Of a DNA stretch of 64,000 nt, positions 1 to 64,000 are shown in pieces. Under the pieces are notes generated by a model that was not told the DNA's origin, did not search any database, and was given only the letters and a program-made list of their open reading frames with translations. The DNA is taken from NCBI GenBank assembly GCA_025766275.1, contig JAFKAC010000073.1, positions 62,001 through 126,000 of the forward strand, given 5' to 3'. The translations under genes were made by a program, and so were the position numbers. Within the stretch, counting starts at the first letter, position 1; each line of letters opens with the position of its first letter. The stretch is from Lactarius indigo (Eukaryota; Basidiomycota; Agaricomycetes; Russulales; Russulaceae).

Positions 1-271
1 CCTCCGAAACGAGATCACAGTCCCACCTAATATTTTCGAATAGAGTCGATCATCTGTACCATTAGAGTTTTATCATCTTATTTGCTTGAGTTCTCCGTGC
101 CATGAAACATCGACAGTGTCGCAAGGGGCATATTTTTGTGGGGCCTGTCGCTGAAGAACTGGACAGTGGCAATAGAGGACGTCTTCCTCTTCAAGATTCA
201 GGGCGGTTTCTTCCTCCTTCAAGGTTGTCTATCACAGCGTCCTCATCGAGCTCAGCTGCCTGATTTGCGGG
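1..271. other. Host flank left of the Copia element
   Basis: No gene can be supported here. The first 50 bases (CCTCCGAAACGA, then AATATTTTCGAATAG) resemble 39021-39080 closely enough to be copies of one older unit. The flank ends in the 5-bp target GCGGG, which is repeated at 7119-7123 after the Copia element, so the original locus continued from 271 directly to 7124. Short open frames run through the segment, but none stays open across the restored junction. Confidence 0.4.
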
Positions 272-814
272 TGTTGAAGCGCAGAACTAACAAGCAAGAG
301 ATAAGCTTGGAAAGCTAGAGACAGACAAGTTACTTCAGAGGTAGAAGGAACTCTGATACCATTACTACACACCTAGAGACAGACAAGTTCTATGGAACGT
401 CTTTATAAGTAAAGGTGAAAGGAGTAAGGTAGAGAAGGGAACTTACACTTCAGAGGTAGAAGGAACTCTGAAGTGTAGAGGCGAAAACAGCAGTCCTTTT
501 ATACAGGATGCTTAGCTAATAATGGTCTGTGCGCACTGGTGACCCAAACACAATACAGGTGGTCTGTGCGCCAGAGGGAGAAACGCCATTGGATGACTGA
601 GAACAATAGCTGCCTAAAGCAGACAATACCGGTATCTTAACAATAGAAAGAACAATAAGAACCATATATGGATCTAACAATAAAGATAAACAAAAGCGGT
701 CCGTATGAGTCCGGAATGTCCATAAGTCCATAAGGGACAGATACCGTATTTAGTATGTGGGCTGACTCAATCAGATCCCACGAGACATGTGACTTTAACA
801 GTCACGTCTCAACA
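272..814 (-). repeat. Copia 3' LTR
   Basis: 543 bp, TG...CA with 6-bp perfect inverted ends, identical by eye to 6576-7118. It contains internal direct repeats: the string CTTCAGAGGTAGAAGGAACT occurs twice, and CTAGAGACAGACAAGTT occurs twice. Confidence 0.95.
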
Positions 815-1163
815 TCCCTCCATGATAGAGACAGTCCACAAGAGTGGTGCAAGCATTGAGTGAAAGTGCCTTGGCAGAGCACTTTATTGCTTTACTGTAC
901 TATGAGAAATGTTTCGATTCTCTGGTTAGAAAGAATCTATGTACGCAGAAGTCCTGATAAAGGACAACTTTTTGGAGGTCTTCATGCACTGCTCTATGAG
1001 GATAATGTAGTTCTAAAGAACTACTTTTTGAAGAGCCATGAGCTGGGAGATAAGTTGGAACAGGTCCAACTTCTTCAGTTCTCTAAGAAGGGTTTTTCTT
1101 AGCTATTGAACTAGGAGTTCTGTTGCTAGTATACACAACAGTTCGACGTCCTAGGACCCATCT

Positions 1164-4100
1164 TTACACCATTCCAAGATCAGCAACCATTTTTTCAAAG
1201 GGTTCTCTGGGCAGTGACTTAGTAAGTCCATCTGCAACCATTTCCCCTGTGGGTGTACGTATCAGGTGTATGACCTTGTTTTCTACGTATTCCCTTACTA
1301 CATGGTGCTTGATTAGGATGTGTTTTGAACGTCTCCCAGTGACGGGGTTGAGAGCTAAGTCCACAGCACCCTTATTGTCACAGTGCAGAGGAATGGGGGA
1401 GGTAACCTCATACCCCAGTTCTCCAAGGAAAGTGGCATACCACTGAGCCTGATTAGAGGCGTCTGAGAGGCTCATATATTCTGCCTCAGTGGTTGACTGC
1501 GCAATTGTCTTTTGCTTTCTGGTACACCAGGAAATGGCTCCATTTGCAAGCAGGTAGACAAAACCTGAGGTGGAGTGCTTTTCTTCCTGATCTCCCCAGG
1601 AAGCGTCGCAGTAGCCATGAAGGCCTTCACCACCATTGCTATTCCCTCCAGCATAGCGTAACGAGTAGTCCTTGGTGCTATTAAGATAAGCTAGGACATA
1701 CTTGGCTAGGCGTAAATGCTGAGGTGAGGGGTTGGAAGCGAATTGGCTGAGGCGCGCAACAGCGAAGGAAATATCAGGTCTGCTTCCAATCTGCGCATAT
1801 AGCAGAGACCCAATAATCTGTTGATACTTCTTAATCTCAGAAGTAGAGGCCTGATCTGTGTACTTGATCAAGTGTGCCTCGGCGCCAGAGGGAAGAGGGG
1901 TATATACCGGATTGGAATCAGACATTCCAAAGCGTTCCACCACATCGCGGATGTAGTCTGACTGGTTGATCTCCATGGTGCGGTTGGCACGATCTCTGGT
2001 GATGTTAACACCAAGATAGGATTGGATTTCTCCCAGGTCGGTCATCTCATATCGACTAGATAGAGATGCCTTCAGATCTTTAATCTTTGATAAGGAACTT
2101 CCGAGTATAGTGATGTCATCTACATATAAGATCACGAAAAGTGTATCACCCCCCTCTTGAAGATGATACACGTATACTCCTGCATCAGAGTACGTCCGCG
2201 TGAAGCCTAGGTCAACTAGGACCCCATGGAATTGCACATTCCATGCGCGGGAAGCTTGTTTCAGGCCGTAAAGGGCCTTCTGTAACCGGCACACAAGGTG
2301 CTCGGAGCCAGCTGTGACGAAACCGACTGGTTGCTCCATATAAATTTCTTCCTCCAGTTCCCCATGAAGGAATGCCGACTTGACATCCATCTGGTGAATA
2401 TGCCAGTCTTCAAGCGTAGCCAACGCGAGAAGGAGTCGCAAGGACTCAAAGCGGGCAACTGGGGAGAAAGTTTCGTCAAAGTCCACCCCCTCTAGTTGGG
2501 TGAACCCTTTTGCCACTAGCCTAGCACGAAAGCGTCCATCTGCTTTCTTTTTGAATACCCATTTACACTTAACCACCTTCCTTCCTTCAGGAAGGGGTTC
2601 AAGCCTCCAGACATCAAGCTTGTCGAGAGCGTCCAGTTCATACTGGCACGCTTCAAGCCAATCGACAGCTTGGTCAGACTCCATAGCCTGCTTAAAAGTC
2701 TGCGGGTCCTTGTAGCCAGGAACCTCGGCAGCGTTTAGCAAGTCCATCATACCCAGTCTGCTACTCCCAGGCACAAATTCATCGTTCTCCTCTGTGTAGT
2801 AGCGAGGATTTGTGAATCGTACCCTGGTCCCACGCCTTGGGCGGGGGGGTGAAGTAACTAGCCCATTCCTCGGAGATCTAGGTGTTTCCCTAGGAGGAGA
2901 GATGTCCCTATTGAAGTTAGGGGCAGGGATTGGGGCAGTTACTACAGGCGGTCTCCCTTGCGAGCGAGTGCGAGGGCGCCTTGGGGTTGTAGGAGCAGGA
3001 GCTTGGGATGGAGGAGTGTGATATATTGTCTGGTCTGCGGGGTTTGGAGAAGTGTTGGGGGGTGTGCTAGGCTGTTGTACTGGTACTGCGGGCACCTGGA
3101 CAGGTGGTAAGACAAAAACTGGTGTCTGAGGTGCCGCAGGGGCAACAGCTGGCGTAGGCTGACTAGGCACTACAAAGAATATCTCACCGGCAACAGCAGC
3201 CCCTTTAGCAGGTTCGCCGGACACGGGAGAAGTAATAGGTTGTTTGGAGTGATTAGTCAGGTCACTCAGGGATGGGAAGGTAGCTTCGTCAAATGTAACA
3301 TCTCGTGAAGAGACGAAGCACCGGCTATGTCTATCCCAGAGTTTGTAACCCTTTGAATTGGGTTCATAGCCCACAAACACGGCTTCCTTTGATTTAGGGT
3401 CTAATTTGCGCCGGTTGTGTTCTGGTACATGATAGTAGGCTTTACAGCCAAATACTCTAAAGTAAGAGACATCTGGGACTGTACCATCCCAGAGCTCCAG
3501 CGGAGTTTTCCACTCATTGGAACGGGTGGGAGTGCGATTGTAGATGTGCACTGCAGTTTGAACTGCTTGTTCCCAAAAGCCAAGGCTAAGACCTGCATGG
3601 TGAAGCATGCTGGTGCCTTTTTCCATGATAGTGCGGTTAAACCGCTCGGCTCTCCCGTTCTGTTGTGGAGAATAAGGCATCGTAAGCATATGCTCAATCC
3701 CTTCCTCCAGAAGAATGTCTTTAAGGACATTGTTGACATACTCGCCACCACGATCTGAGTGCAGGGTTTTGATGGGCTTATTTTGTTGTTTTTCAGCCCA
3801 TGCCTTGTAGTGTAGGAAGGCACCCGTAAACTCGTCTTTGGACTTCATAGGGATGACAACTGCAGCTTTTGAGAAGTCATCTATGAAGGTGGCAAAGTAT
3901 TTGTTGCCCTGGATAGAGTTACTCTGTAGTGGGCCAACAAGGTCACTGTGCACAAGTTCAAGGGATTCTTGTGCACGCTTCTGGGAAGGAGGAAAAGGTT
4001 TGCGGGTGGACTTGCCAAGTTCACACCCATGACAGGGACCTTCTTCCTCAGGGGATTCATCTATGTTAAGTCCTTTTACGGACTTCGGAGCATATCTTTG

Positions 4101-5567
4101 GAGCGCTTCTTTGGACATATGTCCCATGCGCTGATGCCAGACATCAAGGCTAGCAGATGCAGTTGCTTGGGCATTTACTTTATGGTGCCCATCAAGCCAA
4201 TATAGGCCTGAAGCCTTGTGTCCTTCCGCAATGGTTTTCCCATCATACCTTATAGCAAAGGTAGTGGCATCAAAACTTACTATGGCCCCCTTAGCTGTTA
4301 GGGCAGGGGTGGACAGTATACGCGAATGCGTATTAGGTAGGTGCAGCACATTGGAGATTTTTAGGTCATACCCAAAGTTGGTATGGATTGTTACTGTTCC
4401 AGTACCAACACTCCTTAGCAAGGAGTTATCTCCTAGAAGTACTTCAACACCTTTGTGAGGGGTGTAGGTGTCGTAGTCTTCTATGTGAGGGGTAAAGTGT
4501 GCTGACGCCCCACTGTCCATCATCCATTTTGATGCAATCTGGGCACTATGTGTACCCATCGTGTAAAGGGAAACCTGAGGTACTTCATGTACCTCCTCTA
4601 TTTTGCCAGAGCCATTGACTATAGTAAATAGTCGACTCTTTGGTACAGGTATGCTATTTAACCTGTTTGCCGGAAGTGAGTCCGGCACCTCTACTGTGGT
4701 ATTCTGGGCGGCCTTCGCCCGCTGTCCTGCCTTCCCCTTCTTTGCATTCTCCTGGTCCCGTTTAAGTTTGTAACATTCTGGCTTTTTATGGCCAGGTTTT
4801 TTGCAGTAGTGGCAGATTATGTCCGAAGACACAGAGCTGCCTGATGGCCGCGCCTCATGAGCGTGAGGGGCCGAAGATTTCTTGACGGGGGCGACCTTAT
4901 TGTAGGACGCCACGGGACCAGCGAGACGGGATTCCTCATTGATGAACCTGTTGATGAGGTCCTGAGGTTGGAGGTTAGAAGGGGGGCCAGAGGCCAGGAT
5001 GGTACCAGCTATGGTGCTGTAAGATGGGGGGAGCGCGTCTAAAAGAATGAAGGACATTTGCATGTCCGAGACGGGCATTCCCTGCTCCACCAGGGTGTTC
5101 CTCAGGTCCAGCATTTTTTGGAGCTGAGGCAGGAAGGGGCTACCTTCCTGAAGCTTGGTATTTGCCAGGCCCACCCAAATATTGAAGGTGGCCATAGAGC
5201 CAACCTGACCATAAAGGTTCTCCAACTCCACAAACTTGTCATGGACCGTTGGGAAGATGTGGGAGGAGTGAATACCAGATAGTACCTCCGTTGTCACTGA
5301 TAAAAATAGGAGGCCAGTAATGACCTCTTCTTGTTTTGCCCAAAGGGCAAGGATGGCGAGTCCTTCATCTGTGGGGCCAGTGGGCCCCACAGCACCTGCT
5401 GCAAGGGGGGGATGTTGGGGCACAGAGGCAGGAGCACCGTGTGTAAGGTGCCTGCTGCACCCATTCATCAACATGAGGGAGGTGAAGGTGGCAGACCAAG
5501 TCTGCCAGTTGGTGCCATCCAACTTGGCGAGGGTGACGGACGGAGGGAAGACGAGATGGAAAGACAT
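1164..5567 (-). CDS. Copia gag-pol polyprotein, intact
   Basis: A single 1467-residue frame starting at an ATG and reading MSFHLVFPPSV. Order of domains: UBN2-like gag region; CCHC zinc knuckle at about 252-265 (CHYCKKPGHKKPEC); aspartic protease with DSGA at 351; integrase HHCC region near 478-515 (WHQRMGH, then CHGC); integrase core with HSDRGGEY near 603 and PYSPQQNGRAER; a proline-rich linker at about 790-910; reverse transcriptase with YVDD at 1148-1151; RNase H with CDASW near 1320, EAEY at 1361 and HCDNKGA near 1395. Integrase before RT is the Ty1/Copia order. No stop or frameshift interrupts it and the key residues are present, so it is probably functional. Gag and Pol share one frame, with no frameshift signal needed; proteolysis would release the parts. 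Confidence 0.96.
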   Translation of the reverse strand: MSFHLVFPPSVTLAKLDGTNWQTWSATFTSLMLMNGCSRHLTHGAPASVPQHPPLAAGAVGPTGPTDEGLAILALWAKQEEVITGLLFLSVTTEVLSGIHSSHIFPTVHDKFVELENLYGQVGSMATFNIWVGLANTKLQEGSPFLPQLQKMLDLRNTLVEQGMPVSDMQMSFILLDALPPSYSTIAGTILASGPPSNLQPQDLINRFINEESRLAGPVASYNKVAPVKKSSAPHAHEARPSGSSVSSDIICHYCKKPGHKKPECYKLKRDQENAKKGKAGQRAKAAQNTTVEVPDSLPANRLNSIPVPKSRLFTIVNGSGKIEEVHEVPQVSLYTMGTHSAQIASKWMMDSGASAHFTPHIEDYDTYTPHKGVEVLLGDNSLLRSVGTGTVTIHTNFGYDLKISNVLHLPNTHSRILSTPALTAKGAIVSFDATTFAIRYDGKTIAEGHKASGLYWLDGHHKVNAQATASASLDVWHQRMGHMSKEALQRYAPKSVKGLNIDESPEEEGPCHGCELGKSTRKPFPPSQKRAQESLELVHSDLVGPLQSNSIQGNKYFATFIDDFSKAAVVIPMKSKDEFTGAFLHYKAWAEKQQNKPIKTLHSDRGGEYVNNVLKDILLEEGIEHMLTMPYSPQQNGRAERFNRTIMEKGTSMLHHAGLSLGFWEQAVQTAVHIYNRTPTRSNEWKTPLELWDGTVPDVSYFRVFGCKAYYHVPEHNRRKLDPKSKEAVFVGYEPNSKGYKLWDRHSRCFVSSRDVTFDEATFPSLSDLTNHSKQPITSPVSGEPAKGAAVAGEIFFVVPSQPTPAVAPAAPQTPVFVLPPVQVPAVPVQQPSTPPNTSPNPADQTIYHTPPSQAPAPTTPRRPRTRSQGRPPVVTAPIPAPNFNRDISPPRETPRSPRNGLVTSPPRPRRGTRVRFTNPRYYTEENDEFVPGSSRLGMMDLLNAAEVPGYKDPQTFKQAMESDQAVDWLEACQYELDALDKLDVWRLEPLPEGRKVVKCKWVFKKKADGRFRARLVAKGFTQLEGVDFDETFSPVARFESLRLLLALATLEDWHIHQMDVKSAFLHGELEEEIYMEQPVGFVTAGSEHLVCRLQKALYGLKQASRAWNVQFHGVLVDLGFTRTYSDAGVYVYHLQEGGDTLFVILYVDDITILGSSLSKIKDLKASLSSRYEMTDLGEIQSYLGVNITRDRANRTMEINQSDYIRDVVERFGMSDSNPVYTPLPSGAEAHLIKYTDQASTSEIKKYQQIIGSLLYAQIGSRPDISFAVARLSQFASNPSPQHLRLAKYVLAYLNSTKDYSLRYAGGNSNGGEGLHGYCDASWGDQEEKHSTSGFVYLLANGAISWCTRKQKTIAQSTTEAEYMSLSDASNQAQWYATFLGELGYEVTSPIPLHCDNKGAVDLALNPVTGRRSKHILIKHHVVREYVENKVIHLIRTPTGEMVADGLTKSLPREPFEKMVADLGMV

Positions 5568-6556
5568 TGAGATGTTTGTAAATCTGGTTCCGAGGAGCAG
5601 TCAGAACCAGCTCAGATCTTGGTAGAGAAGGTAATGGTCCAGCCATAGGAGCGCTATACTCCATAACACATATGGTGTCATGCCTCAAGTATGTGCGACT
5701 TGGGTATAATTAAATAGTGGAATCATTGTACTGATGGCTGCCTTATACTAAGATCCACAAAGCCCAAATGTTACTATGGGTAATAGTCATGCAACAGCTT
5801 TGTTGGCTTCGACGGAATAGGAGCTTTTGGTCCGGCGAAGGACTACTAAGTCTCTGTATCCCTCAGCCTTACAGCCTTGATGCTGGGGCTACTAAGGATC
5901 TATAGTAAAGGGTAGTACCCTAGAGAGGAGCCAACAGCAAGTTCAAGAGACAGTGATAGGGATCAACTCCCATAACAACTGAATCTTCCGTCTGTGGAGT
6001 CTCTAGAACAGACCATTAAGGGTCTTGGTACTAAGCAACTAGACTAGTGATACATGCTATGCAGCGAATCCTGCACAAAGGGAGCGAATACTTCTCCTAG
6101 CAGAGGTCTAGTCATAGCTACTATGTATAGTACTAAAGTAGCGTCTCCTAGTTGTATCAGAGGGAAGGACTTCTGGGTTTGACTATTAACCAGGCCTTCA
6201 CACCCCTTAAAGTGACCCAGGTATTAACCGAGTATCACCCAACCATTAGAGAGGCCTATAGCCGCAAGGGTCTTCCCCTATTGGCCTATGAAAGCACTTC
6301 CGGACGAAAACCGGGTAAAGAAAATATAGTAGTGCGCACAGAGGAATTTGAGGTTATGTAAAACCTCTCATGAGAACCTCCTTAGGAGGCTAGCCAAAAT
6401 GGCACATGACCGAAGTCATGGTGGACAAGAAAGAAGGGGATGTGTCGAAAGAGGATAGAGGATGCTCACTGGAGGTGTAGGTGACGACAAAGGATATGTG
6501 GTCGGCTGAGTGAGCAGGTGACACAAGTAGATCTGATAAGAGCAAGTTAGTTATTA
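5568..6556 (-). other. Copia 5' leader
   Basis: About 1 kb between primer site and gag-pol start, with no supported coding frame. It has several ATG triplets on the coding strand (for example within 5640-5690), so unlike the Gypsy elements in this window its leader is not AUG-depleted. Confidence 0.6.
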
Positions 6557-6575
6557 GGCGTCAGGGCCCATAACC
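6557..6575 (-). promoter_or_regulatory. Primer-binding site, half-tRNA-iMet type
   Basis: Immediately inside the 5' LTR the minus strand reads GGTTATGGGCCCTGACGCC. Its complement matches the anticodon stem-loop of eukaryotic initiator tRNA-Met (GGGCYCAUAACC core, CAU anticodon) rather than the tRNA 3' end. Priming from the cleaved 5' half of initiator tRNA-Met is known for Drosophila copia and yeast Ty5. The tRNA match is from memory of the conserved loop. Confidence 0.75.
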
Positions 6576-7118
6576 TGTTGAAGCGCAGAACTAACAAGCA
6601 AGAGATAAGCTTGGAAAGCTAGAGACAGACAAGTTACTTCAGAGGTAGAAGGAACTCTGATACCATTACTACACACCTAGAGACAGACAAGTTCTATGGA
6701 ACGTCTTTATAAGTAAAGGTGAAAGGAGTAAGGTAGAGAAGGGAACTTACACTTCAGAGGTAGAAGGAACTCTGAAGTGTAGAGGCGAAAACAGCAGTCC
6801 TTTTATACAGGATGCTTAGCTAATAATGGTCTGTGCGCACTGGTGACCCAAACACAATACAGGTGGTCTGTGCGCCAGAGGGAGAAACGCCATTGGATGA
6901 CTGAGAACAATAGCTGCCTAAAGCAGACAATACCGGTATCTTAACAATAGAAAGAACAATAAGAACCATATATGGATCTAACAATAAAGATAAACAAAAG
7001 CGGTCCGTATGAGTCCGGAATGTCCATAAGTCCATAAGGGACAGATACCGTATTTAGTATGTGGGCTGACTCAATCAGATCCCACGAGACATGTGACTTT
7101 AACAGTCACGTCTCAACA
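6576..7118 (-). repeat. Copia 5' LTR
   Basis: Identical by eye to 272-814 and at a constant offset of 6304 bp. Followed by the target duplication GCGGG. Confidence 0.95.
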
Positions 7119-7123
7119 GCGGG

Positions 7124-7295
7124 CTTGGCGGGCGCAGCGATCAAGGCAGCGATGTCCAAGGCACCAGAAAACGAGATAGGGCCAAGGCTAGACATTGAAA
7201 GTAACACTAAACTCTGTCTGGAGGCAGTTGCAGGACACGAAGGGTCAGATTGTCCGTCCAGTTCTAACCCACAACAGAAGGACAAAAACGACGCG
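7124..7295 (+). other. Host sequence between two transposons
   Basis: 172 bp of non-transposon sequence with an open frame (AAIKAAMSKAPENE...) that stays open when joined across the excised CACTA element to 22421-22498 (GCG, then LLPGRPKSGHVF...). This may be an exon of a host gene broken by the CACTA element, with the Copia insertion 5' of it. No family is recognised, and the frame cannot be extended left of the Copia element. Confidence 0.3.
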
Positions 7296-7874
7296 CACTG
7301 ACAGCATGATTCTGTCTTTACAAGAAAAGATTGTAAAAAAGTGATGACTAATACTTAAAGATTTTATAAAATCTGTACTCGGAAAATTATGGTAAATGGA
7401 CTTTAAGTCCATTCAGGGATTATCAGATGAGAAAAACTGTGAAAAGACTTAACAATTACATATGCAAAAAACATATAGCTTATGTCACAATTGTCCTCAA
7501 GAAAAGCTGTGGCATGAATTTAAAGTCTTTCCACAATTTCTCAAAAACAGAAAATCCCTGAAAAGACATAAAGTCCATACCTGTCACACCTGTCACGCAT
7601 TTTTTCACAGTCCATTCTGTGGCCACATTCAGAAAAGATTTAACGTTTTTTCATTGAAAAATAACTTAACAATTTCTGCTACACAAGACTCCATGGAAAA
7701 ATTTAAAAGTTATCACAAAATCAGTAAGCCAGGTTACCTGAAACTCACATAATATATTATTTAGGGAAACTATTTATAGATAATATATTCAATAAGTGTC
7801 AGAATTGGAGACTAACAGTGTCAGAGAGTTGGAGTGTCAGAGTGTCAGAGAGTTGGAAAGTCAGATTGTCAGAG
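7296..7874 (+). repeat. CACTA left terminal inverted repeat
   Basis: Matches 21839-22417 in reverse complement at a constant coordinate sum of 29713. I saw a single mismatch, near 7322 (A versus C). The outer 500 bp is AT-rich unique sequence; the inner 80 bp is the first 8-bp repeat units. An open frame at 7462-7752 is identical in the other repeat only because the DNA is. Confidence 0.88.
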
Positions 7875-9386
7875 TGTTGGAGAGTCAGAGTGTCAGAGTG
7901 TCAGAGTGTCGGAGAGTCAGAGTGTCAGAGTGTCGGAGAGTCAGAGAGTCAGAGTGTCGGAGAGTCAGAGAGTCAGACAGTCAGAGAGTCAGAGTGTCAG
8001 AGAGTCGGAGTGTCAGAGAGTCAGAGAGTCGTAGAGTCAGAGAGTCAGAGAGTTGGAGAGTCAGAGAGTCAGAGAGTCAGAGAGTCAGAGAGTTGGAGAG
8101 TCAGAGAGTCAGAGAGTCAGAGAGTCAGAGAGTTGGAGAGTCAGAGAGTTGGAGAGTCAGAGCGTCAGAGTGTCGGAGAGTCAGACAGTAAGACAGTCAG
8201 AGTGTCTGAGTGTCAGACAGTCAGACAGTCAGACAGTCAGAGAGTCAGAGAGTCAGAGAGTCAGAGAGTCAGAGAGTCAGAGAGTCAGAGAGTCAGAGAG
8301 TCGGAGAGTCAGAGAGTTGGAGAGTCAGAGTGTCAGAGTGTCGGAGAGTCAGACAGTAAGACAGTCAGAGTGTCTGAGTGTCAGACAGTCAGACAGTCAG
8401 AGTGTCAGAGTGTCAGACAGTCGGAGTGTCAGACAGTCAGAGAGTCGTAGAGTCAGACAGTCAGAGAGTTGGAGAGTCAGAGAGTCGGAGAGTCAGAGAG
8501 TTGGAGAGTCAGACAGTCAGACAGTCAGACAGTCGGAGAGTCAGAGAGTCAGAGAGTCAGAGAGTTGGAGAGTCAGAGAGTCGGAGAGTCAGAGAGTTGG
8601 AGAGTCAGAGCGTCAGAGTGTTGGAGAGTCAGACAGTAAGACAGTCAGAGTGTCAGAGTGTCAGACAGTCAGACAGTCAGAGTGTCAGAGTGTCAGACAG
8701 TCGGAGTGTCAGAGAGTCAGAGAGTCATAGAGTCAGAGAGTCAGAGAGTTGGAGAGTCAGACAGTCAGAGAGTCAGAGAGTCAGAGAGTCAGACAGTTGG
8801 AGAGTTAGACAGTCGGAGAGTCAGACAGTCGGAGAGTCAGAGAGTTGGAGAGTCAGAGCATCAGAGTGTTGGAGAGTCAGACAGTCAGACAGTCAGAGTG
8901 TCAGAGTGTCAGACAGTCGGAGTGTCAGAGAGTCAGAGAGTCATAGAGTCAGAGAGTCAGAGAGTTAGAGAGTTAGAGAGTTGGAGAGTCAGAGAGTCAG
9001 AGAGTTAGAGAGTCGGAGAGTCAGACAGTCAGACAGTCAGACAGTCAGACAATCAGAGAGTCAGAGAGTCGGAGTGTCAGAGAGTCAGAGAGTCAGAGAG
9101 TCGGAGAGTCAGAGAGTCGAAGAGTCAGAGAGTCGAAGAGTCAGAGAGTCAGAGAGTCGTAGAGTCAGAGAGTCAGAGAGTTGGAGAGTCAGAGAGTCGG
9201 AGAGTCAGACAGTCAGACAATCAGAGAGTCAGAGAGTCGGAGAGTCAGAGAGTCAGAGAGTCAGAGAGTTGGAGAGTCAGAGCGTCAGAGTGTCGGAGAG
9301 TCAGACAGTAAGACAGTCAGAGTGTCTGAGTGTCAGACAGTCAGACAGTCAGAGTGTCAGAGTGTCAGACAGTCGGAGTGTCAGAG
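7797..9386 (+). repeat. 8-bp subterminal array, left part
   Basis: About 200 units of GTCAGAGA with variants GTCAGACA, GTCAGAGT, GTCGGAGA and GTTGGAGA. Blocks of roughly 80 bp rich in GTCAGACA/GTAAGACA/GTGTCTGA recur (near 8180, 8350, 8632 and 9300), so there is a higher-order period. The unit has no stop in any forward frame, giving long artefactual Arg/Glu/Ser frames. Interrupted by Gypsy G1 at 9387 and continued at 19231. Confidence 0.95.
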
Positions 9387-10082
9387 TGTGGTGAACTCAC
9401 TGTCACTCGACAGCGAGGGATACGGTTGAAGACGACGGCGGGCGAGGTAGAGACGGAGAGAGCGTCGAAGGGGGCGAAGAGGAGGCGTCTTGGCTCAAAG
9501 AAGATAGTGGCGCACACAAGGTGGGCCACTCGAAGGAGCTGAGAGGCAAGAGAGGAAGATGTCACAAGTGGACAGTCTGAGGGACTGTCCGATAGATTGC
9601 GCTGGCTTATATACTACAGGGGATGGTCTGTGCGTAGGTTTAGGGCAGGCTTAGGGCCTGTCCACGAGTGCTGCGCAATACTGTGGATTGGAACATTCCA
9701 GAGGCGAGTTATTAATACTGTCCAATCAGAATAAAGGATAAGCATGGTACGACTGCGCCGCAGTTGATGACGCCATATTGTGCCATAGTGGCGTGATTCC
9801 GCAGTAACTGCGGAACCTGTGATTAGAACACGTGTTCCTTGTGACTTGGTTGATTATCTTTGTTGATTGATAAACGATCAACCGTTGGTTGATATGCGTG
9901 CACCAGCACATGTGACTTTGGAAAGACAGGGTAATCACGTGACACATCATGTGACTGTCGGAGAGCGAAATTCAAACTCCGATTTCGGATTTCTCCTTTA
10001 GGAAGTTGATGACATAAGCCCGGTCTGATCCGGACCGGTCCTAAGCGCCTTGAGTCACGACCAGGTTTATAGGTTCGTGACA
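9387..10082 (-). repeat. G1 3' LTR
   Basis: 696 bp. Preceded on the minus strand by a polypurine tract (AAAAAGGGGA, at about 10086-10097) that overlaps the pol stop codon. Differs from the 5' LTR by seven substitutions. Confidence 0.93.
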
Positions 10083-10093
10083 GTATCCCCTTT

Positions 10094-13000
10094 TTAACGT
10101 CGTGCTATTCCACTAGCACTAGTTGTTTTTGGTTTAGGGGCACTGGGGTTGGCCTTGTGGAATTGACTAACAAGGTCTTGTGCATGGGTCATTTGGGAGG
10201 AGGGGAGCCAGGAGTTTTCGGAGTCAGGATACCCCTTCCACTTGATCAAGTAGAGTATGCCCTTCTTGTTAGGCGATACCTTGGATTGCAAGACCCTTTC
10301 AACCTCGTAGTGTTCATCTTCCCCTTGGATGATTTCAGGGGGTGGTCTGGTGAAGTTGGGGCCATGCGTAGTGTTTTCTTTGTATGGAGAGATCAAGGAG
10401 TTGTGGAAGACTGGGTGAATGCGCCATGTCTTTGGGAGTTGAAGCTTGCAATTGACTCCCCAGGTAGAAATGACTTTAAAGGGGCCGTGGCGTCGTGGAG
10501 CAAGCTTAGCCTTGGGGTGGGTAGTATGGATGTTGGTCCCTTCCAGCCAGACTAGATCGCCTATCTTGAATTCGTGAGAGGGGGTCGGTGTTTTTGACCC
10601 TTTCATGACTTCCACTGCTACCTTAAGAGCTGCGGTAACTTCAGAGCGGATTTGATTTAGTGCGTTTAGTCTCTCCTCGGCTGCAGGTATTTTGGTGGTG
10701 AAGTGGGTAGGGGGGATGAACTCTGGTTTGTATCCATACCAAACCTCAAAGGGTGATTTGTGGGTTGCGCTATGTTGTCGGGCATTGTGTGCGAATTCCA
10801 TGAATGGGATTAGATCCACCCAGTTATCTTGTTGGAAGTTGCAGAAGACACGAAGGTATTGTTCAAGTTCCTGGTTAACGCGTTCGGTTTCTCCATCAGT
10901 TTGTGGATGGAAGGCTGTAGATAACGTGGATTTGACTCCGAGTTTGTTCCAAATTTCTTGCATGACTTTTGATGCAAATTGGGGGCCTCTGTCGGATATG
11001 ACTTGTCGAGGAAGGCCAGTGCGTCTCCAGACATTGTCTAAGTAGAGTTGGGCTGTTTCGTCTGCAGTGATAGTTTTGTTGCACGGGGAAATGACTATTG
11101 CTTTGCTGAGTCAGTCAACCACTACAAATAGTGAATCGTAGTTGTGGGATAGGGGAAGGTCGGTGATGAAGTCCATTGTGATGGTTTCCCATATTTCTTC
11201 AGGTATTGCATTTGGTTGTAGGGGTACTTGGGTACGTGGTTTGATTTTAGTGGTTTGACATGTGGCGCATCCATCGACATAGGTTTTAACGAATGTTGAT
11301 ATGCCTGGCCACCAGAAGTCTCGAGATATTAATTCATAGGTCTTCCATCGCCCTGGATGTCCTGTGGCAATGTGGTCGTGGTATGTTTTAACAATGTCTC
11401 TTCGTAAGTTGTCGTCTTTTGGAACGTAGACTTGTCCCTTGAACAAGATAATGCCGTCTTCCAAGTTCCACTCTTCTAGACCCTTAGCTAGAGATCAGGG
11501 GCCATTTTTTAGAAGAGATTCTAGGGCCATGCTGACTTCCTTGTCATAGGTCTGGGTGTTTTTGATACGTTGTCGGAGGGTGGTATTACCGTGAATGGTT
11601 ACTGCAGTTCTTTGTACTGCGTTGATGGAAAAATATTTGGTGTCCAGGAGCACTCGCTTTTCATCTTCATCCACTATCCCCTTTTTATGATCTGGACGCC
11701 GAGACAGTGCATCAGATTTGTTCTGCGTTCCTGGTTTGTGGATGATGATGAACTGGAAGCGAGAGAGGAATAGGGCCCAACGGGCTTGTCGGCGGGAAAG
11801 CTTTTGTTTCGTGGTAAAATAGACAAGGTTGCCATGGTCAGACCAGATTTCAGTAACATCATCCCGCCCTTCCAGGTAGTGGTGGAAAGCATGTAGGGCA
11901 TGGATGATGGCAAGAAGTTCTTTGTCGCAGATTTCGTAGTGACGCTCGGCAGGAAGGAGGGATTTAGAAAGGAAGGCGACGGGGTGCCAACGTTGCAAGG
12001 CATCAGGTTGTTCCAGAATGGCACCGGTAGCAAAATCACTTGCGTCAGTGATGAGGCAGAAGGGTTTAGAATGGTCAGGTAGGGCAAGGACAGGAGCCTT
12101 GGTGAAACATTCGATCAGGGTGTGGAAAGCGCTTTCCGCCGCAGTACCCCAAGAAAAGGGGACATCTTTCTTGGTTAGGTCAAACAATGGACGGGCGATC
12201 GTGGAGTAGTCTTTAATGAAGCGTCGATAGAAGTTGCAAAAGCCTAGGAAGGCTTGTACTTGTTTGACGGTGCGTGGAGTGGGCCATTGAGTAATGCCTG
12301 CAACCTTTGCAGGATCCATAGAGACTTGGCCGTCGGAAATAATAATTCCGAGGTATTCAACTGAGGTTTGTGCAAATGTACACTTTTCAGGTTTTAGGTA
12401 GAGGTCGTGGCATTCCAGTCGTTGAAGCACGTTGTGCGTCAATGCTGTGAGTGAAGTGATATCTTCCGTGAAGATCAAGATGTCATCGAGGTAGACCACT
12501 ACATGACCACCGTCGATCAAGGGCTCGAAGAGTTGGTTCATGAATGTTTGGAAAGTGGCGGGGGCATTGCAGAGGCCAAAAGTCATTACGGTAGGCTCGA
12601 AAAGACCTAAAGATGTTTTGAAGGCTGCCTTATATTCATCGCCTTCGCGGATGCGGATATTGTTGTAACCCCAACGAATATCTAGTTTGGTGAAGTAACG
12701 AGCACCGTGAAGTTTGTCAATGAGTTCGGGGATAAGGGGGAGAGGTGCTGCGTTCTTTATGGTTATATCATTGAGGGCACGGTAGTCTTGTACAGGTCGG
12801 AGTTTGCCATCCTTTTTGTCGACAAAGAAGAATGGGGAGGCCATAGGTGACTTGGATGGTCGAATGTAACCTTTCTTTAGGTGTTCAGAAATGTACTCTT
12901 TGAGGGCATCGGATTCCTTTGGCGTGAGTCGATAAATGCCACAATTCTTCATAGTGGCTCCTGGTTTGAGATCAATTGCGTGATCCCAGGGCTGATGTTG

Positions 13001-13861
13001 GGGTAGTCGGTGGGACGCGATTTCGCTGAATACCTTAGTATATTGTTGGAAGTGGCTCGGGATGTGGTCGGTGGAAGGCTTAGGTGCAGTGCGTGCTGCT
13101 ATCTTGGTGCTTGTAGTTACTTTTGCTCGGATGGCAAGGTGGTCATACTTGCTAAAGCTGTGGATCCACAGCCAGGGTTCGCAGGCGTCGCCAACGAATG
13201 TCGGTTCCAGAGGTTCCATCTCATCGTTTGTGGGGAGGCAAGTTTCTTGGTTTGTGTCAAGTTCAAGAATGTTGATAGTTGTGTGTCGTGTTTGTGGAAC
13301 TTTTGAAGAAAGGACAACTGCTGAGGAGGATAGGGTGCAGGTTTTTGGACATCTTGTGAAGGCTATCTTGGGTTGATGCCAATCAATTTCAGGGTTATGT
13401 GCTTGGAGCCAATCCATTCCTAGGATTATATCATGCTCTCCTAGAGTAGTTGCATAAAGCTCCACGGTTTCGTCGTGGTAGTTGTCGTCCGAAGTTCTGA
13501 TCCGTAGTCTCTGGATCGTAGTATACTTAACAGATCCCGTCTTGTTGGGAGACCCATCCACGTTTCTAACTGGTAAGGGTTTAATTAGTGTCCGCATTGT
13601 TAGGTTGTTTGCTCGTGCAAACCCATCATCCACGATGATGCCCTCCGCGCCACTGTCCAACAGGGCACGGGCACTGATTTCTTTGCCAGACTTCTTTCCT
13701 ACTAGTGTAACTCTGAGAACAATTGAAGGAGCTCTCCTATTCCGAATTGTTTCTACAGGTACATGCTCGGCTCCGAGCGTCTCTAGTAGGGAAAGGCCAT
13801 GTACAACGCTACTGGCACTAATACTTCCAATCGACAGTGCTACGATGGAAGAGCCTAAAAA
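10094..13861 (-). pseudogene. G1 pol polyprotein with two TGA codons
   Basis: The frame opens in the -1 phase at the gag stop and runs to 10094, about 1255 codons. Aspartic protease LLDSGAEG lies near 13660; RT has YLDD and FGLCNAPATF; RNase H has TDASDFATGAI and SDALSRRPDH; integrase has an HHCC zinc region (HDHIATGHPG ... CATCQ), core VISDRGPQFAS and PQTDGETERVNQ; a chromodomain near the end reads YLIKWKGYPDSENSWLP. TGA codons interrupt it at 11495-11497 (between RNase H and integrase) and 11111-11113 (inside the integrase core, where family members read VVVDRLSK). Both are consistent with CGA-to-TGA. Otherwise the domains are complete. Confidence 0.9.
13824..13861 (-). promoter_or_regulatory. 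Candidate -1 frameshift signal at G1 gag-pol junction
   Basis: Gag ends GAT TTT TAG. The five Ts allow tRNA-Phe to slip one base back, after which the -1 frame is open and leads into protease. Three bases after the stop a stem begins: CTTCCA-TCG pairs with CGA-T-TGGAAG across a 9-nt loop (9 bp with one bulged base). A slippery run plus a nearby stem is the usual architecture, but T TTT TAG is not a textbook heptamer. Confidence 0.55.
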
Positions 13862-15405
13862 TCCTCATTAATAGGCACCGAACGTGGACGTGCATCCGGG
13901 TCAAAAGGGAGTATCTCTCGATATACCGCTCCTATGTTTGCTGGGTGGTCAGTAGGTGCTTCCTCCTGACTTGGTTCATCAACAAAGGCGCCGCGCGCCC
14001 TAGCGTTGTTGTTGGATTGGCCTCCTTTGGCCTTCATGGCTGCCGTCTTGGCGTGACATTCTTTAAGTACGTGGCCTGGTTTGCCACAGTACAGGCAGAG
14101 TTTATTCTTGAAGCGATACTCTCGCTCTTCCTTGGTAAGTTTGGCTTTTGGTTTAGTGGTGCGCGATGAGGAGGCGTTGACATTTACGCTATCGTCCTCC
14201 GCCAGGACTGCTCGCCCTGAAGTAGGCTTATGGGTTTTGTTAAACTGGTTAATGGCATGACCAGCGTAAATTCGATAGGCGCGATCAAATTCTCGTGCTT
14301 TCTCAACAAGGGTGTCGAAGGTGGTAGGGATGGGGGATATGCCAAGCAGTTTCATGTTTAAAGCCGTTGGGATAGCTTGTCGGAAAGCATACATTTTGGT
14401 TTGTTCGTTTGCACCACTTCGTGTAGCATGGGTTGACCACTCTTGGAACCATTCGTTGAAAGGTCGGGTCCCCATTTTTAGAGAGTACATTTTGTTGGTG
14501 GATTCCATGGCAGTGTGACCAGGAACGAAGTGTGCATCAAAGTCGGTTTTGAACTGTGCCCAGGTGCCAAAGGATACTGCCGCTCCTCCAGTTGGGTTCA
14601 AGGCTTTCTTTTGTCTATCTTGAGCCCATTCTCCAGCTGAGGTCCCAACCTTGAAGTAGGTGAGAGCAGTAGATATCTTTTTATTGTCTGTATTAAAGAT
14701 ATCTTGGTTTAGGTGGAAGTAGTTGGCTAGGTTGTTCCAAAAAGCTTCAGCATGGTTGGGCTTGCCATCAAAGGGCTCAGGCGCTGCGCCTAAGATTTTT
14801 GCAGGTGCAGGGGCTGCCATTGTGGTGGGTACAGGAGGAACGGATAAGGGGGGTGCTGAGGAAGAGGCTTGAACAGTTAGGGGTGGTGATGGGAGTCGAT
14901 GTGGTGGAACTATTGCAGGGAAGCGACTTGGGCCGGAGGTACTAGGGGAAATCTGGGGCGTCGAGGGTCGGGAGGTTACTTGGGAGAGTAGACCAGAAAG
15001 TTTCTTTGTAGTAGTATCTAGGATTTGTGATACTTCTTCCGTATCACTTTTCGAATCGTCGGATTCACTAGGTGTGTTGAAGTGGACTGGTTTGTTGTTT
15101 AGGTAGATCCACTGCTTGTTTACAAAGTTCCAACGGACGTTCTTTCCTTTGAAGATGGCGTGTAGGGTGTTGTAGTTCACGTTCTCAACTTTTTCGATAT
15201 CTGGAAAGGCTTCTTTGAGGTCCTGGAAAACAATTTGATGTTGGGTAGCAACTATTGTCCACGGGTGTTTTCCTGTAGGACTGGATATATCCTCTTCCTT
15301 CCACTTGGCGTAGTAAAGATTGTCGGTAAGGGAAAAATAGGGGTCAAAGAAGTATACTGGGATATGGGTTTTTTCTTCTGGTGTGAGAGGTCGTTGTGTA
15401 TTCAT
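13855..15405 (-). CDS. G1 gag
   Basis: 516 residues from an ATG (MNTQRPLTPEEK). Contains a retrotransposon-gag-like capsid region (EPFDGKPNHAEAFWNNLANYF, then a conserved W and FxxFxxxF pattern), a Ser/Pro-rich linker before it, and one CCHC zinc knuckle near residue 445 (CLYCGKPGHVLKEC). It should package the RNA and form the particle. The start ATG overlaps the stop of the upstream Met-less frame C (ATGA), and pol follows in the -1 frame. It has eight Met codons, a normal number, unlike the three frames ahead of it. Confidence 0.9.
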   Translation of the reverse strand: MNTQRPLTPEEKTHIPVYFFDPYFSLTDNLYYAKWKEEDISSPTGKHPWTIVATQHQIVFQDLKEAFPDIEKVENVNYNTLHAIFKGKNVRWNFVNKQWIYLNNKPVHFNTPSESDDSKSDTEEVSQILDTTTKKLSGLLSQVTSRPSTPQISPSTSGPSRFPAIVPPHRLPSPPLTVQASSSAPPLSVPPVPTTMAAPAPAKILGAAPEPFDGKPNHAEAFWNNLANYFHLNQDIFNTDNKKISTALTYFKVGTSAGEWAQDRQKKALNPTGGAAVSFGTWAQFKTDFDAHFVPGHTAMESTNKMYSLKMGTRPFNEWFQEWSTHATRSGANEQTKMYAFRQAIPTALNMKLLGISPIPTTFDTLVEKAREFDRAYRIYAGHAINQFNKTHKPTSGRAVLAEDDSVNVNASSSRTTKPKAKLTKEEREYRFKNKLCLYCGKPGHVLKECHAKTAAMKAKGGQSNNNARARGAFVDEPSQEEAPTDHPANIGAVYREILPFDPDARPRSVPINEDF

Positions 15406-16091
15406 TCACCTCTTCTGGTGAGGTGGGTGACAGTCCAACTGTCCAGGTTCCAGGGGTAGTAGACCTTGTATGCAGGGAGGAGGATAGCTCTATCTGGACG
15501 ATGGGGTCTTTGTGAACGACGGATCCAATGGTATTCTTCCCAAATACCAAAATGGGTCAGGGTTGTCTTACTTCTCCACAAGAAGTCTTGGAAATACAAG
15601 GGGCTTGTCGAAACCTCGCTTATGCGCGTAAGTGGCTGGGAAAAATACAGGGTTTCAAGATTGTGCCGGTTTTGGTACAACAGAGAACAGTGTCTTCTGA
15701 ACACGTCGAGTTCTCGGGGGGTTCGGGTTGGTAGGCTCTTGGTTACTAAGATAGCCTCCGGGAGATGACAATGGATTTCTCGGGGTTGGGTCTCAAGATA
15801 CTGAGCTTCGTCACTGCTCGTGGAATGCTGCCTCGCAGTCGGAGTTGCTTGGATACTGGGGTACACCGGTTCACTTGGACCGGCTTGGTTAATACTCGGA
15901 AGGGGGATCTGGGTGTTGGTAGCTCGACGAGCTCGGGGGGCCCTTCTTGGGGTTACAGGGGTACTCGGGGTGGAGGCTATGGGCCGATCGTCTACTTGGA
16001 AGCGACGATGAGTTCTTCTTTGGGCGACGTGTGAAGATGCCAGGTTAATTGCCCAATGAATTGGATCCAGGGTTTTTGGCTCGGAAAATTG
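15402..16091 (-). CDS. G1 frame C, Met-less, overlaps gag by ATGA
   Basis: 229 open codons from the preceding TGA (16092-16094) to TGA at 15402-15404, with no ATG. I do not recognise the family. The N-terminal part (LDPIHWAINLAS, then Arg/Pro/Ser-rich) is basic; the C-terminal part has aromatic clusters (YFQDFLWRS, YKVYYPWN). It follows frame B after a hairpin-rich gap of 45 bases and ends inside the gag start codon, an arrangement known from coupled or leaky translation in some pararetroviruses. Real coding is inferred from the length of the open frame. The translation start is unknown; the strand's first GTG is at 15866. Confidence 0.5.
   Translation of the reverse strand, partial: QFSEPKTLDPIHWAINLASSHVAQRRTHRRFQVDDRPIASTPSTPVTPRRAPRARRATNTQIPLPSINQAGPSEPVYPSIQATPTARQHSTSSDEAQYLETQPREIHCHLPEAILVTKSLPTRTPRELDVFRRHCSLLYQNRHNLETLYFSQPLTRISEVSTSPLYFQDFLWRSKTTLTHFGIWEEYHWIRRSQRPHRPDRAILLPAYKVYYPWNLDSWTVTHLTRRGE
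15407..15443 (-). promoter_or_regulatory. Two hairpins just upstream of the G1 gag start
   Basis: On the minus strand GACAGT pairs with ACTGTC over a 3-nt loop (15429-15443), then CACCTC pairs with GAGGTG over a 7-nt loop (15407-15425). The second ends one base before the overlapping stop/start ATGA. Position suggests a role in termination-reinitiation or start selection; this is inference. Confidence 0.5.
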
Positions 16092-16093
16092 TC

Positions 16094-16163
16094 AAATTTT
16101 ACACTCGTAAAATTTTTCTCAACAATCTATACTATCTAGTCCTTTTCTCTATAAGGTAGATAG
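16094..16163 (-). promoter_or_regulatory. Hairpins at the frame B to frame C junction
   Basis: 16132-16163: CTATCTA pairs with TAGATAG, with an inner CCTT/AAGG stem; the stop codon of frame B (TAG, 16136-16138) lies in the 3' arm. 16094-16115: a 9-bp perfect stem (AAATTTTAC with GTAAAATTT) closed by the tetraloop GAGT, ending next to the in-frame TGA that bounds frame C. Confidence 0.6.
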
Positions 16164-17119
16164 TTAACTCCAGGGGACCACAACACTACGTTGGGGGGTG
16201 TCGGGGGGGTGTCAGGACGATAACCGCAGGTACAGACTTCTTGAGAGCACCAACAGGGGCCTGAGGTCAGAGTTGGTCCCCAACCGTCGTTAGGACTGGG
16301 TGGCTGGTTAGTGTCTCCATTGTGAAGGGAGATGTCAGAGTCTGTAGATTCGTCTTCAGTTTCAGGGGAACTAGGGGGAAGCCGATCTGTAATTCGGTGG
16401 AGCAGGGGCGGAGTCCGGAAGGTTTCTCTGGCGTTGAGAATTGACACTAATTCGGGGTCGTCAGAGGTTGAAGGAGGGTAGTGCCAGGTACTAGGGTTGA
16501 CAAGGTTCCGGTCAGGATTGGTCAAGGTTGTTTCCCACACGGAGGTGGCAAAGGAATAAGTCAACTCTGAGCTATCGGAGATGACTAGACGGGGGGCAGA
16601 GTCGGGGTGAATGACCACTCGGATTTCTTGGAAGGAAATCTGTATTTCCTGATATGTGAGGCAGAGTCGGTCGACAAAATGAAGAGAGAAACCGTCTTCT
16701 AGTTGCTGGATATAGTGATCGCGACGAGGGGGAACGTGGACAAACCAAAGATAGTCGCTCTTGGCCCACACTAGGAGTTGGTCTGTCGGATGATTGGTGG
16801 CAGAGACGGAGTTGGAAAGGTGCCAATACAGGAGTTGTTCGTCGGCAGCCTTGACAATGTCGGAAAGGTCGTCAATAAACTCGTGGTAAACCCTTTCAGG
16901 GATGACTTCTCCAAAGTCAAAGAGGTCGATGAGGGTTCGTAAGGCGGTAGGGGGTTCTGTCCAACAGTCAAGACGGGGGTTATCAATGAGGTCATAAGTG
17001 GAAGTGACGGGGTAATAACGGTCAAGTTGCCGCTGCCTGTGGGATTCAAAGTTAACTTGGGCTCGTGTGAGCCTTTGTTCTTCAGGTAAGTTGAAGGTGA
17101 ACGGAGTGGAAGGAGGCAC
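16136..17119 (-). CDS. G1 frame B, 327 codons without any Met
   Basis: Opens directly after a TAA (17120-17122) and runs 327 codons to TAG with no ATG. The predicted protein looks globular and acidic (FDFGEVIPERVYHEFIDDL, LLVWAKSDYLWFVHV), followed by a Ser/Asp-rich linker and a Cys-rich tail (CWCSQEVCTCGY) that could bind metal. I do not recognise it. Two out-of-frame ATGs fall within it. Lack of an initiation codon means expression needs a non-AUG start, recoding or splicing. The first codon after the stop is GTG, part of the 3' arm of a GAGT-loop hairpin. Confidence 0.5.
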   Translation of the reverse strand: MPPSTPFTFNLPEEQRLTRAQVNFESHRQRQLDRYYPVTSTYDLIDNPRLDCWTEPPTALRTLIDLFDFGEVIPERVYHEFIDDLSDIVKAADEQLLYWHLSNSVSATNHPTDQLLVWAKSDYLWFVHVPPRRDHYIQQLEDGFSLHFVDRLCLTYQEIQISFQEIRVVIHPDSAPRLVISDSSELTYSFATSVWETTLTNPDRNLVNPSTWHYPPSTSDDPELVSILNARETFRTPPLLHRITDRLPPSSPETEDESTDSDISLHNGDTNQPPSPNDGWGPTLTSGPCWCSQEVCTCGYRPDTPPTPPNVVLWSPGVNYLPYREKD

Positions 17120-17234
17120 TTAAATCACTCGATTTAAGTCCAAATTCTAATAAGTAAACACTTACTTACTTTGCGTTGCACTTAAAACACTCGTTTCAAG
17201 ACAAGGCAAATATATAACCACTTATCTAAAGTGG
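17118..17234 (-). promoter_or_regulatory. Four-hairpin cluster between frames A and B
   Basis: In minus-strand order: CCACTT/AAGTGG with the stop codon of frame A in the 5-nt loop (17218-17234); CTTGAAAC/GTTTTAAG with loop GAGT and one G-U pair (17181-17200); TAAGTAA/TTACTTA with loop GTGT (17151-17168); ACTTAAATC/GATTTAAGT with loop GAGT (17118-17139). The whole gap between the two frames is hairpin-forming. Confidence 0.65.
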
Positions 17235-18503
17235 CTGGTCGTCGGGGAAAGTGGAAATGAAACTAAAAGGGTCCGCAGGGATACGAGGCGAAAGACAATA
17301 AGCAAGAAGGTGGGGGGCAGAGCGCACTAGGTCTTCAAAGAAGTAGGCCTGGTGGTAAGCGTAAATTTGTCCGTTAAAAGCAAAACGTAAGTGTCCGTAA
17401 GTGGTCACGATCCTCCCATCTAAGAAGTCCTGGATCTCTAGCGTCACTAGAGAGTCAATATATCCGGCCCTGTGTACGTTAGTGAGGGGGGCGAAGGCAC
17501 GTCTCAGTCCTTCCCTGAAATCGTATCAGATAGTTCCGAGGGGGGTGTCAGGGGAGGGAAGGTCGTAGATGGCCTTAGAACAGATGTACAAGGGAGGAAA
17601 GTCGGGGTGTTGAGCGGGGTCAACGATGCGCGGGAAAAGGGTGTAGACGTGAGGGGGAAGAAGACGGAAAGGGGTAACAGAAGGGAAGACCGGAGGGAAA
17701 TTAGCGAGTGAGGTGGCGAGGGGAACTTTACTAATCAGTTCCCGGAGGGTCGTGGAAGCGGGCCGCCAAGATTCTCCTTGGGGGGTGACGACGGCGATGT
17801 ACTGGTGGGGGTGTTCTCCTTGGGAAAGGAGGCAAGGGGGCGCCTGGTAGGCGGTGGGACCGAGGGGCGGAAGGTTCTCTTGTTCGGGGTGGGGGGCCGG
17901 AGGAAAGACGGGGCCTTGTTCTGCTACTCGCTCGTAGTTAATCGGCGAGTCGGGGGTCGCAAGGCGGGAGGGGACCGGAACAGGAGACGGAGAGCGACGA
18001 GGAAACGGAGGAAGAACAGGAGGTGGCGAAGGAGAGCCACGAAGGGAAACAGGAGGGCGGGGGGTCGGGACTCGGAGGGGAGGCGCAGACTCGGCGCAGG
18101 GTTCAGGGGATAAGGGGACAAGGTTCCCGTTGAGGTCAATGATCTCGAGGACCTCTTCGTAGAACTGGGCGATGCTGGGGGACAGGGAACGAGGGGACGG
18201 ACGAGGAGTGGCTTCTTCAGCCGGAGCGTAGGGGTAGACTAGTTCGGGGGTTGCGTCCCGAACAAGGGCAACAGGGGCGGGAGGCTCGTTGCCTCCGAAG
18301 GTGGCAGGGGTGTAGGGGGCGGTGAAGCGGAGGCTGTCAAGATGGACAGCAGAGGAGGAGGGGACAGGGGAAGTTCGGGAAAAGTCGAGGGGGCTACCTT
18401 GGTTGTCGAACTCTGACTGGTAGCTGGCAGAGTCTCCGTCCCACTGACCATACTGCGAGAAGTCGTACTCGTAGTTGTAGTCAGTCACTGGAACAGCCCG
18501 GGG
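17226..18503 (-). pseudogene. G1 frame A, Met-less, one TGA
   Basis: 425 codons from just after the primer site to TAG at 17226-17228, with no ATG. One in-frame TGA (17526-17528) interrupts it; readthrough joins ...TPLGTI to YDFREGLRRAF. The N-terminal two thirds is Pro/Ser-rich with an acidic start (DFSQYGQWDGD); the C-terminal third looks conserved and globular (LEIQDFLDGRIVTTYGHLRFAF, AYHQAYFFEDL). No family recognised. Position right after the 5' LTR is where gag normally begins. The first near-cognate codon is GTG at 18486-18488. An out-of-frame ATG at 18451 opens a 70-codon frame. Confidence 0.5.
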
Positions 18504-18517
18504 TCAGTCTATTGGAG

Positions 18518-18527
18518 AGACTGTCCA
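18518..18527 (-). promoter_or_regulatory. G1 self-priming primer-binding site
   Basis: Two bases inside the 5' LTR the minus strand reads TGGACAGTCT. The complementary AGACTGTCCA occurs in the same LTR starting at 18721, 35 bases after the start of TATATAAG, i.e. where the transcript should begin. Complementarity between RNA 5' end and primer site is the Tf1/sushi self-priming mechanism. Inference from geometry. Confidence 0.65.
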
Positions 18528-18529
18528 AG

Positions 18530-19225
18530 TGTGGTGAACTCACTGTCACTCGACAGCGAGGGATACGGTTGAAGACGATGGCGGGCGAGGTAGAGACGGA
18601 GAGAGCATCGAAGGGGGCGAAGAGGAGGCGTCTTGGCTCAAAGAAGATAGTGGCGCACACAAGGTGGGGCACTCGAAGGAGCTGAGAGGCAAGAGAGGAA
18701 GATGTCACAAGTGGACAGTCTGAGGGACTGTCCGATAGATTGCGCTGGCTTATATACTACAGGGGATGGTCTGTGCGTAGGTTTAGGGCAGGCTTAGGGC
18801 CTGTCCACGAGTGCTGCGCAATACTGCGGATTGGAACATTCCAGAGGCGAGTTATTAATACTGTCCAATCAGAATAAAGGATAAGCATGGTACGACTGCG
18901 CCGCAGTTGATGACGCCATATTGTGCCATAGTGGCGTGATTCCGCAGTAACTGCGGAACCCGTGATTAGAACACGTGTTCCTTGTGACTTGGTTGATTAT
19001 CTTTGTTGATTGATAAACGATCAACCGTTGGTTGATATGCGTGCACCAGCACATGTGACTTTGGAAAGACAGGGTAATCACGTGACACATCACGTGACCG
19101 TCGGAGAGCGAAATTCAAACTCCGATTTCGGATTTCTCCTTTAGGAAGTTGATGACATAAGCCCGGTCTGATCCGGACCGGTCCTAAGCGCCTTGAGTCA
19201 CGACCAGGTTTATAGGTTCGTGACA
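18530..19225 (-). repeat. G1 5' LTR
   Basis: 696 bp. Contains TATATAAG (18756 down to 18749), an 8-bp hairpin GGACAGTC/GACTGTCC (18713-18733) over the presumed start site, and a U5 hairpin with the same C-GAGT-G apex (18539-18560). The other LTR has the same elements 9143 bp to the left. Confidence 0.92.
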
Positions 19226-19230
19226 CAGAG

Positions 19231-21586
19231 AGTCAGAGAGTCGTAGAGTCAGAGAGTCAGAGAGTTGGAGAGTCAGAGTGTCAGACAGTCAGACAGTCAG
19301 ACAGTCAGACAGTCAGACAGTCAGACAATCAGAGAGTCAGACAGTCGGAGTGTCAGAGAGTCGGAGAGTCAGAGAGTCAGACAGTCGGAGAGTCAGAGAG
19401 TCAGAGAGTCAGAGAGTCGGAGAGTCAGAGAGTCAGAGAGTCAGAGAGTCAGAGAGTCAGAGAGTTGGAGAGTCAGAGTGTCAGAGTGTCGGAGAGTCAG
19501 ACAGTAAGACAGTCAGAGTGTCTGAGTGTCAGACAGTCAGACAGTCAGAGTGTCAGAGTGTCAGAGAGTCGGAGTGTCAGAGAGTCAGAGAGTCAGAGAG
19601 TCAGAGAGTTGGAGAGTTAGAGAGTCGGAGAGTCAGAGAGTCAGAGAGTCAGAGAGTCGGAGAGTCAGACAGTCAGACAGTCAGACAGTCAGACAATCAG
19701 AGAGTCAGAGAGTCGGAGAGTCAGAGAGTCAGAGAGTCAGAGAGTCGGAGAGTCAGAGAGTCGAAGAGTCAGAGAGTCAGAGAGTCGTAGAGTCAGAGAG
19801 TCAGAGAGTTGGAGAGTCAGAGAGTCGGAGTGTCAGACAGTCAGACAGTCAGACAGTCGGAGAGTTAGACAGTCGGAGAGTCAGACAGTCAGACAATCAG
19901 AGAGTCAGAGAGTCAGAGAGTCAGAGAGTCGGAGAGTCAGAGAGTCGAAGAGTCAGAGAGTCAGAGAGTCAGAGAGTCGGAGAGTCAGAGAGTCGGAGAG
20001 TCAGAGAGTCGGAGAGTCAGAGAGTTGGAGAGTCAGAGAGTCGGAGAGTCAGAGAGTCGGAGAGTCAGAGAGTTGGAGAGTCAGAGAGTCGGAGAGTCAG
20101 AGAGTCGGAGAGTCAGAGAGTTGGAGAGTCAGAGAGTCGGAGAGTCAGAGAGTCGGAGAGTCAGAGAGTCGGAGAGTCAGAGAGTCGGAGAGTCAGAGAG
20201 TCGGAGAGTCAGAGAGTCGGAGAGTCAGAGAGTCGGAGAGTCAGAGAGTCGGAGAGTCAGAGAGTCGGAGAGTCAGAGAGTCAGAGAGTCGGAGAGTCAG
20301 AGAGTCAGAGAGTCAGAGAGTCGGAGAGTCAGAGAGTCAGAGAGTCGGAGAGTCAGAGAGTTGGAGAGTCAGAGTGTCAGAGTGTCGGAGAGTCAGACAG
20401 TAAGACAGTCAGAGTGTCTGAGTGTCAGACAGTCAGACAGTCAGAGTGTCAGAGTGTCAGACAGTCGGAGTGTCAGACAGTCAGAGAGTCGTAGAGTCAG
20501 ACAGTCAGAGAGTTGGAGAGTCAGACAGTCAGACAATCAGAGAGTCAGAGAGTCGGAGTGTCAGAGAGTCGGAGAGTCAGAGCGTCAGAGAGTCGGAGAG
20601 TCAGACAGTAAGACAGTCAGAGTGTCAGAGTGTCAGACAGTCAGACAGTCAGACAGTCAGACAGTCAGACAGTCAGACAGTCAGACAGTCAGACAGTCAG
20701 ACAGTCAGACAGTCAGAGAGTCGGAGAGTCAGACAGTCAGAGAGTCGGAGAGTCAGACAGTCAGAGAGTTGGAGAGTCAGAGAGTCAGAGAGTCAGAGAG
20801 TCAGAGAGTCAGAGAGTCGGAGAGTTAGAGAGTCGAAGAGTCAGAGAGTCGGAGAGTCAGAGAGTCAGAGAGTCAGAGAGTTGGAGAGTCAGAGCATCAG
20901 AGTGTCGGAGAGTCAGACAGTAAGACAGTCAGAGTGTCAGAGTGTCAGAGTGTCAGAGTGTCAGACAGTCAGACAGTCAGAGTGTCAGAGTGTCAGACAG
21001 TCGGAGTGTCAGACAGTCAGAGAGTCGTAGAGTCAGAGAGTTAGAGAGTTGGAGAGTCAGACAGTCAGACAGTCAGAGAGTCGGAGAGTCAGACAGTCAG
21101 ACAGTCAGAGAGTCGGAGAGTCAGACAGTCAGACAGTCAGAGAGTCGGAGAGTCAGACAGTCAGACAGTCAGACAGTTGGAGAGTCAGAGCGTCAGAGTG
21201 TCGGAGAGTCAGACAGTCAGAGTGTCACAGTGTCAGACAGTCAGACAGTCAAAGTGTCACAGTGTCAGAGAGTCGGAGTGTCAGGCAGTCAGAGAGTCGT
21301 AGAGTCAGACAGTCAGAGAGTCGGAGAGTCAGAGAGTTGGAGAGTCAGACAGTCAGACAGTCAGAGTGTCAGAGTGTCAGACAGTCAGACAGTCAGACAG
21401 TTGGAGAGTCAGACAGTCGGAGAGTCAGACAGTCAGACAGTTGGAGAGTCAGACAGTCGGAGAGTCAGAGTGTTGGAGAGTCAGAGTGTCAGAGTGTCAG
21501 ACAGTCAGACAGTCAGAGTGTTAGAGAGTCAGAGCGTCAGACAGTCAGAGTGTCAGACAGTCAGACAGTCAGAGTGTCAGAGTGTC
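19231..21586 (+). repeat. 8-bp subterminal array, continuation
   Basis: About 290 further GTCAGAGA-type units in the same orientation as 7797-9386, separated from it only by Gypsy G1. One stretch (about 19990-20290) is a regular 16-bp alternation of GTCAGAGA and GTCGGAGA. A run of GTCAGACA units lies near 20640-20710. Confidence 0.95.
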
Positions 21587-21917
21587 GACTCTCTGACTCT
21601 CCGACTCTCTGACTCTCCAACTCTCTGACTCTCCGACTCTCTGACTCTCTGACACTCTGACACTCTGACACTCTGACACTCTGACACTCCGACACTCTGA
21701 CTGTCTGACTGTCTGACACTCTGACACTCTGACACTCTGACTGTCTGACACTCCGACACTCTGACTCTCTGACTCTCCGACACTCTGACACTCTGACTCT
21801 CCGACACTCTGACTCTCTGACTCTCTGACTCTCTGACACTCTGACAATCTGACTTTCCAACTCTCTGACACTCTGACACTCCAACTCTCTGACACTGTTA
21901 GTCTCCAATTCTGACAC
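21587..21917 (-). repeat. 8-bp subterminal array, inverted right part
   Basis: About 41 units of the same repeat in reverse complement (TCTCTGAC), meeting the forward array at a GTCGAC core. It belongs to the right end of the transposon, so both arrays point inwards. Confidence 0.93.
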
Positions 21918-22417
21918 TTATTGAATATATTATCTATAAATAGTTTCCCTAAATAATATATTATGTGAGTTTCAGGTAACCTGGCTTACTGATTTTGTGA
22001 TAACTTTTAAATTTTTCCATGGAGTCTTGTGTAGCAGAAATTGTTAAGTTATTTTTCAATGAAAAAACGTTAAATCTTTTCTGAATGTGGCCACAGAATG
22101 GACTGTGAAAAAATGCGTGACAGGTGTGACAGGTATGGACTTTATGTCTTTTCAGGGATTTTCTGTTTTTGAGAAATTGTGGAAAGACTTTAAATTCATG
22201 CCACAGCTTTTCTTGAGGACAATTGTGACATAAGCTATATGTTTTTTGCATATGTAATTGTTAAGTCTTTTCACAGTTTTTCTCATCTGATAATCCCTGA
22301 ATGGACTTAAAGTCCATTTACCATAATTTTCCGAGTACAGATTTTATAAAATCTTTAAGTATTAGTCATCACTTTTTTACAATCTTTTCGTGTAAAGACA
22401 GAATCATGCTGTCAGTG
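21839..22417 (-). repeat. CACTA right terminal inverted repeat
   Basis: Reverse complement of 7296-7874 with one mismatch seen. Ends CAGTG, followed by the target duplication GCG. Confidence 0.88.
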
Positions 22418-22420
22418 GCG

Positions 22421-23657
22421 CTACTCCCGGGCCGTCCTAAAAGTGGTCACGTGTTTATCTTACGTTATTTGTTTTGTCAGCGGTCTCACTGTTCTCCGTA
22501 ACTTCCCTGAGCCCTTGGAATCACCTTCTACAAATGAAAATGACTTGTACTGCGCCTGCGTTGCGGACAAGTGCGGTGTGTTTTGGTGAAGTCGAGCCAG
22601 GCATGGATCCACACCAAAACCACCGCACTGTTCCATTCTTCGCATTACATGGCTTTTTTTTTTTTTTGGCTGGTCAATTGCGCCTGCTTCCGCCACCTTT
22701 GTTTCTGCGCCCGAACCCTATGCCTTGTACCCCGCGAAAAAACCAAGGTGAAGAGGTCAAATTATGATGCGCAGTGTATGCTGCGTTGTACATGTTGACT
22801 GGTACGTCCACTCTATTTTATTTCGCACAGGCAATGTGTCATTGCAGCCCGGCTATACCACCCTTGGTGCTTCTGGCTGTGCACGGAAGGAGGGACGTTG
22901 CTTGAAGGAAAAGGCGGGAGAGTAGTACGTCCAGCTCATCGTTTACAATCCTTCCTCAGGTTCTCGGGAGCCATCCCGTATCTCGTGCCAACTACATATG
23001 AATACCAGACAGCCGTCCCTCTTGACGGAATGCATCTTTAACACGGCTCATCCCACTCCCCCGTCTCCGCGGACTACCCCGTTCGTGTCCTCGAAAGGCG
23101 GCGCATAACGTTGATGTAACCTCGGCTACCAGCCGATTTCCGAGCTCACCCAAGGTTGGTGTCTGAAATCCTTGGCAGTGTGGGACTCCACCAGTTTCCC
23201 GGTAATACCCACTAAAACTTGTGCATTAACTTTATCCCAGGTGTTGCGACACATCCATGTGGCTTTTTGTGCTATATTTTTCTCACTCCTTAAGTGCGTG
23301 ACCGGCAACCTGGGCTCTTTCCCCTTTGGGGCAGCCATTGGTATCCCCCAGTCATAGGTGAGCCAAGTTAATGGCCCGTATCAAGTTTTGTTCAGCTTCA
23401 CTATCATGTACTTCGGAGGCAGGGGTCGGCCCGCCGCCCCGGTATGTTTTCCCGTCGACCACGCCTACATGAGCTCGCTCCGCCTTCGAAGCGACACCTG
23501 TAATGAGCAGCACCATTTACGAGACTGTACTACCCTGGCTTAGATGACTGAAGTTTTCCCTGCGCGACTTTGGCCTAGGTAGGCCTGGAATCAATCGTAG
23601 AATCGCCGCGGATATGATTCAAAAAAAAAAATCGTTGCGGATACATGTCTCAGTAAC
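22421..23657. other. Intergenic, upstream of P450 copy 1
   Basis: 22421-22498 is an open frame continuing the host frame of 7124-7295. From the oligo-T run near 22651 the sequence matches 27781 onwards (start of the duplicated unit) up to about 23105, and 23385-23560 matches 29465-29650; between these the two copies differ. No gene supported. Confidence 0.5.
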
Positions 23658-23667
23658 GTATATAAAA
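23658..23667 (+). promoter_or_regulatory. TATA box of P450 copy 1
   Basis: GTATATAAAA, 43 bases before the start ATG. The second copy has TATTTAAAA at 29743-29751 at a similar distance. Confidence 0.5.
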
Positions 23668-23700
23668 TATGTTTATCAGTTCTCTCCCACCCTCATTCTT

Positions 23701-25618
23701 ATGAGCACTCAGTATTCTCCTCAAGTCGCTGGCTTTAACTCGATGCTAGGGGTCCGGAGTGACCGCACGACTGGTGAACACCTCCTTGTTGCGGCCCTCC
23801 TCGTCGGCCTCGTCCTCTGGCTCGTAGTTAGACTCGCTCCGAGAGCCTTCCGCAATCTCCCACCGGGTCCCAAAGGGCTTCCTATCATTGGCGATGTTCT
23901 TCACATCACAGATCAGGATTGGTTGGCATCCCCCCAACGCAGGGATGAATACGGTGACATTCTGCACTCCCAATGCCTCCAGAAACTCGCTCACATCCCT
24001 TTCAGGTGAGATGATGTATGTAAGCGCCCTTGGGCAGGGGGTCCTCGTCATCAACAGCCAACGTGTCGCCATTGATTTGCTCGAAAAGCGATCCAATATA
24101 TATTCCGATCGACGACGCTACATATCCGCTGGAGATTTCTTAACGATGAATCTGCCACTCTCGATGGCGCCGTATGGCGACCTGTACGTCGTTGACATCC
24201 TGTATTTCACATGATCTGATCTCTTGTAGTTGGCGCCGCTTCCGTCGTCTTGCCGTGGAGGGATTCTCCAAATCGGCCGTTCCACACTTCCACCCTATCC
24301 AGGGCCGCGAGGCCCTGATGTTGGCGCTTGCGCTGATGAAGAATCCTTCTACTCTGGAGACGCATTTCCAACGACACGCCTGGTCCATCATGCTGTCCGT
24401 CAATTACCATTTTCCTCCGGTAGACTCCGAGGGCGACCCTGTTGTCACCGGTGTCGCAAAACACGTGGAGCGCGTGTTGCACGAGATACAGCCCGGGACG
24501 CGTCTGGTTGAGATTTTCACTTGGATGAAATATATTCCGAGCAGGTGTGTACGTTGTCGCATTAATAGTGGGTCTCTTCTTACGTGCTGCTTAGGTTCGC
24601 CAAGTGGAAACGGGATGCAAAGTACTGGTTCGTCCAGGATTCACTCATGTTCGAAAGTCTTCTCGGCAGAGTTTCAGACGACTTGGTAAGTTATCACAAG
24701 GGTGTTATACCGATGAAATGGGTCATAGTTCGGACTTCAGGCAAATGGAATCGATCGACCTAGTTTCGGCGCTACCGTCATTACGAATCAGAGCAAACAT
24801 GACCTTTCAAAACGTGAGCAGGCTTGGCTCGTTGGTACCATGCTGTATGTCCCAAACAATATGTACTTCCCAGTTCCGCGAGAATCTGATGGTATCGCCT
24901 ATTGTAGCGCGGCAGGTGGAGAGACGACGTCCACCATGCTCCTGTGGTGGCTCCTCGCTATGCTCGCATACCCCGAGGTTCAACGCCGGGCGCACGCCGA
25001 ACTTGACGAAGTGGTTGGCACTGCTCGTCCACCGACCTTTGTCGATCTCCCCTCTCTCCCATATATCCGTGCGATGGTCAATGAGACGCTGCGCTGGTCG
25101 CTGACGGTTCCCTTTGGTGTCCCGCACATCTCGAGTGCAGACGACTGGTACGAGGGCATGTTTATACCCAAGGGCACAGTTTGTCTCCAGAACATGCGCC
25201 TGATCAATTCAGAGCCGGAGGTGTTTGGTAGCGACGCAGAACTGTTTGAGCCGGCAAGGTATCTAGGTGAGAATTGTCGGGTAAAGGTGTTGGATGGCAG
25301 AGAGGACGGGCACATGTCGTTTGGATTCGGGCGGCGGATATGTCCTGGGAGATACGTTGCGGAAGGCACATTGGCGATCGATATGGCGACGTTGCTTTGG
25401 GCGATGCGATTCGAGCGTCCTGCAGACGTACAGGCCGAATTGGATGTGCGCACGATCATCAACAACAGTCTTACTGCGTATGTGGATTTTTCCCGTTCTT
25501 TATTGTGTTTGTGCTAACAAGCCAGGATAGACGCCCTTTGCCTTTCGAGTACAAGGCGGTCCCTCGGTTTGCAGAGGCCGAAGACATGCTGAAGGAAGCG
25601 CTGAATTTGTACGATTAA
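23701..25618 (+). CDS. Cytochrome P450 (CYP64-like), copy 1
   Basis: Seven exons: 23701-23953, 24006-24183, 24230-24544, 24595-24685, 24741-24844, 24908-25477, 25531-25618. All phases fit and the protein is 532 residues, normal for the family. N-terminal ER anchor at about 28-43 (LLVAALLVGLVLWLVV), then PPGPKGLPIIG. I-helix oxygen-binding motif AGGETTS at 316-322, ExxR as ETLR at 373-376, FEPARY at 427-432, and heme-ligand signature FGFGRRICPG with Cys459. A membrane-bound haem monooxygenase using electrons from cytochrome P450 reductase; its substrate cannot be read from the sequence. It resembles the fungal CYP64/O-methylsterigmatocystin oxidoreductase-like group common in mushrooms. The last intron uses GATAG, not the nearer CCAG, to keep frame. 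Confidence 0.93.
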
Positions 25619-26581
25619 GGGTATCTCTTGTGCTAGTGATTTAACTCGAAAACAGCTGCGTGCTTACTGTAGTAGATATACCCAGGAACTGAACTAGTGA
25701 TGACTCGGACTCAGAGGTTCCAGAGATGCTGCATCAGGCCGCATCAAGTTTGACACACCGAGCCATATAACAAACACAGTGTGCACTCAGTGTGCGTCAG
25801 AATAGTCTAGGAACTGGATGAACCGATGTGCAAGTGAAGGCCGGGCCGCCAGGTGGCCGGATGTTTGGCAAGATGTTTGGTCCTTGCACGCGAGGGGTTC
25901 AGACGCCTTGACGGTCATTCGAATGACGACAGTTGGATCTCGTTGATGGAATGCTTCAGATGGACAATACGCCTCAATACGGGGTCAGCAGTTTCCCTTG
26001 CAATTTCCCTGTCCTCGCCAACTGGTGCGGACACGGACACCTGTTCAGAGAGGCAGTTTTATTTTCGTACCCGCACTGTCTACGGTAGAGAGTATTAGAC
26101 ATCCACCCAAGGGAAAGCGTAGATTTTAATAAGAGATCGAATGTAGACGGTGACAGATACGGATAAATGGACGCAATGTATTGGTGTCAGACGGCGGGAA
26201 TTGTTACAGTAAACGCTCGGTTAAGCGCGTTAAGGGCAGAGTGTGCTTAGTAATAGAGCAGCTGCATCATGATTGGTTCCGAATCGAGCCCAGCACCTTC
26301 AAGTTCCCCAGTAAGTTACACGGTACGTTGACCTGGTTGTCCTGACGCGATGAATGAACCCAGGTGCCACGTCTTGCCTAAAAGCGTCGGGCCGAATGTC
26401 ATTACAGTAAGTCACAGTATTGTGTGCGCGGTGCGTCTCCATGGCGGCTCCTGGGAATGCTCCGGCGCCTATCCGTCATACACGATGCAACCTAGCAATG
26501 CTGTGCGCATCAATACCCTTCACCCACTTGCAACCTTCGAGTTCTTGTCATCTCCCTAAGCGTTCTACTTCAACTTCCTCT
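25619..26581. other. Intergenic between P450 1 and NLR relic
   Basis: No supported gene. Most of it matches 31693-32986 of the second unit, which has small extra insertions. It includes the presumed NLR promoter region in relic form. Confidence 0.5.
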
Positions 26582-27779
26582 ATGTCCCAAATTCCGTCTT
26601 CTTCCACCTCTTCCACAAACTTTGAGGCAATCTTTACAGCTGCTTTGGAGGCATACAAAAAGCAGACAAAGAACGACATTACGGCTCATCCCCTAGCTGC
26701 CCAGTTGAAGTCCCGCGACTCTCCCGGTGCCGTTCTCGACATTCTCCAAGCCCAAATTCAGGCGTTCGATAAATCTCAAAGTGGAAACAAAAGGTTGACG
26801 AACTGGTTGGATCCAACTGTCAATTTCCTGTTTGCGTTCTCCACGACCCTAGGAAATACAGTTGGGCTGGTAATTACTGGAGGTTGAGCTTCGTAGTGTC
26901 TGCCCTCTGATGTGTTGAATTGATAGGTATGCCCACCTTTGAATGCGATGTATTTGTCACGAAGTCCACATGCGAGTTCAAGAAAGATGCTCACTTGGAG
27001 GATGCCAATGCCTGCGAAAATCTCTTAGGCCGTTAAGGATGTCCGCGCCAGCCAAGACGCTCTTATAGACCTGTTTGGCCGCATGGACAACTTTTTCAAG
27101 CGCCTTGAAAAGCATATAGAGGTCCGACCGACCGCAGCTATGACGGACGTCATCGTCAAGATCATGGTCGAGCTCGATCCTTGGGATCGTGACGAAGGAG
27201 ATCGGTCAGGGAACTATGAGTATGTCCCTTCCATGTTGAGATATCTCCAAGAGTCGACCTTTTTGCAGAGAAGTACCTGAAGAAGCTGGTTGGAAGGAAG
27301 GACGTGGAGGACGCGCTTCAGCGTCTAGACAAATTGACGCAAGTAGAGGCCCAGGTGGCCGCAGCAGAGACTTTGGCAATCGATCGCGGGATTGGTGCCA
27401 AGGTCGAGGACGTAGACGGGAGAGTCCAGGTTGTCGACGAGAGGGTACAGAGTGTTGATACGAAAGTAGAGGGTATCGACGACAAGGTGCAGGGCGTCGA
27501 CAGCAGAGTACAGGGTATCGACAGCAACGTGCACGGCGTTGACTACAAAATCGGTTTTGTCATTCAAGGTGAGCCATACCTTTATAAGCCAGTCTCCGAA
27601 TCTGACCAAAGTCCTTTACTTGGTTAGGTGTAAAGGAGACCGGGTTGACGATTCAACAAGTGATCGACCAAGTCAGCGACCTAGATCGTTCGTGATCTTC
27701 TAACCTCATCACCGACGATTACGAAGGCTTGATGTCTCTTACAGGGAATGAGTTACGCAGGGACCTTCGAATGTGGATG
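26582..27779 (+). pseudogene. Truncated NLR relic (N-terminal domain only)
   Basis: A duplicate of the first exons of the NLR at 32987. Exon 1 is intact (MSQIPSSSTSS ... NKRLTNWLDP). The second exon/intron segment is inverted in place (about 26946-27022), which removes the PPSNAIFAGIGVLL exon. A 5-base deletion near 27174 shifts the frame within KIMVEVLSIL. The linker has 8 VD-type heptads instead of 14, and a TGA follows VSDLDRS. The copy ends at the duplication breakpoint before the NACHT P-loop. It cannot encode a working receptor. Confidence 0.8.
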
Positions 27780-27780
27780 G

Positions 27781-29784
27781 CTTTTTTTTTTTTGGCTGGT
27801 CAATTGCGCATGTTTCCACTACCTCTGTACTGCGCCCGAACTTCTTTGTCTTGTACCCCGCGGACAAACCAAGGTGAAGAGGTCAAATTATGATGCGCAG
27901 TGTATGCTGTATTGTAGATGTTGACTTGTACGTCTACCCTATTTCATTTCCCACACGGGATGTGTCTTTGCAGCCCGGCCATACCACCCTTAGTGCTTCT
28001 AGCTGGGCACGGAAGGAGGAACGTTGCTTGAAGAAAAGGGCGTGGGAAGGCGGTACGTCCAGCTCACACCATTTACAACCCCTTCTCAGGTTCTCGGGAG
28101 CCATCCCGTATCTCGTGCTAACTACATATGGAGACCATATGGCCGTCCCTCTTGACGGAACGCACGTTTGACATGGTTCATCCCACACCCCGTCTCTGCG
28201 GGCTACCCCGATCATGTCCTCAAAAGGCGGCGCATAACGTTGATGAAGTATGCCTAGTGAATCTTCCTTCCAAATGTGTGGGGTCGTATTACACACGTGT
28301 GTATGCGCGTCCGCGCGCTCCTTCCGTTCTCGTCAATCATTTCGCTAAATGATTGTGGTGTATTATAGAGCCACAGCCAGACTCCGAGTCCGCCTACGTC
28401 AGAAGCGCTTGCATATCCCTCCAACCTTTTGCCACCGCCACCGCCACAAAGCCGCTATCTACGTTGGCGTATACAAGCCCGGCGTCCAAATGCATGTTCA
28501 GTGGGAGCGTTCGATGCCCCAAGCTCCAGCCTCGGTACCATCACTCTACAGATGTGATCATTCTGATCATCTACGTGCCGTCCATCACTTTCCAGCGTGA
28601 ACCCGACGCTCATTCTGCAACAACAGGGACGTCGTCCATCGACAGCGGCATTTCCCGGCTGACCCATCTTCTTTCCGACGAACTTCAACTGCTGCGGGAG
28701 GCAAGTGCAAGGATCTCACCCCAATGTACTCTCCGACCAACGTCCATCTATTCTTTTTTCTCGGGCGTCTTTCACTCCCTGCGTCACTGCTGGAGCCTGT
28801 ACCCAATCTCAAGTGCTGCCATTCGGCTATGCTCCGCTCTACCCTGCCCTGCACTTAATTGTCATACCCTCCCTTCTCGCCGAGCCCTCGGCCTGCAGCA
28901 CGGCAAGACCTGCAAGACCTACGAATCCATCCTCGGCAAAAACCTCCGCATGCACCGGGACGTAGCGCCCATCTCGTACGACCCCGAGGACTCACATCGA
29001 CTGTAACCATCTCCATTGACGCACCACCAATGTCACACTCAAATCCGGGCGCATCGACGCATTGGCTTGTGCAGACTATGGGTGTCAACCAGTTACCGTC
29101 CCATATTTTTGGTGCCTGGGATCGCTGACCTCATAGAGCACCGTGTCAATCAGGGCGTCTCTCCTGCTGACTCTGGGGCTTGAGTGAAATATGAGGGGCG
29201 ATGGTGGTGCCAGCGAGCGGGGGGTCAGGCTCTACCATTTCAATAGGCGTTGTGAGGAGGTCATCAATGTGCTGCCCAGTGACGAGAACGGAGAGAGCAG
29301 AGAACGTTAGGGTATGGTTGCGCGGGGGGCTCACCAAGATTGTACGATACAGTGAACAGGCCAGAAAGCTGGAGAGCACCAAGGAGGGGGGAGGGGTGCA
29401 TGGCGTGTCCCAACTGTACCGCATGACCCACGCGTCCGTATTATGGTACAGTACTGCGATACCGCTTTTCGGAGAGTTTTCTTTAGCTTTACTATCATAT
29501 ACTAGGAAGGTGAGTGCCGGCCCGCCGCCCCGGTATATTTTCCCGCCGACCACGTGAATTGACCCTAGATGAGTTCGCTCGGCCTTCGGAGCGACACCTG
29601 TAACGAGCGGCACCATTTACGAGACCGTACTACTCTGGCCTACATGACTGACTTAACTTTACCTTAATTTCCCTGCGCGACTTTGGCCTAGGTAGGCCTA
29701 GAATCAATCGTAGAACCGCCGTGGATACATGTCTCAGTAACGTATTTAAAATATGCTTATCGGTTTTCTCCCACCCTCATTCTT
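27781..29784. other. Intergenic, upstream of P450 copy 2
   Basis: No intact gene. 28353-29006 is open for 218 codons (SGISRLTHLLSDELQLLREA...) but matches no family I know and lies in the part absent from unit 1. 29116-29400 resembles 40400-40650 (shared blocks such as GCCTGGGATCGC and GGAGAGCACCAA), apparently two decayed copies of one minus-strand sequence. Confidence 0.4.
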
Positions 29785-31692
29785 ATGAGCACTCAGCATT
29801 CTCTTCAAGTCGCTGGTTTAAATTCGATGCCAGGTGCCCGAAGTGACCACACGACTCACCTCGTTGTGGCCCTCCTCATCGGCTTCGTCCTCTGGCTCGT
29901 AGTTAGACTCGCTCCGAGAGCCTTCCGTAATCTCCCACCGGGTCCCAAAGGGCTTCCTATCCTTGGCGATGTTCTTCACATCACAGATCAGGATTGGTTG
30001 GCATCCCCTCAACGCAGAGATGAATATGGTGACATTCTGCACTCCCAATGCCTGCAGAAACTTGCTCACGTTCCTTTCAGGTGAGATGATGTATGTAAGC
30101 GCCCTTGGGCAGGGGGTCCTCGTCATCAACAGCCAACGTGTCGCCATTGATTTGCTCGAAAAGCGATCCAATATATATTCCGATCGACGACGCTACATAT
30201 CCGCAGGAGCTTTCTTAACGAGGAATCTACCGCTCTCGATGGCGCCGTATGGCGACCTGTACGTCATTGACATTCTGTATTTCACATGCTCTGATCTCTT
30301 GTAGTTGGCGCAGCTTCCGTCGTGTTGCCGTGGAGGGATTCTCCAAATCGGCCGTTCCACACTTCCACCCTATCCAAGGCCGCGAGGCCCTGATGTTGGC
30401 GCTTGCGCTGATGAAGAATCCTTCTACTCTTGAGACGCATTTCCAACGACACGCCTGGTCCATCATGCTGTCCGTCAATTACCATTTCCCGCCGGTAGAC
30501 TCCGAAGACGACCCAGTTGTCACCGGTGTCGCAAAACATGTGGAGCGCTTGCTGCACGAGATACAGCCTGGGACGCGTCTGGTTGAGATTTTCACTTGGA
30601 TGAAATATATTCCGAGCAGGTGTGTACGTTGTCGCATTGATCGTGGGTTTTCTTAAGTGCTGCTTAGGTTCGCCAAGTGGAAACGGGATGCAAAGTACTG
30701 GTTCGTCCAGGATTCACTCATGTTCGAAAGTCTTCTCGGCAGAGTTTCAGACGACTTGGTAAGTTATTGCAGGCGTGTTATACCGATGAGATGGGTCATA
30801 GTTCGGACTTCAGGCAAATGGAATCGATCGACCTAGTTTCGGCGCTACTGTCATTACAAATCAGAGCAAACATGACCTTTCAAAACGTGAGCAGGCTTGG
30901 CTCGTTGGTACTATGCTGTATGTCCCAAACAATATGTGCTACCCAGTTCCACGAGAAATCTGATGGTATCACCTACTGTAGCGCGGCAGGTGGAGAGACG
31001 ACGTCCACTATGCTTCTGTGGTGGCTCCTCGCTATGCTCGCATACCCCGAGGTTCAACGCCGGGCGCACGCCGAACTTGACGAAGTGGTTGGCACCGCTC
31101 GTCCACCGACCTTTTCCGATCTCCCCTCTCTCCCATATATCCGCGCGATGGTCAATGAGACACTACGCTGGTCGCTCACGGTTCCCTTTGGTGTCCCACA
31201 CACCTCGAGCGCGGACGACTGGTACGAGGGCATGTTCATACCCAAGGGCACGATCTGTCTCCAGAACATGCGCCTGATCAATTCAGAGCCGGAGGTGTTT
31301 GGTAGCGACGCAGAACTGTTCGACCCAGCAAGGTATCTGGGTGAGAATTGTCGGGTAAAGGTGTTGGACGGCAGAGAGGAGGGACACATGTCGTTTGGAT
31401 TCGGGCGGCGGATATGTCCTGGGAGATACGTTGCGGAGGGCACATTGGCGATCGATATGGCGACGTTGCTTTGGGCGATGCGATTCGAGCGTCCTGGGGG
31501 CGTACAAGCCGAATTGGACGTGCGCACGATCGTCAACAACAGTCTCACTGCGTATGTGGATTTTGTCTATTTTTTATTGTGTTTGTGCTAACAAGCCAGG
31601 ATAGACGCCCTTTGCCTTTCGAGTACAAGGCGGTCCCTCGGTTTGCAGAAGCCGAAGGTATGCTGAGGGAAGCGCTGAATTTGTACGATTAA
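29785..31692 (+). CDS. Cytochrome P450 (CYP64-like), copy 2
   Basis: Exons 29785-30028, 30081-30258, 30305-30619, 30668-30758, 30814-30917, 30982-31551, 31605-31692, with exactly the intron positions of copy 1; 529 residues. Same anchor, AGGETTS, ETLR and FGFGRRICPG motifs (haem Cys456). Differences from copy 1 are mostly single residues (e.g. SDLPSLPY for VDLPSLPY, FDPARY for FEPARY) plus a three-residue-shorter N-terminus (THLVVALLIG). Both copies are open and spliceable, so the duplication is recent or both are under selection. Substrate unknown. Confidence 0.93.
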
Positions 31693-32986
31693 AGGTATCT
31701 CTTGTGCTAGTGATTTGACACAGTTACCGAGTTCTAAGGTGCGCAAGCGATCTGTGGAGTTGATCACTAGCCGATCCTAGTTTGGATTTACTCCAAAACA
31801 GCCGCGTGTTTACTGAAGTGGATATACTTGTGGATATACTCAGGAACTGAACTAGTGATGACTCGGACTCAGAAGTTCCAACTAAGTCCAGAAATGCTGC
31901 ATCAGGTCGCATCAAGTTTGACATACCGAGCTATGTGTCACGGTGTGCGTCAGAATAGTCTGGGAGCTGGATGAACCGATGTGCCAGTGAAGGCCGGGCC
32001 GCCGGGTGGCTGGATGTTTGGCAAAATGTTTGGTCCTTCCACGCGAGGGGCTCAGACGCCTTGACAGTCATTCGGATGGCGCATACAATGACGACAGTTG
32101 AGAGTCTCGCCGATGGAGTGCTTCAGATGGACAATACGCTTAGTTTCCCTTGCAGTTTCCCTGTCCTCGCCAACTAGTGCGGACACGGACACCCAAGCGG
32201 ACACCAGTTCAGAGAGGCAGTTCTATTTTCGTACCCGCACTGTCTACGGTAGAGAGTATTAGACGTCGGCCCAAGGGAAAGCGTAGATGGTAATAAGAGA
32301 ATGAATGTAGACGGTTGCGCGGTATGCTACTACTTTCCCTATCTTTGGTCGGATTGGTCCCCTCGCCTGCCTTTGGAAGGTGGCGCACTACGTATCAATC
32401 TCGCATCGTTGCACGTGACTCAGCTTACGTTTACTTCTCGTATTACATCTCGCTCTGTAGGGAGTCGAGCACCGGTCTTGTATTATTGTACTCGGAATAA
32501 ACACGGTTTAAAAAAAAAAGGTAGACGGTGACAGATACAGATAAATGGACACAATGTGCTGGCGTCAGACGGCGGGAATCAAGCTTGGAATCAAGGCGGG
32601 AATCGTTAGGCGCTTGACTAAGCGCGTCACGGTTAAGGGCAAAGTTTGCTTAGTAATCGAGAAGCTGCATTGTTTCGAGCCCAGAACCTCAGGCTTGCCC
32701 AGTACACGGTAAGTTGAACTGGTTGTCCTGAAGCGATGAATGAACCCAGGTGCCGCGTCTTGCCTAAAAGCGTCGGGCCGAATGTCAGTACAGTAAGTTA
32801 CAGTATTGTGTGTGCGGTGCGTCTACTCAAGCGTCTACTGGTGGCTCCTGGGAATGTTACGGCGCCTATCCGTCATACACGAGGTATCCTAGCAATGCTG
32901 TGCGCATCAATACCCTTCGCCCACTTGCGACCTTCGAGTACTCGTCATCTCCCTAAGCGTTCAATCGATCTACTTCAACTTCCTCT
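31693..32986. other. Intergenic between P450 2 and the NLR gene
   Basis: No supported gene. It has an oligo-A at about 32510-32518 and an extra segment (about 32300-32520) relative to unit 1. The last 200 bases upstream of the NLR ATG match unit 1 closely. Confidence 0.5.
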
Positions 32987-35900
32987 ATGTCCCAAATTCC
33001 GTCTTCTTCCACCTCTTCCACAAGCTTTGAGGCAATCTTTACAGCTGCTTTGGAGGCATACAAAAAGCAGACAAAGAACGACATTACGGCTCATCCCCTA
33101 GCTGCCCAGCTGAAGTCCTGCGACTCTCCCGGTGCCGTTCTTGACCTGCTCCAAGCCCAAGTTCAGGCGTTCGATAAATCTCAAAGTGGAAACAAAAGGT
33201 TGACGAACTGGTTGGATCCAACTGTCAATGTCTTGTTCGCGTTCTCCACGACCCTAGGAAACGCAGTTGGGCTGGTAATTACTAGAGGTTAAGCTTCATA
33301 GTGTCTACCCTCTGATGTGTTGAATTGATAGGTATACCCACCTTCGAATGCGATTTTCGCGGGCATTGGCGTCCTCCTCCAAGTGAGCATCTTTCTTGAA
33401 CCCGCATGTGGACTTCGTGACAAATACATCGCCTAGGCCGTTAAGGACGTTCGCGCTAGCCAAGACGCTCTTATAGACCTGTTTGGCCGCATGGACAACT
33501 TTTTCAAGCGCCTTGAAAAGCATATAGAGGTCCGACCGACCGCAGCTATGACGGACGTCATCGTGAAGATCATGGTCGAGGTTCTGTCGATCCTTGGGAT
33601 TATGACGAAGGAGATCGGTCAGGGAACTATGAGTATGTCCCTTCCATGTTGAGATATCTCCAAGAGTCGACCTTTTTGCAGAGAAGTACCTGAAGAAGCT
33701 GGTTGGAAGGAAGGACGTGGAGGACGCGCTTCAGCGTCTAGACAAATTGACGCAAGCAGAGGCGCTCATGGCAGCAGCAGAAACCCTAGCAATCGCTCGC
33801 GGGATTGATGCCAAGGTCGAGGACGTAGACGGAAAGGTCCAAGGTGTCGACGAGAGGGTACAGAGTGTTGATATGAAAGTAGAGGGCATCAACGACAAGG
33901 TGCAAGACGTCGACAGTAAAGTTCAGGACGTCGACAGCAGGGTACAAGGTGTCGACACCAAGGTGCAGAGCGTTGACGGCAAGGTCCAGGGCATCGACAC
34001 CAAGGTAGAAGGCGTCGACAACAAGGTCCAGGGCGTCGACAGCAGGGTACGGACCGTCGACAGCAATGTACAGGGCGTTGACCACAAAATTGGTTCCGTC
34101 ATTCAAGGTAAGTCATACCTCCATCAGCTGGTCCCCGAACTTATCCTTAGCCTTTTACTTGGATAGGTGTAAAAGAGACCGGGATAGCGATTCAACAAGT
34201 GGTTGATCAAGTCAGCGACCTAAATAGTTCGTGATTTATAACCTCATCACAGACGATTACCAGAGCTTAGCCTCTCTTACAGAGAATGAGATACGCAAGG
34301 ACCTTCGAAAATGGATCGCTCCCCCCGATCCATCTGTCAATTACAACTCTGCATCTGGCGCTCATCACGAGGGTACCGCATCGTGGTGCATCAAAGGGAG
34401 CACTCTCGCAAATTGGAAATCCTCAGGTTCCTTGTTGTGGATTCACGGAAGACGTACGTATCCCATCACCGTCTGAGTGAGTCTTGATCGTTTTAACGGC
34501 CCCTAAATTGATAGCTGGCTCCGGGAAGAGTATTCTCAGGTGTGTCACCCCCCGCCGAGTTGCGTCCTAATCAAACTTATATGTTCGACAAGTTCCGTGA
34601 TCATCCGGGACATCAAATCCATATCCGATTCCGGGTCGGCTTTCTTGGCTTATTTTTACTTCGATTTCAAGAACAAAGAAAAACAGGACTCCCGCGCTTT
34701 ATTATCCTCCCTTCTTTTCCAACTCTCCGATCAATCTGATATATTTTTGGGCGCTCTTTTCTCCCTGTACTCCGCACACAAAAAAGGATCGGAACAACCA
34801 ACTGTCGACTCGCTCGCGGAGTGCCTGAAGGATACGCTCAGAAGCATGGGACCAGTACCGATTTATCTCGTCATGGATGCTCTCGACGAGTGTCCCAATG
34901 ATTCTGGAATTCCGACGCCACGTGAAATGGTCTTGGACCTGGTGAAGGAACTCGTCAACCTTCGCCGTCCAGATCTGCGCCTATGTACAACGAGTCGCCC
35001 AGAGTTCGACATTCGCAACGTATTTGATACTTTGGCAACTCAACAACTATCCATCCACGACGAAAGTGGACAAAGACAGGACATTTATGATTATGTTACC
35101 TTTGTCGTTCGCTCAGATCGAAGGATGAAGAATTGGCGAGACGATGACAGAGACGCAGTCATCGAGAATCTGACAAAGAAAGCAGACGGAATGTAAGGGC
35201 GCCTCCGGTTCACACGACCATACTGTTATCTTATGTTTTCACACAGGTTCCGTTGGGTTTTCTGTCAATTGGAGGTCTTGCGACACTGTTTCCCTGCAAA
35301 TCTGCGTCAGATCCTCGCGGAACTGCCCAGATCACTGGATGAGACATACATGCGTATTATCAAGGAGATCAATCACGTGAACCGGGCGCTCGCGTATCGA
35401 CTTTTGCAATGTCTCACGGTGGCCCATCGTCCACTCCGGGTCGAGGAGCTCGCAGAAGTGCTCGCGTTCGACTTGAGCATAGGAGGGATCCCAAAATTGG
35501 TCGCAGGTTGGCGGTGGGAAGACCAAGAAGAAGCGGTGCTGTCGGCGTGTTCCAGTTTGGTTTCCGTAATCGTCGACAAAGGCTTCCGGATTGTTCAGTT
35601 CTCGCATTTCTCCGTAAAAGAATTCCTGACGTCGGATCGGCTCGAGAGTTGCGCGGGAGAGATGTCCCGGTTCTATATTCCCATCGAACCTTCCCACGTG
35701 ATCCTTGCCCAAGCTTGTCTCGGTGTCTTGCTCCGCCTGGGACCCATGTATGACCCCGCCGACGAAGAGAGCATCGAGGATGTGGAGAGGATTCCCTTCT
35801 GTCAATATGCCGCCGAATATTGGTATCGGCACGCGGAGATCGGAAATGTAGAATCACACATAAAGGACGCAATGGATGATTTCTTCGACGCGGACAAGCC

Positions 35901-38292
35901 ACATTTTTCAACATGGGTTAGATTACGATCCCAGTATGACCGTCTCTTGTCGGACCTTATGACTGCGAAGCAAGGAGGCGGACTACCTTCAGCAGCTCCC
36001 TTATATTTCGCCGCAAGGAGGGGATTCCGCGGTGTAGTGGAACGCCTGATAATCAAGCACCCGCAGCAAGTAAAAGCTTGGGTCGGTTCATGTGGTACTC
36101 CATTGCATGCGTCGGTACTCGGGGGGCATATCGAGGTTGCTCAGTTGCTATTCGAGCGTGGCGCCGACATCAATTCACGTTCTGCATTCACATGGACTCG
36201 ACTGCATCTAAATCCACGCTCCGGAAGCAAATGGACTCCGCTACATATTGCCTCGCAAGAGGGACATCGTGAAATCGGGAAGTGGCTGCTGGGCCGCGGT
36301 GCACACACGAACTCCCAGGATATAAGCGGCAAGACTCCACTGCATTTTGCAGCGTCCCGTGGTCACCTCGAGGTCTGTCAGATACTACTTCAGCGCAGTG
36401 CGAAGGTCGATTCTCGGGATCACTTTGGATGCACCCCATTACTCAGGGCACTGGAGGGTGAAAACCCTGACCTGGGCATTTTGCGGTTATTGCTGGACCA
36501 CAATGCGCATGTGAATGTATCTAGCAAGGGGGGAGACACTCCACTACATCTAGCAGTGTCCCATAGAAACCTCGAAGCTTGCCGGATGTTACTCGAGCGC
36601 AATGCGGAGGTCAATTCCCGGAATCACGACGGATGCACCCCACTTCTCCTTGCACTGCGGAAGGGTTACAACGACTTTTCACAGGTTTTGCTGGACCACA
36701 ATGCGGACGTGCACATGCCCGACAAGAGCGGAAACACTTCACTACATTTTGCGGCGTCCGGCGGTCACCTCGAGGTTTGTCGAATACTACTCGAGCGCAA
36801 TGCGGAGGTCAATTCACGGAACCATGATCGACTCAGCCCGCTTCTCAATGCATCACAGAGTGGACACCATGACATTTCACGGCTGTTGCTAGACCATAAT
36901 GCGGATGTGCACATGCCCGACAAGAGCGGAAACACTCCACTACATTTTGCAGCGTCCAGGGGTCACCTCGAGGTTTGTCGGATACTACTCGAGCGCAATG
37001 CGGAGGTCAATTCCCGAAACAACGAGGGATCTACCCCACTTCTCCTCGCATTGAAGTTGCGGCAGCGTTATTATGGTGTTCAGCGGTTATTGCTTGACCA
37101 CAATGCGGATGTGCACATACCCGACAAGAACGGAAGCACTCCACTACATTTTGCGGCGACCGGCGGTCACCTCGAAATTTGTCGGATTTTACTCGAGCGT
37201 CATGCGGAGGTCAATTCCCAGAACAACGAGGGATCTACCCCACTTCTCCTTGCATTGCTGCCTGGTCACTATGGCGTTTCGCAGTTTTTGCTGGACCACA
37301 ATGCAGATGTGCACATACCCGACAAGAGCGGAAACACTCCACTACATTTTGCAGCGTCCGGTGGTCACCTGGAGGTTTGTCGGATACTTCTCGAGCGAAA
37401 CGCAGAAGTCAGTTCCCGGAATCGCGATCGATCTACCCCATTTCTCAAAGCTTCGTGGGGTGGAAACCCTGACGTTTTGCGGTTATTGCTAGACCACAAT
37501 GCGGACAATCGCGTGAACGACAAGAGTGGAAACACTCCATTGCATTTGGCGGCATCCCGTGGTCACCTGGAGGTTTGTCGGATACTACTCGAGCGCAATG
37601 CGGAGGTCAATTCAAGGAACCATGATCGACTCAGCCCACTTCTCGGAGCATCGCAGAGTGGACACCATGACATTTCACGGCTATTGCTAGACCATAATGC
37701 GGATGTACACATGCACGATAAGAGTGGAAACACTTCACTGCATTTGGCAGCGTCCGGCGGCCACCTCGGGGTTTGTCGAATACTACTCGAGCGCGGTGCG
37801 AAGGTCAATTCCCGGAATAACAAAGGATCTACCCCACTTCTCCTCGCATTCAAGTTGAGGCAGCCTTATTATGGTGTTCAGCGGTTATTGCTGGGCCACG
37901 ATGCGGATGTACGAGTACACGACAGGAATGGAAACACTCCATTGCACTTGGCAGCGTCCCACGGTCGCCTCGAGGTTTGTCGGATACTACTCGAGCGCAA
38001 TGCGAAGGTCAATGCCCGGAACAACAAGGGATCTACCCCATTGCATCGAGCGGCACGAGGTTATAGGAGTAGAGGACTAGGTCTCAGAGCACGACGTCTT
38101 AGGGTTACAAACTCAGACGTTGTGCAGCTCCTGCTAGACTATGGTGCGGATGTGCGGATGCGCGACCTCGGCAGAAAGACTGCACTGGAGGTAGCCCGTA
38201 ACGGTGGCTCGCGCGAACAACGGAAAATCGTACGACTGCTCTCCCGGCACTCTCCCAGCGCGCAGCGGGGTGAACGAAGAAGACATGTCTAG
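32987..38292 (+). CDS. NLR/STAND protein: N-terminal Goodbye-like domain, NACHT, ankyrin repeats
   Basis: Proposed exons 32987-33274, 33332-33382, 33437-33632, 33682-34107, 34253-34453, 34515-34539, 34593-35192, 35247-38292; phases agree and give 1610 residues. Residues 1-180 resemble the fungal STAND N-terminal 'Goodbye' domain (EAIFTAALEAYKKQTKNDI). Then come 14 heptads of xKVxxVD type, a likely coiled coil. NACHT: Walker A GRPGSGKS spans an intron; Walker B is YLVMDALDEC near 485. From about 877 to the C-terminus there are about 21 ankyrin repeats. Such proteins are signal-sensing NTPases in fungal self/non-self and cell-death responses. A TGA and a 1-base deletion near 34228 are avoided only if intron 4 extends to 34252. 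Role inferred from architecture. Confidence 0.8.
36090..38270 (+). repeat. Ankyrin repeat array with two-repeat period
   Basis: About 21 repeats of 33 residues. From 36.5 kb they alternate between a TPLHFAAS..GHLEVCRILLER type and a TPLL.A....RLLLDHNADVH type, so DNA repeats with a period of about 198 bp and high identity. Ends with a degenerate repeat before the stop. Confidence 0.85.
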
Positions 38293-41188
38293 TATCTATG
38301 ATGACTTTGTCGATATGTGTAAGTGGGGATTTACTTGTTTGTTTACTGTACGTTGTTGACTCCGAGTATTACCCCAGTTATTCACCAGGGCCAAGAGTCA
38401 GTTGTTATTTATGAAATCGTGTGTAGAATACGTGCAGGCTACGGGTGTAGCCCCCCCCCCCCCCCTAATTCCTGTCGTATGGCATGTGACTGTTCTCGTG
38501 TCATCACTTTTTTACAGTACATGATCATCAGTGTCGACGGTACCATCGCAAGATACAGCGATCAGAGAGTAGCTATGATTCATGGAAAAGGTTTTCAGGC
38601 ATTTCGATCGACGTCTATCGTCATTTAATGAGGACGGGACATCCCTGAGAGCAGTAGTACGGGAATCGAGAGGTAGCCTTGAAGGAGCACGCCGAGGCAC
38701 GGCAGAAAATAAAGGTTGGCGTGTCAAGGGCGTGTTTATCGTACAGCATCACCGCGATTTCATTTTTTTAGATCCATATTTATTCCAGGGTGCATGACCG
38801 ACACGTACCGGTCATAGCTAAGGTCCGGCTACATTGAATGACTACATGTTCCTAATGAGGCAAGTAATGAGTGACCTTTACGTATCCGACTTTCAAAGAT
38901 TGCGGTGTTAATATATATCGGGAATGCAAGAGAGACTTTGTCGAGCTCAGGGGCGGGACTCACCGTGACGGCGTCGTACAGGGTGCTCTGTGGACGATTT
39001 CGCCACTAGAATCACTGGAGCCTCCGAAACGACATCGCGGTGCTGCCTGGACAGACACATCTTAATATTTTCGAATAGACTCTGCCACCCTTACGACCCA
39101 GTTTCGCTCAGGCTGATCGTGCATACTAGTTTTTTCCTGTACTGAATTGGCGCGAGATTGCCCCAACAACTCAAATTAGCCGCTTGACGAACTCTGAGCC
39201 GCATACATTGAGTGGAAATGTGTCATACCATTCATTGGAATCTAGACTTTGCCGTGAACTGGTTGAGAGTGATAGAAGTTACACACACCACTATAGTATG
39301 TTGCCTGCGCCTCACTGTCAGTGATCTGTCAACCTACGATGGCCTTAACTCTGAGTGATGTAATTCACATTCACTATAAGTTGGAACGCAGGCTGGCTAC
39401 TAATCAACTACCCAATGGATATTCCCGTAGTAGATGCACAATTGCATGTGTCCGGAGCTGTCACTACAAGTAGCTACTGTGTTCGGTTTGCGTGTAGGCT
39501 CTAGTCCTCAGTGTCATCAAGTATTTCCTCCAAATTATCAAAGTCGGGCATCCCGCGACTCATGGAGCCAGGGTCAGCCAATGTTGGCGATGAGTAACGC
39601 AAACTTGGCATGATGACCCACAGGGTCCTACCCGGTGTTGGCCAGGAATCAATCGGTGTTGTAGCCCGGGTTCAGACCGATTAGGTGTCATGAGTTTGTC
39701 GTGTCGTCAGGTCGTGAAGTCCTCGTCGCACAGCCAGATATTGAGGAAGCCGAGGGGGGGGTGGTCACAGCTGGTAGCCGTTCAGCGGTAAAGTAATACT
39801 ATCCACAATCAGTACGTTAGCAGCCGGCTGCATGTTCGAGTGAGAATAGCGTAGGAGGGAGGGGGGGGGGAGAGAACTTGGGAGAGAAAGACACATGACC
39901 GTCGAGCAGCTCGTGCCCTCCCTGGTGATGGCTTCCCCGTCGTGGATGACCACAAAGTTGAGTACCTGCGCCGCGATGTCGCTACTAGGGAAATTAGATT
40001 GGTTCAGGTCAAGGAAGCAAATGCACTCGTAGAAGCCATCATACTAGCTCTGGAGGTTCTGGAGGAATGTATGCGCTGGTATATCGGGTGCTGAAAGGAT
40101 TTCGAGAGTTGTTTTGTGCAGTCCGACGGAAAGACGTGCTAATCACGGCTCGGCAGCTCCGTCACGGGATCTCCTCGGAAACGCGCCTTTTCCCGCCCCG
40201 CGGCGTACGCGGGGTCTTGCAGCGACGTACATGGAGACCTGAAGTCCGTCGTCAGACGGTTCGCGCCGCGGTGAGCGCGTGTCCGAGCGTGCGGAGAGTG
40301 GTATCGTTCGTGTCGGTATTCCAGTGGAGCTGGAGAGATGCACCAAGAAGATCATTTGATCGGCCTAGTCAACTAGTCACCATACTTTTTTTTTTTTTTC
40401 GACGCCTGGGATCGCCCACCGCATAGGCTGCGTTGATGTAAACCAAGGCGTCCTCCTGCTGGGACTTGAGTGGAAATGCGAGGTCGGTACCTGCAGGCAG
40501 ACCCAGGACTTCCCAGTGGCGAAGGCGGAGAGAGTAGAGAACAGGTTGTAGCGCATGGTTATAGATGTCCCACCAAAATTCAACTCGTACGATACCGTGA
40601 GAGGGCTATAGGAGATCCGGAGAGCACCAAAGAAGGGGAGGCTAAGAACCCTACACAAACTTAAAGCTTATCGTTAAGGGCGGTGTTAGATAGGAGCACT
40701 GGCATGACCGCGGGATCCTCTAGGACGTCGGAGGCTGGTCAATACCAAGATACTGTAAGGCGCCACCCGCGGACCGCGGTCGCCGGTAGTGCTGCATCTT
40801 GCATCCCTAAAAATTCAACGCGTTGGTAACCTACCTGATTGAAACTTGCGGCCATGCGGGTAGTACTTACACCATAAGTCCGAGTCATAATGTCTTGGCG
40901 AGGCATCATCATCCTCTGGTCCAACCTCGCGCTACAATATCCCTTTTGGACTCGAACGGACATCTTCATGGTGGTGCTGATGTCATCAGGTGAGGTGAGA
41001 ACACTATTAGATTGGTTGTCGTCTTCTAAATACTAGGGTCTACCCTAATTTATCCTGGCCAGGTCTACTCTCTGGTCCAGTCCACCCGAGGGCCATGAAA
41101 AAACCAATTGAGGCTCCTGCCGAGCTCAGCAGACTTTAAGAACCCCGTCGCATCCATCCAAATATTTCCAGCGAGTCCTTGCCTCTCC
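38293..41188. other. Intergenic with gene relics
   Basis: No intact gene. Contains a poly-C run near 38450-38465 and oligo-T near 40387-40399. 39021-39080 resembles window positions 1-50. 39500-39612 (minus) has a short acidic C-terminal-like frame (MPSLRYSSPTLADPG ... LEEILDDTED, stop). About 39898-40090 (plus) has a helical-looking frame (VEYLRRDVATREIRLVQVKE). 40400-40650 is the relic shared with 29116-29400. None can be assigned. Confidence 0.4.
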
Positions 41189-42220
41189 ATGCGCATGATG
41201 CGCCTCACACATCTTCTACCTCCAGGTTTCCAACTAGCTGTTTTGCTGCTCATTGTACCTGTACGCATATACTAGCACTCGATCTGCGCGTACATATCAA
41301 TCAACTTTCTCACAGTTCATATCCGCGAAACCCACCTTACTTGGCCCGGGATGCTTCACGTGAGTTCGCCGCACTGTGTTTCTGTGATGGAACCCACTGT
41401 CCGAGACTTAATCGGATTAGTGACAACCCATCAGACCGCATGCTCAAATCGGCGACGTTTAAGGATTCAGCCCATATGACGGTTGAGAGCTGTGTAGGGT
41501 TTTGCAATCGTCGAAAATATCTTTACGCCGGTGTCGAAAATGGCGACGACTGTTGTAAGTGCTCTTCAGAACATTGCTCCTTTCGGTTTTCGTGGCCCTC
41601 CGCTTTAATCACACGTTTTGGACGCCAGATTGCGGAAACTACTTGGCTGAAAGTGCAGCAATCGGATCGTCCAAAGCGTGCAGTTTTAAATGCCCCGGCA
41701 ATTCTCGTGAGATCTGTGGCGGCAATAATCACCTTAACCTTTATTGGAGTGGTGCGGGTCCTGCACCTATTATCTTTCCAGACGTCGGCGACTGGCATTT
41801 CCTCGGGTGCTACACGTAAGCATATATATACACTTTGCCTTTTTGTTCGGAAGCGGTCCAGTGACGGACCTATCCATTTCGTAAATAGCGACTCGAAAAA
41901 GAAGAGGACTCTAAGCAAGCTAACATCTGTCATCGGCGGTCAACACTACATGAGCGTTGCAAGTTGCACCGATGCGTGTAAGCGTTCGGGCTATGTTCTG
42001 GCAGGTATGGAGTTTGGACGAGATTGCTGTACGTATTTCAATTCCGTCTCTTCGATGAGCTCTCCCCTCCTGACTAAACTTCACTCTTCAAGACTGTGGT
42101 AATACTATTGACAACGCCGTGGGCACGATAGAGTCAGAGAACTGTATGTTGGCTTGCTTAGGCAACAGCACTGAAGTCTGTGGTGGGCCTTACACTCTGA
42201 CCGGCTACTACGTCGACTAG
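41189..42220 (+). CDS. Secreted protein with two WSC domains
   Basis: Exons 41189-41254, 41316-41359, 41421-41554, 41629-41815, 41889-42028, 42093-42220; phases agree, 232 residues. Starts with a signal peptide (MRMMRLTHLLPPGF then AVLLLIFIS). WSC domain 1 begins LGPGCFTD and contains TVESCVGFC and REICGG; domain 2 begins FLGCYTD and contains SVASCTDACK and TEVCGG. Each has the conserved Cys pattern of WSC carbohydrate-binding domains. With no other domain it is probably an extracellular or wall-bound glycan-binding protein. The start was chosen because this short first exon supplies the signal peptide and joins in frame. Confidence 0.85.
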
Positions 42221-42775
42221 GGATTGAAGCTGCGCATTGTATGCGCAAGTGGAGGGAAACGAAAAGGATGGTAGTAGCGCAAGTACCTGTGGTAGGGATG
42301 AGCATCATAAATATCTCAAACGTATACAGATCGTATAGTAACACAACTACTGTGGATCGGCCAAAGGTGTCACATACAGTATATCCTTTCGGTTTGGAGA
42401 ACTGAACCCTGGGACTGAGGATCTGGGCAACCCCCTATCGGGTATCGGACCCTGTTCCTGCGCTGTTGCTGTCGTGCCCTTGGTCGTGTCAATCCGTCCA
42501 CGGACTTCCCTTCCCGACGAACCATTCCGAGTGCGACTCTTGCACTATTTTCTAGACATTGTTCCACCAGCCTGTAATACGGTACAGACTGTACAGTACT
42601 GAGACCTAAACTCAAGCACTCACTCTAACCTTGGCGGCTCCTCTCTGATATTTTTTTCCAATACATCGCTCGTCCAAAAAAAAAAAAGACCTCTTGCCCG
42701 CGATTGTATACTTTATTTATCCTCGGTGCTTAGTATCTAGATGATCTCCGACCTTCACGCGACTCTCGTCCATGC

Positions 42776-43042
42776 ATGTGTGGTGCGATACTGAAGTCCG
42801 CTCTTCTGAGAGCTGGACCTTTCGTGACTTTCGTCGCTCTTCTCTTGTCAATGGTGCTCTCTTCCACCGTCTTAGGCGCTCCCCTTGCTCTCGAGGAGGA
42901 CAGTAAAGTCTTGCCTGATGTGAACGAGCCTAGGTCAACTTGTTCCTTTGAGAATGGATATGAGGTTCGGCTCGAACCAGAAGATGATCCTCAGAGACTA
43001 TCCCTTCTTCGCCGCTGGCTCGCAGATGACCATTTCATTTGA
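42776..43042 (+). CDS. Possible small secreted protein
   Basis: An 88-residue intronless frame (MCGAILKSALLRAG...). A hydrophobic segment FVTFVALLLSMVLSSTVLG is followed by a likely signal-peptidase site before APLALEED, leaving about 50 residues with one Cys and an acidic middle. No family recognised and only weak promoter evidence (TATTTAT near 42715). The hydrophobic stretch could arise by chance. Confidence 0.4.
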   Translation: MCGAILKSALLRAGPFVTFVALLLSMVLSSTVLGAPLALEEDSKVLPDVNEPRSTCSFENGYEVRLEPEDDPQRLSLLRRWLADDHFI

Positions 43043-45975
43043 GGCGCTCTATTCGGGCTGCACCTCCTCATCTGTAAGCTTTCTTTTTGATTAGCTTTCA
43101 AATGTCAAATTTTCTCACCGCCTCTGTCCGCACTGGCAGCTAGCATTTACTATAAATGCTGTGTCGCAGGATTCTCGTGTGGGAAAAGAGGTAGCGACTC
43201 TAGTCAGACTGCTGTACTTTAGCAAAAGTGCAGAGACCGTCTTGTTGCTGATTACATGTTTGTTATGGGTGAGAAATTCAGAGCGGAGAACTAGCATTGT
43301 TAAGGTGCAGACAAAGCGCACATATCTGTGTTAGTTTACCAAGGGTAGGAGCTTGTAGGAATGCCGCAATGAAATTCTACGAAACTACGGCACTACTCGT
43401 CTCAGAAAGCAAATGAACAGAATTAACCCCGCGTCCAAGGTGCAGCCTACCGTTCCGATCTGTTTTTCCCGCTTTGACGATCGTAGTCACGTAGATGAAT
43501 CCCCCAGATGGTGCGTGTAAAGAGGTCAGCACTCAGCGATATAAGTACAGATGCGACAAGCTCCTCACTTCTTTGGTATCCTTGTCGCACTTGGGTTCTA
43601 GCACTGACGATGACGATAGTCTTCTGTCTGAACTGTCCATGGCAGAACGATGGTGGCCTCCCGAATTCCTGACATCGAAATTCCATCAACGTTGAGCAGT
43701 AGTGTCAACGAGAAGGACAAACGTTTGACGAGAATAAGAGAACAAGGCCATCAAATGTATGTTGGCGGCGCAGTGACGATACGTCAAGCTGATGGGTTAT
43801 CTTAGCTTTTCCCGTCATTTGCACATCTTACCTTCCTATTTCTAGGGTGTTCTGACTCAGCAACAGACGTTCAGCTGGACCCCACAAACGCCCATTTATC
43901 TGGGCGTCGAATGTTCCCTGAGAGGTAAACGTAGTAGCGCCGAAAGGGGAGGTTGGGTGGAGGAAGAGGGGACACTGACGCAAGACCGTTGCCATTGTAG
44001 AGATAAGGCTTTCATATCTGACGAGCGGTTGGCTTACAGGAACGAAACATTGCTAGAAGCGTACCGTGAAATTACAGTCTCGCCGTAACGTGCACAAAGA
44101 CCAGGGATCTCGTCAATTCGATGTCGTTAAGGATACCAGCTGTTCGTGCGGCTGCCAAAGACATGTCTCTCCATAGTCGGCTGCTGGTGCGCCAGACGGA
44201 GTACTGCAAGATGCTGCTAGATGAAAGAAAGAGACATTCGGGAATCCGAATGACGCTTTAGGACTGAAGCTCTGAGAAAAAATCTTCAGATAAAGTCGAC
44301 CTGTGGAGTGCCAAGGACGTAGATGAGAAGAACGTGAAGTACTGCTCAATGTCGAAGACTCAAGCGCTTGACTCAACCGTTATCTGAGCATCGAACTTCA
44401 GCTCATTTATCACGCACGATTTAAGCAAGATCACAGATAATGTCCATTTGACGTAATAAGAGAGTAACAACGGAGTGGGGATGTATACGACGCGGGAGGC
44501 GAATAAGGGGGGGGGGGGGGAAGAACATACGAATGACGAGCGAGGCTGGAAGTGTCCGACGACGAGAAGCAATAAGATCAATACGGCGAGCTCACGATTC
44601 CAAGGCCTAAACCGTCGACGAAGGTCGTTAGCTCGGATAGAACATGAGACAGAAAGAAGAAAAAGACATACCCGAACGACAAGTCCACGCATCCGAGGCC
44701 TGGACGTCAGAGGTTGTTGTGATAAGGACGACAAGAACGAGGTAAGAGGGAGGAGATAAACGCACCAAGACAAGCGGTTCACCGATCCAGGCATCCGTCC
44801 GACAACCAAGAACCAACCAATAGAGATTACGAGCAGGAGAGAACGAAGACGAGGACGATGGCGAAAAGAGAGAACATGCGGATTGGGCCAAGCGGTAGAC
44901 GTCAAAGTCGTCAGTCATCGATATGCAAGAACGAGACGGAAGAAAGAGCACGAACCTGAACAGCAGATCCAACCGCCGAGAGCACGCCTTTGTACCAATG
45001 ACCAGCGAGCGCGGTGTCGGGAGTCGAGAAAAACGAGCACAAAATCACAGACAGAGAAAAGAAACGGGGGAGGGCATATGGTGGATGGGAAAGAGAGCCG
45101 CAGAGACAGACGATTGGGAGACGGCTCGCCAAAGGCCAGGGCTGCAAAGAAAATTGAATCTTAGTCATGAACGGTGAAAAGAGACGAGAGGGATGAGTGA
45201 GGACGAACCTGTACAGCCGCTTGACGATCAAAGCACCTGTCTGCGCCAATAACCCAACCAAAACAAATACTAGAGTGGTGTAAAGGTAGGGCGATAGGGG
45301 TGATCCGGCTAAGTGGGCCGGTCAGGTGACAGAATCCGAAGGGCCGGTTCAATCGGCAACGAGAAAAGCGCGAAGTCGAAAGATGATAGAGGATGAACGA
45401 AGATGAGCAAAGGCGAAGATACTTCGCTTTGGAGAGGAGGTTTTTAAGGCACACGAAAGGATTGATGGAAAGGAACTGGATGATATTTCGAGTACCACGA
45501 GCGCACTTAAATACAATATAGCTACATTTTTTATGGAAACAAAAGTAAAGTATAGTAAAGAAAATACAAATACGCACGGGCCTTTTGCAGGCATGAAACA
45601 GGAGGCGGATGAAAGAGAAGGCGAGAATGATGGAAAAGGGGGAACAGACGACCCCTATGAGACTGGAAACGGTTTGAGGCGAAATGAATAAGGAATAATG
45701 GATCTTGAACCGCCGCGCATTATTGCGGCGGTAATGTCTTGATGTAGGTTCGAGTCGGCCGGGTCGAGCGTGCCAAGATACAACATAGAGACCAAGAACC
45801 GAGAACGAGTCGCAGGAAATAATGAGCGTAGAAGAGGAGGGGGGAGCGACGAGCAGTTGTTGTAGTTGATAGAAAAAAAAACGAGATGCGAAAACGTCTC
45901 GCAAGGGCCTGACATGGGCGTTGTCAGTTACAAAGTAGCGGGCGATGGGTGGGAACAAAAGGGAAAGAGACGAAC
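43043..45975. other. Intergenic, no supported gene
   Basis: Open frames on both strands are short or compositionally biased, without introns that extend them. Short C/T-rich stretches and a poly-G at 44509-44520 occur. On the minus strand the string GTTCGT, followed by C/T-rich sequence, recurs after the protease-like gene's stop (45971), near 45205 and near 44953, in each of the latter two cases preceded by CAG. Confidence 0.4.
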
Positions 45976-47987
45976 CTAGTTGTCGGCGGGGAAGAAGAGG
46001 ACGGCGTCGCGGAACTTGGCTTTGATGACGCAGTTCCAGAGCCATTCCATCGGAGTGCCGTATGTGATGTCGGAAGAGTCGGTGGGCCCAGCACCGCCGG
46101 TGAGCTGAGCGACGAAGTCCTTGTCGGCGCCAACGATAGCAGCTCCAGAGTCACCGCCTCGAGAGAAAGGGCCCGAATCGTTGTCGTAAGGGAACACGGC
46201 CGCCTCGAGCGAGTCGAAGTTGCCAAAGAGGCCGTAGCGGCGTTGGCGGGACTCGAAACCGTTAAGACGACCGATGGTGGTGAGCGTTGTGAGGCCGCGC
46301 TTGATGACGAATCGGGTGGGGCTGCCCTTGCTGTCCTGGCTGTTGGGCTCCTTGATCTTGGCGGCGGCGAGAATGACCTTGAGCAAATAGATACGATCGT
46401 CGGGGTAGTCAAACTCGGAGGGCACTTCGACACGAGGGTACATGAGACTCATGAATTTGCCTGCTTGTATCTCAACGCCTAGAATATGAACAGTTAGACT
46501 GGGCACTTTCAGTCGGATGGGTCAGCACGCACCCAGGTCGATAGCATTTCCCCGGAAGTTCGGCAAGAATTTCTCTTTATCCAACTTGATGACGCACACG
46601 TCCTTCGTGTAGCCGTGAGGGGCATTGAGGCCGGTGATGGGCGGAGACCAGACGACGTGGCCGATGACGCGCTTATCGACGTCCGACCAGTCCTTCTTCA
46701 AAGTCGCAAAGAACTTCTTCAGCTCGACTATCTTCTTCTTCGTGTCGTCCAGTTGCTGTTGGTACCTCGCGTGGACCTCCGCCACCTGTTGGTCGCCGCC
46801 CTCTACCCTCGTCGCGTACCTATTGACGCTTTTCTCCAAGACAGAAACGCTGTTCTTTGACGTCCCGATTTCGGCCTGAATCGACGCAAGAAAGTCTTCG
46901 AACGCCTTATTGCCCATGAGGACGACATGCTTCTTCGGGGCGGCTGTAAAGGTGTAGTCAGAACTCTGCTCATCTTCTGGAAGCAGACAGAGGGAACGAA
47001 CTTACGAGTGTGATAGCTGTATTCCTCATTGCCTTGCGTGTCCGGGAACAGCACGTGGCGTGCAGTGACACCGTAGAGATCGTCGCCGATCTTGAAATAG
47101 AACCCAAGCGTGCCCTGCATATGGAGAGTCCTCAACCCAGCGATAGGCAGGCTCAGAGTAGTCGTGACACGGTCCATGACGTTCCTGAGTGGATGAAAGT
47201 GGTTGACTGGGGCGTAGAGGATGGGACCAGAGAGACGCTGAGCCTCGGACTCGCGATAGGCGATGTCGATATCGTCGATATCGTACCGCTTAAGGAGGTC
47301 TAGAATGCCTTGAGCCGAGTCAAAAGCGGCGTCACCGTTTGTACTGTCCGGCAAGACTCCAACCCAGATGGTGACAGGACTGATAACGGTATTGTCGTGA
47401 CCGCCCTTGGTCTGCTCCTCCCAGCGGAAGCGAACGAGGTCGATAGAGGTGAACTTGATATTTTTGTCGTCGAAGAGCTCAACCATCTTTGAACGAATGT
47501 CAGTCCGCAGATTGCTACGCTTCGAGAAGATCACAAACCTTATCAAGAATCGTTGCCCAAAGCTTATCCTTGCCGAGTTTGGCATGGTCGTGGACGGTGA
47601 GGAGCTGCATCTTGCGAACGTCTTGCGATGGCCCGGACGGTGGCAAGAAGACATCCGTCGACGTTCTGTAGATGAGCTTCGGAGCCTGTTTTCTGTTGCC
47701 GCGGATGCCGTGGTAATAGAGATAGGCCTCTAGTTTCGGAACGCCGTGGTCAGACGAGTCGACCCAAGTCAAGCTAGTGGCATCGTCACTGTCCCACAGC
47801 TTGAAATTCTCGTACGACTCAGAGCCGCTGGAGCCGGACGAGAGACGCTTGGACTGTATGTCGCAGTCTCGGTCGAACGCATCGCTTTGGACGTGTTTAT
47901 CCCAGTCGATTGCTAGAAGGGCGATGTGGGCGGGTCAGTATGGAAAAAGACCAATAAAACACAAAGGGACTCGCGTATGTTGGACAT
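45976..47987 (-). CDS. Predicted trypsin-fold serine protease-like protein
   Basis: Exons (minus) 47987-47975, 47912-47539, 47486-47006, 46943-46533, 46478-45976; phases agree, 593 residues. I recognise it as an uncharacterised basidiomycete family. Trypsin-like triad signals are visible: TARHVLF with His273, DVCVIKL with Asp404 (compare the trypsin DxxLIKL element) and RGGDSGAAIV with Ser537. Between His and Asp lies an insertion of about 65 residues with coiled-coil character (SVSVLEKSVNRYATRV ... QQQLDDTKKKIVELKK). There is no signal peptide, so it is probably intracellular. Exon 1 is only 13 bases and its donor is GCGAGT, a GC-AG intron, supported by frame and by the TATA box 104 bases upstream. 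Proteolytic activity is a prediction. Confidence 0.8.
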
Positions 47988-48090
47988 GGCGAAGAAGTTG
48001 AGCAGTCGACGAGGAAATGCGTTGAGCGAGTTGAGTTGACAAAGAACTGGCAGGGGAGAGTCGTATAGCGCTACAGATTGAAGAGCGTCC

Positions 48091-48098
48091 TTTTTATA
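48091..48098 (-). promoter_or_regulatory. TATA box of the protease-like gene
   Basis: Minus-strand TATAAAAA within GGGTATAAAAAGG, 104 bases before the start codon. Confidence 0.6.
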
Positions 48099-48101
48099 CC
48101 C

Positions 48102-49747
48102 CAAATAGGAGGCGTCACAAGCGACTGGAGGATCCTCGATTCTCCAACTGGTGCAGCTGGGTTTTAAATGAGGGGGATAGCGACTATGATCACTGTCTGC
48201 CACTCAGCATTCGTTCTCTACATTTTTTGGTACAAAAACGACAAAAGGAGGCAAACTCGGGGCGGCACGGGCGGCAGGACGAAGGAGGAAAGGGACGGGG
48301 CGGCCTCGATGACCAACCCGACGGGTGAGCTCGATCGGGTTGTTTGCAACCGCTTGCCACCCTGCGCCACCCCGCGCCAAACAAACGGCCCATTCCTTGC
48401 GGCGGGAACCGCCGTGCTCGACTTGGTCAGCGATCGGCCCCTACGGACCAGTCACCGCGCGTGACTGGAGCAAGACTTTGTCGAGAGAAGTCTATGTGTG
48501 CTCTTGACACTGCTTTTGCACGCTCCAACCATGCCGATCGTCGAGCACTTCTACTTTCATACACGTCAGAGCTCAGGAGTGTTTCATCCAGAGACTCGGG
48601 ACAGAGGAGACCAGTTAAATAGAGCAACCTCAATTGACGGGTCACTCAGTCTCTCTCTTCCCTTAATCTTATCTTATCCACCTCTTTGTTCTCACCCTCC
48701 TGTAACCTCGATCCCTTACTGTGCTCGAGGAATATACCGAAGTCCTAACTCTGTCCTCAACTTGTCTTGAGTGACATCGGCTCCACGCTGGTGTTCAATG
48801 CTGGTGTTACACCCTTGGTTCTTGCCTTGGTTACACCTTTGCCAGTGCTTCCCTTTCCATATTTTTCCTGCCATTGTGGGCTCTTAAACTAGATTGCAGG
48901 TAGTACGCTTGAATTGAATGGTATCCAACCAGCCCAGGAGTAGTAGTAAGAACATAATGGTTTCCGCTTAAACTATCGCGTCAATAGGTGCAGACATAAC
49001 TTAGGCAGAGGAACAGTTGTACATGTGACACAAAATTACTGGACAAACAGTATACTGCCAAACGTCCCTGACCCTGTTTGAGGGTTCGGTAATTCAAGGT
49101 CCATGCGACCCCAATTTAGACCCATTGGCATGCTGGTCATGAGAGGGTTATACGGAGGTTGAAAGCCATGGCACCTGGCTCAATCTCCCATTGGGCCCTG
49201 CCACGCACCGATCTGGAGGTCGGACCAAGGTCCAGTCGGCAATGAATCAACAATACGATTTGTGCGGCTGGGTCAGCGATGACTCTGGACCCTCTGTCAA
49301 CCTCTAAGGGTGCTTACATCGGCATTTAGTGGTGGTCATACAGCGGTCGTCTGCAACAGCATGCCACCATTGCGTGCTACGTTGGGCTCATACAATTGGT
49401 TGTTTGTTGTGCAGACATTTTGGATGTGCGTTCACAATATGATGAAATTAACGGTTTGGACTATAACAATGCAAAAACTAAACAATGATGGTATGTAGAT
49501 GGTATTGGCGAGTGAGAATTCAGCGAGGTCCTTGGCAATGTCGTCTTTTGTCTTGAAACCGGTGGCAGTGAGTGAGAATTCAGCAAGGTCCTTGGTAACA
49601 TCATCCTCCATCTCGTATGCCTTGAAACCAGCTGTCTCCTTCGTTTCCTCATCCAGGACCTCCACGACGGTAGGCTATACGATAAGATGAACCACTGCCT
49701 GCCTTGTGAACATATTGGCACAACAAAATAACGAGAAACTCAACGCG
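48102..49747. other. Intergenic, no supported gene
   Basis: Mostly anonymous. 49495-49676 (minus) holds an open frame with a duplicated segment (DVTKDLAEFSL and DIAKDLAEFSL) that may be debris of the relic to its right. Nothing else recognisable. Confidence 0.4.
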
Positions 49748-50069
49748 TCAATCCCAGTGAGTACTGGTATGCAGGGTCTCCTGCCACATTGGAAGTTGAT
49801 CGCTTGATGGACGAAGGGGTATCTTGGAACCACTCTGGTAATTATACAGGTCGACTTGCAACGCCTCGTTGAAGAACCTGACAATACAATTAGCAAATTG
49901 ACAGACAGTTAAAAGGTGGAATCATACCAGGTGATCTTGCGGTTCCATGTCGCAGAATCTGGAAGTCCCGCAAAGAGGTCTGTGCGAATATACTCAAGGT
50001 AATCATCAACATAGTTCCAGAATTGCTGAGGTGTGTACTCCTTCCCGGTGATTGTGACACCCCCATCAT
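49748..50069 (-). pseudogene. 3' end of an uncharacterised host gene cut by Gypsy G3
   Basis: Minus-strand exons 50069-49928 and 49877-49748 splice in phase through a GTATGA...TCAG intron (49927-49878) to give GKEYTPQQFWNYVDDYLEYI ... WFFNEALQVDLYNY ... WQETLHTSTHWD and a stop. It resembles a basidiomycete hypothetical-protein family with a GKxY...FWxxVD motif, function unknown. The G3 3' LTR begins at 50070, so the 5' part of the gene should lie beyond the right edge of this window. Confidence 0.5.
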
Positions 50070-50610
50070 TGTAACGTCGCCACGACGTTAGCTCAACTTG
50101 AGCTCGAAGGAGGCGGTAACAACTTAGCAAAATGCCCTTGCTGACACGACGACACGAAGGTCCGTGCTCTTGCCTTAGTGAATACTCGGAGGTACACTGG
50201 CAAGACTCGATGACTTGTCACAAACAAAGTTGGACTCGAGGCGTTTTTAGAGAGTGGAAGCGGAAGAGAGAAAGAAACAAGTGACAATTCAAGAAGACCA
50301 AGATGGCGTATCTTGGTCTTCATAAGACAGTTTAAATACAAGTTAAGCAGGCTTACAAGCGCTGCTATGAGTCACAGTAGGTAAGCGTCCAACGTATCGC
50401 AGAAACACCGCAAACACTAATACTACTAGTACCTGTACTAGTATCGAGTCATAGCTGCATCGCTCAGTCAGCTATCAGTCGTAATCACCTATTGTACTAC
50501 CGTATCGCCGTAGGTAAGTCCGCAACTAATCTACCTTACTGCCGTAGTTGCAACCGGTACAGTAAGGGTCCGCAATCCGTATTACACAATACTCGTGTCG
50601 GAACGTAACA
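50070..50610 (-). repeat. G3 3' LTR
   Basis: 541 bp, minus-strand TGTTACG...CGTTACA, preceded by a polypurine tract (GAGAAGGGGGTGA, 50611-50623). It holds the same palindrome as G2 (50293-50321), with TATTTAAA 34 bases upstream of the 3' arm. Confidence 0.88.
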
Positions 50611-50639
50611 TCACCCCCTTCTCAGCATGAGACCCCGAC

Positions 50640-51325
50640 TCACCGAAAGTCCCTAGGCAGCCAGGTACGCTGCTCGTCTGCAATGCGTTCCAACGCCGTT
50701 GCTCGCTCCAGTCAGTAAATGGAGTCCCGTCGGTCGTCCTGCGCGCATTCAATCATGGTGCAGAGCTGACTGACACGGGCTCGGAGGTGGTCGAGCTCGT
50801 AGCTAGCCACGCGGAAGCGCATGACCTCTGCCATGAGCGACTCGTCATTGATGCGGTTGAGTGCCCGGTCCGTGATTTTGTCGGCTTCAAAGACAACGAG
50901 GTCCTCGTGGGGGTATGTCAGGCAGAGAGTGGCCAATACATGCGGCTCAGTGTAAAAGGGCTTACCATAGACGTGCGGCGACCCTGGTATGACTCCTAGG
51001 ATGAGGGGGTCGGCCCCTCCGATAAGTTGGACATGTGACGCGTCCCGCTCTACTCCGTCCGGCCCGGTGATGGGGTATCGAATGTAATGGGGTCATTGGT
51101 TCGCCCGGAACCCTTCAGGTGCAATGACATGCGCGGGGTCCTCAGCGGTGGTGAACGGACAGTGATCGGTGGCGCCAGGCACGTGCACACGTCCTCGATA
51201 CATGGGGGACCCGTCGGTGTAGACGAGCCAGGGAGTGACGCGGGGATTATCAGGGTCACTTTTCGTTCAAAGGAAGGAGTGTCTCGCCGGGTAATAATCT
51301 TCGTCGTCATGGCCAGCCTCAGCTG
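50640..51325 (-). pseudogene. G3 pol, C-terminal tail
   Basis: Continues the G3 pol frame after the G2 insertion: DDEDYYPARHSFL, TGA (51267-51269), then VTPWLVYTDGSPM ... HEDLVVFEADKITDRALNRI ... DSIY, TGA (50712-50714), LERATALERI, ending at the stop 50640-50642. In G2 both TGA positions are Arg. No function is known for this tail. Confidence 0.8.
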
Positions 51326-51789
51326 TGTTACGGTTTCGCATCGGAACCCTTACTGTACCGGTTGTGGCTACGGCTGTAAGGTATATTAGTCACGGACTCG
51401 GGGTTTACGGTAGGAGTTAGGCGTTAGAGGATGACTCGATCCTAGTACAAGTAGTAGTAGTATTAGGATTGCGGTACTTACGCGATACGTTGGACGCTAC
51501 ATTACGGTGACTCATAGCAGCGCTTGAAAGCCTGCTCTTCTTGTATTTAAGGTAGCTGCGGAAGACCAAGATACGCCATCTTGGTCTTCTTCAATCGTCA
51601 CTTCTATTCTCTTCCATTCTCGCCTCTCAAGACGTGCCTTCCATCAAGGGGAGTGCCTTATCCAGAACCTAGTGTCTGCGTACATCTAGGACCCGCCTTT
51701 GAGCCATACGCCTCTGCGCGTGATTAGCTAAGTCATAGAAGTCGCCTTTAATCGAGCTCAAGTCGAGCTAACGTCGTGACGGCGTTACA
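51326..51789 (+). repeat. G2 5' LTR
   Basis: 464 bp. TATTTAAG at 51544-51551 and a perfect 12-bp palindrome (arm GAAGACCAAGAT, 5-nt loop) at 51561-51589; the 3' arm starts about 34 bases after the TATA element. Confidence 0.93.
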
Positions 51790-51791
51790 TT

Positions 51792-51802
51792 AAGACCAAG
51801 AT
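51792..51802 (+). promoter_or_regulatory. G2 self-priming primer-binding site
   Basis: AAGACCAAGAT, two bases after the LTR, exactly complementary over 11 nt to ATCTTGGTCTT in the LTR palindrome at the presumed transcript start. Same 2-base spacing as G1. This fits Tf1-type self-priming, in which the RNA's own first nucleotides are the primer. Confidence 0.7.
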
Positions 51803-51926
51803 ATCCATTGTGGCGACTGTCAACACCAGAGAACAGTGGACGAGTTTCCGTCCATATCATCTAGACCGGAGAGGAGACCGCAACGTACCAACCCGATTCC
51901 TAGGAGCAGCCAGGTGGAGAGACTGA

Positions 51927-53804
51927 GGAGACGAAACTGGATATTTTGTGGAATTCAACGGACCCACGAGGTTTAGACCTGTTGAGTTCAATTTCGATCA
52001 CCTGTGCTGGGTGGAAGTTACGTGGAACCCCATAGACCACCGCTGGGACGTCGTCAGACCAGCAGGGAGACAATACCAGTGCGACATCGACGCACGAGAG
52101 CTCAATTCACGAGCCGACTGGGGCCCTATTGACGGACAGTTAAGAGAACATTCTACTGGAGAAGCAGTCAGCGAGGAAACTGAAGAAGACGAACAAAGCG
52201 AAGAGAACCGACCCGCGAGTGTCGGGCCTATTGAGCAATACACCATCCAACGAGCTGAGTCCCTGCATATTTCAGAACAGCCAGAAGTCATTCACGTACG
52301 ATCACCGGGAGCAGAAATGGCAACTACCACCATGACAGCCGAAGAAATTATGACTGTTAGGGAGCAAGCAGCGCGAGAAGCGGCCGAAGCAATTAGACAA
52401 GAATCACAGCGGCACCTCATGCCTATCAACCCTGAAACAGGGCACCGTATGACTGCAGACGACGCAGCAATCTTTCGAGCCATTGGACCCGACCAGGGAG
52501 ACCCCCCGTCGGGGGGTGGAGGAAGACGAGGAGTACCACTAGACCCCCCACCGGGATGGGGAGGACCACCCGGGGACGACTTCCCCCGACGCCCAGGAAG
52601 AGGAGGGAACCCGCCGGACCTCCCAAATAATCCACCGGAAGGAGGACCCCCGGGAGGCGATGGCGGAGGCGGTGGTGGAGGAGGCGCAGGGGGGGGAGGA
52701 CAAGGGCACGAAAAACTGACCGGTGAACCTCCCACCATCTTTGATGGCGATTGCACTAAAGTGGATTCGTTCCTCACACAATGGCATGTCTATTGGGGAA
52801 TGAACCTCGACACCCCTATTATGCGCAACGACTACTGACGAAGCCTCCTATTCCTGTCCTACATAAAAGGGGTATCAGTCAGCGAATGGGTACTTTCGTA
52901 CCTCAAATGGCTCAATCGGCAGATACAACGAGGGATAGACCAGCACACGCGCGACCTGTGGAACGCGGTAGCGGAGGGATTTAACCAAAGGTTCGTTAAC
53001 ACCCTCGAACGCGAACAAGCTCAAGCGCTTCTTAGAAAAGGACTCAAGATGGTTGACGGAGACATTGATAAGTACGTCAACGAGTTCGAAGAAGCCGCCA
53101 GGAAGGCCGGATACCGCCTCAATGACCCCCAAACCATTGACCTCTTTACCAAGGGGCTGCCCAAGAAACTCTACGAAAAGACCTACGATCTGGACGAACC
53201 GGAGACGTTCGACGAATGGAAGCGAGCGACGCTCCGTAGGCAACGCAACTACATCCACATCCGTGCGCGGGTGGATGAGTATAAAGACAGCAAGCCCAAA
53301 AAAACAGGAAACGCCGGATGGACCGTTCCCCAAAATCTCGCCAACCCCTGGGCAATGGACACTTCCGCTGATCGAACCAAGGCGCGACTAGCAGGGTCGG
53401 AAGAGATCGATTATAGCAAACCACCGTACACCAACTCACCCCCCTTTCCACCAAGGGGAGGACCAGGAGTCCGAGGTCGAGGAAGGGGAGGGTCACGACG
53501 AGACCTAAGGACGGTGTTATGTTATAACTGCCACGCACCAGGCCATCTCTCACGAAATTGCCCCCATCCTAGGCAGCCGCGACAGTGGCAATCACAGAAC
53601 CCCGGACCCTCTAGTGTCCGGATGACAGAAACCGACTACTATATGCAAGAGTCGCTGCCAGCCCAGATACAGGCTGCCTCAACCAGCAAAACAGCCGAGG
53701 AGCGTGCCAAAGAATGGCTCACCGGAGTAGCAAACGCGCCCAACGAAGTAAAAGACCTGATATTGCAGGATCTGTGGGGAAAAGAGGGTTTTCGGAGCGC
53801 CTGA
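51927..53804 (+). pseudogene. G2 gag with one TGA
   Basis: The frame is open from 51927 to TGA at 53802-53804 apart from one in-frame TGA (52836-52838, ...RNDY then RSLLFLSY). The first ATG in the whole transcript in any frame is 52317, with A at -3 and G at +4. The 123 or more codons before it look coding (LCWVEVTWNPIDHRWDVV) but contain no Met. Features: Pro/Gly-rich linker near 52500-52700, capsid-like region (FNQRFVNTLEREQAQ, KYVNEFEEAARKAGY), one CCHC knuckle CYNCHAPGHLSRNC, and a basic RGRGRG stretch before it. Confidence 0.85.
53777..53792 (+). promoter_or_regulatory. Tandem -1 slippery heptamers in G2 gag-pol overlap
   Basis: In the gag frame, G GGA AAA (53777-53783) and G GGT TTT (53786-53792) both have the X XXY YYZ form. 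They lie 10-19 bases before the gag stop, inside the overlap with the -1 pol frame. A 5-bp stem ACCCA/TGGGT follows at about 53807-53822. Confidence 0.6.
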
Positions 53805-54669
53805 ACCCATCGGCCTGGGTGAGGGCTTTAAATTGTAATTCTGTAATCATGACGCGCTTTCGTTCTCTTCGAATTCCAGTCTCGATTCGTACGAATTACC
53901 GAATGGCCGACATAAAAGCATTGGTGGATTCGGGAGCCACCGACAACTTCATACACCCGAACTTCATCAAAAAAATGGGTATCGGGACCCAGCAACTAAT
54001 CCAACCGCGGAAGGTCTGGAACATAGACAGTACAGAAAACAAAGCTGGGTCCATCACTCACTTCACCGATCTGGATGTATACGCCAACGGATATCATAGG
54101 ACCATGAGATTCCTTATCACGAATCTTGGAAACGAAGAAGTTGTCCTGGGATACCCTTGGTTGGCAACCTACGAACCAACCATTAATTGGCGAGACGCGG
54201 TCATACATGAAAAGATCATGCCAGTTGTGATCAGCACGCAGGACAGTCTGGACCGTCACACCGTCATCGCAACCGCGCTAACTAATGATGAAAAGGAAAT
54301 GATAGTCCTCGAACTAGACGAAGAAGACACATACTTGCGAGCAACTACGTCCACAGAATTGGCCATCCAGGCCAAGGGGGAGGAAAAGCCCGTAGAACTG
54401 CCGGCAGTCTACCACGCCTTCCAACAACTCTTCAGCGAAGAAGCATCACAACGATTTCCCCCCGCCAGACCGTGGGACCACGCGATAGACTTCAAGCCGG
54501 GTACCCCTTCAGCAATAGACTGCAAAATATACCCATTAACGCAGGAAGAGGAAGGGAAACTCAAGGAATTTCTAGACGAAAAACTGCAGCAAGGATATCT
54601 GCGACCCTCCATATCCCCGTACGCATCTTCATTCTTCTTTGTCAAAAAGAAGGACGGAAAACTACGCCC

Positions 54670-55296
54670 TGATGAACAGCACACATAGATAGCTTACTCA
54701 CAGAGGGACAAAGTGTTCTGTGGTGAGACAAGCTGGGTGGCTGGAAGCAGCAACAGGAAAGTCTAGCAAGGTAAAGCAAAGTGTCTGGCACACAAACAGT
54801 GAGAACTGATAATGGTTACATTGGAGGGAGGAAAGCTTACCTGGCACACAAACAGTGAGAACTGATGTGGACCAGGAGCGTACATGGTACTCTACTTATA
54901 CTCCTACAGAGGGTGACAGTAGTACAACGCAAGTAACGCTAGTCACAGAATACAAAGGTGCTATTGTTCTACAAAGGGACAAAAGAGTGGACGCTTTGAG
55001 AACAAGTGAGAGGAGAACAAGAAGAGTCCAGAGCTAGATGATATCATACTGACATCATAATAAGGATAATGCCAAGTAAAGAACAAAGGAAAGTACAAAG
55101 GCGTTATACAACGCAGAGTCTGGATGTATGATGTCATTAGAAGTACAGTGATGTCATGTGTGACGCAATGATAAGTCTAGATTGTACAGATCAAATGGTA
55201 TCTAATCTACAAGTCCTGTATATCTAATCTAAAGCAGTCCATGCTGCAAGTCCGGTCCATACGAGCCGCTAAGTGCGCAAGGGTCACTTATCAACA
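54670..55296. mobile_element. Solo LTR-like insertion in G2 RT
   Basis: 627 bp starting TGATGA and ending TCAACA, with 5-bp target duplication CGCCC (54665-54669 and 55297-55301). No coding frame. An internal direct repeat of about 26 bp (CTGGCACACAAACAGTGAGA...) occurs near 54783 and 54841. The termini resemble the Copia LTR ends, so it is probably a solo Copia-type LTR left by recombination; orientation not determined. Confidence 0.75.
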
Positions 55297-58200
55297 CGCC
55301 CCGTACAGGATTATCGCACCATCAATTCGCATACTATATGAAATCAGTACCCGCTTCCCCTAATTCAAGACCTCATTTACGACCTCAGTAACGCCCACAT
55401 CTATACGAAGCTCGACATCCGCTGGGGTTACAATAACATCAGAATACGAGACGGCAACCAGGAAAAGGCGGCCTTCAAGACCAAGTTCGGCCTTTTTGAG
55501 CCAACGGTAATGTTCTTCGGTCTCACCAACTCGCCGGCCACTTTCCAAACTATGATGAACCACATCTATCGTGACACCATCGCGAAGCACGAACTCCGCG
55601 GCACCGCCATCCGTGTCTACATGGATGACATTGGCATCGCCACACGGGAAGGTGCTACATCCGCTGACCACGTAGCCGCAGTGACGGACGTTCTTCGCGT
55701 CGCTCAGGAACACGACCTCTACTTCAAGCTCGAAAAGTGCCTTTTCCACCAACCTCGGATGGATTACCTGGGGGTAATCCTTGAAAAGGGGGTAACGTGC
55801 ATGGACCCGGTAAAAGTTCGTGGCATCAGAGACTGGCCGACGCCAACCAAGGTCAGGGACGTACGGTCATTTCTGGGTTTCTGTAACTTTTACCGCCTTT
55901 TCATCCGAGGTTTCGCAACCCATGCACGACCACTCAACCGGTTAACAAGGAAAGATGCCGAGTGGAACTGGGGAGACGATGAAGAGCGAGCATTCAAAAC
56001 CCTCAAACGACTCGTAACGGAAGAACCAGTACTAGCACACCCCAACTTACAAGACCAATTCGAGCTAGAGGTCGACGCGTCAGGATTCGCGGTAGGCGCA
56101 GTACTTCTACAAAAGAAAAATGACGGTCGCAAGCATCCTATAGGGTACTATTCGGCAACGCTGAATGAAGCAGAGCGAAATTACAACATTTACGACCTAG
56201 AACTTCTCGCCATTGTCAAAGCCCTGCGCCACTGGAGACCTTTGCTCGCAGGATCTCCGCACAAAATCAAAATATTCTCCGATCACCTAAACCTCCAATA
56301 CTGGAAAACTCCGCAAAAGATCAGTCGAAGGGTCGCTCGAGAAGTACTAGAATTAATGGAGTACGACTTCGAGATCCATCACATCAAAGGGAAGAACAAT
56401 GGCAGAGCAGATGCGCTATCACGACGGCCAGACTACGACCAAGGAGAGGGAGACAACCAAGGTGTGGTCGTCCTACCCCTGGAGGTATTCATACGAGCTA
56501 CTAATGCTGCGCGCACGCTGGAAATACACCCGATGATGCAACCGCCGAAGCGACGACAAGACCCCGCCATAATCAAAACCTGGGTCGATGCCCATCGCCT
56601 CAAAAAGATAGAAGGGGAGTGGTACAAGGACGGACGACTGGTAGTCACGGGACCTATGACGGCGTACCGGGCCATCATACAAGACCATCACGACCCACCG
56701 GTGCATGGACATCCTGGAATAAGCAGGACACAACGAATCGTAGAGTGACACCACTGGTGGCCGAGTATCCGCAGGGACGTGTACGAGTACGTTACAGGAT
56801 GTGCTGACTGTCAGCGAGTTAAGGTCAATACACGGCCAACCCGTGCACCTCTGCACCCAATCACCGCTGCCAAGGACGCCCCTCCCTTCCATACCATTGC
56901 CCTCGACTTCATCACCAAACTGCCGATCTCACAGTCGTACGACAGCATTTTAACCGTTACTGATCATGATTGCAGCAAAGCATCCATATTTATTCCCTGC
57001 AACGAAGAGATCACAGCAGAAGGGACCGCCATCCTGTACGTCAACCACGTGTTTAAACGATTCGGATTACCGCGTAAAGTTATCAGCGACCGGGACCCCC
57101 GGTTTACCTCCAAATTCACACGAGAAATATGCCGCATATTAGGCATCCAACAGAACATTTCCACGGCTTATCACCCGTGCACGGATGGGCAGTCGGAACG
57201 AACCAATCAGTGGCTTGAACAATATCTACGATTCTGGGCCAACGAGCGTCAAGATAATTGGGCGGCGTATCTCCCAATAGCAGAATTCGCTCACAACAAT
57301 TGGCCCCATGAACACACGAAACAATCGCCATTCATGCTTCTGATGGGGTACAATCCGACCGCCGATTGGACGGACAAGCCATCTCCAATCCCAAACGTAA
57401 TCACCAGACTGACACAATTAAAGGAGGCACGCCGACTTGCCCAAGACCTTATCAGAAAGGCACAGGAAAGCTGGGTTCGGCACAAAGATACTCCACGCTA
57501 TCAAGTTGGTGATCAAGTGTGGCTGGAGGGAAGACATCTACGGACCAATCAACCCACAGCAAAATTAGCGGCGCGACGCCACGGACCATTCAAAGTAGTG
57601 CAGGTGATGTCCCCGTACAACTATCGTCTCGAACTTCCCACGCAGTGGAGCATCCATCCAGTGTTTCACATCGATCTTCTCACGCCATACAAACATACGG
57701 CCTTTCATGGCGAAAACTTTCCACGACCACCGCCGGATCTTGTGGAAGGAGAAGAGGAATACGAAGTCGAGGCCATTTTAGACTCACGGCATTTCGGCCG
57801 CCGCAAAAAGCTCCAGTACCTCATCAAATGGAAGGGTTACCCGGACTCGGAGAACCAGTGGGTCGACAAGAATGACGTGTTTGCGCCGGACGCGATCAAG
57901 GCGTATCAAGAAGGCCGGACGGGTATACGATTCCTTAAAAGCCAGCCTGTGGACGACCAAGGAGAGTATCCCTCTTACATCCGATCCATTCAAACGTCTA
58001 TGCCCACTTCTCCTCTCAGACATGTCACCACGGCGATCCTCCTCGACCAAGTCGCACAAGATGCCGCCAACCTCATCGAAGACGACGAAGAAACCGTGGT
58101 TCAACAGGTCCAGCTCACTCCGTACACACCTGCAAACATGCGAGCGGGGCATATCACCGCTCAAGAGTGGGCTAATGTCCTACAGAGATTCCCCGACCCG

Positions 58201-59187
58201 ACTCACCAGCCCGACGACGAGCAGCAGCATGCCGTCGCTCACATCTTCAGAGACGACAATGGCAATCGAGAACCCATTGCCATCATCCCCCCAGGTGACG
58301 ACCTCATTGGCACGAGGGGAATTCTCCCTGCCGATCGTCCCCTCGAAGACCCAACAGGAGTTAGAAGCAGCGGAGGACTGGCGGAGAGTGGCGAAGGAGT
58401 GGGCCGACGAACAACTGCGCTTAGCGCAGAGGAGATTGAGCGAGTTGCGGCAGCGCAGGCAGCGCTCCCTAACGACGAAGCTCACATTGACGACGAGGAT
58501 TACTACCCGGTCAGACACCCCCTCCTTCGAACGCACAGCCACCCTACTAATTCCCGAATCACCCCATGGCTCGTCCACACCGACGGAACCCCCATGTCTC
58601 GAGGACGTGTGCGACTGCCCGGCGTCGCACTTCACACCCCCATCACGCACGACGACGACCCTGCGCAGGTCCTTGCGCCTGAAGGGTTCAGGGCGAATCG
58701 ACAGCCCCATTACATTCACTTCCCCATCACCGGACCCGACGGCGTAGAGAGGAACGCCAGTCACGTGCAGATCGTCGGAGGTGCGAACCCTTTTGTATTG
58801 GGGCTCATCCCCGGCTCCCCTCATCTCTACGGCAAACCCCTCTACGCCTTCCCAATGCTATCGGCCGCGGGACGCGCCTTCATCGCCCACGAGGACCTAG
58901 TTGTCCTCGCCTCCGACAAGATCACGGACTGCGCGCTGAACCGCATCGGGGACGAGTCCCTGACTGCGGAAGTGACGCGTTATCGAGCAGCCGCGTACGA
59001 AGAAGAACGGCTCGCGGCTCGCATTCGCCAGCTTCAGGCAATGCGACTATCGGCGAGGGACGACAAGTGGGACTGTATCTACCGCCTGGAGAGGGCTAAC
59101 GTCTTTGAGCGAATTAGCGACGAGCAGTCCACGTGGACAGCGAGGGACTTTCGGTGAGTCTGGGGACTCACGCTGAAAAGGGGGTGA

Positions 59188-59651
59188 TGTTACGGTTTCG
59201 CATCGGAACCCTTACTGTACCGGTTGTGGCTACGGCTGTAAGGTATATTAGTCACGGACTTGGGGTTTACGGTAGGAGTTAGGCGTTAGAGGATGACTCG
59301 ATCCTAGTACAAGTAGTAGTAGTATTAGGATTGCGGTACTTACGCGATACGTTGGACGCTACATTACGGTGACTCATAGCAGCGCTTGAAAGCCTGCTCT
59401 TCTTGTATTTAAGGTAGCTGCGGAAGACCAAGATACGCCATCTTGGTCTTCTTCAATCGTCACTTCTATTCTCTTCCATTCTCGCCTCTCAAGACGTGCC
59501 TTCCATCAAGGGGAGTGCCTTATCCAGAACCTAGTGTCTGCGTACATCTAGGACCCGCCTTCGAGCCATACGCCTCTGCGCGTGATTAGCTAAGTCATAG
59601 AAGTCGCCTTTAATCGAGCTCAAGTCGAGCTAACATCGTGACGGCGTTACA
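59188..59651 (+). repeat. G2 3' LTR
   Basis: 464 bp, offset 7862 from the 5' LTR, with the palindrome at 59423-59451. Followed by the AGCTG target duplication. Confidence 0.93.
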
Positions 59652-62600
59652 AGCTGCCACCATCGCTGCCGTCGCTTGTGCATCTCCCTCAGTCGGGCCG
59701 CTGCTGAGTCGAGCTGCTCCTTCTGCCACTCCGCTGCCACTCTCCTCCATCCTTCCAACTCGTACTCCATCAGCGCTTGAACGCTGGTCGTTGCTCGGGA
59801 AAACTCCGCGAACGCCAATGAGGTCGTTGCTTGGGGGGATAGCGGCGATTGGTTCGTGCTCACCACGATCGTCTCGAAAGACGTGGATGACTGCTCGCTC
59901 GTCGTCGGGGGTAGTTGTTGGGTCTGGGAATCTGGTGACGACGTTGATCCATTCTTGCACGGTGATGGGCCCCTCTGCTGGTGTAAGAGGTGTCCATGGC
60001 GTGAGCTGAGTGTTGGGTATTTCGGTGTCGTCGTCCTCAGCCAAGAGGGTACGGGCGTCCTCTGTGAGGGAGTCGAGGAGTTGCGCTTGTGTGACATGTC
60101 ACAATGGGGAAGTAGGCATAAAGGTAATGGCTGAGCGAAGGAAGAGGGGATGACTTTCCTCTGTTCGGGCGACCCCCGCTTTATCCTTCTGGCCGTGTGC
60201 TTGCGTTTCCTGATACAGTCGGAGGGCTTCTGGTGCAAAGACGTCATCTTTGTTGACCCACTGGTTCTCCAAGTTGGGGTACCCCTTCCATTTGATGAGG
60301 TATTGGAGGCGCCTTCCCCTGCTGAAGTGCCGAGTATCTAGAATGGCCTCAACTTTGTATTCTTCTTCTCCATCAATCAGTTCTGGTGGCAGGCACGTGA
60401 AATTCTCTCCGTGAAAGGGAGTTTGCTTGTAGGGCGTGAGAAGATCGATATGGAATACTGGATGTATGCTCCACTGCGTGGGAAGTTCCAATCGATAATT
60501 ATAGGGCGACATCACCTGAATCACCCTAAAAGGCCCATGGCATCGCGCCGCTAGTTTTGCTGTGGGTTGATTGGTTCGGAGATGTTTGCCCTCTAGCCAT
60601 ACAAGGTCGCCATTCTTAAACTTTGGTGTATCTTTGTTGCGGACCCACATTTCCTGTGCCTTTTTCATGAGGCGTTGGGCATCTTCTCTCGCTTCTTTCA
60701 GCTGTGTCAGTCGTGTCGTCACTTGAGGGATAGGGGATGGCTTATCAGTCCAATCCGCTTGTGGATCGTATCCCATCAAAAGTTGGAATGGCGATTGCTT
60801 TGTATGCTCATGTGGCCAGTTGTTATGTGCAAATTCAGCAATTGGTAGATAAGCTGTCCAGTTATCTTGACGCTCATTTACCCAGAAGCGTAGGTATTGT
60901 TCCAGCCATTGGTTAGTCCTTTCGGACTGTCCGTCGGTGCGTGGGTGATATGCCGTTGATATGTTCTGTTGGATCCCCAAAATGCGGCATGCTTCTCTGG
61001 TGAACTTTGATGTAAAGCGTGGGTCTTGGTCACTAATGATTTTACGCGGTAACCCGAAATGCTTGAAGACGTGGGTGACGTACAAGGCTGCCGTTTCCTC
61101 GGCCGTGATTTCTTCTCTGCATGGAATGAAGATGGAGGCTTTGCTACAGTCATGGTCTGTGACGGTCAGTATGCTATCGTATCCCTTCGACGAAGGGAGT
61201 TTGGTGATGAAGTCCACTGCCACCATGTAAAACAGCGTGGCCTCCAGTATTGGCGTTATAGGGTGTAGCGCAGCCCGTATGGGCCTAGTGTTCACTTTGT
61301 TCCATTGGCATTCTGCACAGCCTTGTATGTATTCATACACGTCTCTTCGCAGTTGTGGCCACCAGTAGTGTCATTCCAGGATTCGTTGGGTCCTCGCAGT
61401 TCCGGGGTGGCCATGTATTGGCAGTTCGTGGTGATTGTGTATCAGTACGCGTTGCGTTGATGCAGGTCTGGTTATTACGAACCTGCCATCTTTGTACCAC
61501 TCTCCCTGTATCTTTTTGAGACGATGGGGGTCTACCCACATCTTGATCACTTCTTCATCTTGCTGATGACGTGGTTGTCGTAAATTCGGGTTGGCGATAA
61601 AGGTGCGTGCGGTGTTGAGGGTCCTCACAAAGACTTCAGGAGGGAGGACGACGACTTTGCTGTTGTCTTCGGCCCCTTGATCATAGTCAGGCCATCTCAA
61701 TAAGGCGTCCGCCCTTCCGTTGTTCTTTCCTTTGATGTGATGAATCTCAAAATCGTATTCGGAGAGTTCGAGTACTTCCCTGGCAACCCATCGACTGATC
61801 TTTTGTGGCGACTTCCAGTACTGCAGGTTAAGGTGGTCGGAGTAGATTTTGATTTTGTGCGGGGCTCCCGCAAGCAGTGGCCTCCAGTTTCTCAACGCCT
61901 TGACAATTGCCAACAGCTCTAGGTCGTAAATATTGTAATTTCGTTCCGCCTCTGAGAGTGTTGTGGAGTAGTATCCTATAGGGTGCTGCTTTCCGTCAGA
62001 CTTCTTCTGTAGTAAGACGGCTCCCACCGCGTATCCTGATGCGTCAACTTCTAACTCGAACGGATCTTGAAGTACCGGATGCGCTAGTACCGGTTCCTCA
62101 GTTACGAGGCTCTTCAGCATATTAAATGCCTTGTCTTCTTCTTCCGTCCATCGCCACTCTTCATCCTTTCACGTTAGTTTGGTGAGTGGTTTGGTGTGAT
62201 TTGTGAAGCCGCGAATGAAAAGCCTGTAAAAGTTACAGAAGCTGAGGAAGGATCGAACATCCTTGACCTTTGTGGGTGTTGGCCAATCTTTGATACCCTG
62301 AACTTTTACGGGGTCCATGCGAGTCACCCCCCTTTCAAGGATTACCCCCAGGTAATCCATTCGTGGCTTGTGGAACAGGCACTTCTCTAGTTTGAAGTAA
62401 AGGTCGTGTTCCTCTGCCATGCGCAGTACGTCGCATACCGCTGCGATGTGGGCCGCTAGATCATGATCGAAATGAGTGGCTATCCCGATATCGTCCATAT
62501 AAACACGTATTGTGGTGCCCAGGCATTTGTGTTTTGCTATCGTGTCTCGGTAGATGTGGTTCATCATTGCTTGGAAGGTTGCGGGGGAGTTGGTGAGGCC

Positions 62601-62692
62601 GAAGAACATAACCGTAGGTTCAAAAAGGCCGAATTTAGTCTTGAACGCCGCCTTCTCTTGGTCCCCATCGTGGATGCGTATGTTGTTATAGC
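59652..62692 (-). pseudogene. G3 pol: RT, RNase H, integrase, chromodomain, tail start
   Basis: Minus-strand reading from the solo LTR: NNIRIHDGDQEKAAFKT, FFGLTNSPATFQ, YMDDIGIA; RNase H EVDASGYAVGAV and RADALLRWPDY (the usual DALSRRPD altered); integrase GHPGTARTQRILE, core IISDQDPRFTSKF and TDGQSERTNQ; chromodomain YLIKWKGYPNLENQW. TGA codons at 62169-62171 (LT-stop-KD), 61371-61373 (LE-stop-HY) and 60099-60101 (PL-stop-HV). Ends where G2 is inserted. Confidence 0.87.
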
Positions 62693-63191
62693 TGTTACGG
62701 TACGGACTTGATGACTCATTACACACGACTCATGACCGGTTATGACTACGGTCCGGTATCAGTATTAGTCATGGACTCTTACTTCACATCAGTCAGCATA
62801 GTAGTTCACATGTGATTGTGACTCATGTATGACTCATTCCTAGGATAGCTGTACTAGGGTTCGAGCTAGTTACGCTATTGGTTACTTACTATTCTAGCGG
62901 CGCTTTAAAGCCCGCACGTACCTGTATAAGTAGTTGACTCGGAAGACCAAGAGTCCCCATCTTGGTCTTCTTCAATCCACCTCTCTGACTCGTCTCTTGT
63001 CTGCCTTAGAATTCTTCCGCTTCTATCCACCACCAAGGGATAGTACTTCTATACTTCAGCTGCAGCGTGTGCCAGTGTGCCCCTGTTCAGCTTGCGTTGG
63101 GTTGACACGTAATCCCCATTCGCCTAACTTTCGCTAAGTTGATTACGCCATCTACGCGTCCAAGTCGGACTAACGCTGGTGGAGTGTAACA
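62693..63191 (+). mobile_element. Solo Gypsy LTR in G3 RT
   Basis: 499 bp, TGTTAC...GTAACA (perfect 6-bp inverted ends), target duplication ATAGC (62688-62692 and 63192-63196), splitting the G3 RT motif RWGY/NNIRI. It is a relative of the G2 and G3 LTRs: TATAAG, then 34 bases later the 3' arm of an 11-bp palindrome (62942-62970). Confidence 0.9.
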
Positions 63192-63999
63192 ATAGCCCCA
63201 TCGAATGTCGAGTTTGGTGTAAATGTGGGCATTGCTAAGGTCAAGGATTAGGTCTTGAATGAGCGGTAGTGGGTACTGGTTGCGGATGGTGTGCGAGTTA
63301 ATGACCCGGTAATCCTGTACCGGTCGTAGCTTTCCATCCTTCTTTTTAATAAAGAAAAAGGAGGATGCATATGGGGAGATGGAAGGGCGTAGATAGCCCT
63401 GCTGTAGCTTTTCTTCGAGGAAGTCCTTGAGCTCCCCCTCTTCCTTTTGCGTCATAGGATATATTTTGCAATCAATTGACGCCAGCGCCGATGGTTTGAA
63501 GTCGATTGCGTGATCCCACGGTCTTGCCGGGGGAACCCAATGCGAGGCTTGCTCGTCGAAAAGTTTACTGAATTCCACGTATACCAGCGGAAGTACGGCT
63601 GCCGTCTGTTGTTGTTTTGCTTGTATGGCCAACTCCGTCAAGGTAGTGGCCCGGGCGAAGGTCTCTTCTTCTAGTTCTCGTACGATGTCCTCCTTTTTGG
63701 CCACAATCAAGGCTCGAATGGTGGGTGAGACAAGTAGTTCTTCGGTAGTGGCCAGTACTACCGGTTGCATATCAGGGTGCATGGTTGCCATAGCCCAGCT
63801 GATAGTTGGTTCGAAGGCGCTTAGCCAAGGATAGCCCAGGACCATATCTTCACTTCCGAGGTCGGTGACCAAAAAGGTCATCTTTTTTATCTGTCCATGT
63901 GTTTTTACCTCTAGATTGACATAATGAGTGATCAACCCAGCTTTGTTTTCTGTATTATCTATGTTCCATATCTTGCGTGGTACTTCTAGTTGCTGCACC
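63192..63999 (-). pseudogene. G3 pol: protease C-terminus and start of RT
   Basis: Minus-strand frame entering from the window edge: KIWNIDNTENKAG, VLGYPWLSAFEPTISW (end of protease), PPARPWDHAIDFKP, then RT LQQGYLRPSISPYAS, FFFIKKKDGKLRPVQDYR, SHTIRNQYPLPL, KLDIRWGY, ending at the solo LTR. No stop inside this piece. The protease active site is outside the window. Confidence 0.85.
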
Positions 64000-64000
64000 G

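Follow-up and report, generated by a model that had tools for sequence, protein, structure and literature searches.

Selection against AUG in a three-frame leader ahead of gag, and predicted splice-assembled start codons, in a Ty3/Gypsy retrotransposon of Lactarius indigo

How can three long reading frames that contain no Met codon be translated ahead of gag, and how would ribosomes still reach the gag AUG? The question is raised by a retrotransposon in the window, the whole 64,000-nt stretch of Lactarius indigo DNA that was analysed. The original prediction held that frames A, B and C are translated from non-AUG starts by ribosomes that scan on to gag. Its description of the frames was accurate: in the window copy, frame A comprises 325 codons, a TGA and 99 further codons, frames B and C have 327 and 229 codons, all three are free of Met, and the 516 codons of gag include eight Met. 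The features are collected in Table 1.

Table 1. Features of the element and its leader (positions are those of the window).
Feature	Position	Strand	Details
5′ LTR	18530..19225	-	696 bp, TGTCACGA...TCACCACA
Predicted RNA 5′ end GACTGTCCA	18712..18720	-	36 nt downstream of TATATAA
GAGU hairpin CUCGCUGUC-GAGU-GACAGUGAG	18539..18560	-	Encloses predicted donor 1; folded in 4/4 copies tried
Predicted intron 1, 56 nt	18488..18543	-	GTGAGT ... CTGAC (18507-18503) ... CAG; contains PBS
Primer-binding site (PBS) TGGACAGTC	18519..18527	-	Within predicted intron 1
Frame A, read from A/TG at predicted splice junction	17226..18487	-	TGA 17528-17526 in window copy
GAGU hairpin	17181..17200	-	Immediately precedes predicted donor 2
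Predicted intron 2, 51 nt	17119..17169	-	Tandem donor GTAAGTAAGT ... TTTAAG
GAGU hairpin	17118..17139	-	Around predicted acceptor 2 (AAG/UG)
Frame B, read from A/TG at predicted splice junction	16136..17118	-	dN/dS 0.07; 22 homologues
GAGU hairpin, B/C spacer	16094..16115	-	Window's subfamily, absent from L048-L050; read from sequence
Frame C, from conserved CTG (ACC-CTG-G)	15402..16070	-	Stop overlaps gag ATG (ATGA)
gag extension at the N terminus, from ATG1 in weak context	14821..15405	-	195 codons, free of other ATGs
gag core, starting at ATG2 in strong context	13855..14820	-	Retrotrans_gag above cut-off
pol: protease, RT, RNase H, integrase, chromodomain	10094..13864	-	Stop codons 11497-11495, 11113-11111 in window copy
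3′ LTR	9387..10082	-	696 bp

The two LTRs of the window copy differ at 7 of 696 positions and have TG...CA ends, and the element is flanked on either side by the target-site duplication CTCTG. A Pfam scan of pol on both sides of the middle piece (11114-11494) found RVP_2, RVT_1 and RT_RNaseH in one piece and rve and Chromo in another, which is the order protease, RT, RNase H, integrase and then chromodomain of Ty3/Gypsy chromoviruses. By this domain order and its LTR and duplication features, the element is a Ty3/Gypsy chromodomain retrotransposon. In all 42 copies, the PBS is complementary over 9 nt to the RNA 5′ end as predicted from the distance to the TATA box, consistent with self-priming of the Tf1 type; the spacing from TATA to GACTGTCCA is identical in all 42 copies having a TATA box.

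The leader of the window copy (3,124 nt from LTR end to gag ATG, minus strand) contains ATG only at 18451, 17419, 16995 and 16320, as counted in the original prediction; an extra ATG at 18608 in its 5′ LTR is missing from the 3′ LTR of the same element. ATG-free leaders of about 3.3 kb were found in 22 of the 41 copies counted, and in 21 of 40 when the window copy and its 39 most similar copies were taken, a set in which no ATG position is common to more than three copies. None of 30 ATG sites was kept in at least five of these 40 copies, against 45 of 104 sites for CAT, the antisense ATG, which has a mean of 31 in 41 leaders. For five leaders (window, L010, L016, L049 and L050), the ATG number expected was 31.6-34.6 from base composition and 17.0-22.2 under a first-order Markov model, whereas five were observed from the predicted RNA start in the window copy and none in the other four. 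Base composition was thereby ruled out as the cause of the low ATG number, by these expectations and by the difference in site sharing between ATG and CAT. The leaders of L049 (3,419 nt) and L050 (3,412 nt), which are without ATG, belong to a diverged subfamily, and shuffling synonymous codons in A, B and C of L050 with the proteins unchanged gave a mean of 8.6 out-of-frame ATGs, none of 5,000 shuffles being ATG-free. The AUG shortage thus goes beyond chance in this codon-shuffled control. These counts were made apart from four older or rearranged copies, L051-L054, that have leader ATGs (for example, 10 in L051 and 2 in L054). We conclude that selection acts against sense AUG in the leader, in all three frames. 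The contrast drawn earlier with a Copia leader in the window held loosely, with 13 ATGs within 1.1 kb at 33500-34600. Near-cognate codons in good context were not depleted (for example, TTG, 5 against 3.0 expected in L010 and 7 against 2.4 in L050; CTG, 5 against 3.8 in L049), a point against strict scanning, which might want such depletion.

Purifying selection acts on all three frames; a dN/dS below 1 had been suggested as a check of the original prediction. Over 780 pairs, in-frame dN/dS in A was 0.15 upstream of the TGA and 0.05 downstream of it, 0.07 in B and 0.08 in C, the value for C being computed over the whole open frame; the other two frames of the same stretches gave 1.6-3.5 (780 pairs). 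Between the window copy and L050, the values were 0.19, 0.18 and 0.085 for A, B and C. The TGA of frame A is common to only 3 of 40 copies (window, L020 and L021) and is a sense codon in the other 37, which rules out programmed readthrough. Database relatives of the A, B and C proteins, which come from several Lactarius species and many other sources, are nearly Met-free, and Pfam scans of the three proteins gave no family match.

In DNA, A and B both begin with GTG, whose first G closes an AG acceptor (AG/TG, the slash marking the junction); about 50 nt upstream of each acceptor stands a GTRAGT donor of consensus form, with an A before it. Since an exon-final A would be joined to TG at the acceptor, splicing would create an AUG for A and for B. 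Read in genomic DNA, these signals are present in 41 of 42 copies for predicted intron 1 (54-56 nt) and in 40 of 42 for predicted intron 2 (49-53 nt). GTRAGT words number three per leader in 39 of 42 copies, two in L049 and L050 and four in one; in the seven leaders for which positions were read, they stand at donor 1 and at donor 2 (tandem or single) and nowhere else. The arrangement A-GTRAGT-N(40-52)-AGTG occurs three times in L010, with the tandem donor counted twice, and twice in L050, compared with means of 0.010 and 0.007 in the corresponding Markov sequences, 0/300 of which reached two; it was absent from the antisense strands of both leaders. Furthermore, at most 1 of 40 copies deviates at each base of CCAG/TG, and adjoining bases deviate in 15-20. 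The acceptor of intron 2 ends in AAG, a less usual acceptor, and inspection of this intron revealed no clear branch site. A search for genomic copies without intron 1 or intron 2 found none, the near matches being unrelated.

The proteins of relatives were also compared across the junctions. Among the 47 proteins examined, 15 of the 34 named Lactarius proteins have Met at junction 1 (...SSD-M-SDY), where the spliced window copy would read ...SLSSD-M-TDY, and three (P0007, P0064 and P0099) read the junction unspliced and show V there. At junction 2, P0002 and P0010 have NAT-M-PP, the spliced window copy would give ATQ-M-PP, and P0009 has NAT-M followed by a different exon. The gene models for Lactarius are perhaps ab initio predictions, and they are prone to impose an ATG. 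Ahead of junction 2, the window copy and L016 have an open frame but L046, L049 and L050 have stops, so similarity upstream of this junction weighs little. Simple ATG starts in relatives were considered and set aside, because the M at the Lactarius A start falls on the predicted junction and three proteins show V, which is short of proof. Taken together, the AUGs of A and B probably come from splicing, as predicted from sequence. The joining of frames to an AUG by splicing, which had been named as contrary to the original prediction, is therefore indicated for A and B at the level of sequence prediction, and the claim of non-AUG starts for all three frames gives way there, C alone fitting such a start.

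Frame C is without an intron of the A/B type, and a conserved CUG is its most likely start. This CTG is unchanged in 40 of 40 copies, and in the L050 leader RNN-CTG-G occurs in two places, at the C start and 30 nt further in frame. Common frame-shifting indels stop at 16077-16078, ahead of the CTG, and a 5-nt indel at 16071 occurs in one copy; past the CTG, indels have lengths of 3, 6 and 9 only, plus one 2-nt event in one copy. In gag, all 39 copies compared have ATG1 in a weak context, and the stretch from ATG1 to ATG2 is ATG-free in 33 of 39 and holds one ATG in six. Two forms of Gag are likely on this pattern, a long one from the weak AUG and a short one from the strong AUG 195 codons downstream. 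Zinc-knuckle matches in the gag core were below the cut-off.

Considering these results, we have proposed a model, which we regard as rather likely, in which an AUG-free leader of about 3.3 kb would be scanned to gag when unspliced, the AUGs of A and B would be assembled by splicing and C would start at CUG. Long open frames, purifying selection and AUG avoidance together suggest that ribosomes scan to gag, and support the original prediction of a layout like that of plant pararetroviruses. Introns 1 and 2 would be spliced yet often retained. RNA lacking intron 1 would yield A; RNA lacking intron 2 only, or joining donor 1 to acceptor 2, would yield B; and intron-containing RNA would yield Gag, translated by scanning on unspliced RNA, plus C at a low level. 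Because the PBS lies inside predicted intron 1, splicing at this intron would leave an RNA unfit for reverse transcription, which would part A messengers from genomes. The hairpins over donor 1 and acceptor 2 probably hold splicing inefficient. With somewhat less than even confidence, we further propose that splicing is a start-codon switch giving one product per RNA form, with the hairpins, perhaps bound by an element-encoded protein, setting the balance and timing of the shift from leader proteins to Gag and genomes, and with the CUG and the weak AUG grading C, long Gag and short Gag on the same unspliced RNA. A scanning distance of 2.6-3.3 kb, far beyond the 900 nt of rice tungro bacilliform virus (RTBV), counts against the model.

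The hairpins might instead be signals for packaging or dimerisation of genomic RNA, a role compatible with the main model. Retroviral packaging signals adjoin the PBS, as one GAGU hairpin does here, and all of the hairpins would remain in unspliced RNA; two of the four, however, surround predicted splice sites, with a third ending directly ahead of one, and we consider this role possible but rather doubtful. As for translation, leaky scanning along a single unspliced RNA could start A, B and C all at non-AUG codons (GUG, GUG and CUG), with the introns unused. The AUG-free leader and the good context of the C CUG would fit, as would the V-initial homologues outside the named gene models (8 of 13 for A and 6 of 15 for B, compared as proteins alone), which GUG starts would give. 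Poor contexts at these GUG codons (C or U at -3 for A, U for B) speak against it, and donors about 50 nt ahead of exactly the A and B codons, with AG before TG, would be left unexplained, making this reading unlikely.

The AUG avoidance bears on the other two readings. Termination after C with reinitiation at the gag AUG, preceded by the same steps between A and B and between B and C and with the hairpins as reinitiation signals, would suit the junction between C and gag, where stop and start overlap as ATGA in the window's subfamily and the stop lies 3 nt ahead of the ATG in L049 and L050. Yet reinitiation would need no avoidance in three phases within the frames, nor between the gag ATGs, and the spacers that separate A from B and B from C, about 65-140 nt in length, contain no AUG in the ATG-free copies; we regard reinitiation as highly improbable. 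Equally little credence is given to A, B and C from spliced RNAs only, with gag from a leader-less spliced RNA and the lack of AUG otherwise caused, for example by avoidance of RNA decay. Donors are indeed present at the U5 end and ahead of B, but gag would then give no reason for AUG to be avoided across the three frames, and the avoidance is specific to sense ATG, CAT being common.

The splice-assisted scanning model, if true, would mean that RNA processing selects the protein made. The layout would offer a clean natural test of the scanning range of fungal ribosomes (about 3.3 kb, several times that of RTBV) and of the use of start codons assembled by splicing to separate messenger and genome within one RNA. 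Moreover, the leader genes constitute three protein families without a Pfam match and account for a set of 'hypothetical proteins' in Lactarius annotations; having no ATG in DNA, they are easily missed by gene finders.

Several known systems share parts of this layout. Tf1-like chromoviruses are self-priming, their PBS being complementary to the 5′ end of the RNA, and the element shares this (with its predicted 5′ end) and a pol with chromodomain; Tf1 is not known to have leader genes. Retroviruses use one shared 5′ splice donor for their accessory genes and unspliced RNA for gag-pol, with the PBS near the first donor. The element would likewise use unspliced RNA for gag-pol and spliced RNAs for extra proteins, with its PBS near predicted donor 1, but its extra genes precede gag rather than follow pol, its PBS lies within a predicted intron and the AUG itself would be splice-assembled. 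In EBNA-LP of Epstein-Barr virus, splicing creates the start codon, and the AUG exists in spliced RNA only, as predicted for A and B; that case concerns one gene of an unrelated element without an AUG-free genomic leader. The plant Copia elements BARE and EVADE are described as having separate RNA pools, with splicing dividing messengers from full-length RNA (PMC3735527, PMC8892269). A similar split is predicted here; there, splicing yields a Gag-only RNA, whereas here unspliced RNA would yield Gag and spliced RNA the leader proteins. A comparable layout is described for RTBV and badnaviruses (Caulimoviridae), in which ribosomes pass ORFs I and II by leaky scanning, the accessory ORFs ahead of the polyprotein have lost their internal AUGs, initiation at AUU is followed by a moderate and then the main AUG, and P4 is made from spliced RNA (PMC5902531). 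The element likewise has AUG-cleared accessory ORFs ahead of the main polyprotein, 22 of 41 leaders lacking AUG in every phase and the window copy having four to five, over about 3.3 kb compared with the 900 nt reported for RTBV. For a non-AUG start in the first ORF, A has GTG in DNA but on a predicted splice acceptor, and it is C that fits, with CUG. It differs from RTBV in being a fungal LTR retrotransposon, with leader proteins that gave no Pfam match, in which two accessory AUGs would form at splice junctions.

Frames A, B and C, which precede gag in the leader (the RNA stretch before the gag ATG), are genes. Searching the 90.3-Mb genome with the leader gave 160 candidates, and the 40 that were scored all matched. 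The original prediction had taken the three frames to be translated and proposed dN/dS as a check, and the outcome was purifying selection in A, B and C. Over 780 pairs, mean pairwise dN/dS was well below 1, with 0.15 in A before its TGA, 0.05 in A after it, 0.07 in B, 0.08 in C and 0.13 in gag, and the two alternative frames of A, B and C gave 1.6–3.5. Between the window copy and L050, a member of a diverged subfamily, the values were 0.19 (A), 0.18 (B) and 0.085 (C). The in-frame TGA of A seen in the window copy occurs in three of 40 copies.

Database searches at the protein level recovered 22 relatives of B, at least 37 of C (best 7,992 word-sharing candidates scored) and at least 41 of A (best 7,994 scored), the named ones being from Lactarius species. 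This origin of the named relatives tentatively suggests a mushroom host. Among the B relatives, the 15 outside NCBI gene models have 2 internal Met over 4,543 residues and the seven NCBI models have 11 over 2,998; the 37 C relatives together have 9 over 8,043. Thirteen A relatives outside named NCBI models have 11 in total, with none in nine of them. In the database proteins P0002, P0009, P0010 and P0022 the internal Met lies at the predicted start of A or B, and in P0017 the five internal Met lie away from these starts. Lactarius "hypothetical proteins" (e.g., P0002, P0010 and P0060) match frames A and B, and some of these annotated proteins are joined across the predicted introns.

The four leader ATGs first reported for the window copy are at the positions given for them. 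In 41 copies (the window copy, the 38 of 39 others that have a TATA box, and L049 and L050 of the diverged subfamily), the roughly 3.3 kb between the predicted RNA start and gag has a mean of 0.95 ATG, with none at all in 22 copies, and a mean of 31 CAT, the antisense control word; gag, by contrast, has about 20 ATGs per 1.5 kb. Across 40 copies, ATG turns up at 30 leader sites: 28 have it in one or two copies, two in three or four and none in five or more, whereas 45 of 104 CAT sites are found in at least five copies, indicating that ATGs appear by mutation and are not retained in the lineage. No ATG is present in the 3,419 nt of L049 or the 3,412 nt of L050, although frame B of L050 is only 54% identical to that of the window copy. 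The older or rearranged copies L051–L054, which were left out of these counts, carry leader ATGs.

The 5′ limits of the frames were inferred from frame-shifting indels among copies. In A these are common as far as 18494, with only four single-copy events after the start, and B has none beyond 17135. The conserved start candidate of both is GTG, in the context CCAGTG (TCAGTG in L050) at A and TTAAGTG at B. Counts of the donor-like word GTRAGT cover 42 leaders: those of L049, L050 and L051 and of all window-like copies but L045, which lacks a TATA box (39 of 40). The word occurs three times in 39 leaders, twice in two and four times in one; in the seven with recorded positions, one such word sits at the U5 end and another, either tandem or single, ahead of B, and both donors are preceded by A. 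The distance from donor to AG|TG is 54–56 nt at A in 41 of 42 leaders and 49–53 nt at B in 40 of 42. With A before both donors in those seven leaders, splicing at AG|TG would yield A|TG. The combined donor-to-AGTG pattern occurs three times in L010 and twice in L050, none is found on their antisense strands, and none of 300 Markov sequences modelled on each leader contains it twice. In predicted intron 1, 24 of 41 copies have CTGAC as the first branch-like word, 15–16 nt before the intron end; the other 17 have CTAAC or CTAAT farther upstream. Read over the predicted junctions, the window copy gives SLSSD-M-TDYNYEYDF (junction 1) and LPCLETSVLSATQ-M-PPS (junction 2). Among 47 proteins inspected, 15 of 34 named Lactarius models have SLSSD-M-SDYDYDF or similar and three proteins have the unspliced reading LVSDY; P0002 reads LPCPLNRVIQTNAT-M-PPP at junction 2.

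No donor was found upstream of C. Indels at 16078-16077 are of 2 nt in 16 copies and 1 nt in 14, and one copy has a 5-nt indel at 16071; downstream of the CTG at 16070, every indel is 3, 6 or 9 nt long except for one 2-nt event near the end. This CTG, in the context ACC-CTG-G or AAC-CTG-G, is identical in 40 of 40 copies, and in most of the 13 distant C relatives that extend to this point the conserved motif begins with Leu. Depletion of good-context near-cognate codons across the leader was not found. The C relatives P0045, P0049, P0051, P0055 and P0057 have a common alternative N-terminus, one beginning with V, and may use another type of start.

The first gag ATG shares bases with the stop of C (ATGA), except in L049 and L050, where it lies 3 nt past that stop. 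In 39 copies (L019, L028 and L036 of 42, without a second start by motif, were excluded), this first ATG always has U at −3, and the second ATG always has a purine at −3 and G at +4. They are 195 codons apart in 35 copies and 213 in four, with no ATG between them in 33 and one in six; the 600 nt following the second hold a mean of 12.7. A weak start followed by a strong one is the arrangement that leaky scanning requires.

With unspliced RNA AUG-free ahead of gag, we infer that ribosomes would scan to the CUG of C, the weak gag AUG and then the strong one. Removal of intron 1 would make the AUG of A the first and would delete the primer-binding site (PBS); removal of intron 2 alone, or joining of donor 1 to acceptor 2, would place the AUG of B first. 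In each of four folded copies, donor 1 lies within a hairpin that has a 9-bp stem and a GAGU loop. Two more GAGU hairpins occur in the A/B spacer of these copies, the first ending right before donor 2 and the second enclosing acceptor 2; the stem of the second shows one compensating change between subfamilies, judged by eye. These hairpins may restrain splicing.

The leader proteins gave no significant Pfam, PDB-sequence or fold matches. The models of B and C have identical helix/strand order over the later folded part, where their profiles align with an E value of 0.0015 but a probability of 17%, and the two could possibly share a domain; the A profile aligned with neither. Between L050 and the window copy, dS is about 1–2.3 in A–C, but 0.17–0.33 in gag, while among window-like copies gag has diverged more than the leader, in part perhaps through poor alignment. 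In L048, a window-like A/B spacer is combined with a C start resembling that of L050. Leader and gag histories thus seem to differ, which suggests recombination between subfamilies.

Coordinates of the element and neighboring features in the window
Feature	Position	Strand	Remarks
LTR retrotransposon		minus	9.8 kb
LTRs	19225-18530; 10082-9387	minus	696 bp each; 7 mismatches between them
gag/pol overlap	13855-13864		10 nt, −1 frame, at GATTTTTAG
8-bp repeat array (GTCAGAGA)	7820-9386; 19226-21893		on both sides of the element
Inverted repeat	7296-8126; 21587-22417		831 nt, 97% complementary
Two Gypsy-like elements	51927-59154; 59613-63998	opposite	partly 74-75% alike

The element is flanked by a 5-bp target duplication, CTCTG, and its pol matches protease, reverse transcriptase, RNase H, integrase and chromodomain. 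The gag/pol overlap is consistent with −1 frameshifting with the stop in the A site, as judged by eye. The plus-strand member of the two Gypsy-like elements seems to have several hundred additional codons past the integrase end.

Among the open-licence papers listed, no title or abstract start describes this leader layout, whether in LTR retrotransposons at large or in elements from Lactarius and basidiomycetes. In all 42 TATA-box copies, GACTGTCCA is located 36 nt downstream of TATATAA and is complementary to TGGACAGTC, which follows the LTR; complementarity and TATA spacing together place the predicted RNA 5′ end near 18720. In self-priming of the Tf1 kind, the PBS pairs with the RNA 5′ end, and the putative pairing of GACTGTCCA with TGGACAGTC fits this type of priming.
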